From an uncultured Bacteroidales bacterium (GTDB taxonomy: Bacteria > Bacteroidota > Bacteroidia > Bacteroidales > UBA4417): 64,000 nucleotides of DNA. Location of the stretch: contig CAJAXK010000103.1 in the NCBI GenBank assembly GCA_903946925.1, positions 1 through 64,000 on the forward strand, written 5' to 3'. Position 1 is the stretch's first letter, and each line of letters begins with the position of its first letter. Both the position numbers and the translations under genes were made by a program. The notes beneath the pieces are model-generated. The model ran no database searches and was not told the DNA's origin. It was given only the letters and a program-made list of their open reading frames with translations. Positions 1 through 64,000 of this stretch are shown here, piece by piece.

Positions 1-461
1 CCCCAAATGGCCTGTGCATAAAGCATATTGGGATTCATCAGGGTATTGGTGTCCACAAACCAGGCATCGAGGTGTTCCAATGCTTTGTTCGAATATTTTT
101 TGTCGCCGGTAAGCAGCCATGCCGAGGTTAAAGTTGCAGTAATTTCGCTAAAGCGAACCATCGCATGACGGTGTTCGGAGAAATTATCCGGATTGGTTTC
201 ACCATCTTTTTGAATGTACGGTCCATCGGGTTTTGCGGGGTCTGGCCACCAGTAATCGCCTTCGGAATAGTAATCGTGCAAACCTCCAACACTCCGTTTG
301 CATGAAGATGATGTTACTGTTAAAGGTTTCTCTGACATCATTAAATCAGCCCGCTTTATCGTTTCATTCCGGATACTATTAATGACATTATCTTGAGCAT
401 ACAGGCAGCTCGAAAAACAAAACCCCAGAATAACCAAACCAAGTGAAATTATCTTCTTCAT
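1..461 (-). CDS. PL38/alginate-lyase-family-like protein, N-terminal part (runs off left edge)
   Basis: Manual minus-strand translation from ATG at 461: MKKIISLGLVILGFCFSSCLYAQ...GGLHDYYSEGDYWWPDPAKPDGPYIQKDGETNPDNF...LMNPNMLYAQAIWG; same WWPDP..P.GPYI.KDG and LMNPNMLY.QAI motifs as the 5568-6812 protein. Not in the ORF track because it is truncated. Confidence 0.8.
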   Translation of the reverse strand, partial: MKKIISLGLVILGFCFSSCLYAQDNVINSIRNETIKRADLMMSEKPLTVTSSSCKRSVGGLHDYYSEGDYWWPDPAKPDGPYIQKDGETNPDNFSEHRHAMVRFSEITATLTSAWLLTGDKKYSNKALEHLDAWFVDTNTLMNPNMLYAQAIW

Positions 462-464
462 GTA

Positions 465-1559
465 TTAGTTGTTGATGCAAAGTTTTACGGACTGCTTGAA
501 ATTGTCGGAAGAAAGGCTCACAACATAAAGGCCTTGCTTCATGCCGGATACATCAATCACAAAATGATTGCTTCCCTTAGGTTGTGGTTGGTGGCTGATA
601 AGCGACTTTGTTATTGAGCCATCGAGATTATATATAACAAGATCAACATCAGCAGATTCAGTCAGATTGTAGGAAATGGTTACTTTTTTCGATACCGGAT
701 TTGGGAACAATTGCAAACCCGTTTTTTGCAATTCAGGAGATAATTCTGCTGTAGCGGTAACGTCTTCCGAAATGGAAAAACCTGCAAAACGCATGGCTTC
801 ATCACGAAGCGAAGAAGCAGAATTCAAGCTCCTGTATATCCCCCATTTTGGGCGGATAAACTCGTTGTCGGAGCGGATTGTCATCAAATCATTGTTGGTA
901 TAAGATAAAATTGTGCTCCCATTGCTCACTTTTTTTATGGTGATGGAATACGTTCCGTGGAGGTTGTCAATTTTTATTTTCTCTGTTGCTTCCACCCAAA
1001 TTCCTTCGAACAGGGACAGGTTTACGGTTGCCACCTTTGTTGTATTATCATGGATCAACTCCATTTTATCCGGGTTTCCTGCACGTGGCGTTAAGGTAAA
1101 TATTGGCATTTCGTCGTCGCCTCCAACGGCTTTTATCTGATGGATATGCGTGAAATTGGATGACGGTTGAAAACCCGAAGGAACTTTAAACTTCCACTTG
1201 TAAATAACAGTCTCACCAGAAACGCCTTTCAACTCTTCGGGCGAAGGTTCATAGGTTTTAATTTCGGTGCGCTCCCTGTCGAAATTAATACATCGGTCGT
1301 TGTCGGGTGTAACATGGCTATAAAACACAAATACAAATTGGTTCAGTTCGCTGTCCCACACTTCGGCAATATGTCTTCCAAATTCAGGATGCACGCACTC
1401 CGGATTTTCAACAACATTATAGCCAGGAGCCAAAACACTGTTGATTAATTCATATGTATTCCCTGGCCCATCGGCTTCAAGAACAGTTTGCGCGACAACG
1501 TAACCTGGACTGAGAAGCAGTAGGACAATCAGAAATTGTATAAAAGGGCAGAAATTCAT
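465..1559 (-). CDS. Secreted polysaccharide-lyase-like / ConA-like jelly-roll protein with T9SS C-terminal sorting domain
   Basis: Signal peptide; FTHIHQIKAVGGDDEMPIFTLTPR and KWGIYRS motifs resemble jelly-roll polysaccharide lyases; C-terminal LQLFPNPVSKKVTISYNL...GLYVVSL T9SS type A domain. Confidence 0.6.
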   Translation of the reverse strand: MNFCPFIQFLIVLLLLSPGYVVAQTVLEADGPGNTYELINSVLAPGYNVVENPECVHPEFGRHIAEVWDSELNQFVFVFYSHVTPDNDRCINFDRERTEIKTYEPSPEELKGVSGETVIYKWKFKVPSGFQPSSNFTHIHQIKAVGGDDEMPIFTLTPRAGNPDKMELIHDNTTKVATVNLSLFEGIWVEATEKIKIDNLHGTYSITIKKVSNGSTILSYTNNDLMTIRSDNEFIRPKWGIYRSLNSASSLRDEAMRFAGFSISEDVTATAELSPELQKTGLQLFPNPVSKKVTISYNLTESADVDLVIYNLDGSITKSLISHQPQPKGSNHFVIDVSGMKQGLYVVSLSSDNFKQSVKLCINN

Positions 1560-1579
1560 AGTTAGGAAGCTTGTTACAG

Positions 1580-3388
1580 CTAATCAGTAGTTTGTTTTTG
1601 AATAATTAGTTTAGAGTTTACAGCGTAGCCGTCAACCAACAGGCGGGCAAAGTAAACTCCTGGGATTAATCCTGACACATCAAAAGCATAATTGTGAGGA
1701 CCAGTAGGCTGGAATTCTTTGGAAATCAAACACTTTACGCTTCTACCCTTACAATCGTAAACATTGAGTTCAACTGAAGATTTCTTACCGAGAGTATAGG
1801 CAATCTGAATTTGCTGTGTTACAGGGTTTGGAAAGACTCTATAAGTGAATGAATCAGTTTTTAGTGCCTCCGAAGAGGAAAATATCGTTGCCAATCTTTC
1901 GTTTAGCTGAGCCAAAAACAGGCTTGGAATTGCCTCAATATGTATGCCCTGGGATTCGACAATTCCTAATGGATGAGTAGTCCACTGCCCAACATTGGTG
2001 ATTGGACCGATACAACCAATTGCCCAGTTGCAATGGTACGATTGCGGATCCTGGACAACCATATCCGTTGCCTCGCAATTCCAGAACATGATTTGCGAAC
2101 CCGACCACCCATGACCGGAACCTGAATCAGCCCTATCCTGAATACGTAGTTGTCCATCGCCAACGATATTATCGAACAGAATCCCCGTTGACCAGCGGTG
2201 ATGCGGACCCATATCGGCATGTTGCTGGGTTGCCGAACAATTGTAAAATACTGTTGGGCCAGGAGTCCGGCTTCCGTCCACATAATCGTGCCTGCCATTG
2301 CGTGTGGTACAATTTTTTACCAGGCACCTTTGTCCATCCACATTAAACGAATACCTGCGCCCCCCTTCAATCTGCGAAACCGGATCAAGCATCGAACAGT
2401 TGTCAACAGTTACAAATGCTGCACCATCAGCAATATTAACACACGAATAACCAAAGTCGGTTGCAACCACATCCTTTGCCCAGCAGTTTTGCGCATTATC
2501 AATAAATACCGCATTCCAGCCATGGTCTTCATCAGTTGGGGAAGTGTAAGTTGAACTCATTTTCAGGTTCTCGACCCCACAATTCTGGATGCGTGAAGAT
2601 GAAAATTTTACCACATATCCGTTGGCATATTGAGGATCAATCAAATCCATGACCGGCGCATCAAAAGTGAGCGCATTCCCCTGGATGGCAACAATTTGCC
2701 TTTCGTAACTTATTTTGTAGGCCGAAGCTGTCCAGTTTGTGGCAGTAGGATCATAATTTGTTAGCAAATCCATGCCAAGCATATGGATCCATGCATCATT
2801 GGGTTCGCGCCGCAAATGAACCCAGTCGCCAACAACAAAGGAATGTCCGGCTTCAACGCTAACCGTTTTTGCTCCTATTGGCACAAAAGCGTCGGTAATT
2901 TTTTTCTGGGTTGCAGAAAATTCATTTTTACCTGAACTTCCTTTTATGATAATCAAACTGTATTGGGTAGTTCCGGTTGCCCTCAGATTGGTGGATATTC
3001 CTTCGCCACGCAATACAATACCACTTGCCGAAACTTTAATGGACTGGCTAATCTGATATGTTCCACTTTTAAACAAGATTGCTCCCCTTAAGCCATTTGC
3101 CAGGAGAGGCATTGCCGCCACTTCGTTGATAGCAGCCTGAATATTTGCGTAATTATCGCCCGAAACTGCATTTATGGTTTTAACAACCTCGACTTCTGGA
3201 ATTTCAGACTCACCATTTTTGTATCCAACACCACTAAAGTCGGGTATTCTGTTGCCTTTTTCATCCGACTGATATACCAGTTTCCCATTAGAATCTAATG
3301 AAACCAAAGTAGAAGTTTGTCCCAATACAAATTCGGATAAGCCTACAAAGCAGATTAGTAAAATAATTATGCTACCTAGTTTTGTCAT
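1580..3388 (-). CDS. Right-handed beta-helix (pectate-lyase-superfamily-like) secreted protein with T9SS domain
   Basis: NYANIQAAINEVAA...ILFKSGTYQISQSIKVSASGIVLRGEG beta-helix start; C-terminal VFPNPVTQQIQIAYTL...GVYFARL. Confidence 0.7.
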   Translation of the reverse strand: MTKLGSIIILLICFVGLSEFVLGQTSTLVSLDSNGKLVYQSDEKGNRIPDFSGVGYKNGESEIPEVEVVKTINAVSGDNYANIQAAINEVAAMPLLANGLRGAILFKSGTYQISQSIKVSASGIVLRGEGISTNLRATGTTQYSLIIIKGSSGKNEFSATQKKITDAFVPIGAKTVSVEAGHSFVVGDWVHLRREPNDAWIHMLGMDLLTNYDPTATNWTASAYKISYERQIVAIQGNALTFDAPVMDLIDPQYANGYVVKFSSSRIQNCGVENLKMSSTYTSPTDEDHGWNAVFIDNAQNCWAKDVVATDFGYSCVNIADGAAFVTVDNCSMLDPVSQIEGGRRYSFNVDGQRCLVKNCTTRNGRHDYVDGSRTPGPTVFYNCSATQQHADMGPHHRWSTGILFDNIVGDGQLRIQDRADSGSGHGWSGSQIMFWNCEATDMVVQDPQSYHCNWAIGCIGPITNVGQWTTHPLGIVESQGIHIEAIPSLFLAQLNERLATIFSSSEALKTDSFTYRVFPNPVTQQIQIAYTLGKKSSVELNVYDCKGRSVKCLISKEFQPTGPHNYAFDVSGLIPGVYFARLLVDGYAVNSKLIIQKQTTD

Positions 3389-3417
3389 TTAGTCAGGAAG
3401 TCGGCTTTTAGTTGTTT

Positions 3418-4170
3418 TCACTTTGTTTGATGGTTCAGGCTCTGGCAATATTCGTAAGACAACACAAATTCACAACCTTCAGAAATCAGAAATTCGATGA
3501 TTTTGTTAAATTGCTCCAGCTTTTCGGGTGTCCACTTATTGGGATGACCTTGTAAAATCATGTAATCCGTGAACTTATCTTTGTTTTTGGTGTAATTTTC
3601 TTCGAAATATCCGAACTCGGGGTTTCCTGTTCCATTTTCGATTTTTACCCGATTATCGAGGCATAAAATTCCATTCTTTTCATTCGTAGTTTTGCCGCCA
3701 AACAGAAAAACCTTGTAGTTTGGGTTCTCAATTAAAACCCGGTTGGTAACAGAATCGCCATTATTGTAAGGAGTTCCGAATGTGTGCATTTGTATGCCCA
3801 ACAGCTTTTTTACCAATTGATCAGCTTCTTCAAAATGGGATTTTTGGTATTCGTAAGCCGTTCCCATAAATTCAGGCCTTACATGATCCAAGCCGTGATG
3901 CCAGATTTCGAAAAGGCTTTCCCCTTTTGCATTTTTCGCATTCAGGTAAGGGTTTAAAATCTTAGCTGCACTGCTATCGTTACGATTGGCAATTATTCCA
4001 AGTCCGGCTTTGATTTGATTCTGTATCAAATAATCTAGCGTTGGCACAAATTGGCATATTCCCTCTTTGACGGATAAATCATCCAGTTTGAGAATGATTT
4101 TTGGGGAAGCTGTCGAAAAGTTTAACCCCCAAAAAACGATAAATAGTAGCAGTGCTGCAGTTATTCGCAT
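3418..4170 (-). CDS. Polysaccharide-deacetylase-like secreted protein
   Basis: Signal peptide; LKLDDL and EIWHHGLDH motifs resembling NodB-fold metal-site motifs. Confidence 0.5.
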   Translation of the reverse strand: MRITAALLLFIVFWGLNFSTASPKIILKLDDLSVKEGICQFVPTLDYLIQNQIKAGLGIIANRNDSSAAKILNPYLNAKNAKGESLFEIWHHGLDHVRPEFMGTAYEYQKSHFEEADQLVKKLLGIQMHTFGTPYNNGDSVTNRVLIENPNYKVFLFGGKTTNEKNGILCLDNRVKIENGTGNPEFGYFEENYTKNKDKFTDYMILQGHPNKWTPEKLEQFNKIIEFLISEGCEFVLSYEYCQSLNHQTK

Positions 4171-5555
4171 TATTCTTTTTTGTTTTTCTTTTTAGCTTCT
4201 TTATCCGCCTTGCTTTTAGCCTTATCCGCATGACGGCCGCTTCCATCACCGTTATCAATGTATCCCCCGGCAGGGTTCAAGCGGTCGAGTTCAGTTTGCA
4301 GGCTTTTTCGTGCATCAATGGCTTTTGGGTCTTTTGTATCAACAGGAATCAGAATTTCTTCAAAAGGCGCTTTACTCATATCGTATAATTCTCCGGTCTG
4401 ATTTAATTTGTAATCGACATTCCTAACATAATAGTTGTTGGCCAATTGAACAAAAATGGATGCTCGGGGATTTCCCTTTTCGCCATGCAACTGTGCGTTA
4501 AAACTTTGGCCATCAAGAATTTTATCTTTCGGAAGTTGAGCCCCGGCTATCTCGGCGAATGTGGGGACAAAGTCAACTGCACTTATTAAATCACCCGAAA
4601 CTTTTCCTTTTGGGGTAACACCAGGCCAATACACAATTAGGGGCTCAAGGCTTCCACCTTCCTGCATCGACCCTTTCTGCCCTATCAGTCTGCGCCCACC
4701 GATGGTTGCAGCGTTAGCCCTGCCTCCGGCGGTTCCATTATCGCCAAAGAAAACAATGATGGTATTATCGCTCAGTTTCAGTCGGTCGAGTTCAGATCTT
4801 AATTGGCCAACCAGTTTATCCATATAGGCTACGTTATCAGCATAAATGTTTTTGCTGTCGGCTTTGCTGTCGGGAGTAGGCAATATTTCGGTATGTACAT
4901 GCGACAGGGAATAGTACGCATAAAACGGTTTGTCCCGATTTTGAGTCATAAATTCAACCAGTCGTTTGTGCATCACATCCGGCATATATTCTTTATCGTT
5001 GAGTTCTGTCTCAACTCCGTTCAGGAGATACGTTTTGCCTTTGTCCTGAGTATTCCAATAAACCCCGCTTCCCTTAAATTTAAGATAATCATCGAATCCC
5101 CAATCAGATGGGCCGAGTGGAAGTTGTCCCCATTTGCCAATTGAGATGGATGCGTAACCTGCTTGTTTGAGGTATGCTGGCATCATGGTTTCTTCTGTTG
5201 GTTTCATCTGGCCAGTAGCATCCTGGTTGGTAGCGCCGGTTCGAAACAAATGCCTGCCTGTTAGGATGGTTGCACGTGAAGGACCACAAAGCGGGGCTGT
5301 AAAGGCATTCGTAAACCGGACTCCCTGACTCGCTAATTTGTCAATATTCGGAGTTTTATAATTGTCAGCTCCGTAGCAACCTACTTCGCCAATACCTAAA
5401 TCATCGGCAAGGATGAAAATAATATTGGGCTTCTTTTGCTCTTTTTTTTGCGCTTCAGCTATTGACGGATTCAGCGATGCTAAGATGACAGATAAGACTA
5501 TCAATACAATAGTCCTAAACAAATTGGTGTTCGGAATTTTCTTCATAATATTCAT
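4170..5555 (-). CDS. Sulfatase (formylglycine type, CGPSR)
   Basis: KPNIIFILADDLGIGEVGCYG; APLCGPSRATILTGRH; GDNGT. Confidence 0.9.
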   Translation of the reverse strand: MNIMKKIPNTNLFRTIVLIVLSVILASLNPSIAEAQKKEQKKPNIIFILADDLGIGEVGCYGADNYKTPNIDKLASQGVRFTNAFTAPLCGPSRATILTGRHLFRTGATNQDATGQMKPTEETMMPAYLKQAGYASISIGKWGQLPLGPSDWGFDDYLKFKGSGVYWNTQDKGKTYLLNGVETELNDKEYMPDVMHKRLVEFMTQNRDKPFYAYYSLSHVHTEILPTPDSKADSKNIYADNVAYMDKLVGQLRSELDRLKLSDNTIIVFFGDNGTAGGRANAATIGGRRLIGQKGSMQEGGSLEPLIVYWPGVTPKGKVSGDLISAVDFVPTFAEIAGAQLPKDKILDGQSFNAQLHGEKGNPRASIFVQLANNYYVRNVDYKLNQTGELYDMSKAPFEEILIPVDTKDPKAIDARKSLQTELDRLNPAGGYIDNGDGSGRHADKAKSKADKEAKKKNKKE

Positions 5556-5567
5556 GTAGTTATTGTT

Positions 5568-6812
5568 TTAATTTTTGTTGTTAAAATCAATCCAGAGCAA
5601 TGAGCTTTTAAATGACACTGATTCACTATTTTTATTGTTGCTGCTATTTTTGTCCAGAGATTTCCATAATTCAAACCATTGATTGTCATCCCCGGCCAAT
5701 GCTGCAAAAAGCATAAAATGTCGTGCTGAGGGTTTGTTATTCCAATGTGAAACATCTTTTTTATAAGGCCATTTTGTTTTATCATTTAAATAGGGCATTA
5801 TAAAATCTAATCCTTTCGTTAACCCACGTCCATCAGGAAGGGAATAATTCCAAACACTGAATGTTTTGTCGGAGAGAGACCAGGCAAGTGAAGCCATAGC
5901 ATCGAGATTGAAAAGTGAATATGAGTAGGGATTGGTTCTTTCCAATTCGAGGGGAAAACTTCCATCTGCTGCCATTTGGTTGGGCAATAAAGTATTTTTG
6001 TACTGATCCAGGCATTGTTGCAACACTTGTTCATCGCCTACCAAACGTGCATACACAGCTAATTGGGCATGCCACCACATACCGTGGTTGTTTTTTGCAT
6101 TCATCTCATCTATCCCATAAGGATGTGTGGTAAGCCAGGAAAGGAATTGTTTGAACCATTCTTTGATCGAAGCTATATCTTGGCTTGTCAAGGAATTTGA
6201 TTTCTCCAGAATCATAACCGAACGGGCAACATCCATCAACGGAACAGCATCAATAATTCCAACTCCTCGTCCAGTACAAATCCCTTTAATTGCTTGAGAA
6301 TATAGCATGTTGGGATTCATCAGGGTTGCAGTATCAATAAACCATGCTGTTAAATGCTTCATGGCCGATTTGGCATATTTTTCTTTGCCGGTTAAAAGCC
6401 ATGCTGAAGTTTCGGTACTTACAATCCGTGAAAAATACACTAGACATTTATCATGATCCTGGAAACGCTCAGGATTTCTTATTCCATCTTTTCTTATGTA
6501 AGGTCCATTTGGATTGGCCGGATCGGGCCACCAATAAGGCCCGTCAGAATGAAAATCATGCTTTCCGCCTATATTTCCAGGACTTGAAAATGAGGTGATT
6601 GTCTTGGGTTTAACATTCAGAAGTTTATTGGCTGTTCCAATTACCCTATCACGCTCAACTTCAATGATCTTCGTTACTAAAGAATCATAAGAAGTTTGAT
6701 TCTGATTGACTTCTGTGCCTTTTCCAATGTTCAGGGCAAAGCCTGTTGGGAAAGATACAAGAAGTATCAGTATTAGGATGAGTATTTTAAAACCTTGATT
6801 TAGCATTGCCAT
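5568..6812 (-). CDS. PL38/alginate-lyase-family-like protein
   Basis: DGPYWWPDPANPNGPYIRKDG, LMNPNMLYSQAIKG, NNHGMWWHAQLAVYA motifs; paralog of 1-461 fragment. Confidence 0.8.
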   Translation of the reverse strand: MAMLNQGFKILILILILLVSFPTGFALNIGKGTEVNQNQTSYDSLVTKIIEVERDRVIGTANKLLNVKPKTITSFSSPGNIGGKHDFHSDGPYWWPDPANPNGPYIRKDGIRNPERFQDHDKCLVYFSRIVSTETSAWLLTGKEKYAKSAMKHLTAWFIDTATLMNPNMLYSQAIKGICTGRGVGIIDAVPLMDVARSVMILEKSNSLTSQDIASIKEWFKQFLSWLTTHPYGIDEMNAKNNHGMWWHAQLAVYARLVGDEQVLQQCLDQYKNTLLPNQMAADGSFPLELERTNPYSYSLFNLDAMASLAWSLSDKTFSVWNYSLPDGRGLTKGLDFIMPYLNDKTKWPYKKDVSHWNNKPSARHFMLFAALAGDDNQWFELWKSLDKNSSNNKNSESVSFKSSLLWIDFNNKN

Positions 6813-6815
6813 TTA

Positions 6816-8459
6816 TTATTTCCTTTTCACCTGGGTTGCCAAAAAGTTTAGCATTTTTTCATTCATATCTGCAACAGGAACTGAGTAATGTGGATCATCA
6901 GCCACATTAACAGTTTCATTAGGATCTTTCTGATAATCATATAATTCAGCTCCAACTATCAGTTTTTGATCAAAGGCCTGGCTGCTTCTGAAATTATCTT
7001 TCATCCAGATAGTATAACGGTAACGGTCTGTCCTGATTGAATACCCCATGCATTTCCCTACAGCATAACCCAGGCGTTCCGTCTCACCGCTTGAACCACT
7101 TCGAGGATACTGGCTCACGGAAAACTCCTTTACTTTTTTATTCGGCTGTTTCATTACCGGAACCTGACTTTTTCCATCAAGTTGAGTTGGAACCGGAACT
7201 CCGGCTAAATCGCACAAGGTTGGGAAAACATCAACAAATTCAGAAGGTGATGATGAAACGGATGGTTTAATTCCCGGCGATGAAATAATAAGTGGGGCAT
7301 GAGTTGCCTGTTCGAAGTTCGTGTGTTTACACCAGAGATTATGATCACCCAAGTGCCAGCCATGATCGCCCCATAAAACAATAATGGTATTTTCAGTTAA
7401 TTCTAACGAATCCAAAGTGTTTAATAAAACTCCTACCTGAGCATCGGTATACGAAACAGCTGCATAATAGCCATGAATAAGTTCTTTTTGTTTATCAAGA
7501 GGCAGTGTCAGCCCATAATCCATTTGGTCAGTGAATTCCAGTAATGCCGGGATATCAGAATAAGCACGAAGTTCGCCTGCATTGTGATAGGCAAGATCAG
7601 GACCGTTTTTCGATTTTTCCTGAAATTCAGCAACAGGCATTTCATCCCGATTATACATGTCCCAGTATTTTTTAGGAGCTACAAAAGGCAAATGTGGTTT
7701 TGAAAAACCTACTGCAAAAAAGAATGGTTTACCCTCCGTTTTCAGTTTCCCTAAAATCTCTTTAGCCCGCAATACATTTGCACCGTCATTGTAGGCATTA
7801 TCTGCAACATTGGCACACTCAACCGATGGTTTAACCAATTTTGAAACATAGGCATCAATTTCGCCTTTGGTAATTCCTTTATCCTTAGCTTCTTTGGTAT
7901 ATTTTTCCACCAATTCCTTGGTTTCGGGCGACTGGTATTGACCTAAAGATGGAAACCCTGTTTCCTGTGAATAATATTTTGCTTCTGTTTTAAAATAATT
8001 ATAATACGGCACGCTCCAGGATGGCGCATCCATTTGTTTGTCAACACATCTCGAATCATATATTTTACCAATCCCTTGGGTTGAATATCCCTGACTGATA
8101 AGGTATTGGGGTAAACTTAAAATATCAGGATTCACATCGCGCATCCTCGTTTTCAAGTCCCAAATCCCGGTATTATCCGGACGCAGACCTGTCATAATAC
8201 TGGCCCGTGTTGGTCCGCATACGGCCTGCTGGCAGTAATTTTGCATAAAAACTGTACCCATGGCTGCCAGTCGATCGATATTTGGCGTTTTAATCATTTT
8301 ATTGCCGTAACATCCAAGTATTGGTTTAAGGTCGTCTATTGCAATGAACAGGATATTAGGTTTGGCACTCTTCTTCTGCGAAAAAACAGGCGTTGTTAGC
8401 AAGCCAAGTAAAACAAGGATTACAATTTGATATACAGCTATGTTTTTAAACTTCATCAT
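6816..8459 (-). CDS. Sulfatase (iduronate-2-sulfatase-like, CGPTR)
   Basis: KPNILFIAIDDLKPILGCYG; QAVCGPTRASIMTGLRPD; LWGDHGWHLGDHNLWCKHTNFE. Confidence 0.92.
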   Translation of the reverse strand: MMKFKNIAVYQIVILVLLGLLTTPVFSQKKSAKPNILFIAIDDLKPILGCYGNKMIKTPNIDRLAAMGTVFMQNYCQQAVCGPTRASIMTGLRPDNTGIWDLKTRMRDVNPDILSLPQYLISQGYSTQGIGKIYDSRCVDKQMDAPSWSVPYYNYFKTEAKYYSQETGFPSLGQYQSPETKELVEKYTKEAKDKGITKGEIDAYVSKLVKPSVECANVADNAYNDGANVLRAKEILGKLKTEGKPFFFAVGFSKPHLPFVAPKKYWDMYNRDEMPVAEFQEKSKNGPDLAYHNAGELRAYSDIPALLEFTDQMDYGLTLPLDKQKELIHGYYAAVSYTDAQVGVLLNTLDSLELTENTIIVLWGDHGWHLGDHNLWCKHTNFEQATHAPLIISSPGIKPSVSSSPSEFVDVFPTLCDLAGVPVPTQLDGKSQVPVMKQPNKKVKEFSVSQYPRSGSSGETERLGYAVGKCMGYSIRTDRYRYTIWMKDNFRSSQAFDQKLIVGAELYDYQKDPNETVNVADDPHYSVPVADMNEKMLNFLATQVKRK

Positions 8460-8494
8460 TGTTTCTCTAATAAACCTGCCATCCTTTTAGCATG

Positions 8495-9166
8495 TTACTT
8501 CTGATTGTTTACCGGAACTTTAAACTCGATAACAATATTAAAAAGTGGGGTATCGGTGCTTAAGTTTTTCACAACATGAACCACTGGCTCGGCAAACTTT
8601 ACCGTATTCGGCACCTGAATGCCTCCTCCGGGACTTCCGTTTGGTTTGTTGCGAGGATCAGTAAGTTGTACTTCGTTTAGGCGAACCACAACCCGCTGAG
8701 CATGGCTGTGAAGTTCGCGTGTATCGCCAGGCGCGAGCTTTTCTTCGAAAACACGAAACTCATCATCTTCATAGACAATAGTGTTCTTTACAGGTTCGAG
8801 CCATTCATCCGGTCCTTTAACCGGAGGATGATTTTTCTTAAAAGCCACTTCAAAATACTCGCCACCAGAAACCTGGCAGGATTCTCCTGGCTGAAAAACA
8901 GCAATTTCACCTCGACTGAGAGTTTTATTGATTTTGCCGCTCCTTACATTTAATTGATTCAGTGCAACCACCACCCGTGTGCCAAAGAGTTTTTTATCGG
9001 AAGTATTTTCAACCGTTGAGTTTAGCATAACTCTCACATAACTATTTTCCAAAGCTACTGAATCAGTATTCTTTGAAAGATTTGGCATTCTGATTATTGC
9101 AGCTGATGAGGCCGAGACACCAATAGCAAGAATCAAATACGTTATTATAAGCGGTTTGTTGATCAA
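8495..9166 (-). CDS. Secreted cupin-like protein
   Basis: Signal peptide; two cupin-like repeats (YVRVMLN...GEIAVFQPGESCQ; FRVFEEKLAPGDTRELHSHAQRVVVRL). Confidence 0.5.
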   Translation of the reverse strand: MINKPLIITYLILAIGVSASSAAIIRMPNLSKNTDSVALENSYVRVMLNSTVENTSDKKLFGTRVVVALNQLNVRSGKINKTLSRGEIAVFQPGESCQVSGGEYFEVAFKKNHPPVKGPDEWLEPVKNTIVYEDDEFRVFEEKLAPGDTRELHSHAQRVVVRLNEVQLTDPRNKPNGSPGGGIQVPNTVKFAEPVVHVVKNLSTDTPLFNIVIEFKVPVNNQK

Positions 9167-9254
9167 TGTGAGATTTTTTTTTTAAAATTCAATTATCAGT
9201 ATGGATTCTTTGCTTACCCCGAAATTGCAATTTACTTTTTCCTTTCACTATTGT

Positions 9255-10835
9255 TTATTCCACCTCATTTCTATTGCTTTTCCCTGTTTTAATGTCTGTC
9301 CGAATCGGGGTTTTGAAATCAGCTATTTTTGCAAAATCGGTACAGCTCTTGTATTCGCGCTGCATTGTTTCAAGGAAGAGTTTTTCCATCCTTTTTTGTT
9401 CTTCAGCATATTCAGGCTTATCGATGACGCTCATTGTTTCCAGAGGATCTTTTTCGTAATCATACATTTCACGGGCCATCACATATTTTTTATCATAAGG
9501 CATGTTAGTCCTGTAGCTGTCTTTCATCCATTCGGTATAACGGAAACGACCGGTACGAACGGTATATCCCATCACTTTGCCATTCTCACGGGGATACTGG
9601 CTGAAGGTATATTCATGTAAATTGGCATCCGGTTTTTTAATTGCAGGAACTAGGCTTATTCCGTCAAGATAGTTGGGTACAGGGATATTTGTCAACTCGC
9701 ATAAGGTTGGAAAAACATCAGTAAACTCGCATAATGTAAGAGGCCTTAAACCTGGCTTTGTACCGGGAACACTCATCATCAGCAGTGTATGAGTAGCTTC
9801 TTCGAAATCGGTGTGCTTGTTCCATAAGCCATGATCGCCAAGGTGCCAGCCATGGTCGCCCCAGAGCACTATTATTGTGTTTTCGCGAATTCCGAGTTTA
9901 TCAAGTTCGTCGAGCAACTGTAAAATCTGGGCATCCATGTACGACATTGAAGCATAATAGCCGTGAATCAGTTCCCGCTGTTTGTCTGCCGGTAAATGAT
10001 CAAGTTCTTTTTCTGAATAGCTGTCGAAATCAGGAATATCAGAGTAATTTTTCAATTCGCCGGAGCGATGGTAGGCTATATTGGGACTGTTTTGGGCTTT
10101 TTGCTGGAAAGGTGCGAGTTCGAATTTGCTCCTGTCGTACATATCCCAATATTTCTTTGGTGCTACAAACGGAAGATGAGGCCTCAAAAAACCAACAGCC
10201 AGAAAAAACGGTTTTTCATTCTTGCTTAAGCTATCAAGCAATTCGATTGCCATCCCTGTTAGTTTACCATCATGATAAGTATTATCTGGAACATCGGCGC
10301 ACTCAACGGCTTTCCCTCTCCCTTTCTCATTCGGCACATAAGGAAGTGCATAAACAGGGCACTTGGCATCCCGATACGGAATACTCCACGATGGGCCATC
10401 ATGCCCTGGACCCGTACTGCCCATGTGGTAAATTTTACCCATTCCGGCAGTTTCGTATCCCATTGATTTAAAATACTCCGGAATTGTGACTGCGTTTGGA
10501 TTAACTTGCCTGAAATCAGTTACCAAATCCCAAACCCTGGTTTTATCGGGACGCATACCCGTCATGATACTTGCCCTGGTTGCAGCACAAATAGCCTGCG
10601 AACAATAACTTCTTTGGAAAACAACACCTTGGTTTGCGAGCTTATCCATCCCCGGAGTTTTTGCAATCATATCACCGTATGCAGCAATGTTTGGTTTAAG
10701 ATCATCTACGGCAATAAAGAGGATATTCGGTTTCTTAGGTTTGGGCACAGAATCAGTGGCAAAAAGCAGGAGAGGCACTAAAATTGTAAAAGCCAAACTA
10801 AGACTGATCGATTGAAAATAGTTGTTTGTTGTCAT
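9255..10835 (-). CDS. Sulfatase (iduronate-2-sulfatase-like; CAATR active-site motif)
   Basis: KPNILFIAVDDLKPNIAAYGD; QAICAATRASIMTGMRPDKTRVWDL; WGDHGWHLGDHGLWNKHTDFE. Confidence 0.92.
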   Translation of the reverse strand: MTTNNYFQSISLSLAFTILVPLLLFATDSVPKPKKPNILFIAVDDLKPNIAAYGDMIAKTPGMDKLANQGVVFQRSYCSQAICAATRASIMTGMRPDKTRVWDLVTDFRQVNPNAVTIPEYFKSMGYETAGMGKIYHMGSTGPGHDGPSWSIPYRDAKCPVYALPYVPNEKGRGKAVECADVPDNTYHDGKLTGMAIELLDSLSKNEKPFFLAVGFLRPHLPFVAPKKYWDMYDRSKFELAPFQQKAQNSPNIAYHRSGELKNYSDIPDFDSYSEKELDHLPADKQRELIHGYYASMSYMDAQILQLLDELDKLGIRENTIIVLWGDHGWHLGDHGLWNKHTDFEEATHTLLMMSVPGTKPGLRPLTLCEFTDVFPTLCELTNIPVPNYLDGISLVPAIKKPDANLHEYTFSQYPRENGKVMGYTVRTGRFRYTEWMKDSYRTNMPYDKKYVMAREMYDYEKDPLETMSVIDKPEYAEEQKRMEKLFLETMQREYKSCTDFAKIADFKTPIRTDIKTGKSNRNEVE

Positions 10836-10878
10836 TCTTTAATCGTATTTCAAATTGCATTTACTCAAATTCCCGGAA

Positions 10879-12480
10879 TTAATCTTCGCTTTGCACTTTC
10901 ACCTTCACTTTGCCTTTTTTATTTTTGCTCTTATCTGATCCGGTTGGAATAGGTTCTTTAAAATCGGCAATTTTTGAGTATTCGATACAACTTGTGTATT
11001 CCTTCTTCATATTATCAATGAAAAGTTGTTCCATTTTTTTCTGGTCCTGCAGGTATTCAGGTTTGTCGATAATGCTGACTGTTTCATTCGGGTCTTTTTC
11101 GTAATCGTACATTTCGCGTGCCATTACATATTTTTTGTCATAAGGCATGTAGGTCCTGAAACTGTCTTTCATCCATTCGGTATAGCGGTAACGTGCTGTG
11201 CGGATGGTATATCCCATTACTTTACCTTTTTCGCGGGGGTACTGGCTAAATGCAAAATCGCGCAGTTGGGCATCCGGCTTTTTAATGGCAGGAACTAAGC
11301 TTATCCCATCCAGGTATTTGGGTGCAGGTATATTCATTAGTTCACAAAGTGTTGGATAAACATCAGTGAATTCGCACAAAGTCAACGGCCTTATCCCAGG
11401 TTTTGTACCCGGTACACTCATCATCAGTAGCGTGTGGGTAGCTTGTTCGAAATTGGTATGCTTGTTCCATAATCCGTGATCGCCCAGATGCCAGCCATGG
11501 TCGCCCCATACAACGATAATTGTGTTTTCACGGATTCCAAGTTTATCAAGTTCGTTGATTAACATTAGGATTTGAGCATCGGTGTATGATGTAGCTGCAT
11601 AATATCCATGTATCAGTTCCCTTTGTTTGTCAGCCGGCAAATGATCCAGATCGTTTTCCGAATAGCTCTGGAATTGCGGGATATCCGTATAGCTTTTTAA
11701 TTCTCCTGATACATGATAGGCTACATCCGGGCTGCCTTTTGCTTTTTGTTGAAAGGGTGCAAGCTCAAATTTGTTCCTGTCGTATAAATCCCAGTATTTT
11801 TTAGGCGCAACAAAAGGCAGATGAGGCTTGCGAAATCCAACAGCCAGGAAAAATGGCTTACTGCCTTTGCTTAATTTCTCAAGGGAAGCAATGGCCAATT
11901 TTGTCAGCGCACCGTCAGCGTAAGTATCATCAGGAACATCGGCACATTCAGTTGCTTTGCCTTTGCCTTTTTGATTAATCTGGTTGGGCAATGCATAAGT
12001 GGGGCGTTTGGCATCTTCGAAAGGGACACTCCATGAGCGTGCATCGTGGCCGGGACCAGTACTGCCTATATGGAAGATTTTACCCATTGCGGCTGTTTCA
12101 TATCCCATCGATTTGAAATATTCTGGCATGGAAACCGCATTTGGGTTAACCTGGCGAAAATCGGTTACCAAATCCCAAACCCTGGTTTTGTCAGGACGCA
12201 AACCTGTCATTATACTTGCCCTGGTAGCAGCGCAAATGGCCTGCGAACAATAACTTCTCTGAAAAACGACCCCTTCATTGGCCAGCCGGTCCAAACCCGG
12301 GGTTTTGGCATTCAAATCGCCATAAGCGCCCACGTTTGGCTTGAGATCATCAACCGCAATAAACAGGATATTCGGTTTTTTCGGTTTCGGTTCAGGACTT
12401 GTGGAAAATTGCAGGAAAGATGCAAAACCGATCAAAACCAGACTGAGACTAATAGTTCGAAGAATTTTCTTTTTCATCAT
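10879..12480 (-). CDS. Sulfatase, tandem paralog of 9255-10835 (CAATR motif)
   Basis: QAICAATRASIMTGLRPDKTRVWDLVTDFRQVNPNAVSMPEYFKSMGYET, very close to neighbour across full length. Confidence 0.92.
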   Translation of the reverse strand: MMKKKILRTISLSLVLIGFASFLQFSTSPEPKPKKPNILFIAVDDLKPNVGAYGDLNAKTPGLDRLANEGVVFQRSYCSQAICAATRASIMTGLRPDKTRVWDLVTDFRQVNPNAVSMPEYFKSMGYETAAMGKIFHIGSTGPGHDARSWSVPFEDAKRPTYALPNQINQKGKGKATECADVPDDTYADGALTKLAIASLEKLSKGSKPFFLAVGFRKPHLPFVAPKKYWDLYDRNKFELAPFQQKAKGSPDVAYHVSGELKSYTDIPQFQSYSENDLDHLPADKQRELIHGYYAATSYTDAQILMLINELDKLGIRENTIIVVWGDHGWHLGDHGLWNKHTNFEQATHTLLMMSVPGTKPGIRPLTLCEFTDVYPTLCELMNIPAPKYLDGISLVPAIKKPDAQLRDFAFSQYPREKGKVMGYTIRTARYRYTEWMKDSFRTYMPYDKKYVMAREMYDYEKDPNETVSIIDKPEYLQDQKKMEQLFIDNMKKEYTSCIEYSKIADFKEPIPTGSDKSKNKKGKVKVKVQSED

Positions 12481-12658
12481 TCTTATTTCGTTTTTTGTGT
12501 TTACAAATTTTGACTTTAAATCTTTAATCTGGTTTAATTTTCAGCACATTAATTTCTGATTAAGAGCAAACAGCATTTTACCTACTCCCTTCTCAAAATT
12601 GCCTTTACTATCTTATTCTATCTCAAAAATACCTTGAAGCAGGGTTACACACTACACA

Positions 12659-12721
12659 TTATATGGCTTATTCTTCAAAAAATCGGTCATAATACAAATC
12701 ATCAATCAAAATGATGTAATA
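12659..12721 (-). promoter_or_regulatory. Degenerate copy (D) of shared cis-regulatory box, upstream of sulfatase cluster
   Basis: TTATATGGCTTATTCTTCAAAAAATCGGTCATAATACAAATCATCAATCAAAATGATGTAATAATGA aligns without gaps to boxes A-C; TATTTTTG -7-like box on minus strand at 12624-12631 at the same 68-bp spacing. Confidence 0.55.
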
Positions 12722-12900
12722 ATGAAAGCACAAAGCGAACACTTTATAATTAACCTTCATTATTGTATGCATAATATCATTATCCTGCCTCCTAAAAGTT
12801 CCTTACAATCAAAAACAATTGAGGGAAAAACCGAAGGTTTGCAAAAGAATTGGATAATGTAATAATCTGTTAAGTCCGCTTCAGCGGAAAACGCAATTAT

Positions 12901-14373
12901 TTAAATCTCTAAAAAGGTAGCACCCACCGAATCTTTACTAGGAGCATCAAGGCTGGTTTCGCCAGAAACCTGGCTGGCTCCAGGCAACTTATATCCGGCT
13001 CTGCTCCTTCCCCTTATGTCTTGGGTAATTTCAGGGTAATCACTAGTTATGTATGCTGACAAACCTGTCTTTGCTCCCGGTTCGTAAATATTTGGACTTG
13101 TGCCGACTTGTATCATTTTCGGGTCAATACCTGTAATTACCTGATTTTCTGAAAATCTGAAATTTTCATATTTCCCCTGGTTCATAAGGTTGTTTTTCCA
13201 TTTTACATCCATATCGGCACCCGAAATCTTATCGATTTCAACATTGGTTTTGGTTGAAGAAGTATTGTAAACATGATTAAAGGCAATCACCGATCCGATT
13301 GGTGGCAATTTGAATGAAGAATTGTTGTAGTTGATACTGAACGATTGTGAACAATCAACCATGGTATTAAAAGCTACAAGTGCATTTTTAACCTGAAAAT
13401 ACTCGTAAGCCTCTGAGTTTTCTTTGCCCCGCACCAGGCAAATTGCAGCACGGAAATCAGTTCCATTCAGGTTTTCGAAATAATTGTTGTAAACTTTATG
13501 ATTTTCGCCGATAATGCGCACACCACCAGTTCCCGGAACGTTGTTGCCGATAAAATAGTTGCCATCCACCGTACAGTTGTTGCCATGGCGGAGTGTAAGC
13601 GTTCCTTTGCAAGCAACAAAAATATTGTTCGAATAATTATTACCGCACGATTTGTTTGAGATGATCTCTGTTTCGCCATTACAATCTTCAAAAAAATTGC
13701 CTTTGACGGTTACTCCGGCAGTTTGCATCGAAGTGTGGCTATCGCCAATGCGAATAATTTCCTGGCCATTCAATTCCTTTCCAGATTTATCTTTGTTCGG
13801 ATTCCGGTAACCAAAATAATTGCCTTCAATGATGTGGTTGGGTATAACATCCTTATCCAACCAAACCACAAGCAGTGTTCCTGAATTGGTTTTATTCGCA
13901 AAAGTACAATTGGCCACAATGTTGTCCTTTCCGTACATAGAAACCCACTTGTTGTCAACGGTTTTCTCTGCCGGGTTACAGCTTACGATGGCTGTATTAT
14001 ATAAACTACAGTTTTCAGCAATGGATGTGGTTGAGGTTCGGAAGGATATAATATCTTTATCCTTTAGTGTTCCGTTATAAAAATATAACCCGGAGATTTC
14101 GAGGAAACTCCCTGAAAAACTTAGCGATGAATTGCCAGTAAGGATAACTTTCCCCGGTGTTTGAGCCAATAACACAACTGGGTGTAATTTCATTCCAACC
14201 CCTCTGAAAACTATGTTCTGATCAATCCAATTTCCATTTTTCATAACAATAGTATCGCCCGACGACCATTTTTTTAGGTTAATCTCCGCTGCGGAAGAAA
14301 CCAGCAAATATTTTGCGCTGACCATGTTAACTGAACAACAAAGACATAATATGAATGATATGTATTTTGTCAT
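12901..14373 (-). CDS. PL6-like (alginate lyase / chondroitinase-B-type) beta-helix lyase
   Basis: KYLLVSSAAEINLKKWSSGDTIVMKNGNWIDQNIVFRGVG; many parallel beta-helix rungs. ORF track begins at 14454, but the signal peptide begins at MTKYISFILC (ATG 14373), avoiding overlap with the next gene. Confidence 0.75.
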   Translation of the reverse strand: MTKYISFILCLCCSVNMVSAKYLLVSSAAEINLKKWSSGDTIVMKNGNWIDQNIVFRGVGMKLHPVVLLAQTPGKVILTGNSSLSFSGSFLEISGLYFYNGTLKDKDIISFRTSTTSIAENCSLYNTAIVSCNPAEKTVDNKWVSMYGKDNIVANCTFANKTNSGTLLVVWLDKDVIPNHIIEGNYFGYRNPNKDKSGKELNGQEIIRIGDSHTSMQTAGVTVKGNFFEDCNGETEIISNKSCGNNYSNNIFVACKGTLTLRHGNNCTVDGNYFIGNNVPGTGGVRIIGENHKVYNNYFENLNGTDFRAAICLVRGKENSEAYEYFQVKNALVAFNTMVDCSQSFSINYNNSSFKLPPIGSVIAFNHVYNTSSTKTNVEIDKISGADMDVKWKNNLMNQGKYENFRFSENQVITGIDPKMIQVGTSPNIYEPGAKTGLSAYITSDYPEITQDIRGRSRAGYKLPGASQVSGETSLDAPSKDSVGATFLEI

Positions 14374-14444
14374 GTTTCCTGTATTTGATTTCTTAAAGCT
14401 GGCTGAACCGTAACATTTCCTGCTAAAATATTTTTTCAGCCTTA

Positions 14445-16124
14445 CTATTTGCACAACACAAACTTTGTGGTTTTTGTGAATTTATCGGTTTTTAAAATGG
14501 CAACATACATTCCGCTTTTCAAACCAGAAATATCCACTACCTGCTCTTGCTTTCCGGCTGATTGATTTATGTGATTGAGTACTTTTTTCACAGTAATGCC
14601 ATTAGTATTGATTATGCTAAGGCAAACGTTTGAGGCTGAAGCAAGATCATAAATAATATTTATGGTGTTACTTGATTGATTTTGAAGTACTTTCAACTCA
14701 AAACCCTCAACTTTCGTGTTGTCATTACTTGCTGAAGTTTGAATCAAATATGACGGTCCAACTTCAGATAATTTCAGTGGATGATTTGTAGAAGCACCGG
14801 TGGTATATTCATCGCAACCCACATCCTTTAATGTAACTAAAACAGGTCTTGGCTGTCCGCTGATATCCAGAAGCAAAGCCGGATCATCATCTACATTTGT
14901 GATATCAAGGATTGCGGGGTAATTGGCACTTGCTGCATCAATGGCTGGGCTTGATGCTGTTAAACCATAAAACCCATCTGTGTTCAAGGCAAGTGCCGGA
15001 TCAACTTTGGTCATTCCCGATGGAATTGAAACCCCTAAAGTTCCGTTATAAATATTTCCAGCCCAAGCTATTCCAAGAGTAGAGCCTGTGAAAATATCTC
15101 CCGAATTTTTTTTGAAAATATTGTTCGCCCAGGTATTGTCGGTAGCACCATGGTCAAGATCAATATCCCCACATTCGACGAAGGTGTTGTGGATAAAATT
15201 AATATTGTTCAAAATATTAGTAGTGTTAGCGGTGTAATAAACATAAGTAACTGCATCAGTATTACCGCCAATACCCGAACGTTCGAAGTAATTATTGTAA
15301 CAGTAAATATTGTTTGCTTCCTTCACCCTTATGCCGCCGGCACCGATAAAAAAGTTGCCATAAGCAATGTTGTTATCGCCATTTCGGAAACAAAACATGG
15401 CTTTTTGATTGTTGACCGAAGTGTTGTAACGCAATATATTTTCCCTGCATTTTACCGAAATAGCCTCACTATCACCTAATCCTGTATTGCTGAAATAGCA
15501 GAACTCAACGGTTGTTCGGGAAACATAAGTGGAAGTTGAGCCATTGCTGATGCGGATACATTCGTTTCCATTGTCGCCGCCAGCACCCGGCATATTCTGG
15601 AAAGAGCAATACCGGATAATGTTATAACCAGGTAAAGTTTCGTCAGGAGCAATGTGGATGAGGTTTCCTGAAGGTGCGCTGGCAGGCTTATTTTCAAAAT
15701 TACAAAACGAAATTTCATTGTAACGCCCCGCCAAATTGATGTATTTCTGGGCTGAATAGCCTTTGAAATTTAATTCCGTCAGTGTATTATGGCTTCCGTA
15801 TACGTTTGTTACCACTCCGCCAATAGTACCTGTGGTGAACTGAAAACCGCTTAAAGTAATATAATTGCCCGTGATTTGAATGTCATTTGTTCCACTCAAA
15901 AACACACCTCCGGGCGTTGCTGCCTTTACCGTGATATTATTGGTGCTAATTATTAATGTTGAATTGAAATATGTACCATTGGCGAGTTTTATGGTATCGC
16001 CTGATGAAGCATTGTCAATAGCTGATTGTAACTGTGGGACAGAAAAAACCAGAACTACATTTTGTGTAAACACTAGAAAAGGAAGCTGAAAAAGGGCTAT
16101 CAGTACTATTATCCGTAAAGTCAT
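14445..16124 (-). CDS. PL6-like beta-helix lyase with T9SS domain
   Basis: FSVPQLQSAIDNASSGDTIKLANGTYFNSTLIISTNNITVKA; C-terminal NTINIIYDL...GMYVAILKT. Confidence 0.75.
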   Translation of the reverse strand: MTLRIIVLIALFQLPFLVFTQNVVLVFSVPQLQSAIDNASSGDTIKLANGTYFNSTLIISTNNITVKAATPGGVFLSGTNDIQITGNYITLSGFQFTTGTIGGVVTNVYGSHNTLTELNFKGYSAQKYINLAGRYNEISFCNFENKPASAPSGNLIHIAPDETLPGYNIIRYCSFQNMPGAGGDNGNECIRISNGSTSTYVSRTTVEFCYFSNTGLGDSEAISVKCRENILRYNTSVNNQKAMFCFRNGDNNIAYGNFFIGAGGIRVKEANNIYCYNNYFERSGIGGNTDAVTYVYYTANTTNILNNINFIHNTFVECGDIDLDHGATDNTWANNIFKKNSGDIFTGSTLGIAWAGNIYNGTLGVSIPSGMTKVDPALALNTDGFYGLTASSPAIDAASANYPAILDITNVDDDPALLLDISGQPRPVLVTLKDVGCDEYTTGASTNHPLKLSEVGPSYLIQTSASNDNTKVEGFELKVLQNQSSNTINIIYDLASASNVCLSIINTNGITVKKVLNHINQSAGKQEQVVDISGLKSGMYVAILKTDKFTKTTKFVLCK

Positions 16125-16330
16125 AACTACATTCTTAATTGAGTCTGTCCATAAAGCTAAATCTTATTAAATCTCGCTGTGATTATTGGGATTGACAAAT
16201 AACTCACTAAAAAAAAAGCCGCAATTTGCAAATCGTACATTTTAAATTTCATCACTATCGCGTTATAAGACATAAATCTTTCTTTAGTAGTCTGAAGAAG
16301 ATCAATGTTCCCAAGTTGGAATTTGAAAGA

Positions 16331-16381
16331 AAAAAAACCTGCACAGTTATCATAGATTTTTCGAAATATGATTTGTGCAGG
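16331..16381 (-). terminator. Predicted intrinsic terminator (minus strand)
   Basis: CCTGCACA (16338-16345) pairs with TGTGCAGG (16374-16381), inner ATCATA/TATGAT, A-run on plus (U-run on minus transcript), downstream of the 16424 stop. Confidence 0.65.
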
Positions 16382-16423
16382 CTCAACCCAATTATTAATC
16401 AACCAAATCTTCTGTTCAATCCA

Positions 16424-17242
16424 TTATTTCACTACATGTTCCCATCTGTTGCTAAAACGCAAACCGGCAATTTTACCCCCGAGATTGGGACGCTGGCGGA
16501 TGTAGATACTTCTGATTCTTTTAAGATCAGCATTACCCGTAACACTGGCTATTGCTGTCTCCCCTGATTCTTTTCCCCCAATTTTGGGGTTGATATACAA
16601 AGAAGCAGATTCAGCGCCTTTGGCTGAAGGGTTTACTTTAACAACAACAAAAACTGTTGTTCCGTAAGGAAAATCAGGTGACCAGGTTGTAGTAGTTTCT
16701 TTCCATCCCAAACCCAGGTTATAAAAGCCTTTATTTTCTGAAGATCTCACGCAAACACGTCCACGCTGCTGATTTCCTGTATAATTTCCATCAAGCGATA
16801 GAAACTGATCACCCGAATTTGATGCTTTGGTAATATTAACTAAGGCACCCAGATAAAATACTTCGTCGGTGTAGTCGCTCGATGATGTAAGGCTATAAAT
16901 GGATGCCCGAACGGCAGCAGTTTCCGGATTGAGGATAATGGCTTTTCCCGCATTATTATCCACGTAAGTAGAAAAACTTAATTTACTTGGTTCTAAAACA
17001 GGAGAAACAGTTGGAGCATCTGCGGGATTGATTTTACCGTTGCGGTTCCATTGATTTTCCTTAATCGGGTTCGTATCATCCTGTGTAGTATTTGTATATT
17101 CCCCCTTTTCCAACGATAACTCTGAGCCAACAGCTCCAACAGTAAATAAAGTTTTGTAGTCGATTGGTAATTTTTGAGGATACTGTGCACTGGCAATCAA
17201 GGTGGCCATGCAAAACATTAGGATTGTTATACTTTTTTTCAT
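16424..17242 (-). CDS. Secreted protein with jelly-roll-like domain related to the VLLDETFDY family
   Basis: Signal peptide MKKSITILMFCMATLIASAQ (ATG at 17242; track start 17314 looks too far upstream); VFVVVKVNPSAKGAESASLYINPKIGG...GLRFSNRWEHVV matches the end of the domain in 17430-18485. Confidence 0.65.
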   Translation of the reverse strand: MKKSITILMFCMATLIASAQYPQKLPIDYKTLFTVGAVGSELSLEKGEYTNTTQDDTNPIKENQWNRNGKINPADAPTVSPVLEPSKLSFSTYVDNNAGKAIILNPETAAVRASIYSLTSSSDYTDEVFYLGALVNITKASNSGDQFLSLDGNYTGNQQRGRVCVRSSENKGFYNLGLGWKETTTTWSPDFPYGTTVFVVVKVNPSAKGAESASLYINPKIGGKESGETAIASVTGNADLKRIRSIYIRQRPNLGGKIAGLRFSNRWEHVVK

Positions 17243-17429
17243 CTGTTTATTTTTTAATTTTTTACGGGTCAGATGGAATACGCCATGAGAATAATCATTT
17301 CGGTTGGTGAGCAAGTTTTCTGCTCATGGCTATTTCATACAATTTTTTTTATGCCCCATACTAATGACTGTGGGTTTTTGAAATACGAACAGCTTGCTAA
17401 GGCCAGTATTGTTAGTTATTATTGATTTC

Positions 17430-18485
17430 CTATTGGTTAATCAGTATTTTGAATGATTTAGTAACACCCCCTGCCGTAAACCGGGCTAAATATATCCCGG
17501 TTGTTAAACCCGAAACATCAAAGGATTCGGTATAACTTCCAGCCTCATGGCCAATGTTCTGAATCAAAGTATTGACAAATTGACCATTAATATTATACAG
17601 CACAAGGTTCACATTGGAGTTGTCAGTTAAACTATATTCCAGGTTTAAAGTAGTGGCTGATGGATTGTTGAAGATTTTGACCCTGTTTTTTGCTGTAACC
17701 AATTCTGATAAACCCACCTGGCTTACTTTCGCAACAGCATTTGCCCAGGAACTTGAAACCCTTGCACCGCTTACATTGAAATTAGCTTTATTATTGCCGT
17801 TTACCCTGAACCTTATAGAGCTTAGATCCGATTTTAAAGCCGAAGGGTTAGAAATATCATCAATAACATCGGGAATAGGTTCTGTAGTTGATCCTAAAGT
17901 TGGATTTATGAAAAGCGATGAAGTTTCAGTGGCGAAATCATATTTCAAAACCACAAGAATTACGGCAAGTGTATCAGTAAATTCGGGTGCTCTCCATTTA
18001 ACATCAGCACCCGTACCACTTCCCCTGGTAGTTCCCAATTTGAAGTTGGCAGTTACTGATCCCTTTCCTACCCAGACCTTTGGCCCTGAGTTTGCACTAT
18101 CGCCAAGCCCAATGACTTCAGACTGGCTTTGTTTCTGGGCGACTCCTGCCTTAAATAGAAAGCTTAAATATACAGTACTGGTAACCGGCGTTTCAGTAAA
18201 TAATTTATAACAATAGTAACCAGTTGCACCTGATAGGTACACATTGTTCATTGTTTTACCTTTATCGGAAAGCACGTAAGTACCATCAGTGGTTATGTAT
18301 GTCAATGGAGGTGTAACAATGTTTCGCACAGGTACAACGGCAGGAGCGGTTCCTCCGCTTGTCCAACCAGGTGCAAAATCAAGATCTGAAACTGAGTAAT
18401 CGAAAGTTTCATCCAGTAAAACCTGCCCTTGTGAAATCAGAAAAAATGAGCAAAGAGCAACAATTAAAGTGATTTTTTTATTCAT
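17430..18485 (-). CDS. Secreted jelly-roll-like domain protein with T9SS domain
   Basis: GQVLLDETFDYSVSDLDFAPGWTSGGT...; VLKYDFATETSSLFINP; C-terminal KIFNNPSATTLNLEYSL...GIYLARF. Confidence 0.7.
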   Translation of the reverse strand: MNKKITLIVALCSFFLISQGQVLLDETFDYSVSDLDFAPGWTSGGTAPAVVPVRNIVTPPLTYITTDGTYVLSDKGKTMNNVYLSGATGYYCYKLFTETPVTSTVYLSFLFKAGVAQKQSQSEVIGLGDSANSGPKVWVGKGSVTANFKLGTTRGSGTGADVKWRAPEFTDTLAVILVVLKYDFATETSSLFINPTLGSTTEPIPDVIDDISNPSALKSDLSSIRFRVNGNNKANFNVSGARVSSSWANAVAKVSQVGLSELVTAKNRVKIFNNPSATTLNLEYSLTDNSNVNLVLYNINGQFVNTLIQNIGHEAGSYTESFDVSGLTTGIYLARFTAGGVTKSFKILINQ

Positions 18486-18565
18486 GGCGAATCAGGATTA
18501 GGTAAATTTTTGGTAAATCAATATAAAGCTGTTTCATAAACAACCACATAACCGGCCAAAGTCCT

Positions 18566-19945
18566 TTACTTGCTAACTACAAGCTTGATTGTTTGGGAAG
18601 AGCTGCCTAAACTAAGTCGTGCAAAATAAGATCCATTGTCAAGAGTCGAAACATCAATTGATTTCGAATAGTCTCCGGCATTTTGAAATTCGGAATTTAT
18701 TAGGTTTTTAACAAATTGACCATTGAGGTTAAACAAATCCATTTTCACAAGGGTATATGACTGCAGTTTGTATTCCAGGTTCAGGAATTGAGAAACAGGA
18801 TTTGGATAAACATGGAATTGAGCTTTTTGCATGAGTGGGGAGATGGATGCGTTGGATGAATAATAACGTGTATCGCCAACTGTAAGACCATCGCTTCCAA
18901 CAAAGAAACTCCTATTGGTCAAGCCAAAATTTAGGGTTGCGACATTCGTATAGATAGGAACAGTTGTTATAGTGTTAGTTCCTGTTGGGGGAACTGCAAA
19001 GCCAAGATAGCAATAGTCTTTAACCATTGGAGGGGCAGTCAGGTCAGGGTTTACAAAACTTAGGGTTAAATCAACCTGATCGAAAATACAGTTGGTTATG
19101 CTAATCAGACCCGACATCATCCTGAACCTGAAAATTTCATCGGAAGTTAATGTGATGTTATAGAAAGTACAATGATCGATGGTTGCATTTCTTCCTTTAG
19201 CCCAAACGCCACTTGTTGACTTGTAATGGATTACAGAGTTAGCGTTTCCAACACTGTTGACAATATTGGAAAACGTGCAATTTTTCAAGGTAATATCCCT
19301 ATTGGACACGGTGGTGATTTGGGTTGTTGAATTACCATCCTGAGTGTTAAAAAACAACATTCTTCCACTGCAATTATTAAATGTTGTTTCTTGAATGTCC
19401 ATGGAGGAGTTTGTGGCCTCAAGCCTTATGGTTCCATTTCCTGCTGCATTGTTAAAATCGTGAATGAAGCAATTTTTTATAATAATTGAACAATTTAATG
19501 CAGTTGTTGTGCTCCTCACCAAAATAGGCTGATTCCCTGTATTGGTATTTAAACCATTAAATTCAATGCCTTCGAGGTTTAAAACAAAATCTGGGGTATA
19601 AATCACAAAAATTGTTGCAGTACTGGATGCGCTTGTCCCACTTGCTGAAATAATCGGTTTGGAGAGAAGGCCCGCTTTTGCCCGGATGGTTGCACTTCTT
19701 CCTATGGAATCCAGTACGCTGCTTGTTCCCTGTATTACATATTCCCCACCTGATGTCGAAAGTTCGTAGATATCGAACAACCCACCTTTTAGGTCAGTCA
19801 ACAATTCAGCAACCTGGCTTACAGTATATTCTTTTGAAGTCTGAGCTTCAGAAGAAATGGGGTTAAAAAGCAAAACGCAGGATAGAAATCCTGTTATTAA
19901 GATTGCTTTCAATTTGAAATTCATAAAAGTAGAGTTCTGTTTCAT
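18566..19945 (-). CDS. Secreted right-handed beta-helix protein with T9SS domain
   Basis: Repeated beta-helix rungs (IIIKNCFIHDFNNAAGNGTIRLEATN, DITLKNCTFSNIVN); C-terminal VYPNPVSQFLNLEYKL...GSYFARL. Confidence 0.65.
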   Translation of the reverse strand: MKQNSTFMNFKLKAILITGFLSCVLLFNPISSEAQTSKEYTVSQVAELLTDLKGGLFDIYELSTSGGEYVIQGTSSVLDSIGRSATIRAKAGLLSKPIISASGTSASSTATIFVIYTPDFVLNLEGIEFNGLNTNTGNQPILVRSTTTALNCSIIIKNCFIHDFNNAAGNGTIRLEATNSSMDIQETTFNNCSGRMLFFNTQDGNSTTQITTVSNRDITLKNCTFSNIVNSVGNANSVIHYKSTSGVWAKGRNATIDHCTFYNITLTSDEIFRFRMMSGLISITNCIFDQVDLTLSFVNPDLTAPPMVKDYCYLGFAVPPTGTNTITTVPIYTNVATLNFGLTNRSFFVGSDGLTVGDTRYYSSNASISPLMQKAQFHVYPNPVSQFLNLEYKLQSYTLVKMDLFNLNGQFVKNLINSEFQNAGDYSKSIDVSTLDNGSYFARLSLGSSSQTIKLVVSK

Positions 19946-20055
19946 AATTTAGGGGTTAGGTTAATTGGGTTGAATGGTTGATTATCTGTCATTCTTGAAG
20001 CACTATTGGTGTTCTAAAGTTTTGAAATATTTTTGGGATCCGGAAAAATTTAATA

Positions 20056-20091
20056 TTTTTCATTGCCGGTTTTTTGTCCGGCAATGAAAAA
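20056..20091. terminator. Strong palindromic terminator after the susCD-lipoprotein operon
   Basis: TTTTTCATTGCCGG-tttttgt-CCGGCAATGAAAAA, near-perfect hairpin just 3' of the 20099 stop. Confidence 0.8.
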
Positions 20092-20098
20092 TGCCGGT

Positions 20099-20707
20099 TT
20101 ATTTTATAATAGCAGCCTCAAAAGTTTGCTTTGCTGTTGTGAGTATTGTTACACCTTCAGCAATTTGTCGGTCGATATTTGTGATTAAATCGCGTGTTTT
20201 TTTTGCATCGGCAATGGCTTTTGTAAAATCCGCCTTCGCAGCCTCCGAAACCTGGCCTGTTGCAGTACCAACTGCTGTTGATGCATTTAATAATTCGCAC
20301 TCCACAACCAAATCATTCAAAGGTCGTCGGTCCGAAATAAACAAGCTATTGTGGAAAGCCTGCCCTGGCACACCAAACGACTTATAGGTATCGGTGATGT
20401 TCTTCATTGTGATATTCGGCCTGACTACCAGCGCGAGAGCCGTATCCAAAACTTTGAGGTATGCCGCTTTCTGGCTGGCAAACTTGCTTGTACTTGCTAC
20501 CATGAAATTGCCTTTATCATAACCAATAACCGTGCTATCAACCATTGCTTTTTCGGTAGTTGCAAACAGGGTCAATTCCTGCCTGTGCTCTTCTACAGTT
20601 TTAGGTTGAGCGGCTTCTTCATCCTTTGTACATGAGCTGCCCCAAATAACCAGTGATACCATCAAAGGCAACCATATCATTCGTAAACCAAGATTTATCT
20701 TTTTCAT
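20099..20707 (-). CDS. Small lipoprotein, predicted mostly helical, in SusE/F (glycan-binding) position
   Basis: Lipobox-like LVIWGSSCTKDEE; Ala-rich helical C-terminus; immediately downstream of SusD. Confidence 0.6.
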   Translation of the reverse strand: MKKINLGLRMIWLPLMVSLVIWGSSCTKDEEAAQPKTVEEHRQELTLFATTEKAMVDSTVIGYDKGNFMVASTSKFASQKAAYLKVLDTALALVVRPNITMKNITDTYKSFGVPGQAFHNSLFISDRRPLNDLVVECELLNASTAVGTATGQVSEAAKADFTKAIADAKKTRDLITNIDRQIAEGVTILTTAKQTFEAAIIK

Positions 20708-20725
20708 AAATTTTTCTTTTTTAGA

Positions 20726-22264
20726 TTAATAACCAGGGTTTTGAGGAATAACCATTTCGTTGTTGGCGTCAATTTCTGTTTGAGGAATTGGCAACAAAAG
20801 TCTTTCCCTTATGAACTGTGTTTCGTCGGGCAGTGGGATTTTATCGTATTGCGAATACAAATCGGTCCAGTCTGTCACGAATACATGTGTTTTGAGTATA
20901 TCAAGTGCTTTGTTAGGATTGCCATACGAGTTTGCCATGCGCAATAAATCAAACCATCGTTGATTTTCAAAGGCAAGTTCCAGCCGTCGTTCTTTATACA
21001 CCGCATCCAGGGCTTCCTCTTTAGAAGTAAAAGGTTGAAGAGGATCCATGCCTGCCCTTGCCCTTATTTTGTTCACTTCGATACTGGCTTCGCCAATCCG
21101 CCCGTCCTGTGCCATAATCTCGGCGTTTAGAAGTACCATATCGGCATAGCGAATAACTATCCAGTCATTTTCGCATTGTTCTGGCAGGACCATAGTTGGA
21201 TCAATATATTTTGAAATGTATTGTATTGTATCTGTGGTAGATTTGAGCCATATCCGAAAACTTGGATCTTTACGGGTATCCTTGGGATCTGCACGGAATA
21301 AGCGCATAAGTTCAGGTGTAGGATTGTTGTCTCCGCGCGGGGTGCCAACCTTGAGGAAGAGGTTTGCTGAATTGTCGGGGGCAAATATTCCCCAAAACGG
21401 AGAACCTAACCCGCTACTTCCACCCAGATACCTTACTGCAAAGATGATTTCCTTATTCATTTCCTTAGTAATATCGAATATTTGGGCAAAAGCACCTGTT
21501 CCAATCAATAAACCATGAGGCGAAGTATTCAAAACTGCTTCGATCAATGGTTTTGCTTTAGCCAGGTTTTCATTGCCGCCCTGCATCATATAAGCTTTGG
21601 CCAACAAACTCATTGCCGCCCATTTCGTGATGCGACCGGCATCGCTTGATGAATAAGTGGAAGGGGCTTGTTCGATTGCTTTAAGCAAATCAGGGATAAT
21701 AATGTCGTTATAAATCTCATTTACAGGCGATCTGGGGATTTTCTTTGCTTCCTCAGCACTTATTACCGAAGTAACTTTGAACATATCGCCCCATAGATTA
21801 ACCAGGGTATAATAATGGTAGGCTCTGATAAACAGTAACTCTGCTTCGTACTGCGCCCTTTGCGCTTCAACAGGAATGTAGGTATTGTCGGCTACCGAAG
21901 GTAATATTGCATTCACGTTCGAGATGTTCTGAAACAGTTTGTACCAGTACTGTTGCATCATAGGCAAACTGGTGGATGTTCGGAAAAAAGCCAGATCGCA
22001 ATAATCCACACGGTCAACACCTGAAGTCCCGGTTGAGGCCACGCAGGTATTATCACTCCTGATTTCTGTGTATCTCCATTCGTCCTTTAAGGCTGTAGCT
22101 ATTCCGGCATAACAACCCATAACCCCCTGATTGATACGTGCTGGAGTGGTATAAAAATTGACTTGAGTCAAAACTGAGGCAGGCTTGTCTTCCAAAAAAT
22201 CTTTACATGCCCCTAACAGTATCAGAGTGGTGAAAGCTATGAGTATATATACTTTATTTTTCAT
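20726..22264 (-). CDS. SusD-like glycan-binding lipoprotein (RagB/SusD family)
   Basis: ILLGACKDFLEDKPASVLTQ; AEAQRAQYEAELLFIRAYHYYTLVNLWGD; RRLELAFENQRWFDLLR. Confidence 0.95.
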   Translation of the reverse strand: MKNKVYILIAFTTLILLGACKDFLEDKPASVLTQVNFYTTPARINQGVMGCYAGIATALKDEWRYTEIRSDNTCVASTGTSGVDRVDYCDLAFFRTSTSLPMMQQYWYKLFQNISNVNAILPSVADNTYIPVEAQRAQYEAELLFIRAYHYYTLVNLWGDMFKVTSVISAEEAKKIPRSPVNEIYNDIIIPDLLKAIEQAPSTYSSSDAGRITKWAAMSLLAKAYMMQGGNENLAKAKPLIEAVLNTSPHGLLIGTGAFAQIFDITKEMNKEIIFAVRYLGGSSGLGSPFWGIFAPDNSANLFLKVGTPRGDNNPTPELMRLFRADPKDTRKDPSFRIWLKSTTDTIQYISKYIDPTMVLPEQCENDWIVIRYADMVLLNAEIMAQDGRIGEASIEVNKIRARAGMDPLQPFTSKEEALDAVYKERRLELAFENQRWFDLLRMANSYGNPNKALDILKTHVFVTDWTDLYSQYDKIPLPDETQFIRERLLLPIPQTEIDANNEMVIPQNPGY

Positions 22265-22327
22265 TTTTATTGGGTTTTAAATCATTATTGTGATGGTGTA
22301 TTTGTAATGATATTTTGCAAAAATGTC

Positions 22328-25300
22328 CTAGAATGTAACATCAACTCCAAAGGCAAATGTCCGGTTAATAGGGTAAACACCTCTTTGATATCCGTCAATT
22401 AAAGGGCTTGAATATGGGCCACTCGTTTTTCGTCCTTCTGGATTTACGCCATCATATTCATCAGACATCAGGTACAACAGGTTCTGTGCTGAGAAATACA
22501 CACGTAAAGCAGAAAGTTTTATGGAGCGTACAAACTTTTTTGGAGCGGTGTAACCAAAGGTTAAATCGCGAAGTGCTGTATATGATCCGTTTACAATACC
22601 ATAATCAGTAAGTAACAGGAATTTCCCGGCAGTATTGGTTCCATAAACGGTTTTGCCATCACCGGGGAAAGCAGGACTTACAAAACGGTTATCGGTATAG
22701 GCAGTATTAGTACGAAGCGTTTCATTGTAATTCATGTTACCATCAATAATATCAACACCCTGTACACCCTGGAAAAGAAAACTCAGGTCGAAATTCCTAA
22801 ATGTGAACGTATTTGTTAGCCCCCATGTGAAATCAGGGAAAGGGTCTCCAAGAACAACGCGGTCGTAACTATCAATCTGGTAGTCACCATTCTGGTTCAC
22901 AACTTTTAGTCCTCCAATAACAGGAGTAAAATCGCCCCAATTAAATGGCATTCCGGTTTCCGGGTCTTTCATAGCCTTGGCAGCAGCAACATCTTCAAAA
23001 GTGAGATATACGCCGGCTGACTGGAACCCAAAATACTGAATGGCCTGTTCGCCAACGATAGCCCTGTAAACTTCGTTACGTTCGCCAAAATTATCTTCGT
23101 GGTCTTTGTTTCCATAGCCCAAAAGCTCGTTTTTATTCGCCGAGAGATTGGCTGTCAAATTCCATTTGAAATTTTTCTTATCAATATTTACTGAGGAGAG
23201 TTCCAGTTCAATGCCATTATTGCTCACCTCACCAATATTATTCCAGTACGTTTGGTGTCCGGTGATGTACATTGATGGGGATTGCAACAACATTGCCTTG
23301 GTTGTTGAATTGTAATATTCAACCGAAAGGTTCAAACGGCTCTTAAAAAATCCAAGATCAATACCAAAGTTAGCCTCCTGGGTTTGTTCCCACGTAATGT
23401 CGGGGTTTCCCAAGGCTGTGTTGTTGGAAGCCAAACCTGGATGAAGGGTCCCTATACCGCTCCCTGTTGGGTAATTGCTGGTATTTAAATAATTCATGTA
23501 CGAATATTGGGGGATGTTGTTGTTCCCTGTCAAGCCGTAACTCACGCGCAACTTTAAATTCGTTAGCCAAACGATACCTTTCATAAACTGTTCTTCAGAT
23601 GCACGCCAACCAACGGAAGCAGCCGGGAAATTTCCCCATTTATGCCCTTCGGCAAACTTAGAGCTTCCATCGCTGCGGAAACTTGCCGATACAAGGTATT
23701 TTCCCTTATAAGAGTAGTTAATACGCCCTAAAGCCGAAACCATTGATTCGGTATAATAATAAGAAGTGGTACCAGGCAAATCCGGGCTGTCGAGGATAAG
23801 GGTTGAAGCCATGTTAAATGAAATAATTTCTTCGTCAGGAAAACCGGTGGCTACAATTGTATTTGCCTTGTTACTGATTTTTTGCGCTGTAAATCCCAGT
23901 AAAGCACCAAAATCGTGATTGCTTATTTTTTTTGCATAGTTCAAGGTATTTTCTGTCAACAAATCGGTCATGAATGTTCCTGTACGGGTAAGCTTATTTG
24001 GATCACCGGCTTTTGATGCTTCAGTTTGTAGTTTTTCATTGAATTCGCGATAAGTAACATAAGCGCCATTCGATGTTTTAAACTGAAGCCCTGGTATAAT
24101 ATCAATGGTCAGATACATATTGGATTGCATCCTGTAATCATCGGTCAGGATACTGGTACGGTCGCGTTGCGACACAGGATTATGCATTGAAGACCCGGAA
24201 GCACTGGCAGAAGTAACACTCCATATTTCGTTATTTAATCCCATCCCGCTTAAATCAAGCCGGCCATAATGATACGGATGAGCATAAGTGCCTACAGGCT
24301 GGCCAGTTATAGCAGACGTTGCCTCGGTATGAGCAATTGGCATCCAGGTTGGGAAACGCAGATAACTGGTAAGATCTACACCGGGTGTTTCCTTTTTGCT
24401 GTAACTTGGATTCAGGTTAAACCCTAAAGTAATGTTTTTGGAAAGCTTCATATCCACTTTTGCGCGAAAACTGTACTTGTCGTACGAACTGTTTTTCATT
24501 ATGCCGTCCTCGCTGTTGAAATTTCCTGAAATATAATAATTGGTTCCACTGCTTCCCCCCGAGGCACTTAACTGATAATTGTTTTTCATTCCATTTGGCC
24601 TAAGCGCTTCGGAAACCCAATCAGTTTCTTCACCAATATAGTTTATTAGCAAATATCCAAGCTGATCGCCTTCGTTAGTTAAATCGAAAGGCATTGTTGC
24701 CGAAGTTCCGTCAACCGAAGGATCCAATCTCCTCTGTTCAGCTTCCTGGGCGTACAGTTTCGTTTGTTCCGATTGGCTCAGAACCCCTGGCAATGTATAA
24801 GCACTTGTAATACCGCTATACATTTTAAAATTATATTTTGGTTTTTTGATGTTCCCCGATTTTGTGGTAATCAGTATAACCCCGTTTGCCGCGCGGGAAC
24901 CGTACAAAGCAGATGATGCCGCGTCCTTCAATACTTCAATTGATTCCACATCACCCATGCTAACCATCGACATGCCATCGGCAACCGGAAATCCATCCAC
25001 TACTACAAGCGGATCAATGTTTGTGCTAATTGATCCCATTCCACGCACCCGGATTTGAGGAGCTTCGCCTGCATAAGGATCAACATTTGCAACTTGCACC
25101 CCCGACATTTTCCCTTGCAAAGCCTGATCGAGCCTTGATACCGGAATTTCATCCAGTTTCTCAGCCTTTATGGAAGCGATTGAACCCGTTAAATGTGATT
25201 TTTTCTGTTTCCCATAAGCTACAACAACAAATTCGTCCAGTTTTTGGGCATTCTGTTTCAAGATAACATTAATAACTGACTGTGCTCCAACTTGTATTTC

Positions 25301-25642
25301 CTGAGTTACAAAACCAATAAATGAAAATACCAAGGTAGTGCTATCATCAGGAACATCAAGACTATAAGTACCATTGCTGTTTGATACCACACCCGAGGTA
25401 GTACCTTTAATGATAATGCTCACACCGGGTAAGGGTACCTGCTGTTCATCGGTGACAGTACCGGTTACATTTTTTTTAGAAACCATGGTTTCAGATGATA
25501 GCGGAACTGTTCCGGTAAAATTGCCTGCCTCTAGGTTTATACCATTAAGCAGCAGAAACAACGCTGTTAGTGCTCCAATCCATCGAAACTTAAAGGTTTC
25601 CATTTTTAGATAGGTTTTGCAATTCATCACATTTTTTTTCAT
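22328..25642 (-). CDS. SusC-like TonB-dependent outer-membrane transporter
   Basis: VTGTVTDEQQVPLPGVSIIIKGTTSGVVSNSNGTYSLDVPD; plug VRGMGSISTNIDPLVVVDGFPV...IEVLKDAASSALYGSRAANGVILITTK. Confidence 0.97.
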   Translation of the reverse strand: MKKNVMNCKTYLKMETFKFRWIGALTALFLLLNGINLEAGNFTGTVPLSSETMVSKKNVTGTVTDEQQVPLPGVSIIIKGTTSGVVSNSNGTYSLDVPDDSTTLVFSFIGFVTQEIQVGAQSVINVILKQNAQKLDEFVVVAYGKQKKSHLTGSIASIKAEKLDEIPVSRLDQALQGKMSGVQVANVDPYAGEAPQIRVRGMGSISTNIDPLVVVDGFPVADGMSMVSMGDVESIEVLKDAASSALYGSRAANGVILITTKSGNIKKPKYNFKMYSGITSAYTLPGVLSQSEQTKLYAQEAEQRRLDPSVDGTSATMPFDLTNEGDQLGYLLINYIGEETDWVSEALRPNGMKNNYQLSASGGSSGTNYYISGNFNSEDGIMKNSSYDKYSFRAKVDMKLSKNITLGFNLNPSYSKKETPGVDLTSYLRFPTWMPIAHTEATSAITGQPVGTYAHPYHYGRLDLSGMGLNNEIWSVTSASASGSSMHNPVSQRDRTSILTDDYRMQSNMYLTIDIIPGLQFKTSNGAYVTYREFNEKLQTEASKAGDPNKLTRTGTFMTDLLTENTLNYAKKISNHDFGALLGFTAQKISNKANTIVATGFPDEEIISFNMASTLILDSPDLPGTTSYYYTESMVSALGRINYSYKGKYLVSASFRSDGSSKFAEGHKWGNFPAASVGWRASEEQFMKGIVWLTNLKLRVSYGLTGNNNIPQYSYMNYLNTSNYPTGSGIGTLHPGLASNNTALGNPDITWEQTQEANFGIDLGFFKSRLNLSVEYYNSTTKAMLLQSPSMYITGHQTYWNNIGEVSNNGIELELSSVNIDKKNFKWNLTANLSANKNELLGYGNKDHEDNFGERNEVYRAIVGEQAIQYFGFQSAGVYLTFEDVAAAKAMKDPETGMPFNWGDFTPVIGGLKVVNQNGDYQIDSYDRVVLGDPFPDFTWGLTNTFTFRNFDLSFLFQGVQGVDIIDGNMNYNETLRTNTAYTDNRFVSPAFPGDGKTVYGTNTAGKFLLLTDYGIVNGSYTALRDLTFGYTAPKKFVRSIKLSALRVYFSAQNLLYLMSDEYDGVNPEGRKTSGPYSSPLIDGYQRGVYPINRTFAFGVDVTF

Positions 25643-25664
25643 AGTAAGGTTAGTATTGATGCCC

Positions 25665-25770
25665 GAATGATAAAATTATATAGATGGGCTTGCGTAATCT
25701 CTAAATTATCAGCCTTGTTTTTAAAAAAATAGGTCAAATTGAAACTTATCAGTCAGGTTGATTGATAATT
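25665..25770 (-). promoter_or_regulatory. Shared cis-regulatory module copy A (upstream of SusC)
   Basis: GAATGATAAAATTATA ... TTATCAGCCTTGTTTTTAAAAAAATAGGTCAAATTGAAAC-TTATCAGTCAGGTTGATTGATAA; palindrome-like core 25746-25768. Confidence 0.75.
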
Positions 25771-26371
25771 GTTAAACACTTTTACTCAGGAAAAGGAAAC
25801 TTGATAATTACCTTTGGCTTGATAGATTCCCACAGACAAATAGTATCTAATATTGAGTTCTTTATTGGCTGTTGGGTAAAGTATGACGAGAAAAAAGTGG
25901 CAAGAATCTGGAGATAAACATTCCGTTTTGCTCTCCACAAAAATGTTTATCTAATTCTATCATGCTTTAATCCTTCAAATGAAAGGCAAATCGAATTTTT
26001 GAATATTTCAGGTTAGAAGCATCCTCAATCAGCTAATAAAACTGCTGTCTCCTCGGAATATTACATCCACAGATACACGCTATTCAAGTTCTGTGAGTTT
26101 ACGAAGCAATATTCAACAAGTAAACTTCTACTGGCAAATATACAGAAATCGAACGATTGCTTTGCAGGGTTTGAATAATTACAAAATATTCATTGCTTGA
26201 TAACAATGCTGAAGGTACTTAAAGTGTCTAAAAAACATAATGTCAAAGCATTAACAAACATCAAATTGCTAATTTTGTTAAAAACTGCTATCTGAAAATT
26301 TGAAAATTTGAATGAATGTTTACTCTTTTAAAATGTCGAAAGTCTGTTTTGTAAGGATAAAAATGTTGCAT

Positions 26372-26412
26372 AAAAAAAACACAGTTACCGGCATAAAGCA
26401 GATAACTGTGTT
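26372..26412 (-). terminator. Predicted intrinsic terminator (minus strand)
   Basis: AACACAGTTA (26378-26387) / TAACTGTGTT (26403-26412) preceded on plus by A-run. Confidence 0.7.
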
Positions 26413-26548
26413 GTGAATAGTTTGATTTACCGTTTACTGACTTCCAATAAAAATGGTCAAGGCTGGACAATTAAAGATAACCAACTAATTTCAATCGTTC
26501 TTTATCAATAATATCGTATTGAACGATTGGCTATTCCTGCTAAACAAT

Positions 26549-29500
26549 TTATTGTGTTACAACAACTTTTTGTGTTACGGTCAATTTTTTGGTAACCACT
26601 TTTACGATATAAACACCGCTTGCATTTGTGTACAATTTGGTTTCGCCTGAGTTTAGACTGGAACTTGCAACTAATTGGCCTGATGTGGAATAAACATAAA
26701 TATCACCTTCAGCAATCCCATCCTGTACAACATGTATGGTGCCATTAGCTGAGAAAGTGCGTATCCCCGAATTATCAAGCTCTTTGTTACTGGTAATTAC
26801 GGTAAACCATACTTTAAAACGGTTCTCTAAATCACCCGGTGCAGCGGTGAAGGAATATACTGGGTTTATCCGCAAATCTTGTACGCTACCCAATTTCAAA
26901 TCCTGAAGAAAAATTGGGACTGTAGGGTTGAAACTTTCGATACCTTCCGCCGAAATTGTATAAGTAGACGCGGCACCAACCATTAGTCCAAGAGGAACAT
27001 TTTGGCTTGTAACGTAGGAAGGCAAAGTATTTACAGCAGCTTTTGTATCCGTCAAGATCGAGTACATTTGAGGAGCCATAGTAATTCCAGCAAGTTTGTA
27101 TGCATCCAATGCCTGATCGAAACCCGTTGTTGAACCCGTAACAAAACGAATGTAAGCAACATCCGAATAACCGTTTCCATTCACGGTAAGTTTAAGCCTA
27201 TCCTGCAACGAAGCAGTATTCTTAAGGAAAGTTCCACCTAGCGTTTTTGATGCTGAAGTGAGTGTAAGGGAATTTGTAGCAGAACCGGTTCGTACAACGA
27301 ATCCTTGAAGCGATGCAATGATGCCGGGGAAATCGCTTGTACCAATCGAAAGTGGGTTATAATTTGCTCCGTTCCACACATAAGCAAATGCATTTAAATC
27401 GCCGCTGAGGGTACACAATTCCGGATTTATCCCCGAAGGATATGGGTTTCCAACCAAATGATAGCCCGATTCGTTGCCTGGAGGTGTGGTGGGATTAGTG
27501 TATGACAAATTGGTATAAGCTACCGGTGTTGGTTGCAAGGCTCCTACAAAACTTAAAGTGCGGGTATTTCCTGTTGGATAATTGATGCTATATCCTGTTA
27601 ATGGAAGTATTGGGTCATTGAGAACCAAACTTGCCCAGGTACCATTAGGCTCCAGGTATTTTTCTAAATTCGAACCATTGAACACCGATGTTGACGAATT
27701 GATAACATTGGTTGTAATTGGCGAAACAAAATGATGCTTTATTTCGGGTCCTGCAGTTATGTCACGTTCAATGGTAACATCGCCGGTAATGGTTCCATTA
27801 GTGATAAACGAAGCACCTGATGCAACTGTAAATGTTCCGGAACCAACGTTGATGCCACTATTAGTGCTAAAATTCCCTCCAATTGCAGCGGTTGCGCCTG
27901 TAGCAAAAGCAATATTTATTCCGCCTGCTACCTGAGCAATACTGAGTGCTGAACCTACCGGAACATCTAAATCAACTCCTGTTTCCCCCTTAATAGTTAA
28001 AGTTACTGGTGCTGAAGCTTGAAGTTCAAGGTTGGTATTGTTCGATAGCAACAATTGCCCTATGGTTTGATCAGGTACATTGGTAACAATTATATTACCT
28101 CCGCTATTAAACTCAAGTACATCGTTGATTTGTGGATTTGTACGTGTTGGCGACCAGTTACCAGGAATGGCCCAGGATGCAGTTCCGCTTTGATTCCAGA
28201 AATAGGTACCTGCCGGGGGCGCTAATGTGGTAGTAGTAGCTGTTGGGCTTGACACGGTGTAATAATTATAGGTCGCCGCATTTAATCCATCTGAATTAAC
28301 TGACATAATACAAAAACTATATGTCGAATTTGGTGATAGACCGCCAATAGAAAATGCTGCAGTTGTACCAGAACTGATATTCGCCGCTACAGATCCATCC
28401 CCCAATACAGTGCCTGCCGGATAAACAGTAGCGTCCATTGGGATTCCAGTTGGCGCTGATGAACCTTGTTTTTGCAAGATAAAATATCCATCGGCAGCCA
28501 CCGCCGTCCAGCTAAGTTCAACAGTTGTAGCACCGGTTGCAACAGCAGTAAAATTAGTTACCTGATTTATCGGTTCGTCGGCCAAGGTATAAAAATCGCT
28601 TTCTAAAGTCAAAGTTGTACCAACGCTATTGCTTGCATACGCTTTATAGAAAATATGCGATTTGGCAGGAAGCGGTGTGCGCACATGCGAAAAAACACCA
28701 ATTGAAGTTGAAGTGTCTGCCAGTTTATTATTGGTTATAGTAACCCCTGTTGATGTGTTCCAAACGGTTCCCCTTTCAATAATTGCATTATCTCCATCGT
28801 AAGTAATATTACCGCCCAATGTAGCCGAATTGTTTAGAACATTCGTGGCAGTTGGATCCTGTATTGATGGGGCAATTGGACTGAGAGTGGTAAACGGTGC
28901 TGAAGCTGCGGAAAGGTAAGAGTCGGCAAAATTCACAAAATTGTCACCTTTAGCCATAACCTTGTATGTGTATGTACTGTCAGGGATAAGCCCTGTTATG
29001 GCCAAAGCCGAAACAGCCTGACCAGTAGTGTTGGTTTTGCTGATAAGGCTTGTACGTTTGTAAAGGAATACCTCATAACCTGTTGCATTTGTTACAGGTG
29101 TCCAGTTTGCGGTAAATCCGGTACGGGTAATATCTGTTGCAATGCCTACAACCGGTGCTGGTAGTGTAACCGGATTTGTCAACCTGGTAATTACCTGAAC
29201 TACTGACATACCGCCTGAGCCATTGTTCCTCACCCGAAATTTAGTTGGAACTGCCCTGCTTATGGGTATAACATAAATAGAATCCAAACCTGAGGCTTTG
29301 CTTGCTGTGTTATACACATAAGTCCCGATCAAATCCCATACGCTTGTGGATGTATTATATTCTTCCAGCACAAAACTTCTTTCGGCCGTACCTGTATATG
29401 CGTGTATTTCAATTTGTTCAACCGAATTTATTTCCGGAAAAACGACAAGGCTGTTATATGAATTCTTATCCAGGTTAAAATCATTTATATGTTCTTCGCC

Positions 29501-30985
29501 CCTTCGATCTTTTTTGTTCGCTTCCCTAACCACCGCTTTTTCGAGGATAAAACCATTTATTGAATAGGATGGGAATGTTCCATTTGCAGGGGTTTCAGGA
29601 ACAGGTATACCCCAAGTTCCATCGCCGAGGTCAGTATGTATTGTATCTAAAATCACATAACTGGTAATAAAAACTGCTGAAGCTGCTGATGGGGTGGAAT
29701 CAAAATAGGTGGTCCCGTCGCCTTTGGCTATTACTACAAAAGTATAGGATGTGCCGAACGACAAGCCAGTTACGGCCAAACTTGAAGTTGCCTGACCCGT
29801 GGCATTGGATGTGCTTACAAGCTGAGTGCCAAGATATACCCTGACTTCATACCCTGTAGCATTGGCAACGGGAGTCCAATTTGCGGTGAAACCGCTTGCC
29901 GTAATATTCGTTGCAATTCCTACCACAGGCGGCAAAAGGCCTAAAGTTGTAAATGCAGTAGATTCAGCGGATGGGTCGGAATTTGTATAATTTATACCAT
30001 CCCCTACTGCTGTTACCTTATATGTATAAGTGGTACCAGATGAAAGCCCCGATATGGCAACGCTTTCGGTAACCTGCCCACTTGCATTGGTAGTATTAAC
30101 AAGAGTGGTTCCAGAATAAACTTTAACAATATACCCGGTTGCATTAGCTACCTGGGTCCAGTTTGCTGTAAAACCCGAGTTCGAAATTGCAGATGCTACG
30201 CCAACTATTGGCGATGGCAGTTTAGGTATCTGAACGGCTACTGCAGAAGCCCATGAGGTTGATACCCGTGCTCCACTAACATTATACTTTGAGACAGAGG
30301 TGCCATTTGCCCTGAACCAGAAGTTGTTCAAAGAAGTTCTTATTGTAGCCGAGGTATTATCAAAGACCTCAGGTGTTGTTGGTTCTGTGCCGGAAATTAT
30401 AGGATTTATATAGATTGATGAAGTTTGGGTTGCAAAATCATACTTTAAAACAATCAGAAAGACCTCGTTTACGTCTGCAAACTCGGTTGTTCCCCATTTG
30501 ATGTCAGCACTCGACTGGCTTCCCCTGGTTGTACCAAATCTGAAATAAGTTGTATTTATAGCACCTTTTCCAACATATACTTTTGCACCTGCATTTGTAT
30601 TTATTGCCATCCCAAAAACCTCTGATTGTGATTGAACCTGAGTAACCCCTGGTTTATATATAAAAGTTAAATATACGGGACCAGTTGTTACAGGTGTAGA
30701 GGTAAAGGGTTTTAAGGAATAATAAGCTGTGGCAGATGAAATATCGCAATTTATTGTTTTTCCTGCACCGGAAAGGAAATACGGGCCACCAGAATTTGAG
30801 TAGGTAAGTGCCGGTGATACAATATTTCTTCCTGTACCTGTGGTGAGTGTTCCAGCAGTTGTCCATGTAGGTTCAAGTGCCAGATTTGAAACTGTGTAGT
30901 CAAAGGTTTCATCATACAAAACCTGTCCTTTGGAGTTCAGAAATAAGGAACACAGTGCTAGTAAAAGTATTAGTATTTTTTTCAT
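26549..30985 (-). CDS. Large secreted mosaic protein: jelly-roll-like domain, FnIII repeats, unique domains, C-terminal T9SS-like domain
   Basis: VLYDETFDYTVSNLALEPTWTTAGT; repeated GFTANWTPVANATGYEV FnIII motifs; C-terminal GDIYVYSTSGQLVASSSL...GVYIVKV. Confidence 0.75.
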   Translation of the reverse strand: MKKILILLLALCSLFLNSKGQVLYDETFDYTVSNLALEPTWTTAGTLTTGTGRNIVSPALTYSNSGGPYFLSGAGKTINCDISSATAYYSLKPFTSTPVTTGPVYLTFIYKPGVTQVQSQSEVFGMAINTNAGAKVYVGKGAINTTYFRFGTTRGSQSSADIKWGTTEFADVNEVFLIVLKYDFATQTSSIYINPIISGTEPTTPEVFDNTSATIRTSLNNFWFRANGTSVSKYNVSGARVSTSWASAVAVQIPKLPSPIVGVASAISNSGFTANWTQVANATGYIVKVYSGTTLVNTTNASGQVTESVAISGLSSGTTYTYKVTAVGDGINYTNSDPSAESTAFTTLGLLPPVVGIATNITASGFTANWTPVANATGYEVRVYLGTQLVSTSNATGQATSSLAVTGLSFGTSYTFVVIAKGDGTTYFDSTPSAASAVFITSYVILDTIHTDLGDGTWGIPVPETPANGTFPSYSINGFILEKAVVREANKKDRRGEEHINDFNLDKNSYNSLVVFPEINSVEQIEIHAYTGTAERSFVLEEYNTSTSVWDLIGTYVYNTASKASGLDSIYVIPISRAVPTKFRVRNNGSGGMSVVQVITRLTNPVTLPAPVVGIATDITRTGFTANWTPVTNATGYEVFLYKRTSLISKTNTTGQAVSALAITGLIPDSTYTYKVMAKGDNFVNFADSYLSAASAPFTTLSPIAPSIQDPTATNVLNNSATLGGNITYDGDNAIIERGTVWNTSTGVTITNNKLADTSTSIGVFSHVRTPLPAKSHIFYKAYASNSVGTTLTLESDFYTLADEPINQVTNFTAVATGATTVELSWTAVAADGYFILQKQGSSAPTGIPMDATVYPAGTVLGDGSVAANISSGTTAAFSIGGLSPNSTYSFCIMSVNSDGLNAATYNYYTVSSPTATTTTLAPPAGTYFWNQSGTASWAIPGNWSPTRTNPQINDVLEFNSGGNIIVTNVPDQTIGQLLLSNNTNLELQASAPVTLTIKGETGVDLDVPVGSALSIAQVAGGINIAFATGATAAIGGNFSTNSGINVGSGTFTVASGASFITNGTITGDVTIERDITAGPEIKHHFVSPITTNVINSSTSVFNGSNLEKYLEPNGTWASLVLNDPILPLTGYSINYPTGNTRTLSFVGALQPTPVAYTNLSYTNPTTPPGNESGYHLVGNPYPSGINPELCTLSGDLNAFAYVWNGANYNPLSIGTSDFPGIIASLQGFVVRTGSATNSLTLTSASKTLGGTFLKNTASLQDRLKLTVNGNGYSDVAYIRFVTGSTTGFDQALDAYKLAGITMAPQMYSILTDTKAAVNTLPSYVTSQNVPLGLMVGAASTYTISAEGIESFNPTVPIFLQDLKLGSVQDLRINPVYSFTAAPGDLENRFKVWFTVITSNKELDNSGIRTFSANGTIHVVQDGIAEGDIYVYSTSGQLVASSSLNSGETKLYTNASGVYIVKVVTKKLTVTQKVVVTQ

Positions 30986-31045
30986 ATAATATTGTTTTTA
31001 AGCGAATTACTGGATTGGTTGTTTTTTTTATTGAATATTCAGCTT

Positions 31046-33736
31046 CTAAGGCATTTTCTTACCGGCAAATCCAGTTGCATTTGCATTTATAAGTTGCAAA
31101 TCTGTTTCATTTACCATCCCATCCCCATTCACATCATTTGCAACATAACCGGTAACAAAGTTTGATGCATCGTTGTCAACAACAACCAAATCACCTGCAT
31201 CAACAATGCCATCCTGGTTTACATCGCCGGCATACATACCAAACACACCGCTTCCAAGGTCTTTCATGTTATTGCCAAATGCTTGTGAAACTGAGGTGCT
31301 GAAATTATAATCCATTGTGGTTCCTGCAAATGAAACCGGGACGGAACTCCAAAGTTCGACGCTGTTGCGATGTTTGATTACGATGTAGTAGGAACCAGAA
31401 GCAAGATATGAGATAGAGTCGATTGACAGAGTTCCACCTGTGCTTAAATCTATTGCATTAAAAGTAAAAGCGGTTGCGTAAGGCGCTGTTGAATTGTGCA
31501 ATTCAATGCTTACCTGATCAGCAATTTCAGGGGCAAATTGAGCAGCCGAACTCTTTTGAGCCTGGTTCATTGTATTGGATCCTGCGTAAAGACTTTCGAG
31601 GAAAACTGTGAGGTTGAGGGTTTTAACAGGTGGTGAAAGCAGGGTAAATGGTGCTGAAGCTACTGATAGATACGAGTCGGAGTAGTTTACAAAACCATCG
31701 CCTTTTGCAAGAACCTTGTACGTGTATGTTGAATCGGGGATAAGCCCTGTTATGGCAGCGGACGAAATGGTTTGACCACTTACGCTGCTTGTGTCAACTA
31801 AATTTGTACGCTTATAAACAAACACCTTATAGCCTGATGCATTGGTTACGGGTGTCCAGTTGGCAGTAAATCCAATATGAGTAATATCCGTAGCAGTACC
31901 TACTACCGGCGATGGCAGCGTGGCAGGATTTGTATGCCTGGTAATTACCTGTGCTATATTCATCCCGCCACCTCCGGTGTTTCTCACCCTGAACTTGGTT
32001 GGGACTGTTCTGGTGATAGGTATAACATATATGGAATCGAACCCCGAGTTCTTGCTTGCTGTGTTATATATGTAATTCCCAACTAAAACCCATGCACTTG
32101 TACCTGAATTATACTCTTCTACTGCAAAAGGTCTTTCGGCTGAACCTGTATATGCATGCAATTCAATTTGTTTCACTGAATCTACAACCGGAAACACAAC
32201 TGCGCCTGCATTGGAGAGATTGTCAAGAGCAATGTCGTTAACATGCGTTTCGCCTCTCCGGTCTCTCTTGGTAATAGCTCTGATAACAGATTTTTCCATA
32301 ACAAAACCGTTTATTGAACTTGATGGGAAAAAGCCGTTTGCAGGTGTGGAAGAAGCAGGTGTACCCCAGGACCCATCTCCAAAATCGGTGTGAATAGTAT
32401 TCACATTCATATAGCTTGTAATGAAAACCGGAGAAGCAGTTGAAGGTGACGAATCAAGATATGTTGCACCATCACCCTTTGCTATTATCACAAAAGTATA
32501 AGAAGTACCAAATGACAAGCCAGTAATCGCCAGACTTGCAGTTGCCTGACCGGGGGCATTTGTGGTGCTAACGAGAAAGGTCCCCAGGTATACCTTAATA
32601 TCATAACCACTAGCGTTAGCAACGGCTGTCCAGTTTGCAGTGAAACCGTTTGCTGTAATATTTGTTGCAACTCCAACTGTTGGTTGCGTAAGGCCCAATG
32701 TTATAAATGCAGCCGATGCTGCTGAAGGATCTGAACTGGAAAATGTTGTGCCATTGCCAATTGCTGTAACCGTATATGTATAAGTAGTTCCTGATGCAAG
32801 ACCAGATACGGTTACGTTCTCAGTAGCCTGTCCGCTGGCATTTGTTGTGTTTACAAGGGTAGCCCCGGAATAAACTTTAACCGTATACCCTGTAGCATCA
32901 GGTACCTGGGTCCAGTTAGCAGTAAAACCTGTAAGCGAAATTGAGGATGCTGTACCAACAATAGGTGAAGTTAGTTTAGGAATCGCAACAATCGCCACTG
33001 CATCAGTCCAAGAACTGGAAACTCTTGCACTACTTAGATTGAAATTTGCTTTATTATTACCGTTATATCTAAATCGAATTGTACTAAGTGTATTTTTGCC
33101 TGTTCCTGATACACTGTCAGCTGCGTTTGCAGCCGGTTGTGAAGAAGATCCTAATGTTGGAGTGATAAAAATCGATGAAGTTAATTTTGTAAAATCATAT
33201 TTTAGAACAATTATAAATACGGCATTCAAGTCAAAGTATTCTGTCACCCCCCATTTTATATCTGCACTGCCTGTATTGCCTCTGGTCGTACCGAACCTGA
33301 AACCAGTTGTAAGTCCCTTCCCAACCATTACTTTAGGCCCAGTGCTAGCTCCATCCCCGAGTCCAATTACTTCAGATTGACTTTGACCTTGAGCTACTCC
33401 GGCTTTGTATAAAAAGGATAAATATACTGATCCGGAATTAACGCTACCAAATGCTTTATAGCAAATATAATCGGCAGCCCCATTTGTATAATCACTATTT
33501 ATTTTTTTTCCCTGACCGGAAAGCAAATAAGTTCCATCGGTAGTTACATAAGTTAATGCAGGAGTAGCAATATTTCTTCCCGTGCCGACGACCGGGGGTG
33601 TTCCCGATGAAGTCCATGTTGGTTCTAGATCAAGTTTTGCAACACTATAATCAAATGTTTCATCCAGCAATACCTGTCCGAAAGTGCTCGTAATCAACGA
33701 GAACAGGGCAACTATTAAAGTAAAGTTTTTTTTCAT
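31046..33736 (-). CDS. Large secreted mosaic protein: jelly-roll-like domain, FnIII repeats, C-terminal dockerin-type-I-like calcium-loop pair
   Basis: VLLDETFDYSVAKLDLEPTWTSSGT; FnIII motifs; C-terminus AGDVNQDGIVDAGDLVVVDND...DVNGDGMVNETDLQLI. Confidence 0.75.
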   Translation of the reverse strand: MKKNFTLIVALFSLITSTFGQVLLDETFDYSVAKLDLEPTWTSSGTPPVVGTGRNIATPALTYVTTDGTYLLSGQGKKINSDYTNGAADYICYKAFGSVNSGSVYLSFLYKAGVAQGQSQSEVIGLGDGASTGPKVMVGKGLTTGFRFGTTRGNTGSADIKWGVTEYFDLNAVFIIVLKYDFTKLTSSIFITPTLGSSSQPAANAADSVSGTGKNTLSTIRFRYNGNNKANFNLSSARVSSSWTDAVAIVAIPKLTSPIVGTASSISLTGFTANWTQVPDATGYTVKVYSGATLVNTTNASGQATENVTVSGLASGTTYTYTVTAIGNGTTFSSSDPSAASAAFITLGLTQPTVGVATNITANGFTANWTAVANASGYDIKVYLGTFLVSTTNAPGQATASLAITGLSFGTSYTFVIIAKGDGATYLDSSPSTASPVFITSYMNVNTIHTDFGDGSWGTPASSTPANGFFPSSSINGFVMEKSVIRAITKRDRRGETHVNDIALDNLSNAGAVVFPVVDSVKQIELHAYTGSAERPFAVEEYNSGTSAWVLVGNYIYNTASKNSGFDSIYVIPITRTVPTKFRVRNTGGGGMNIAQVITRHTNPATLPSPVVGTATDITHIGFTANWTPVTNASGYKVFVYKRTNLVDTSSVSGQTISSAAITGLIPDSTYTYKVLAKGDGFVNYSDSYLSVASAPFTLLSPPVKTLNLTVFLESLYAGSNTMNQAQKSSAAQFAPEIADQVSIELHNSTAPYATAFTFNAIDLSTGGTLSIDSISYLASGSYYIVIKHRNSVELWSSVPVSFAGTTMDYNFSTSVSQAFGNNMKDLGSGVFGMYAGDVNQDGIVDAGDLVVVDNDASNFVTGYVANDVNGDGMVNETDLQLINANATGFAGKKMP

Positions 33737-33795
33737 AACTTTTGGTTTAAATCGGTTTTATGGTTAGGTGTTTTGGTTTCTAAGTTTGGTTAGCG

Positions 33796-33901
33796 GAATG
33801 ATAAAATTATACAGAACATACTTGCTTTTATTGAAGTTATCAGCCTTGTTTTAAAAAAAATAGGTCAAAATAAAACTTATCAATCAAATTGATTGATAAT
33901 T
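33796..33901 (-). promoter_or_regulatory. Shared cis-regulatory module copy B
   Basis: GAATGATAAAATTATAC ... TTATCAGCCTTGTTTTAAAAAAAATAGGTCAAAATAAAAC-TTATCAATCAAATTGATTGATAA (perfect 11-bp inverted repeat, 33877-33899). Confidence 0.78.
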
Positions 33902-34425
33902 GAAAAGGTATTTATACCTAAAAAAGGGAATAGCTGGAATAGATAAATTTTTGTTGAAGATATTTCTAAATTAAACACGATAAAACCAAATTTGCAAAAA
34001 TGATCATCACAAAAGAGGTCGAATATAATGGTTTTTAAAGATAGCTTTTACATAAGACAACTCAATGGTTCAGGGTGATATGTGTTACCTCCCTTCAAAA
34101 TCGTGTTAAGTCAATCCTTGCAAAGGTTATTACAGTAACTCACCTACAATTGGGCATAACTTGATTATATTTTCGTTTTTGGACTTACTAGCAGGTTATT
34201 TTGAAAAACATATATGCTAAACAAACACTTTTTCACAGATTGTCAATGAATGCCTTTGTGTTACATTAGAATCTCTAAAATCGTTAGATGTTGTATCAGG
34301 CTTTTGCAAGATTCAAGAAAAAAAAATCTGCCCTGTAAATAAGCAGTTTGCTTTAGTTTGTTTTCTTAAGTGTTTTTGTGGAAAAGGCTGCATGATAGGT
34401 TCGGAAGGAGGAGTTGAAATTACAT

Positions 34426-34464
34426 AAAAAAACACAGTTACCCAAAATAAGCGGGATAACTGTG
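34426..34464 (-). terminator. Predicted intrinsic terminator (minus strand)
   Basis: CACAGTTA (34433-34440) / TAACTGTG (34457-34464) preceded on plus by A-run; downstream of 34503 stop. Confidence 0.7.
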
Positions 34465-34502
34465 CTAATCATTCAACATGAGCCTTGAAGGGCAATCGTT
34501 AT

Positions 34503-34742
34503 TTATTCTCCGAAAGTATTTACACGCTCCCCGTGTACTTTTCTTACTCCATAAGCTATTGCTAAAGTTAACAATATTAATGTACCGTTACCGATTGGTG
34601 CGCTCGGGCCAACAGGATTGTTTGTTGGTCCACCAGGTGCATTTGGTGAAAAACCACCATTCGGATGAGGCTGTGCAAACATAAGCAGAGGTGCTGTTAT
34701 CAAAAAGGCTGCAATAACAGTTACCAGTATCTTTCTTTTCAT
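34503..34742 (-). CDS. Small exported protein with C-terminal hydrophobic segment and basic tail (possible sorting-signal-type tail)
   Basis: MKRKILVTVIAAFLITAPLLMFAQPHPNGGFSPNAPGGPTNNPVGPSAPIGNGTLILLTLAIAYGVRKVH...; near-domain-free linker between signal peptide and TM. Confidence 0.65.
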   Translation of the reverse strand: MKRKILVTVIAAFLITAPLLMFAQPHPNGGFSPNAPGGPTNNPVGPSAPIGNGTLILLTLAIAYGVRKVHGERVNTFGE

Positions 34743-34839
34743 ATCTTTTTGTTTTATTTTTGTTTCTAATCTTTACTTAAGGATTTTGGGGTCAGGGTTT
34801 TGGGGTTGTTGTGTTGCCCCTCACCCCTCGCCTTGTCTA

Positions 34840-37800
34840 TTAGTTAACAAACACTTTTTTAACCAACGTATTATCCTTGCTAATCACTTTTACTATATAA
34901 TTACCTGTTCGATTGAGGCCAATCTCATTCATGCCTTTTGCTGATGTTTGGGTCGAAATCAACTCACCTAGTACATTATAGACGAAAATATCGCCTTCAA
35001 CCCGGTCTTTGAAATTAACATAAACTGTTTTTCCGTAACTATATATAAGTGCAGTCGAACTTTCTATATCGTTTGTTGACAACGGGCCAAAATGTAGTAC
35101 AAAACGCTGCGCTGTTTCGCCTGGAATAAAGTTAAACGAATAGGAACTTTTCAACAAATCCGTAAGGATCCCAGTTTTAGTATCTTCCAGGGTTACCTTC
35201 GAAAACTCACCTGTTTTGGCAGCTTTGATACTAAAAAAACCTGCTTCAACTGCTGTAAATCCAACAGGAACATCGGATGTTGCGGGCAAACCATTAATTG
35301 CCAGTTTTTCACCCATTGGGGTTATTGAATAAATCTGCGGCAATTTAGAGTTTTTGGTGCTTATAATCTTATATGCATCAAATTGCCCATCATGCTCTAT
35401 ACCTGCTTGTTCATTGAAATAAACCAATGCCTGATCGGAGTAGTTTGATCCGGTTGCTTCGAGAATCAATAATTTCGGGTTCCCTGATTTGTAGAAATTG
35501 TTTGCTCCTGAATGTGAGCGTTGTGCATTACCCAGTTCAAATATCCCAGGTGCTGTTGCTTTTACAAAAAATCCTTGCATCGGAGGAACAAATTGCGAAT
35601 TGCTCTGACCTGGTATCCCTTTTATATAAGGAAGATAATTACTGGAAGCAGCATCAAGTACATAAACCACATTATCCATTCCTGCAGGGATAATAACATT
35701 TTCCCAATCCAGTGAAGACACAAATGGATTTCCCATCAAATTGTAACCGTCGCTACCAAAAGTGAATGACCTGGTTTTAGTTCCCAGGTTCAAGTCGCCG
35801 GTGAATGAAACAGTATTTGTAGTACTTAAGGTTGAATAAAGAGCATAGCCTTCCATTACGTTCAAAAGAGTAGCGTCACTTGTAATATCGGAAAACAAGG
35901 AAGAGGTTTCAGAGTAATTCTGCATGTACATACCCGAAAATACACCTGCTGTTGCAACCACAACAGGGGATGATACAAGATGCCAGTCATCGGTGCTTGG
36001 TGGAGGATCGCCAGTAAAATACCTTTGCACTGTTGCAGTACCGGATACGGTTAAAAATCCGTTATCCAGCAAAGTAGCAGTACCGGCAGCAGTTGACCCA
36101 AAAAGTATGTTATGACAGGTTCCGGCTGCCGAAAGTGTTGGATACCTTACTAATCCTGCTGGTATGGTTACATCAGTAAATGCGCCCGGTGTGGATGGGT
36201 TCCAGTTTCCAGGTATGGACCATTCGTTGCTTTCAGCACCTGTCCAGGTAGCAGAAGCAGGAGGTGAAAGTATTGTAACAGGTGTTGATGCTGAAGAGAG
36301 GTAGGAGTCGGCATAATTTACATAACCATCACCAGTAGTCCGCACTTTGAACGTATACGTCGAATCGGATATAAGCCCTGTTATGACTTTGGATGCTGTA
36401 GATTGGCCACTCACACTGGTTTGGCTGACGAAATTGTCGCGTTTGTAAACAAATACCTCATACCCTGTTGCGTTAAGTACTGGAGTCCAGTTTGCTGTAA
36501 ATCCGAAGCTTGTAATATCCGATGCCGCTCCTATTACAGGAACCGGAAGTGTAACCGGATTTGTAAGCCTTGTTATTACCTGGGCTATATTCATCCCACC
36601 ACCACCGGTGTTTCTTACCCTGAACTTGGTAGGGACAGACCTGCTGATAGGAATAACATATATTGAGTCATAACCCGAAGCCTTGCTTGCCGTGTTATAT
36701 GTGTATGTACCAATAGGAATCCATGTACTTGTACCTGCATTATACTCATCCAATGCAAAAGTTCTTTCGGCTGTGCCTGTATATGCATGCAATTCAATCT
36801 GTTCCACTGAATTTACTTCCGGAAAAACAACAACTCCTGCATTGGTGAGATTGTCGAGAGCAATATCGTTTATGTGTGTAAACCCTCTCCGGTCTTTTTT
36901 AGTAATGGCTCTGATAACTGCTTTTTCCATGACAAACCCGTTTATCGAACTTGATGGGAATAAGCCGTTTCCAGGAGTGGCACCTGCTGGAGTTCCCCAT
37001 GTTCCATCGCCAAAGTCGGTATGGATTGTATTTACAATACTATATGTCGTGATAAAAGTCGGCGATGCAGCTGAAGGTGACGAATCAAGGTATGTTACAC
37101 CATCTCCTTTTGCAATTACAACAAAAGTATAGGATGTGCCAAATGAGAGACCAGTAATTGCCAGGTTCGTGGTAGCCTGACCGGGAGCATTTGATGTGCT
37201 TACTAGCAATGTACCCAAATATACCTTAACATCATACCCAGTTGCATTGGCAACCCCAGTCCAGTTTGCTGTAAAACCGCTTGTTGTAATATCTGTTGCT
37301 ACTCCTACTGTTGGTTGTAAAAGCCCCAAGGTTGTAAATGCAGCCGATGCCGTAGAAGGATCTGAACTGGAATAACTAGTGCCATTGCCAATTGCTGTAA
37401 CCGTGTAAGTATAAGTAGTACCAGATGCAAGACCGGATATGGCCACACTTTCAGTTGCCTGCCCACTGGCATTGGTCGTACTTACAACTGTTGCTCCCGA
37501 ATAAACTTTAACGCTGTAACCGGTTGCATTAGCCACCTGGGTCCAGTTTGCAGTAAAGCCCGTAACCGCAATTGAAGATGCTGTCCCTACAACAGGCGAA
37601 GTGAGTTTAGGGATCTGTGTAAAAACTGCTTCAGCCCATGTTCTTGATACCCTGACCCCACCAATATTATATTTCATACTTGAGGTGCCTTGAGCCCTGA
37701 CCCACAAATTATTAAGGGAAGTTCTGGCTGTACCGGAATTGTCCGAAATATCGGCTACAGGTTCAGTACCGGAAATGATTGGATTTATAAAAATGGAAGA

Positions 37801-38376
37801 AAATTGAGTAGAAAAATCATATTTCAAAACTATAAGAATGACCTCATTAACATTAGCAAATTCGGTAGAAGCCCATTTAACATCACCACCTGACTGGCTT
37901 GATCGGGTAGTACCAAATCTAAATGAAGTAGTTGTTACAACCCCTTTACCAACATAAACCTTTGGGCCTGCACTAGTTCCGGTTGACATTCCAAAAACCT
38001 CTGAATTAGTTTGATTTTGGATTACACCGGCTTTATACATGAAAGTTAAATAAATCGGACCTGTTGAGATAGGAGTTGCAGTAAAAGGCTTTAAAGAGTA
38101 GTAGCTAGTGGCATTAGTAATATCGGAATTCATTATTTTTCCTGTACCAGATAGATAATATATTCCTCCCGAATTTGAGTACGACAAGGCTGGTGAAACA
38201 GTTGGATCTAGTATATTCCTTCCTGTTCCAGCAAGTAAAGTTCCTGAAGTTGTCCAACCAGGTGCAGAAGCCAGATTTGGAACTGTATAATCAAAGGTTT
38301 CATCCAGCAGTACTTGTCCGAAAGTACTCGTAATCAACGAGAACAGGGCAATCATTAAAGTAAAGTTTTTTTTCAT
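34840..38376 (-). CDS. Large secreted mosaic protein: jelly-roll-like domain, FnIII repeats, C-terminal T9SS-like domain
   Basis: VLLDETFDYTVPNLASAPGWTTSGT; FnIII GFTANWT repeats; C-terminal GDIFVYNVLGELISTQTS...NYIVKVISK. Confidence 0.75.
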   Translation of the reverse strand: MKKNFTLMIALFSLITSTFGQVLLDETFDYTVPNLASAPGWTTSGTLLAGTGRNILDPTVSPALSYSNSGGIYYLSGTGKIMNSDITNATSYYSLKPFTATPISTGPIYLTFMYKAGVIQNQTNSEVFGMSTGTSAGPKVYVGKGVVTTTSFRFGTTRSSQSGGDVKWASTEFANVNEVILIVLKYDFSTQFSSIFINPIISGTEPVADISDNSGTARTSLNNLWVRAQGTSSMKYNIGGVRVSRTWAEAVFTQIPKLTSPVVGTASSIAVTGFTANWTQVANATGYSVKVYSGATVVSTTNASGQATESVAISGLASGTTYTYTVTAIGNGTSYSSSDPSTASAAFTTLGLLQPTVGVATDITTSGFTANWTGVANATGYDVKVYLGTLLVSTSNAPGQATTNLAITGLSFGTSYTFVVIAKGDGVTYLDSSPSAASPTFITTYSIVNTIHTDFGDGTWGTPAGATPGNGLFPSSSINGFVMEKAVIRAITKKDRRGFTHINDIALDNLTNAGVVVFPEVNSVEQIELHAYTGTAERTFALDEYNAGTSTWIPIGTYTYNTASKASGYDSIYVIPISRSVPTKFRVRNTGGGGMNIAQVITRLTNPVTLPVPVIGAASDITSFGFTANWTPVLNATGYEVFVYKRDNFVSQTSVSGQSTASKVITGLISDSTYTFKVRTTGDGYVNYADSYLSSASTPVTILSPPASATWTGAESNEWSIPGNWNPSTPGAFTDVTIPAGLVRYPTLSAAGTCHNILFGSTAAGTATLLDNGFLTVSGTATVQRYFTGDPPPSTDDWHLVSSPVVVATAGVFSGMYMQNYSETSSLFSDITSDATLLNVMEGYALYSTLSTTNTVSFTGDLNLGTKTRSFTFGSDGYNLMGNPFVSSLDWENVIIPAGMDNVVYVLDAASSNYLPYIKGIPGQSNSQFVPPMQGFFVKATAPGIFELGNAQRSHSGANNFYKSGNPKLLILEATGSNYSDQALVYFNEQAGIEHDGQFDAYKIISTKNSKLPQIYSITPMGEKLAINGLPATSDVPVGFTAVEAGFFSIKAAKTGEFSKVTLEDTKTGILTDLLKSSYSFNFIPGETAQRFVLHFGPLSTNDIESSTALIYSYGKTVYVNFKDRVEGDIFVYNVLGELISTQTSAKGMNEIGLNRTGNYIVKVISKDNTLVKKVFVN

Positions 38377-38434
38377 ACTTTTTGGTTTAATCGGTTTTAT
38401 GGTTGGTTGATTTGGTTTCTAAGATTACGTAGCA

Positions 38435-38540
38435 GAATAATAAAATTATACAGAATAAACCAGCTATTATAGAAGTTATCAGCCTCGTTTTTAAATAAAT
38501 AGGTCAAAATAAAACTTATCAATCAAATTGAATGATAATT
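38435..38540 (-). promoter_or_regulatory. Shared cis-regulatory module copy C
   Basis: GAATAATAAAATTATAC ... TTATCAGCCTCGTTTTTAAATAAATAGGTCAAAATAAAAC-TTATCAATCAAATTGAATGATAA (38516-38538). Confidence 0.75.
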
Positions 38541-38707
38541 GAAAAGGCATTTCCACCTAAAAAAGAGGAATAGCTGAAATAAATTGCTTATTTTTGAAAA
38601 TATTTCCGACTGATACCCGGTTCCTCAAATTTCAAGGAACAACTTTTGGACAAAAAGATCAGCTTTGCCCCTTCTTAAGGGCATTTTAGAACCCAAAACA
38701 CAAACAC

Positions 38708-41700
38708 ATGCGAATACATATACTCCTGCTGGCCTTTATTTTTTCGTTTTGCGGCTTTTCGTTTGCAACCATTCCCGATAATATTAATTTTTCGTTTCGT
38801 AGGATTTCCCCTGTGGGCGGATTTACGTATGGGTCGATAAATTCCATCTGCGAGGATGCGAATGGCTTTATTTGGTTTGGCACAATTCATGGCTTATACC
38901 GTTACAATTCGGTTGATGTACAGAAATTCCTGCATAGCCCACAAGATTCTACCTCTATTCCCGACAATTCGATTCGCACCATTTTTCTTGATTCGTCGGG
39001 AACGCTTTGGATTGGTACTGCCCAAGGGGTTTGTATTTACGATAATGATAAAGACCAGTTTATTACACTCAAATTTAGGGATAAATCGGGGGAAAGCCTG
39101 GGGAATAATATCCGTGATATTTTTGAAGGCAAGGATAAAAACATCTACCTCCTTAGCAACACCATGTTGGGGAAATACAATAAGGAAACCAAAAAGTTTG
39201 AAAAAATAGTGGTTGCAAAATCCACAACTGAGAATTTTGCCTGTGCTAATTACGATTCGAAAGGGCGGTTTTGGATTGGTGGGGCTAACGGGACCGTTTG
39301 GATGCTTGAAGCAACAGACCAAAAATTACGTGTGTTTTGCCATCATCAGTCGGAATTGATACGGAAGTTATTTTCCGATGAAACAGGGCTTTGGATTGGA
39401 TATGATTTGTCGGGGCTTGATTTTGTTGGATTTCAGGGAAATTTGATACGGCATTATGGTAGCAATCCCAACGATACATATAAAATCAATCACAACCGTG
39501 TCCGCGATATCAATAAAGATGAGGCCGGGCGGATATGGATTTCGACATACAAAGGCATTTCGATTATCAATAATGGCAAAAGTTATAATATCCTTCCGAA
39601 AGAAATTTCCGGTTTGCCCTATAACAGTATCTATAAAATATTCCGCGATTCAAAAAACGGCATCTGGATTGGAACCTGGTCGGGTGGACTTGCTTACAGA
39701 TCCGATTTCGATAACCGGTTTTTTCATTTTCGAAAAGATCAGACCGATTCGGAAATGGAGGACGAATTTGTGAGTTCGTTTGCCGAAAAATCGGACAAAA
39801 CTGTTCTGATAGGAACCGAATTTGGTAACCTTAATCTTCTCGACCGGGAATCAAATAAAATGATCAACGTCCCTTTTAAAACAGAAAACGGGAAAAAATT
39901 TGAAAATATCAAGTCGTTGTACTTCGACAAGGAAACAGAAACCCTTTGGGTGGGCACATTTTTGGAAGGTTTGTGGTATCAGACTAAAAATGACAATACT
40001 TTACATGAACTGAAAAAATTTAATCAAGATAGAATAAGCATATATGCGCTTGCCAAATCAGGCATCAACTTGTGGATTGGCACTTTTGGCAAAGGACTAT
40101 ACCATTACAACACCCAAACAGGCATAATGAAACAGTATGTTCAAGTAGCACGTAATGCAAAGTCGTTAAGCAATAACCAAATACGCTCAATTATTAGCGA
40201 CAATGAAAACGGAATCTGGATTGGGACTAAAAATGGATTAAATTATTTCGACCCAAAAACCGCAGAATTTCAACGATTTATGAACTTGCCTAATGCCACC
40301 AATTGTATCAGCAACGACGAAATACTATCCTTGTATCAGGATCGCAAAGGTAAAATCTGGATTGGAACCAGTGGGGGCGGCTTGAACAAATACGATAAAA
40401 AAACAGGGAAATTCGAGTCGTTTGGGGTAAAGGATGGCTTATCGGGTAACGATGTGTACGGAATACAGGAAGACCAAAATGGAATACTCTGGATAAGTAC
40501 CGAAAATGGCATCTCAAGCATTGATCCGATAAAGAAAACGATACGGAATTTTTACAGGGAAGATGAACTTAAAGGCAACCAATTCAATCCGGGAGCGGTA
40601 TTTCAAACCAGCTCAGGCGAAATACTTTTTGGCAACACTAAAGGGTTCACGCTTTTTACTCCGGGGCAGATGAAAACCAACCCTATTCCACCAAAGGTTA
40701 TCCTAACCTCCCTATCAATCAACAATTTGGCTGTAACCAACCATACTGAAGGATCACCATTGACAAAATCACTTCAAAATGAAGACATCCTGAAACTTAC
40801 ATTCGATCAAAATTCGCTCACTTTTAATTTTGTGGCCAATAATTTTTTACTACCTGCCAAAAACCAGTTTAAATATAGGTTGATGAATTACGATAATAAA
40901 TGGGTGGAAGCAGGAACACAAAACTATGCGGCCTTCACTAAAATCCCTCCAGGGGATTATGTGTTCGAGGTAATTGCTTGTAACAACGACAATTTGTGGA
41001 GCAACACACCTACTCGTTTGAAGATCAGTATTTCGCCGCCTTTTTGGTTGGCGTGGTATGCCAAACTGATTTATATATTGGCCGTTTCCTTAGCTTTCTA
41101 TTATGTCCGCAAGGAAGTGGTTGCCCGTCAGAAGTTTAAAAAGGAACTCTTGCTCGAACGCCTGCGGCACGAATCGGAAGCCCAGTTGCAGGAAATGAAG
41201 CTAAGGTTTTTTACAAATATTTCGCATGAATTCAGGACGCCACTTACACTTATTTCGTCGCCAATAAACCTGTTGATCGAAAAATTCAAGCTGGAACCTT
41301 CAGTAAAGGAACATCTACTCACCATGCGGCGCAATTCGGACCGCCTGTTACGATTGGTGAACCAACTGATTGATATTCGCAAAATCGAATTGGGGAAAGC
41401 CGTTTTTCAGCCACAACACACAGATCTTATACACTTATGCCGAAACGTGATCAGTTGTTTCGAAATGGAGGCTGTTGACAAACAAATACGTTTGCTTTTT
41501 AATCCCGAAATTGAATTGTTGATCTTGCCTCTTGATGCAGAAAAGGCGGAAAAAATATTCTTCAATATCCTTTCGAATGCAATGAAATTTACTCCCGAAA
41601 AGGGGACAATCGGCATCACCGTTTATTCGACCCATTCAGATGAAAATGCTGACGAAAACCTTGTTGTAGGTGAACAAATTCAAGGTAATATGATTTGTGT

Positions 41701-42787
41701 CGAATTTTCGGACAACGGGCCTGGTATAGCACCGGAGGATCTCAAATTAATATTCGAACGCTTCGAACAAGGCAAAAAACACCAATCGTCAGGCACTGGG
41801 ATTGGTTTACACATTGCTCACGAGTACATAAAAATGCACAAAGGCAACATAAGGGTGAAATCAAAAATTGGGACTGGTTCAACTTTTACCATCAGTTTTC
41901 CGTTTAACGAAGAGCTTGATCCGAAAAAAGAATGGAAAGCAGCAAGTGATTTTAACCCTCAGTTTAATGTTCTGGCCGAACCAAACAGTTTCCGTCCACC
42001 ACATGAAGAAAAGGAAAAAACATATACCATCCTTATTGTTGAGGATAATTATGACCTTAGGAATTACCTAAAAAACCTGTTAAACCAGCAATACCATATT
42101 GTTACTGCGCCAAATGGCAAGCAAGGCCTCGAAACTGCCCTGACCATACTTCCCGAATTGGTTATTACCGATGTGATGATGCCACAGATGGATGGTTTGG
42201 AATTATGCCGGCAGCTAAAAGACAATATTTTAAGCAGCCATATTCCTGTAATAATGCTTACCGCCTTTAGCGATTCCGAAAAACAAATCGGTGGGTTGAA
42301 AACTGGTGCCGATGCTTATATCACCAAGCCTTTTGATGAAAATATCCTGATGGCGCAAATCGAAAATTTAATTTCATCGAGGGCAAAACTCAGGGAAGTA
42401 TTCTCTGTTTCCGATACTGCCTGGGCCGAAGGAATGGATGTGATGTTTTCGGATAAAATGCTGATTGAAAAAGCCACGGCTATTGTGGAAAAACATTTAA
42501 GCGACAAATCTTTTGTAATTGATAATCTTGCCTCTAACATTGGAATCAGCACAAGTTCCCTTTACCGGAAATTGAAAATGCTTACCAACCAATCGCCAAC
42601 CGAGTTTGTGAGGTATATCCGACTAAAGAAAGCAATCAAGCTTATGAACGATGGGAACACAAATGTGGATGAAATTGGTTTCGCAGTTGGTTTCAATTCC
42701 CACTCCTATTTTACGAGCAGTTTCAAGAAACAATTTGGGATAACACCTTCCGATTATATTATCGATCTGAAGACGAAAAAGAAATAA
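38708..42787 (+). CDS. Hybrid two-component system regulator (HTCS): propeller sensor, Y_Y_Y, histidine kinase, receiver, AraC HTH
   Basis: Repeated LWIGT..G.. propeller motifs; TM segment; FFTNISHEFRTPLTLI; GTGIGLHIAHEYI; ILIVEDNYDLRNYL...VITDVMMPQMDG; C-terminal AraC helix-turn-helix SSLYRKLKMLTNQSPTEFVRYIRLKKA. Confidence 0.95.
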   Translation: MRIHILLLAFIFSFCGFSFATIPDNINFSFRRISPVGGFTYGSINSICEDANGFIWFGTIHGLYRYNSVDVQKFLHSPQDSTSIPDNSIRTIFLDSSGTLWIGTAQGVCIYDNDKDQFITLKFRDKSGESLGNNIRDIFEGKDKNIYLLSNTMLGKYNKETKKFEKIVVAKSTTENFACANYDSKGRFWIGGANGTVWMLEATDQKLRVFCHHQSELIRKLFSDETGLWIGYDLSGLDFVGFQGNLIRHYGSNPNDTYKINHNRVRDINKDEAGRIWISTYKGISIINNGKSYNILPKEISGLPYNSIYKIFRDSKNGIWIGTWSGGLAYRSDFDNRFFHFRKDQTDSEMEDEFVSSFAEKSDKTVLIGTEFGNLNLLDRESNKMINVPFKTENGKKFENIKSLYFDKETETLWVGTFLEGLWYQTKNDNTLHELKKFNQDRISIYALAKSGINLWIGTFGKGLYHYNTQTGIMKQYVQVARNAKSLSNNQIRSIISDNENGIWIGTKNGLNYFDPKTAEFQRFMNLPNATNCISNDEILSLYQDRKGKIWIGTSGGGLNKYDKKTGKFESFGVKDGLSGNDVYGIQEDQNGILWISTENGISSIDPIKKTIRNFYREDELKGNQFNPGAVFQTSSGEILFGNTKGFTLFTPGQMKTNPIPPKVILTSLSINNLAVTNHTEGSPLTKSLQNEDILKLTFDQNSLTFNFVANNFLLPAKNQFKYRLMNYDNKWVEAGTQNYAAFTKIPPGDYVFEVIACNNDNLWSNTPTRLKISISPPFWLAWYAKLIYILAVSLAFYYVRKEVVARQKFKKELLLERLRHESEAQLQEMKLRFFTNISHEFRTPLTLISSPINLLIEKFKLEPSVKEHLLTMRRNSDRLLRLVNQLIDIRKIELGKAVFQPQHTDLIHLCRNVISCFEMEAVDKQIRLLFNPEIELLILPLDAEKAEKIFFNILSNAMKFTPEKGTIGITVYSTHSDENADENLVVGEQIQGNMICVEFSDNGPGIAPEDLKLIFERFEQGKKHQSSGTGIGLHIAHEYIKMHKGNIRVKSKIGTGSTFTISFPFNEELDPKKEWKAASDFNPQFNVLAEPNSFRPPHEEKEKTYTILIVEDNYDLRNYLKNLLNQQYHIVTAPNGKQGLETALTILPELVITDVMMPQMDGLELCRQLKDNILSSHIPVIMLTAFSDSEKQIGGLKTGADAYITKPFDENILMAQIENLISSRAKLREVFSVSDTAWAEGMDVMFSDKMLIEKATAIVEKHLSDKSFVIDNLASNIGISTSSLYRKLKMLTNQSPTEFVRYIRLKKAIKLMNDGNTNVDEIGFAVGFNSHSYFTSSFKKQFGITPSDYIIDLKTKKK

Positions 42788-42788
42788 T

Positions 42789-42860
42789 CCCTTTTAAGTA
42801 AATTAAGGGGTGTTTGAGTTTTTCAATGAGTACCCTCCCCAACCTTGCTTTCAGGGAGGG
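42789..42860. terminator. Possible terminator hairpins between convergent HTCS and oxidoreductase genes
   Basis: CCCTTTTAAG..TTAAGGGG followed by T-rich DNA, and CCCTCCC (42833-42839)/GGGAGGG (42854-42860). Confidence 0.4.
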
Positions 42861-42999
42861 AGTAATTTGTACAATTTTGAAGTTCATTCAAATAATGAAA
42901 AATAATCCTTACCCCTTTCCTCCCCCTGATCCATATCGCTAACAGGACAAGGGAAGAGAGAGGGTGTAAAAAAGCAAAAGGATAAATTTTAAACCGTCA

Positions 43000-44358
43000 C
43001 TAAAATTTAAAAACCGTATTCCCGGCCATTACTTCCTGGTTCTTTTCGTAGAAAGTAACCTTTAGTCCGGTACGGAGTGCTGCGGTGGTCATTATATTAG
43101 CTATTGAATGATTGTAACCGGCCTCGATAGGAGCATTCGGGGTTTTGCGACTGCGAACACATTCCATCCAATTACGTACATGCGCTGCCGACATTGGATC
43201 GGCCGACATATTCGCAGCAGTAGCCGTTTTCATTCCTCTCGATGGCAGTTCAAATTCTTCCAGAAGGAAAGGCTGCATCCCCATGGCATCAGCATAATTT
43301 TTAGTTAACCCGCCTTCAGGAGTTATTTTATTGGTATCGAGGTTCAGCATTCCTCCATTCGAATAATACAATTCCTTAATTCCTCCTGCCGAATTATGCA
43401 TACGCGACGAATACACTACCTGGAAATCCTGCGTCGGGTCATTCATCTTTCCATATTCGAAAACAGCGGTCATGGTATCGGCATTTTTTCGTCCGTCGTT
43501 CCACATGTAAATACCTCCGTTGGCCACAACGCTTTTGGGATACGAAAGCCCTGTAAACCAGTGAACTGTATCAATCTGGTGCGACATCCACTGGCCTGGA
43601 ATACCGGAAGAGAAAGGCCAGAACAAACGGTATTCGCAATATATTCGTGGATCCCATTCTACCTTGGGGCGATTCAATAAGAAACGATTCCAGTCGATAT
43701 CTTCTTTTTGAATTTCCTGTATAAGTTTCGGTAGTCTCCATCGGCCGGGCTGATTCACATTCCACGACATTTCGACCATGGTTATTTTGCCGAATTTGCC
43801 CGATTTTATATACTCGTTGGCTGCAATGTAATTATTCCCGCTCCGGCGTTGTGAACCAATCTGTATGATTCGTCCCGAATTTTCAAAAGCTGCAAGCACC
43901 TGCCGGGCATCTTCCATGGTTTCGGCAAACGGTTTTTCAACATAGGCATCGCAACCAGCTTTTATTGCTTCGACGGTGTGAAGTGCATGTGCAAAGTCGG
44001 GTGTGCTTATAATTACTGCATCCACCATGTTTTTTGCATACAATTCTTCATTGTTTCGGGTTGTGATAATTTTTTTCTGGTAATTCTTTTCGAAATACGC
44101 CACGGCTTCGTCACGACGGCGGCTCCATAAATCCGATACTGCCACGATTTCGAAATTCAACTCATCGGCTACGCTCATGAAAGCGGGTATCAAGGTATCC
44201 TTGGCACGGTTCGAAAACCCAATAAGGCCAACACGTATTTTATCGTTGGCTCCGATCGGGTTTCGGAATAAGGGAGAACCCATTATCGATTCACTTAATG
44301 CAAAACCAATTGTTCCTATTCCGGCTTTTTTTATAAAATCTCTTCTTGAATTTTCCAT
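43000..44358 (-). CDS. Gfo/Idh/MocA-family oxidoreductase with Tat-type signal
   Basis: MENSRRDFIKKAGIGTIGFALSES twin-arginine leader; KIRVGLIGFSNRAKD Rossmann; YVEKPFAETMEDARQVL. Confidence 0.92.
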   Translation of the reverse strand: MENSRRDFIKKAGIGTIGFALSESIMGSPLFRNPIGANDKIRVGLIGFSNRAKDTLIPAFMSVADELNFEIVAVSDLWSRRRDEAVAYFEKNYQKKIITTRNNEELYAKNMVDAVIISTPDFAHALHTVEAIKAGCDAYVEKPFAETMEDARQVLAAFENSGRIIQIGSQRRSGNNYIAANEYIKSGKFGKITMVEMSWNVNQPGRWRLPKLIQEIQKEDIDWNRFLLNRPKVEWDPRIYCEYRLFWPFSSGIPGQWMSHQIDTVHWFTGLSYPKSVVANGGIYMWNDGRKNADTMTAVFEYGKMNDPTQDFQVVYSSRMHNSAGGIKELYYSNGGMLNLDTNKITPEGGLTKNYADAMGMQPFLLEEFELPSRGMKTATAANMSADPMSAAHVRNWMECVRSRKTPNAPIEAGYNHSIANIMTTAALRTGLKVTFYEKNQEVMAGNTVFKF

Positions 44359-44450
44359 TTTCGGATGTTTTTATGTTTAAAGCACCAAAAGGTATAACTA
44401 CTAAAATCAGTACTTATTAGCGGTTGTTTTTAATCTTGATTCACTTAAAA

Positions 44451-44520
44451 TGTACGAATTACAAATTACGACTTACGATATTTTTTCAGCGAGTTAAACT
44501 TGTCAATCGTAATTCGTACA
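44451..44520. repeat. Inverted repeat TGTACGAATTAC ... GTAATTCGTACA
   Basis: 12-bp arms at 44451-44462 and 44509-44520, flanked by further ATTACGA/TCGTAAT copies. Confidence 0.6.
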
Positions 44521-44609
44521 TCGTAAATAAAATTAAAACTTGACTCAACTGACAGCCTCTCACTAATTATTTAAATTTTCTTTCCGCCTGAACTTTCCAT
44601 AGAGTGAAT

Positions 44610-45971
44610 CTACAACTCCCTTATTTTCAAACTTCTGAACGACACTTTATTGCCATGATCCTGCAAAAGGATACGACCTTTATCTGCTTCCCCGAAACCG
44701 GGCCAGACTTTGTATTTGCTTGCAGCTACCAGTTCACGAAATTCCTTGCTTCCCCTTTCGTATTCCAGAACTTTCATTCCGTTCAACCAGTGTTCCACAT
44801 GGTTGTTTTTCGATACGATACGTGCACTATTCCATTCTCCTATAGGGTTTACCCTTTTGTTTTTTGCAGTAATTAGATCATAAAGCGACGACATGGTTCG
44901 GTTCCCATCGCGGCCCAACTTGGCATCAGGGTGATTTTTATCATCTAAAATCTGGTATTCGGGTCCGATAGCTGAACCCTGGTTGTTTTCTTTTTCAGTA
45001 ACAAAATATTTAATCCCGCTGTTGGCACCTTCGGTAATTTTGAAATCGGCAACGAGTTCAAAATCCGAAAACTCTTCAATGCTTACTATATCGCCGCCAT
45101 TGGCCGATTCGGTACCACCGGATGGGAGAACGACGAGTTCACCATCCTTTACTTCCCAACCTTTTTCAGGGAAAATTTCCTTGTAAGCTCCTCTCCAACC
45201 CTTTGTCGATTTACCATCGAACAGCAGTTTCCAGCCGTTTTTCTTTTCATAATCCGAAAGAGTATTAGGGATAAAATTAAGCTGCGCAATCTCTTTTGTC
45301 ACCTCTTTCCGGTTTTTAGCCAGGTCCTTCGTCAGTATCCGGATATTTTTCCATTTCACCTGGGTTCCAAGGGTCCAGGGTTTTTCACTGGCTTTGATAC
45401 TGTGAACCTGCAGTGCAATAAAACCTGATCCAACCGCATCATCAATAATATCGGCTGTAGGAATATCGTTAACCCAGGTTTTAATGCTATTTCCAATGGC
45501 TTCGATGCGGTATTTATTCCATTGCCCGTTTTTAAACGCAGGTTTTGCTTCGGTGTTCGACTCCAGCGTATAAAGCCAGCCGCGGGCTTGTTCGTCGTAT
45601 ATACCGCCGCTCCAGCCACGCTTCGACGGGTCGATTTCAACCTGGTAGCCGTGAACAACCCCGTTTCGATATTCAGGTATGCTAAGGCTACGGATTTGTA
45701 TGCCGGAATTCATTGACGTATCGACAAACAATTCCAGTTCGAGAATAAAATCGCCGTATTCTTTAACTGTACAAAGGAATGAATTTGGCGAATCCGGGAC
45801 AGTTTCGCCCACAATTACGCCGTCAACAACCGTGTACTTTGCATTTCCACCCTTTTGTACCCAGCCATCAAGGTTTTTATTATTAAATAAATTTTCCCAT
45901 TCATGGCTATTTTGCGCCAAAACGGGAAAGAAAGATAGCATGATCATGTAAATAAGCAGGTTTTTTTTCAT
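44610..45971 (-). CDS. Secreted protein with two DUF1080 (3-keto-glycoside hydrolase/lyase-type) domains
   Basis: Two repeats: EWENLFNNKNLDGWVQKGG...NSFLCTVKEYGDFILELELFVD...NSGIQIRS and GWKLLFDGKSTKGWRGAYK...FSDFELVADFKITEGANSGIKYFV. Confidence 0.88.
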   Translation of the reverse strand: MKKNLLIYMIMLSFFPVLAQNSHEWENLFNNKNLDGWVQKGGNAKYTVVDGVIVGETVPDSPNSFLCTVKEYGDFILELELFVDTSMNSGIQIRSLSIPEYRNGVVHGYQVEIDPSKRGWSGGIYDEQARGWLYTLESNTEAKPAFKNGQWNKYRIEAIGNSIKTWVNDIPTADIIDDAVGSGFIALQVHSIKASEKPWTLGTQVKWKNIRILTKDLAKNRKEVTKEIAQLNFIPNTLSDYEKKNGWKLLFDGKSTKGWRGAYKEIFPEKGWEVKDGELVVLPSGGTESANGGDIVSIEEFSDFELVADFKITEGANSGIKYFVTEKENNQGSAIGPEYQILDDKNHPDAKLGRDGNRTMSSLYDLITAKNKRVNPIGEWNSARIVSKNNHVEHWLNGMKVLEYERGSKEFRELVAASKYKVWPGFGEADKGRILLQDHGNKVSFRSLKIREL

Positions 45972-46060
45972 GGTAAGGTTTTTACTTGTGGTTCATTACT
46001 TTATCAGCGAAACAGGACCCCATATTCCAATTGGAAATGCATCCGTTTCCTCTTAGAATG

Positions 46061-47005
46061 CTATTTAAATTCGGCGTCGTGTGCAATGCGTAATTCATTC
46101 ATCATTTGGGGAACTAGGACGAATGGATCGTAGGTTTTTTGTCTGCCGGCGAGTTTCAGGGTTTCAACAGGTAAATAGCCGCGGTAGCCACTTTTACTGA
46201 TGATTTTCATAAGACGTGGGAAATCAGTTCTCACTTCACTTTTGTTGCCAAAAACACTTTCTTTTACCTGCCAATTTACCGTATAAGGAATTACAGCCTC
46301 AATATCGGCATACGGATCCTCCACTTTAAAGTTCCCTGTATCCAGAATAATTCCCGCCCATTCAGAATTTACAGCTTTTACGATTTTTATGCACTGACCG
46401 GCAGTTTGAAGCATGTCGCCATGGTTTTGAATGCCGATTATCACCCCGTATTTTTCGCCATATACAGCGCATTCTTTAAAACAATCGACCATCCATCCGG
46501 CAACGGTATCCCATTTGTTCTCGTACCCCGGCGGGATTGCACCAGCAAACAGGCGTATTACCGGAGCGCCCAGTTTGGCTGCTACCACTATCCATTTTTT
46601 AGCCAGTTCAACATCTGCAGCACGAACCTTCGGATCGGGTGAAGCGAAATTATTGCGGATACCAGTGCCGCTTATATCAATCCCCAACCTGAAAGCTTTT
46701 TGTTTAAACCTGAATATATACTCATCTGATGGCACTTCGGGATAGCCCGGGAAATAATATCCGGTAGCATCGAGAGCTTCGATGTTTTGAGAAGCGCACC
46801 AATCCAGAAGATCCAGCAAGCTAAATGCAGGATATTTATCTGTATTATCCTTTCCGGTCAATACATCGTTGAACGAATATGCATTGAGTGAAAATTTTAC
46901 ATGAGCACCGGGTTTTCCGGTTTTTTCATCCTGTGCATAAAGTGGGTTCATTAACACTCCGCCAAGCAGGATAACAAGCAGTGTATGCAGTTGTAATACC
47001 TTCAT
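46061..47005 (-). CDS. Exported sugar phosphate isomerase/epimerase-like TIM-barrel protein
   Basis: Signal peptide; FSLNAYSFNDVL; DWCASQNIEALDATGYYFPGYP; GIILDTGNFKVEDPYADIEAVIPY; GYRGYLPVETLK. Confidence 0.85.
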   Translation of the reverse strand: MKVLQLHTLLVILLGGVLMNPLYAQDEKTGKPGAHVKFSLNAYSFNDVLTGKDNTDKYPAFSLLDLLDWCASQNIEALDATGYYFPGYPEVPSDEYIFRFKQKAFRLGIDISGTGIRNNFASPDPKVRAADVELAKKWIVVAAKLGAPVIRLFAGAIPPGYENKWDTVAGWMVDCFKECAVYGEKYGVIIGIQNHGDMLQTAGQCIKIVKAVNSEWAGIILDTGNFKVEDPYADIEAVIPYTVNWQVKESVFGNKSEVRTDFPRLMKIISKSGYRGYLPVETLKLAGRQKTYDPFVLVPQMMNELRIAHDAEFK

Positions 47006-47335
47006 AGTTTTTTTCGAGGATAGCGTTTAAATTCAGTTAAATGTTATGATTTCATTTTACCTTAAGGTCAGATAGTGGGATGGAAGCTTTTATTCCTGTT
47101 CCAGAGAATAAACCAGCCCAGTAATGGCAACGGTTGTTGCTTCAACGTTTCTCCGAATCCTAGCCAGTTGCAGCGAAAAGCAGTTTTCATAGTAGGTTAA
47201 ACATTTAATTTGTTGGATGTATTAAAATCTGTTTCCAAATCCAGCCAGAGTGAGGAACCGGAACCAGGAATTAGATACCCCTCAGCCTGCCACGTGAATA
47301 TATGCAGGGCAAGCTTTAGGGTATTACTCCAATTA

Positions 47336-48652
47336 TCAAATTGATTTATTCATCGGTTTAAGGTCATCATCCAGCGGAATCATTTTTGGCATCAGAAGTT
47401 GCACTATTCCCAAAACAATCAGGTAAAGGGTTCCTGCAATAAGGAATGCATAAAAATAGCCTTCTTTGCCCTGTGCATCAAGTATGGATCCCAAACTGAA
47501 GTCTGCAAGAATTCCAGCTACTGCTCCGATCATTCCCCCGATTCCTACCACTGAGGCAGTGGCTTTCTTTGGGAAAATATCGCTCACGAAAGTAAATACG
47601 TTTGCTGACCAGGCCTGGTGTCCGGCAGCTGCAATACCAATCAGGACAATAGCAATCCATTGGTTATCCGTTTTTGTGGCAAATGAAACCGGAAGAATAA
47701 TAACACCGCAAATCAGCATAGTTATTTTACGTGAGAAATTGATACTCCTGCCACTTTTTATCAATGCTGATGACAGATATCCTCCAAAGATGCTTCCAAA
47801 ATCGGCAAGTACATAAATTATAATCAGCGGTAATGCTAATGTTTTAATATTTATACCAAACTGATCAAACAGGAATTTCCCACCCCAGAATAAATAGAAC
47901 CACCAAACAGCGTCAAGAATCTTTGTAAGGCTGAATACCCATGTTTGTTTCAGCGGCAATACTTTAATCCAGGGGATTTTTTCTTTTGTTTCAACTTCTG
48001 AATCACTTAGAATATATTCAAGTTCAGTTTTGGATAATTTTTGATTTTCCTCAGGTCGCTTGTAAATTTTCAACCACATATACAACCATAATCCCGATAA
48101 AACTCCAGTGATAAGGAATGGATATCTCCACCCATCGCCATTCTCAGCAACTACGAGCATTACCACTATTGGTGCAAGAATTGCCCCTACACTGGTTGCA
48201 GCATTAAAAATTCCTGTTGCAAAAGCACGCTCTTTTTTGGGGAACCATTCTGCGACAGTTTTGATGCTTGCCGGAAAGTTACCCGATTCGCCAAACCCGA
48301 GTCCGAACCTTGCAAGTATAAATCCAGGTAACGCAAAACCTTTGGAAATGGTAGCGTGCAACATTCCAAAAATACTCCATATTAAAATGGAAAGGGAAAA
48401 TCCTTTTTTGGTGCCAAGCCTGTCGATAAGGCTACCCATAATCAGGAGCCCGATAGCATATGCTGCTTTGAAGGACATGTTAACCAAAGCATAGTCTTTG
48501 TTGGTCCATTCAAATAATTCCATCAGTTTTGGAGCCATAACCCCTAGTAAACTCCGATCGAAATAGTTAATGGTTAATGCGAAGAAAAGCATTGCTAATA
48601 TCCGCCAGCGGTAGTTACCGGATTTTGCTGTGGGTTGCAGGGGTTTATTCAT
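47336..48652 (-). CDS. MFS transporter, hexuronate (ExuT-like) type
   Basis: RWRILAMLFFALTINYFDRSLLGVMAPKL; FGLGFGESGNFPASIKTVAEWFPKKERAFATGIFNA. Confidence 0.88.
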   Translation of the reverse strand: MNKPLQPTAKSGNYRWRILAMLFFALTINYFDRSLLGVMAPKLMELFEWTNKDYALVNMSFKAAYAIGLLIMGSLIDRLGTKKGFSLSILIWSIFGMLHATISKGFALPGFILARFGLGFGESGNFPASIKTVAEWFPKKERAFATGIFNAATSVGAILAPIVVMLVVAENGDGWRYPFLITGVLSGLWLYMWLKIYKRPEENQKLSKTELEYILSDSEVETKEKIPWIKVLPLKQTWVFSLTKILDAVWWFYLFWGGKFLFDQFGINIKTLALPLIIIYVLADFGSIFGGYLSSALIKSGRSINFSRKITMLICGVIILPVSFATKTDNQWIAIVLIGIAAAGHQAWSANVFTFVSDIFPKKATASVVGIGGMIGAVAGILADFSLGSILDAQGKEGYFYAFLIAGTLYLIVLGIVQLLMPKMIPLDDDLKPMNKSI

Positions 48653-48689
48653 TTTGGTCAGGGATTTGGGTTATAAGGGTTTCTTTTCT

Positions 48690-48860
48690 ATGGTTCAAAT
48701 GTTCAATGCTGCGCGTTCAAGGTTCAATGGCTCGTGTGATCCCTTGTTCAAATATTCGTTTGTTCGCTTGTTCAATTGTTCGTTTGTTCAATTGTTCAAT
48801 TGTTCGATTGTTTGTTTGTTTGATCAATTATTCGTCTGTCCAACTATCAATAATATCATT
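48690..48860. repeat. Low-complexity TTCAATTG/TTCGTTTG simple-repeat tract
   Basis: Repeated ttgttcaattgttcgtttgttcaattgttcaattgttcgattgtttg. Confidence 0.7.
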
Positions 48861-48901
48861 CCCAAATCCTCACATCCCCAAATCTCCACATTTTCAAATT
48901 T

Positions 48902-50317
48902 TCAAATTTCCACATTCCAAAATGGAAAATAATTCCTTGCATTGTGATAACATATATTAGAAACCATTTTTCCGACCATTTCCATATCATCAGGAATTTC
49001 ACCTTTTGCCATTTCATTGCCTAAGATATTGCACAGGTTTCGACGAAAGTACTCGTGGCGCGGGAACGAAAGGAAGCTCCTCGAATCAGTCAACATGCCA
49101 ACAAACCTGCTAAGTAAGCCTAATGATGACAAAACATCAATATGTCGTTCAATGCCTGATTTCTGATCGAGAAACCACCAGGCGGCTCCCCATTGGATTT
49201 TTCCGGGAGTTGATCCATCCTGGAAATTGCCTATCATAGTGGCATATACTTCATTATCAGCGGGATTAAGGTTATACAGGATGGTCTTTGCCAGTTTATT
49301 ATCCTTGTTCAGGCTATCGAGAAAAGATGCCATGCTTTGTGCTACAGGTAAATCACCGATGGAATCGAAACCTGTATCCGGCCCAATTTTATTTAACATG
49401 GAAGTATTATTGTTCCTCAAAGGCCCGACATGGAATTGCTGAACCCAGCCTGCTTCCTGATCCATTACCGAGAAATAGTAGAGCATGGCCGATTTGAATT
49501 TTCGAATCTGGTCTGCATTCGGGTCTTTTCCTCCCTGAACTTTATCAAATATCATCCTGATTTCACTATCATTGAACTTTTCGGCATAAAAAGTATCCAG
49601 CCCATGGTCGGATAAACGGCAACCATTTTTATGAAAATATTCATGTCTGAGGCGAAGGGCAGAAATCAGATCGCTGAACTGGGAAATGCTAACTCCCGAA
49701 GATGCTTCTAATTTTGCAATATATTCATTGTACATCTCAGCATTTTCGATAGACATAGCCTTATCGGGACGCCATGCAGGAATTACTTTGATTTCGAAGC
49801 CATCATTTCTGATTTTTTGGTGGTGTTCAAGTGAGTCAACAGGATCATCGGTTGTACAAACCAGTTCTACATTCATTTTGCGAAGCAGGTTCCTGACTGA
49901 GAATTCCTTTGTGCGAAGTTTGGCGGATACTTCTAAGTAAATTTCCTCTGCAGTTTCAGCATTTAACAATTTAGTGATTCCGAAATAGCGCTGTAACTCA
50001 AGATGTGTCCAGTGAAAAAGTGGGTTGCGCAAAGTGTTGGGGACAGTTTCGGCCCACTTCAAAAATTTATCGTAATCCGACGCATTACCACTACAAAACT
50101 CTTCGCCAATTCCATTGGTCCGCATGGCCCGCCATTTATAATGATCACCATACAGCCATGCCTGAGTTATATTTTCGAATTGTGCATCCTCTGCAATGTC
50201 TTTCGGATTTAGATGGCAATGGTAATCAATAATGGGTAGATTTTTTGCGAATTTATTATACAATTCGGTAGCCTGATTGTTGTAAAGCAGAAAATCCTTG
50301 TCCATAAATGCTTTCAT
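48902..50317 (-). CDS. uxaC: Glucuronate/uronate isomerase
   Basis: LPIIDYHCHLNPKDIAED; WLYGDHYKWRAMRTNGI; VCTTDDPVDSLEHH; full length. Confidence 0.95.
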   Translation of the reverse strand: MKAFMDKDFLLYNNQATELYNKFAKNLPIIDYHCHLNPKDIAEDAQFENITQAWLYGDHYKWRAMRTNGIGEEFCSGNASDYDKFLKWAETVPNTLRNPLFHWTHLELQRYFGITKLLNAETAEEIYLEVSAKLRTKEFSVRNLLRKMNVELVCTTDDPVDSLEHHQKIRNDGFEIKVIPAWRPDKAMSIENAEMYNEYIAKLEASSGVSISQFSDLISALRLRHEYFHKNGCRLSDHGLDTFYAEKFNDSEIRMIFDKVQGGKDPNADQIRKFKSAMLYYFSVMDQEAGWVQQFHVGPLRNNNTSMLNKIGPDTGFDSIGDLPVAQSMASFLDSLNKDNKLAKTILYNLNPADNEVYATMIGNFQDGSTPGKIQWGAAWWFLDQKSGIERHIDVLSSLGLLSRFVGMLTDSRSFLSFPRHEYFRRNLCNILGNEMAKGEIPDDMEMVGKMVSNICYHNARNYFPFWNVEI

Positions 50318-50419
50318 GTTTTTTTGATTAGGTTTTGTTTAAAGTGTGCTGAAAGACGAGTCTGGTACGGATTGAATTTCGGAACCGATGAACCAACTGG
50401 TATTCAGATTTTGGAATAG

Positions 50420-51874
50420 TTACACATTATACGTTGACGACGAAGTATCGCCTCCACGCCCGGTCCAGTTGGTGTGAAAGAATTTGCCACGGGGTTGATC
50501 GAACCGTTCGTAGGTGTGGGCACCAAAATAGTCGCGTTGCGCCTGTAACAGGTTTGCAGGGAGGTATTCGGCTCGGTAACCGTCGAAGTAATTCAGGGCA
50601 GTTGATAATGTCGGGATTGGAATCCCATTGAGCTGGGCGGTAGCTACAACCTGTCGCCATCCGTTTTGCGACTTTTCGATTGTTTCAGTGAAGAAAGGAT
50701 CAAGCAAGAGGTTTGCCAACTCAGGGTTACGGTCGAATGCATCTTTTATTTTATTCAGGAATACAGAGCGGATAATGCAGCCACCGCGCCAAAGTAAAGC
50801 GATTCCACCATAATTCAGATCCCATTTATACTCTTCGGCGGCAGCACGCATCAGACTGTAGCCTTGAGCATAGGATATTATTTTAGATGCATACACTGCC
50901 TGTTTCAGATTTCCTATAAACTGAGTTTTGTCGCCGGTAAATAATGGTTTCGGACCAGATAGAATTTTCGAAGCAGCAACACGTTCGTCTTTGATAGCCG
51001 ATAAACAACGTGAAAATACAGATTCGCCAATAAGAGTGAGCGGAATACCCAGATCAAGCGCTGTGACGGCAGTCCATTTTCCGGTCCCTTTCTGGCCAGC
51101 GGTATCCACAATTTTATCGATAAGCGGTAAGCCATCAGCATCTTTAACTGCCAGTATGTCGCGGGTTATTTCAATCAGGTAGCTGTCTAATTCTCCTTCA
51201 TTCCATTCCTTAAAGACTTTGTGCATTTCATCGGCTGACATTCCGAGAAGATCCCGCATGATTTGATACGCCTCGCAAATAAGCTGCATATCACCGTATT
51301 CAATGCCATTATGAACCATTTTTACAAAGTGACCGGCACCATTTTCGCCAACCCAGTCGCAACAAGGTGTGCCATTATCAACTTTGGCTGAAATAGCCTG
51401 AAAAATTGGTTTTACAAATGGCCATGCAGCCTTTGAACCTCCCGGCATAATCGAAGGACCCAACAAAGCTCCTTCTTCACCACCTGAAACACCGGTTCCA
51501 ATATACAGAAGCCCTTTACTTTCAACATATTTTGTACGGCGATCGGTATCGGTAAATAGAGTATTGCCTCCATCGATAATGATATCTCCTGTTTCCAGAT
51601 ATGGCAAAAGCAAATCAATAAAATCATCTACCGCTTTACCCGCTTTAACCATTAGCATTACTTTTCTTGGGCGCTCCAGTTTTTTGACCAATTCCTCAAT
51701 GGAGTGAGTCCCAATTATATTTTTCCCTTTGCCACGTCCATTTACAAAGTTATCTACCTTGTCGGTCGAGCGGTTGAAAACGGTCACTGTAAAGCCTTTG
51801 CTTTCCATATTCAAAACCAGGTTCTCTCCCATTACAGCGAGTCCAACCAATCCAATGTCTGCTAATTTTTCCAT
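50420..51874 (-). CDS. gnd: 6-phosphogluconate dehydrogenase, decarboxylating
   Basis: IGLVGLAVMGENLVLNMESKGF; GTGVSGGEEGALLGPSIMPGG; GTGKWTAVTALDLGIPLTLI; full length. Confidence 0.97.
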   Translation of the reverse strand: MEKLADIGLVGLAVMGENLVLNMESKGFTVTVFNRSTDKVDNFVNGRGKGKNIIGTHSIEELVKKLERPRKVMLMVKAGKAVDDFIDLLLPYLETGDIIIDGGNTLFTDTDRRTKYVESKGLLYIGTGVSGGEEGALLGPSIMPGGSKAAWPFVKPIFQAISAKVDNGTPCCDWVGENGAGHFVKMVHNGIEYGDMQLICEAYQIMRDLLGMSADEMHKVFKEWNEGELDSYLIEITRDILAVKDADGLPLIDKIVDTAGQKGTGKWTAVTALDLGIPLTLIGESVFSRCLSAIKDERVAASKILSGPKPLFTGDKTQFIGNLKQAVYASKIISYAQGYSLMRAAAEEYKWDLNYGGIALLWRGGCIIRSVFLNKIKDAFDRNPELANLLLDPFFTETIEKSQNGWRQVVATAQLNGIPIPTLSTALNYFDGYRAEYLPANLLQAQRDYFGAHTYERFDQPRGKFFHTNWTGRGGDTSSSTYNV

Positions 51875-51928
51875 ATTAATTTGTGGTTTTATTAATTTTT
51901 ACAACATTTTTTTTCTTAGAAGCCAGTT

Positions 51929-52031
51929 TCAGACACCCGTTGGGCGTTAAGCCCAACTGTAAATCCGTGTCAGACACCCGTTGGGTGTTAAGCCCAGCTG
52001 GAAATCCGTGTCAGACACCCGTTGGGTGTGC
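51929..52031. repeat. 41-bp tandem repeat (2.5 copies) with hairpin potential, intercistronic
   Basis: Copies start at 51929, 51970, 52011: TCAGACACCCGTTGGG(C/T)GTTAAGCCCA(A/G)CTG(T/G)AAATCCGTG; ACACCC-gtt-GGGTGT and GTTGGGC-gttaa-GCCCAAC stems. Confidence 0.85.
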
Positions 52032-52036
52032 AGACA

Positions 52037-53302
52037 CTAAAAGCGGTTTTTCCATGCCCATAATCCAAGAGCCGGATTGGAGATAAAAAATATTTTTTCT
52101 CCATCAACCATGTTAAATCCGTCCTTGAGCTTTTCAGGATTATATTTTTTCATCATTTCATCCAGATCGCCATAGCTGAAATTTACGCTTTCAATTTCTT
52201 CACGGGTAAGCTTTCCAGGACAATAGGTAACTTTGAACCTGTTTTCGTGTGAGCCATGGATAAGATGGGCGGCTGCACTCAGGTTTTCACGCAATTCAAG
52301 GTTGTTCTTAACCAAAGCCAGTATTTCGGGGGTTGTTAAATAGCCGTACTTTCGGATTAACCGGTCAATTTCCTTGTCTTCTCCAAATTCCTTCAATCCG
52401 GGAGCGAGAACAATCAGTTCCCCGTTATTGGCTAGAGCCATGCGCGTTCGATAAATACTTTTGTTTCCTAACCAGGTACTTTTAAACTCAGAAGGATCGA
52501 GGTAAACAACAACTTTCTCAAGCGGTTCATCAAGCAATTCGAAGTTCACCTTCAGCGATAATTCAGCGGCTCTATTAAAGCATTCACTGTCATTGCCAAT
52601 AAAAAGTCCCTTAACAGCCATTTTGCCATTTTCGTTGCGACCAACTACGGTGTGCGCATAAACTATGGGCAGGTGTGTTGCAAATTGTTCGGAAGCGTAA
52701 TTGAGGACTTTCCGTACCGGGTTATCTGCCCGTCCCATAATCCGTTCCATGCCGTAAGCTGCTCCAAGGAAATGGCTTTTATTTATTCCTTCTTTACCAC
52801 CTGTACCGACAAATATGTTCTTATTATAATTGGCCATGCCAATCACTTCGTGAGGTACTACCTGACCGATAGATAAGATCAGATCGAAATTTCCCTCCAC
52901 AAGTAGTTTGTTCACCTGTGCGGGCCATGAAAAATCCACCTGATTTTCTGAAACTTGCTGAACAAATTCAGCCGGAACTTCACCAAGAGTAACAATATCT
53001 GTCCTCCAGTTATGGACACGGAAAAGGGAATGGGGAATTTTACCAAACATTGTTGTGAGCTCCGTTTCCGACATGGCAACATGTGTACCCAGTGCGGGCA
53101 GAATATCAGTGACAGCATCGCCATAATATTCCCAAACCATTTCGGCCAGGATGCCAGCCTGTGAATGGAACCGTGTGAAATCGGGTGGCACTATCAGCAC
53201 TTTCCGCTTCGGGCCTAACTTATCCAAGGCTTCATAAAGCCCTATTCTAAGTTCTTCGTTACTCATTTCGGTAGCAACAGAACCCTGGTCGTAATAGATC
53301 AT
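52037..53302 (-). CDS. LarA-superfamily (nickel-pincer lactate racemase-like) protein, candidate aldonate 2-epimerase
   Basis: PPDFTR, LPALGTH, and H151-x9-K161-x15-H177 matching the LarA H174/K184/H200 spacing. Confidence 0.85.
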   Translation of the reverse strand: MIYYDQGSVATEMSNEELRIGLYEALDKLGPKRKVLIVPPDFTRFHSQAGILAEMVWEYYGDAVTDILPALGTHVAMSETELTTMFGKIPHSLFRVHNWRTDIVTLGEVPAEFVQQVSENQVDFSWPAQVNKLLVEGNFDLILSIGQVVPHEVIGMANYNKNIFVGTGGKEGINKSHFLGAAYGMERIMGRADNPVRKVLNYASEQFATHLPIVYAHTVVGRNENGKMAVKGLFIGNDSECFNRAAELSLKVNFELLDEPLEKVVVYLDPSEFKSTWLGNKSIYRTRMALANNGELIVLAPGLKEFGEDKEIDRLIRKYGYLTTPEILALVKNNLELRENLSAAAHLIHGSHENRFKVTYCPGKLTREEIESVNFSYGDLDEMMKKYNPEKLKDGFNMVDGEKIFFISNPALGLWAWKNRF

Positions 53303-53358
53303 ATTTTAATGATTTTCAGCATTTATTGTCCAAATTTTTTTATCAGATAAATCTGGTA

Positions 53359-54438
53359 TTACCTTTTCACCCTTGCATTCCCTTGCCAGATACTCCATAC
53401 CATATCTTCGTCAGCAGGCTGGGCATAATCGGTTAAGAATGTTGTTGCCAGTGCACCGCTTGCCCAGCCAAATTGCATGCACTTTTCAGGAGTCCATTCT
53501 TTAAGGATGCCGTAAAGCAATCCGCCAACAAATCCATCGCCTCCGCCAATACGGTCGAGTACGTTAATCTCCCGTGGTTCAATCACATGCCAATTTTCGC
53601 CTTCGAGCATGATGGAACCCCAAAGGTGTTTGTTGGTGCTGATTACCTGCCGTAATGTTGTTGCAAAAACTGAAGCATCGGGAAATGCAATTTTTACCCG
53701 CTGAATCATCTTCTTGAAACTTTCAATCTTTGAATCAATATCTTTTCCTCCGGCTTCAGGCCCTTCAATGCCAAGGCAAAGTTGGAAATCCTCCTCATTC
53801 CCAACTAATATATCGGATACCGAAGCAATTTCAATAAAGATATCATGCAATTCTTTTTCACGGCCTTTCCAGAACGAAGCCCGGTAGTTCAGATCGAAAG
53901 AAATTCGGGTGCCGGCCTTTTTAGCAGCACGGGCCAATTCGAGGCAAAAAGTGCTGGTTTCGGGCGACAAGGCAGCAATAAGGCCCGAAAGGTGCATAAT
54001 CTGTACGCCTTCCTTTACGAAAATTCGTTCCAGGTCAAAATCCTGTACATTTAATGTGCGGCCAACTTCGCCTGCACGGTCGTTCTGCACCCGCGGACCG
54101 CGCGAACCGAAACCACTATCGGCAATATTGAACTGGTGACGGTAACCCCATGGATCGCCCTGTTCAATGTCTTTTCCTTCAAACGACATACGTCTGCCGG
54201 CCAGGTTACTTTTAATAAACTGAGCTATCGGACTGGCTTTCACGAAAGTAGTGAGTACTTTAACTGGTAAACCAAGATATGCCGGAATACTGGCAACATT
54301 GGTTTCGGCACTGGTAGCCTGCATTTTAAATGTATCGCTGCTATGGACTGGCTGCCCGTTTACAGGTGTTATCCGCACGCCCATGCTGGTTGGAACCAAA
54401 AGTGACCAAGTGAAATCTTTTTTAAGTTTTATGCCCAT
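53359..54438 (-). CDS. PfkB-family sugar kinase (KdgK-like, substrate uncertain)
   Basis: ISFDLNYRASFW; LDRIGGGDGFVGGLLYGIL C-terminal PfkB signature. Confidence 0.88.
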   Translation of the reverse strand: MGIKLKKDFTWSLLVPTSMGVRITPVNGQPVHSSDTFKMQATSAETNVASIPAYLGLPVKVLTTFVKASPIAQFIKSNLAGRRMSFEGKDIEQGDPWGYRHQFNIADSGFGSRGPRVQNDRAGEVGRTLNVQDFDLERIFVKEGVQIMHLSGLIAALSPETSTFCLELARAAKKAGTRISFDLNYRASFWKGREKELHDIFIEIASVSDILVGNEEDFQLCLGIEGPEAGGKDIDSKIESFKKMIQRVKIAFPDASVFATTLRQVISTNKHLWGSIMLEGENWHVIEPREINVLDRIGGGDGFVGGLLYGILKEWTPEKCMQFGWASGALATTFLTDYAQPADEDMVWSIWQGNARVKR

Positions 54439-54477
54439 GATATTATGATGTTGATTTAAACTAACAAATTTGTATCG

Positions 54478-55320
54478 CTAAACTCCACCGTAGGCACTAT
54501 AACCACCATCGACAGGAAGAATGATACCTGTAATAAATCCCGAAAGGTCGGAGAGCAAGAAAAGTGTGGCACCTTGCAAATCCTCAGGTTTCCCGTATTT
54601 GCCAACCGGAGTGTTTGATATAATTTTCAAACCACGTGGTGTTGGTGCGCCGGTTTTTTCATCGGTAAGCAAAAAGCGATTCTGGTTGGTGAGGAAAAAT
54701 CCAGGAGCGATGGCGTTAACGCGAATACCGGTTTTGGCCAGGTGAACCGCCAACCATTGGGTAAAGTTATTCACTGAAGCTTTTGCCGCTGAATAAGCAG
54801 GAATTTTTGTGAGGGGCCGGAACGAATTCATGGACGAAATATTCAGGATTACCCCTTTCCCTTTTTGTAGCATATCTGTTGCAAACACCATGCTTGGAAG
54901 GAGGGTACCGTTGAAATTCAGGGCAAAAACTTTGTCGAAACCATCCATTTCGAGACCAAAGAATGATTTTTCCAGATCGTTGATGTCGGTAAGTTGTTCA
55001 ATCTGGGTTGTAGCTTTGGGTGAATTGCCACCCGCACCGTTAATCAGTATGTCTATTGCCCCAAGTTTTTCATTAATTATTTTCTTGGCATCAATAAGCG
55101 ATTGTTTGTCGAGTACATTGGCTTCAACCCCAATGCAAACAATGTTATACTTTTCTGAAAGTCGGCTAGCAGAGTCTTCTGCAGCTTCCTTATTAATGTC
55201 GATGATGGCAGTTTTTATGCCCGTAGAAGCCATTGCTTCACATACCGCATAGCCAATAACCCCGGCGCCACCGGTAATTACGGCCACTTTTCCTTTCAGG
55301 TCCGAAAAATCAAAAGTCAT
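54478..55320 (-). CDS. SDR-family oxidoreductase, likely D-mannonate oxidoreductase type
   Basis: KGKVAVITGGAGVIGYAVCEAM; NGAGGN; ISSMNSFRPLTKIPAYSAAKASVNNFTQWLAVHLAKTGIRVNAIAPGFF; ~280 aa, as for SDR-type mannonate oxidoreductases. Confidence 0.85.
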   Translation of the reverse strand: MTFDFSDLKGKVAVITGGAGVIGYAVCEAMASTGIKTAIIDINKEAAEDSASRLSEKYNIVCIGVEANVLDKQSLIDAKKIINEKLGAIDILINGAGGNSPKATTQIEQLTDINDLEKSFFGLEMDGFDKVFALNFNGTLLPSMVFATDMLQKGKGVILNISSMNSFRPLTKIPAYSAAKASVNNFTQWLAVHLAKTGIRVNAIAPGFFLTNQNRFLLTDEKTGAPTPRGLKIISNTPVGKYGKPEDLQGATLFLLSDLSGFITGIILPVDGGYSAYGGV

Positions 55321-55376
55321 TTTACAAATATTATTTTCGTTAGCAATTTGTTGTAGTTATGCGATTAAGCCGGAGC

Positions 55377-56516
55377 TTAAATCTTGAAGTTTTTGTAATA
55401 TTCTATATTCTCTTTCATGATTATGTCGATTGGGCTGAAGTTTAGCTTTTCGACAGTATGCTTCAGAAACAGGTGGTTAAAAAGCGCGAACACACTTTTA
55501 TATCCCTGTTCTTCAGGTTTCTGGCAAATTAAAAACTGGATTATCCCTTTTTCAATGTATTCAATATTTTCCTGCAATAAATCGTATCCGATTAAAATTA
55601 CATTTTTGATTTTATTCTTTTCGAAATAGCTGGCTACCAGGTGAACCCTGGAGTTTGCTACAAATAACCCTAAGGGTTTGTTGCTGCTTGCGAAAATGGC
55701 ATCCAAAGATTCATCCAAAGCGGCAGGCGACGAAATATCAACATCCATCGAATGAAGGATTGCCTGATCAGAATTTTCTTCCGAAAAATAAGACACAAAA
55801 CCCTTTTCACGCAAGTTTAAATGGTAAACAGGCGCTGATGGATTTAATGGCTTTACAATGTATATATGGCTGATTACCTGACTTATACTGAGGCTCATCA
55901 GCCTTGCGGCCAAATAACCACTTTGAGCTGAGTTTTGACCAAAATATGCCAGGTTTTCGCAGTTTTCGATAAACACATCAATAAAAACATAAGATAGTTC
56001 AAGTTGATCACACTTTTCGATCACCTTCAAGGAGGATTCATAAAAAACAGGGGCGAAGATGAAACCACTGGGATTTGATCCCAAAATTTGATTTGCTTTT
56101 TCTATGAAGCTGTTTTCGTTGCTGTAATCGAAAGTAGCAATCTGAAGCTCGAAGTTGAATTTTTTAATTTCGGCGGCGGCGGCCTTTATTCCAGCAAGAG
56201 GTTTTTCCCAGTAGGCATTGCTTTCAGGGTCGGGAATTAGGACGGAAATAGTATATTTAGTTTTGGAAGCCAGTGATTTAGCCAATAGATTAGGGGTGTA
56301 TCCCAATTCCTCAATAATACTCAGCACCTGTTCGCGGGTTGATTTAGCTACATCGCCACGGTTATGCAACACACGATCCACGGTGCCAATGGAAACATTT
56401 GCCTGTTTGGCAATGTCCTTTATACCAATTTTTAGTGCCGTTTCCTTTTTCAATGTTTGACGGATTTGTTGGACGCAATGAATTTCCGTTAACGTACACG
56501 GCAAATATATGAACAT
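55377..56516 (-). CDS. LacI-family transcriptional regulator (true start probably inside the ORF, about 56425-56400)
   Basis: IGIKDIAKQANVSIGTVDRVLHNRGDVAKSTREQVLSIIEELGYTPNLLAKSLASK. The first ~25 codons of the ORF overlap an operator-like sequence. Confidence 0.92.
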   Translation of the reverse strand: MFIYLPCTLTEIHCVQQIRQTLKKETALKIGIKDIAKQANVSIGTVDRVLHNRGDVAKSTREQVLSIIEELGYTPNLLAKSLASKTKYTISVLIPDPESNAYWEKPLAGIKAAAAEIKKFNFELQIATFDYSNENSFIEKANQILGSNPSGFIFAPVFYESSLKVIEKCDQLELSYVFIDVFIENCENLAYFGQNSAQSGYLAARLMSLSISQVISHIYIVKPLNPSAPVYHLNLREKGFVSYFSEENSDQAILHSMDVDISSPAALDESLDAIFASSNKPLGLFVANSRVHLVASYFEKNKIKNVILIGYDLLQENIEYIEKGIIQFLICQKPEEQGYKSVFALFNHLFLKHTVEKLNFSPIDIIMKENIEYYKNFKI

Positions 56517-56543
56517 TTTTTAAAATACCGTTAACGTTAACGG
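56486..56543. promoter_or_regulatory. Two LacI-type operator-like palindromes
   Basis: CCGTTAACGTTAACGG perfect palindrome at 56528-56543; imperfect CCGTTAACGTACACGG at 56486-56501; 42 bp apart. Confidence 0.75.
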
Positions 56544-56686
56544 AAAATATTTTTAAACCCACAAAAACGCATTACATTTGCAGTTAAAATGTGGTTGGGT
56601 AAGCCGCAAGATTTTTATCCCCTCCATTTACAGCATCAAAACCAGATAAAAGTTCCCTTTAACTCTCATTAACCAAAAACAATATT

Positions 56687-57205
56687 GTGGACACAGCAAC
56701 AATTCCTTCAAAATCATTCCGATACAACGCATTAATAACCGATATAGCAGCCTTGGTTTTTGTTGGCCTGGTTCCAGCGGCATCGCATTTGTTTAAAATC
56801 CCGGTTTATTATATCGAACCCATGCGCATAATGCTGGTATTGGCATTGCTATATTCTTCGCGGTGGAATGCTTATGCACTGGCCATTGTGTTGCCTTTAT
56901 TTTCATTCCTGGTTTCAGGGCATCCTGCGCCAATAAAAATGATGATCATAATGGCAGAACTCTTAGTTAATGCTTGGCTATTTCTTTATTTCTACAAAAA
57001 ATTCGAAAAACCATTCCTGAGTGCTTTTGGTTCCATTCTCATCAGCAAAGTGTTCTGTTATGCCATGTACTTTGTAGTGTTTTCGATGGCATTTGTAAAA
57101 GCCGAGGCACAAACGGCATTTTTAATCGCTCAGTTGACATTGACGATTTTATTAAGTGGAGTGGTATGGTTTATCAATTATCGAAGGAAATCAAGGGCTG
57201 TATAG
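56687..57205 (+). CDS. Small integral membrane protein (possible ECF S-component-like)
   Basis: Several hydrophobic segments; ATIPSKSFRYNALITDIAALVFVGLVPAASHLFKIPVYYIEPMRIMLVLALLYSSRWNAYALAIVLPLFSFLVSGHPAPIKM. Family by eye only. Confidence 0.6.
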   Translation: MDTATIPSKSFRYNALITDIAALVFVGLVPAASHLFKIPVYYIEPMRIMLVLALLYSSRWNAYALAIVLPLFSFLVSGHPAPIKMMIIMAELLVNAWLFLYFYKKFEKPFLSAFGSILISKVFCYAMYFVVFSMAFVKAEAQTAFLIAQLTLTILLSGVVWFINYRRKSRAV

Positions 57206-57384
57206 TTGATAGAAAACCAAATATTGTATCTGTTCAGTGCCTAAAGTTACGAGTGTTTAAAGTTCAATAATAATTTTAATTGCTTTATTAACCAAGTACT
57301 TAGCATTTAAAAGTTTGTACGAATTGGAGATTACTGTTAGCGCCATTTTTCTGAATTATGAAGATTAAAAGGTTCGAGGCATTA

Positions 57385-57420
57385 ACTTTAGGCACTTTAA
57401 GTACTTTAGGCACTTTAAGT
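57385..57420. repeat. 18-bp direct tandem repeat (2 copies)
   Basis: ACTTTAGGCACTTTAAGT at 57385-57402 and 57403-57420. Confidence 0.8.
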
Positions 57421-57611
57421 ACTCTTCGATCATTAAAATTTCTGTTGGCCGAACAAGTACAATAAATTATTTGCCATACCTATCACTCGTAGGAGTATAT
57501 AATAAGTTTGTTTGCCTATACCTATCACTCTTAAGTAGTTATATACAAAAATATGCGACTTTCGCGTGTTTGCTTTCGACAACAAAATACTGGATTTGGC
57601 ATAAATAACAA

Positions 57612-57639
57612 TTGCCTATCCTGTTAAGCCTTATCTTTG
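57612..57639 (+). promoter_or_regulatory. Bacteroidota-type promoter for pfkA
   Basis: TTG (57612-57614) ... TATCTTTG (57632-57639), 24 bp before ATG 57663. Confidence 0.65.
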
Positions 57640-57662
57640 CACCCGAATTAAAAACAAGAAAA

Positions 57663-58700
57663 ATGGCTCTATCAACTCGTGGAATGAAAATTGGAATACT
57701 CACCGCCGGCGGCGATTGCCCAGGGATAAATGCTGCCATACGTGGAGTTGGTAAAACCGCTATTACCGAGTATGGGATGAAAGTAATCGGCATTTCATCA
57801 GGTTTCCGTGGTTTGATTGAGAAGGATTACATCGAACTGGAAGAAAACCAGCTTTCGGGTATGCTAACCCTGGGTGGCACGGTTTTAGGCACTTCGCGCG
57901 ATAAACCTTTCAAAAATGACCCTGCAACAGGTGTAAATGTATCGAAAATAATAAAGAAAAACTATAAGGAAATCGGTTTGGATGCCTTGGTGGTGATTGG
58001 CGGCAACGGCACACAAAAAACAGCATCAAAACTTGCTGCCGAAGGCTTGAATATTATTGGTTTGCCAAAAACCATCGATAACGATGTGTATGGCACAGAT
58101 GTTACGTTTGGGTTCGACACAGCGGTAAGTATTGCCACCGAGGCTATCGACAGGCTACACTCAACCGCAAATTCGCATAAGCGCATCATGATCATCGAAC
58201 TGATGGGTCACCATGCCGGTTGGATTTCGCTGTATTCGGGCGTTGCCGGCGGGGGCGACATAATCCTTATACCCGAAATACCTTATGATTTAGACATTGT
58301 AGCTCGCCACCTCGAAAAGCGGGCCAAGAACAAAAAGCCATATTCCATTGTGGTTGTGGCTGAGGGTATTGCAAAGCCAAAAGGCGTTTCGGCAGCCTCA
58401 TTCATTTCGCAATCCATACGCGAAAGGACCGGCCTCGAAACCCGCGAAACCATACTTGGTTACGTGCAGCGCGGTGGTTCGCCCACAGCCATGGATCGCA
58501 TACTTGCCACCCGCTATGGTGCCCACGCCGTTGAACTTATTGCCGAAGGCAAATTCGGGCTTATGGTGTGCAAAGATGGCGAAACCATTACGTCAGTGCC
58601 ATTGGAACAGGTTGGCGGAAAGCTTAAACTCGTACCACCCGATCATTCCATTATAAAAAAATCACGCAAAATGGGAATTTGTTTTGGGGATGTGAAGTAG
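57663..58700 (+). CDS. pfkA: 6-phosphofructokinase
   Basis: MKIGILTAGGDCPGINAAIRGV; GGNGTQKTASKL; GLPKTIDNDVYGTDVTFGFDTAV; track start 57612 lies inside the promoter, ATG 57663 preferred. Confidence 0.94.
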   Translation: MALSTRGMKIGILTAGGDCPGINAAIRGVGKTAITEYGMKVIGISSGFRGLIEKDYIELEENQLSGMLTLGGTVLGTSRDKPFKNDPATGVNVSKIIKKNYKEIGLDALVVIGGNGTQKTASKLAAEGLNIIGLPKTIDNDVYGTDVTFGFDTAVSIATEAIDRLHSTANSHKRIMIIELMGHHAGWISLYSGVAGGGDIILIPEIPYDLDIVARHLEKRAKNKKPYSIVVVAEGIAKPKGVSAASFISQSIRERTGLETRETILGYVQRGGSPTAMDRILATRYGAHAVELIAEGKFGLMVCKDGETITSVPLEQVGGKLKLVPPDHSIIKKSRKMGICFGDVK

Positions 58701-58733
58701 GGATGTGGGATGTGGGATTGGCGATGGCGGATT

Positions 58734-58950
58734 GCCCCTAATCCCCAAAACCCAAACCCAAAAACCTCTCTTTAAGATTGCGGATTGCAGATTGCAGATT
58801 GCCCCTAATCCCCAAAACCCAAACCCTAAAACCTCTCTTTAAGATTACGGATTGGCGATTGCGGATTGCGGATTGCCCCAAACCCCAACACCAAAAACCT
58901 CCCCAAAAGGATTGCAGATTGGCCCTAATCCCTAAAACCCAACCCAAAAA
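58734..58950. repeat. Irregular direct repeats, units of about 46-74 bp (about 4 copies)
   Basis: Units starting gcccctaatccccaaaacccaaaccc at 58734, 58801, 58875, 58921, separated by runs of (gc)(a/g)gattg. Confidence 0.8.
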
Positions 58951-58961
58951 AACATTATAAA

Positions 58962-59009
58962 GCCCTGAAAGGGCGAAATATGACCAGCCGTGGGTGCAGC
59001 CCACGGCTG
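58962..59009. repeat. Adjacent palindromes GCCCT-gaa-AGGGC and CAGCCGTGGG-tgcag-CCCACGGCTG (REP/BIME-like)
   Basis: First 58962-58974; second 58985-59009 with perfect 10-bp arms. Confidence 0.8.
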
Positions 59010-59437
59010 AAGGAATGAAATATCCATTTTTACAATCCATGGATGAAAGAATGTAATTTCCCCATCAATATATGCAGCCATCCGAACATATCAACCTAAA
59101 AAGCTATTTCCCCTCCATTTTACAGTATATTTACCTGTTTTCGTCCCTTTACAATTCCTAATGTTATTTTTAAGCCGCTAATCCACACCTTTTTTTATCC
59201 AAACCCTATATTTTTCTTTCTGATTTATACTTAATTACTAATTTTACAAACTTATTTCTGCCAATGGGATTTCAACCAAACGGGATAGCCATTTGCTAAG
59301 AAACCGGCAAGCGAACATGATAATAACTTTATCATGGCCAACATACGGATTGCTGCCATTACCATACCACGGATATTATGTTAAAACCTGCTTTGGAAGC
59401 ACAATTCCAAGGAGACTTTAAAAATAGGAAAACCCGA

Positions 59438-62400
59438 ATGAGAAAAACATTACTGATATTTCTCCCCATATTTTTTGCTGCGTTTTCGCTGAAAGCCCAG
59501 GAAATTGTTGGCTCCAACGATACTACCATTTGCCATGGCAGCCCTGCTGAATTACATGCCTCACTAATAAATGGGAGTTATGGAACATCAAGTTATTCGT
59601 TTGAGACGTATGCTTACACACCCGAAGCGTTTACTGGAGGAACCCATGTTGCCTTTATTGGTGATCACGACGACAAAGTTTCTGGCCCGTTTAATATTGG
59701 GTTCAACTTTTGTTTTTTCAATCAAACCTATACCCAATTTTGTGTTGGCTCAAATGGATGGGTGGGTTTTACATATAACACGAACTGGACTGCTTACAAT
59801 GCTGAACTACTTCCAAATGCTGTCGGTGGGACACCACAGAATTGCATATTTGCCCCATGGCTCGATTGGTGGCCTGATAATCCAACAAATCCAACCTCTG
59901 GTGAACAGAACGTTTTTTATTATACAACCGGTACCGCCCCTAATAGAAAATTGGTTGTTTATTGGAAGAATTGCTCAATGTTTAATAACTCTTGTCAGAA
60001 TGATCCCGAAAAATATGGCACATTTCAAATTGTATTGAATGAGCAAAGCAGTGTAATTGATAACCATATCCAATATAAACCGATTTGTCAGAATGAAGTG
60101 GCCACCCAAGGAGTACAGAATTTGGGCGGAACCCAAGCATTTATTGCTACGGGTAGAAACCAAACAGTGTGGTCTGCTCAAAACGAAAGCACCCGTTTTG
60201 TCCCCAGCGGAATAAAGTGGTACACAGGCGGTTATCCCGGAGGAACAGTTGTTGGATATGGTGCCGTGCTGAATGTTTCCCCATCTGTTACAACAACCTA
60301 CACTGTAGTGGTCGAAACTTGTGCCGGCGGTGGTGCAATTACCAAGAATATTACAGTTACTGTAATACCACTGCCAACCGCCGATGCTGGTCCTAATATT
60401 GTAACTTGTATGCCGGGCACTGGTGCAGCCATTACCAGCACCGCAACCAATTATAGCACTGTTGCTTGGTCAACTTCTTCTACCACTGGCGGATATTTCA
60501 ATAACCCCAATACGCTTAACACAATTTACTATCCATCCCTGCCCGATATCGTTGCGGGTTCGGTTACTTTAACGTTAACAGCAACAGGTGCGCCGGGTTG
60601 CAACGCATTTGCCACAAGTTCGATGACACTTTCTGCCGCTCCTTATCCTATTGCCCTGGCAGGCATTGATGGTAGTGTTTGCTCAAATAGCAGTTATTCG
60701 TTGAATGGTTCTGCGTCTGGTTCCGGACTTACGGTTTGGACCAAATCAGGCGATGGCGGTTTTTTAAACCCAAACAGTCCGATTACACTATACACACCTG
60801 GCCCTAACGATATTTTAAACGGAGAAGTTGACCTTTACATAACCTCCAACGGATCAGGCCCATGTACTGGGTTTTCGGATGCAGATACAATTCACCTTAC
60901 TGTTATTCATACCCCATCGGTCTTTGCCGGCGATGATTTTCAGCATTGTGTTGGAACCGATGTTACCTTAAGCGGGGCAACTGCCGATTATTATCAGTCG
61001 GTGCATTGGTCAACTTCGGGAACAGGAACTTTTGTGGATTCAACCCTTGTACATGCGGTTTATCGTCCAAGCGCTGCCGATATTTTGGGCAAAACGGTTG
61101 ACCTTACTTTGCATATAGTGCCTACTTCGCCATGCGTAGCCATTTCGGACCATGTTCAGGTTACTTTGGTACGACCACCAACCGCAAATGCAGGACCATC
61201 ATCGGATGCCATCTGCGCATCAGGTTTTTACACCTTATCAGCATCGGACACAACCCAAAGCCCGGGAATTGTTTGGACAAGTTCTGGCACAGGCACATTT
61301 AGCGATGGCCTTGCGCTGCACCCGGTTTACACACCATCCACCGATGACACACTTGCTGGAACAGTAACGCTAACGCTCACGGCCTCAAGCAATGCGCCAT
61401 GCAGCGTGGCCGTTGATGATTTAGTTTTATCCATCAACCCATTGCCGGTGCCAACTGCGTTTGGGCCTCCTTCGGTTTGCCTCAATTCAACGGGTAAAGT
61501 TTACCTTTCGCAATCCGGAATGAACGGTTATTCGTGGGAAACTTCATCGGGTGGCATTATTACCGCTGGGGGGACGCCAACCGCCGATACGGCTATGGTA
61601 ACATGGAATACGGTTGGACCGCAATTCGTAAAAATAAATTACAGCAATGCTTATGGATGTTCGGCGGTAGCGGCAACCCAATTCCCTGTTATGGTTAACC
61701 CATTGCCAAACCCTAATGTTTATGGAAATAAATCGGTTTGTCTCAATACCAGCCATATCTATTTTACCGAAGAAGGCATGACCGACTACGAATGGAACCT
61801 TTCGCCTGGTGGCACCATAACGGCGGGAGTTGGGAACGACACCATAACGGTGCTTTGGTCGGGCGATGGTATTCAGATGGTAAATGTTAATTATGCCGAT
61901 GCCAATGGATGCAGGGCAGAAAACCCTACCTATTCCGATATTACGGTTCAAGCTTTGCCCGAACCAATTTTGGGTGGGCCGTCGCCCGTTTGTTTCAATT
62001 CCATTGATAACGAATATTCAACCGATGGCGCTATGACCGACTATATTTGGAATGTTACAGGTGGCACCATAACCTCGGGCGGGATTGGGACAAGCAACAA
62101 AGCAACCGTTCATTGGGATGGTGTGGGGCCTTATTCCGTAAGCGTAAACTACACCAACAGCGATGGATGTACAGCCGCATTGCCAACGGTTTATAATGTT
62201 ACGGTAAATACTTTGCCAATCCCCGATTTAAGTGGCCCAAACCCGGTATGCTTTAACTCAGAAGGAAATGTTTACACCACAAATTCAGCAATGACGGGCT
62301 ACATTTGGAATATTTCCGGTGGAACGATTTCGGAAGGAGGAACTTCGACCAGCAATACAGCAACTGTAAAATGGGATGGAACAGGGCCTCATTCCATAAA

Positions 62401-64000
62401 TGTAAATTATACCGATAATAACGGATGTAAAGCTGCCGTAGCAAGCACCTACAACGTAACCGTCAACTCCTTGCCAATCCCTGCTTTGGGAGGAATAAAT
62501 CCTGTATGTTTCAATTCATCCGGTAATATTTATACTACCGATGCAACAATGACAAACTACTTATGGAGCGTCAATGGAGGCACAATAACAGATGGGGGCA
62601 ACACGAGCAGCAACACCGCAACTGTGAAATGGGATGGATCTGGTCCACATTCAATTCAGGTAAATTACACCAACAGCGATGGCTGCACAGCCCCTTTGCC
62701 CAGCATCTATAATGTAACCGTTAATCCTTTGCCTGTTCCCGCTTTGAGTGGGAATTCACCGGTTTGTTTCAATTCGTCAGGAAATGTTTACTCCACCGAT
62801 GTAAATATGTCCAATTATTTATGGAGTATTTCGGGTGGTACGATTACATCCGATGGCACTTTAACCTCAAACACGGCAACAGTTACCTGGGACGGAACCG
62901 GCCCTTATTCGATACATGTAAACTATACCAATGGCGATGGTTGTACGGCAGCCTTGCCAAGTACCTTCCCGGTAACGGTAAACCCATTGCCAATACCAGC
63001 TTTGGGAGGCACAACCCCTGCTTGTTTTAACTCCACCAATAACGTTTATACTACCAATGCTTCCATGACCAATTATATCTGGGGAATTACAGGTGGGACG
63101 ATAACTGATGGAGGCACATCCACAAGCAATACAGCAACCGTGAAATGGGATGGAACTGCGCCTCATGCCATTACGGTAAATTATACCAACGAGAATGGTT
63201 GTGTCGCTGCGCAGCCGAGCAATTTCAACGTAACAGTAAACCCATTGCCGATTCCGGCTTTAAGCGGACCAACACCTGCTTGCTTTAACTCATCAGGAAA
63301 TATTTATACCACAGATGCCTCAAAGACCAATTATATTTGGAATATTTCGGGAGGAACGATCACAGGAGGTGGTACTTCAACCAGCAACACGGCAACAGTA
63401 AAATGGGATGGAACAGGTCCACATTCCATAAACGTAAATTATACCGATGCCAACCAATGTGTTGCGGCAGCCCCGAGTTCTTTTAACGTAACGGTTAATC
63501 CTTTACCAATTCCGGCTTTGAGTGGGACAACACCTGCTTGTTTTAATTCTTCAGGCAATGTTTATACCACCGATGAGCTTATGTCGAATTACGTTTGGGG
63601 AATTAGCGGAGGTACAATTATCGCAGGGGGAACCCTAACTTCCAACACAACAACTGTAAAATGGGATGGATCGGGTGTGCATTCCATAAATGTAAAATAT
63701 ACCGATGGCAATGGCTGTACGGCAGCTTCGGCAAGTGTTTTCAATGTTACGGTTAACCCTTTGCCTATACCTGCGCTGGGTGGGCCAAGTCCGGTTTGTT
63801 TTAATTCGGATGGGAATATTTATACCACCGATGCCGGTATGACAAATTATATCTGGAGCATTTCGGGAGGTACAATTACAACAGGAGGAACCGCAACAAG
63901 TAATACAGCAACAGTGAAATGGGATGGCGTTTCAGCCCACTCGATAAGTGTGGTTTACACTGATGCCAACGGATGTGTTGCTGCCAATCCATCGGTTTTC
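59438..64000 (+). CDS. Giant secreted PKD-like repeat protein (5' part; runs off right edge)
   Basis: Manual translation from ATG 59438: MRKTLLIFLPIFFAAFSLKAQEIVGSNDTTICHGSPAEL..., frame open to 64000; repeats of about 86 aa such as PVCFNSSGNIYTTDA.MTNYIW.ISGGTIT.GGT.TSNTATVKWDGTGPHSI.VNYTD.NGC.AA.PS.FNVTVNPLPIPAL. Confidence 0.88.
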   Translation, partial: MRKTLLIFLPIFFAAFSLKAQEIVGSNDTTICHGSPAELHASLINGSYGTSSYSFETYAYTPEAFTGGTHVAFIGDHDDKVSGPFNIGFNFCFFNQTYTQFCVGSNGWVGFTYNTNWTAYNAELLPNAVGGTPQNCIFAPWLDWWPDNPTNPTSGEQNVFYYTTGTAPNRKLVVYWKNCSMFNNSCQNDPEKYGTFQIVLNEQSSVIDNHIQYKPICQNEVATQGVQNLGGTQAFIATGRNQTVWSAQNESTRFVPSGIKWYTGGYPGGTVVGYGAVLNVSPSVTTTYTVVVETCAGGGAITKNITVTVIPLPTADAGPNIVTCMPGTGAAITSTATNYSTVAWSTSSTTGGYFNNPNTLNTIYYPSLPDIVAGSVTLTLTATGAPGCNAFATSSMTLSAAPYPIALAGIDGSVCSNSSYSLNGSASGSGLTVWTKSGDGGFLNPNSPITLYTPGPNDILNGEVDLYITSNGSGPCTGFSDADTIHLTVIHTPSVFAGDDFQHCVGTDVTLSGATADYYQSVHWSTSGTGTFVDSTLVHAVYRPSAADILGKTVDLTLHIVPTSPCVAISDHVQVTLVRPPTANAGPSSDAICASGFYTLSASDTTQSPGIVWTSSGTGTFSDGLALHPVYTPSTDDTLAGTVTLTLTASSNAPCSVAVDDLVLSINPLPVPTAFGPPSVCLNSTGKVYLSQSGMNGYSWETSSGGIITAGGTPTADTAMVTWNTVGPQFVKINYSNAYGCSAVAATQFPVMVNPLPNPNVYGNKSVCLNTSHIYFTEEGMTDYEWNLSPGGTITAGVGNDTITVLWSGDGIQMVNVNYADANGCRAENPTYSDITVQALPEPILGGPSPVCFNSIDNEYSTDGAMTDYIWNVTGGTITSGGIGTSNKATVHWDGVGPYSVSVNYTNSDGCTAALPTVYNVTVNTLPIPDLSGPNPVCFNSEGNVYTTNSAMTGYIWNISGGTISEGGTSTSNTATVKWDGTGPHSINVNYTDNNGCKAAVASTYNVTVNSLPIPALGGINPVCFNSSGNIYTTDATMTNYLWSVNGGTITDGGNTSSNTATVKWDGSGPHSIQVNYTNSDGCTAPLPSIYNVTVNPLPVPALSGNSPVCFNSSGNVYSTDVNMSNYLWSISGGTITSDGTLTSNTATVTWDGTGPYSIHVNYTNGDGCTAALPSTFPVTVNPLPIPALGGTTPACFNSTNNVYTTNASMTNYIWGITGGTITDGGTSTSNTATVKWDGTAPHAITVNYTNENGCVAAQPSNFNVTVNPLPIPALSGPTPACFNSSGNIYTTDASKTNYIWNISGGTITGGGTSTSNTATVKWDGTGPHSINVNYTDANQCVAAAPSSFNVTVNPLPIPALSGTTPACFNSSGNVYTTDELMSNYVWGISGGTIIAGGTLTSNTTTVKWDGSGVHSINVKYTDGNGCTAASASVFNVTVNPLPIPALGGPSPVCFNSDGNIYTTDAGMTNYIWSISGGTITTGGTATSNTATVKWDGVSAHSISVVYTDANGCVAANPSVF

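Follow-up and report, generated by a model that had tools for sequence, protein, structure and literature searches.

Among the major switches of glycan use in Bacteroidetes are hybrid two-component systems (HTCSs), whose DNA sites have mostly been predicted, in gut Bacteroides. For 16 HTCSs of B. thetaiotaomicron, Ravcheev and colleagues predicted motifs in which sites of 12-16 bp are repeated in direct orientation, on average 21 bp apart (PMC3878776). Operators of SusR consist of direct repeats that lie 67 or 77 bp apart (PMC3878776). The promoter recognized by the primary sigma factor of Bacteroidetes combines TAnnTTTG at -7 with TTTG at -33 (cited in PMC7366714).

In the window, i.e. the whole stretch of 64,000 nucleotides analysed here, three blocks of about 105 bp with the same internal spacing are located 5' of a SusC gene (copy A) and of two operons encoding FnIII proteins (copies B and C). 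Like Bacteroides HTCS operators, the block is a conserved two-part site 5' of susC and of further operons in a PUL whose HTCS combines a Reg_prop sensor with an AraC-type HTH. Widely spaced half-sites 5' of susC-type genes are shared with SusR operators, and a -7-like element close to TAnnTTTG, at a fixed offset from the candidate operator, resembles that of the primary-sigma promoter. The differences are in the layout: an inverted repeat, a direct copy 40 bp away and the invariant box TTTGACCTA are found here, in contrast to direct repeats of about 21 bp in Bacteroides HTCS operators; the proposed regulator is an HTCS, unlike SusR; and TTTG at -33, present in the primary-sigma promoter, is missing from the block. 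As a predicted site the block belongs to a well-known kind, but its arrangement is unusual. We consider it likely that it represents the promoter module of one PUL, from which the adjacent HTCS would activate three operons.

The first gene behind copy A encodes a SusC/RagA outer-membrane transporter (22328..25642, minus strand; TIGR04056) and the second gene of this operon a SusD-like lipoprotein (20726..22264, minus strand; PF07980, PF14322). Copy B is followed by a gene for an FnIII protein with a dockerin-like C-terminus (31046..33736, minus strand); the next FnIII gene (26549..30985, minus strand) lies 60 bp behind it and, because of this short distance, probably belongs to operon B. Copy C sits between a third FnIII gene (34840..38376, minus strand) and the divergent gene of the proposed activator (38708..42787, plus strand), confirming that the HTCS gene adjoins this copy, as the first-pass annotation had noted. 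The HTCS joins a periplasmic sensor, a kinase, a receiver and an AraC-type HTH in a single chain (Reg_prop propeller, Y_Y_Y, HisKA, HATPase, receiver, AraC-type HTH). The row of genes behind susCD comprises four sulfatases, two chondroitinase-B-like proteins, one member of the alginate-lyase family and several T9SS-tailed proteins, while on the far side of the HTCS a uronate-catabolism row includes glucuronate isomerase (UxaC) and a LacI-type regulator. The large PUL spans positions 465-25642 of the window, with the uronate-catabolism row beside it (43000-56516), and the substrate is probably a sulfated, uronate-containing polysaccharide (sulfated polyuronide).

Some further features of this region can be listed. 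The secreted FnIII protein encoded at 31046-33736 has a dockerin type I match (PF00404, E 5.6e-06, residues 836-884), and its neighbours carry T9SS sorting tails. A small ORF of ~79 aa (MKRKILVTVIAAFLITAPLLMFAQPHPNGG...) is located on the minus strand between copy B and the copy-C FnIII gene (~34503-34742). It starts like a signal peptide, continues with a stretch rich in Pro, Gly and Asn and with a hydrophobic segment, and ends in basic residues. A pair of similar sequences, AAAAAACACAGTTA...TAACTGTG, resembles intrinsic terminators; one (~26378-26415) stands before the FnIII end of operon B and the other (~34425-34470) in the gap near the small ORF.

Inspection of the three blocks (A, 25665-25770; B, 33796-33901; C, 38435-38540) located every element described in the first-pass annotation, at identical spacing. 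The GAAT motif starts at 25665, 33796 and 38435 in A, B and C, respectively, and the palindrome, which has no strand, begins 81 bp further in each (25746..25768, 33877..33899 and 38516..38538). The first TTATCA, 40 bp ahead of the palindrome in all three, begins at 25706, 33837 and 38476; read on the minus strand it is a third half-site, TGATAA (25706..25711, 33837..33842 and 38476..38481), which in copy A lies at a distance of 40 bp from the right palindrome arm. The sequence TAGGTCAAA at 25730, 33861 and 38500 corresponds to the invariant box TTTGACCTA of the coding strand (25730..25738, 33861..33869 and 38500..38508, minus strand). Finally, TAAAATTA at 25671, 33802 and 38441 is TAATTTTA on the coding strand, a -7-like element (25671..25678, 33802..33809 and 38441..38448, minus strand). 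The order on the coding (minus) strand is the inverted repeat TTATCnATCAA-n-TTGATTGATAA, then STTTTATTTTGACCTATTTTTT, AAAACAAGSCTGATAACTT, about 19 variable bases and TCTGTATAATTTTATCATTC. Copy B is indeed a perfect 11-bp inverted repeat with a 1-nt centre, all 11 arm pairs being formed, compared to 9/11 in copy A and 10/11 in copy C.

Searching the 6.17 Mb genome with the 26-mer TGATTGATAAGTTTNANTTTGACCTA, composed of the right arm and TTTGACCTA, disclosed exactly three matches with up to 3 mismatches, all at blocks A, B and C, that is, only at the three promoters of the locus and at no random position; the reversed 26-mer, used as a control under the same threshold, had zero matches. When the palindrome alone was used (up to 2 mismatches), two extra matches appeared in the same genome, one within an ORF (contig C484) and one intergenic without TTTGACC (contig C84). 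Both were dropped as further sites, the other boxes being absent, and look like chance. These statements about the whole genome are based on pattern searches. Across 394 genomes of the order, just five single matches to the pattern were obtained outside this genome and one congener; they are inside ORFs, are not accompanied by the rest of the block, and were judged to be chance (G136, G143, G270, G315 and G377). About 80 HTCS-bearing loci of other genomes and 28 of congeners, scanned with a weight matrix, revealed no additional block, and positions 22000-43000 had no match among Rfam families.

Only one of 15 congeners, the uncultured Bacteroidales bacterium KTt_bin-0938 (G011), carries the block, in three copies located ahead of the orthologous susC and the same two FnIII genes. 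The HTCS ortholog (contig CAIRHD010000365, 89% identical) is likewise found in this congener alone, the best HTCS elsewhere in congeners being 36% identical. In a scan of public genomes, the closest further HTCS (60% identical) belongs to Loclat_bin-16932 (G405), and it is only partial, as the contig stops ahead of the DNA-binding domain. The strict pattern had no match in G405, and a diverged copy emerged from reading the sequence 5' of its SusC ortholog (60% identical), where the contig end falls within the block: GTCAAAATGATCGATAACTTATATTCTGACCTTATTTTGATAAAATCAGACTCAATAATT. Scored with a weight matrix made from the six other copies, it reaches 29.9 bits over 60 positions against a maximum of 17.8 in a background of 0.9 million positions, which includes loci fetched for their resemblance to the pattern; for positions 9-49 alone, the score does not exceed that of every background position. 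The right arm and TGACCT are the best-kept parts, the third half-site is weakly kept (7-8/14), and the -7-like element TAAATTGG is at exactly the same offset as TAATTTTA, so that spacing is preserved down to the -7 element. The N-terminus of the FnIII protein had no match in G405, where an empty answer shows little. We consider G405 the strongest independent support for the block. In the 16 genomes of the genus and G405, which are fragmented, those named being metagenome assemblies, the block is present together with the HTCS ortholog and absent without it. Because it is found solely in genomes that also carry the HTCS gene, the block is most likely a landing site of this HTCS.

Copies B and C form paralogous pairs of promoter and gene (86% identical over 200 nt), and since they were duplicated together with their genes they do not count as independent. 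The likeness of A to these two is limited to the block, because A and B, identical at 54 of the first 60 positions, agree at 5/19 positions of the spacer and only at background level outside the block. Divided by parts, identity between A and B is 11/11 in the left arm, 9/11 in the right arm, 7/7 in TGACCTA, 13/14 in the third site and 11/12 in the -7 region; unlike the arms, TGACCTA and the third site, the spacer of 19 nt ahead of the -7 element is not conserved. Kept elements combined with a diverged spacer suggest protein contacts at fixed spacing. Within the two close genomes, strong conservation extends to the invariant TGACCTA and to the direct repeat of the right arm, 40 bp downstream of it. 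As copies B and C, and their counterparts B2 and C2 in G011, each resemble within-genome copies of one another, independent copies of the block probably number about five, fewer than they look.

Over 70 bp, B2 matches C2 exactly, yet both differ from B and C, a pattern suggestive of gene conversion or separate duplication. In addition, the leaders of FnIII genes, measured from block to start codon, are ~350 nt in the congener (L018, G011:C365, ~7918-8290 and 12869-13230) and ~65 nt in the window (33736-33802 and 38376-38441), the two long ones being similar to each other.

The first-pass annotation regarded the shared module as a candidate HTCS operator, with an activator bound upstream at the palindrome. 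A module shared under the adjacent HTCS is well supported, because the block recurs at three operons, co-occurs with the HTCS ortholog and has a constrained spacing to the -7 element. The part of the claim that makes the palindrome itself the operator is upheld only partly, since the left arm changes without compensation, TGACCTA and the 40-bp copy are strongly conserved too, and published motifs are direct repeats. The sixth base of the left arm varies (A, G or C) with no compensating change in the right arm, and strict dyad symmetry is therefore not maintained.

These features make it quite possible, if on the less probable side, that the HTCS does regulate the three operons, through a same-strand array of the right arm, TTTGACCTA and the third half-site, with spacings of 19 and 21 bp, each close to two turns of the helix, while the left arm would be auxiliary or, at copy C, would serve the divergently transcribed HTCS gene. 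Such an array would be a version of the preferred explanation, with which it is compatible. It agrees with other HTCS motifs being direct repeats of about 21 bp (PMC3878776), with the best preservation of the right arm and TGACCT in G405, and with the direct repeat at 40 bp, GATTGATAAGTT/GCCTGATAACTT, which is significant (reached by 1/300 shuffles). Furthermore, 39 susC-like upstream regions near HTCS genes (L058-L135) are enriched in direct repeats of 21-23 bp (9 against ~0.8 expected); the direct-repeat rule is therefore visible in independent data from many Bacteroidetes beyond Bacteroides. Within the block, however, neither the three-box array spaced 19/21 bp (49/300 shuffles reach it) nor any direct repeat of 18-23 bp (54/300) is significant, whereas none of 60 column shuffles reaches the inverted repeat, and the left arm is kept at 9/11 positions in six copies. 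Either the present HTCS would read a composite operator, or its 21-bp array would be too degenerate to see. A separate observation concerns Algoriphagus sp. CAU 1675 (L069), in which a susC-like start (14182) near another HTCS gene is preceded, at 106 and 85 bp, by two copies of TTGATTGAT with a distance of 21 bp between them. This sequence equals the half-site of the right arm described here, but in direct orientation; this repeat is suggestive and was set aside as a possible coincidence, the DNA-binding domains being just 40% identical.

Concerning promoter elements, TAATTTTA in two genomes and TAAATTGG in the third are each one base off TAnnTTTG (7/8 positions, counting the two free ones), and the position of the element is kept in all three. 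Inspection of seven aligned copies did not reveal TTTG at -33, and a half-site ends just upstream of this position. The missing TTTG is compatible with an activator-dependent promoter, as weak evidence, because Flavobacterium johnsoniae has no identified -33 motif according to PMC7366714. On the plus strand, TATTTTTG (38589..38596) is a perfect match and a candidate -7 element of the HTCS gene, 51 bp beyond the palindrome of copy C. At C of the congener the element is retained, at B it is missing, and copy C may have a second role, at the HTCS gene.

Dimeric repressors and LacI-type proteins usually bind palindromes, and the block could in principle be the operator of a different regulator, an unlinked AraC-type or LacI-type protein, with the HTCS as an incidental neighbour. 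The genome has many further HTCS and kinase homologs (53 matches), and a LacI-family gene (55377-56516) is the sole other regulator found in the window. This gene, however, sits with the separate uronate-catabolism row, the block accompanies the HTCS ortholog across congeners and in the third genome, and the palindrome, ~70-90 bp 5' of the -7 element, would occupy the position of an activator and not of a simple repressor, so we consider such a regulator unlikely. Leftover homology from a recent promoter duplication, devoid of regulatory meaning, is very improbable: B and C were clearly duplicated with their genes, and the identical B2/C2 block differs from theirs, but divergence has affected spacer and flanks and spared the block, the diverged copy in G405 keeps the spacing, and zero copies exist elsewhere in the genome.

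If, as preferred here, the adjacent HTCS is the activator, it would sense a breakdown product of its glycan and then phosphorylate its own receiver domain, which carries the SHIP motif described for phosphorylation-gated HTCSs (PMC11253607). We infer that the AraC-type domain would then bind half-sites of the TGATAA type, both those of the inverted pair and the one repeated directly 40 bp downstream, and probably contact the invariant TTTGACCTA box between them as well. Placed upstream of a -7 element without an obvious -33 partner, the bound HTCS would presumably contact polymerase and switch on susCD and the two FnIII operons together. As a more tentative generalization, which we find rather doubtful at present, some HTCSs outside Bacteroides may bind a composite operator in which an inverted pair of half-sites is joined by a third, directly repeated site some four turns of the helix downstream.

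The block links three FnIII proteins with a PUL that appears to target a sulfated polyuronide. A compact regulon of three promoters with a near-perfect predicted site offers a directly testable target in an uncultured lineage, and it probes whether every HTCS reads 21-bp direct repeats. A composite operator, if true, would mean a different arrangement of the DNA-bound HTCS compared to that on the 21-bp direct repeat.
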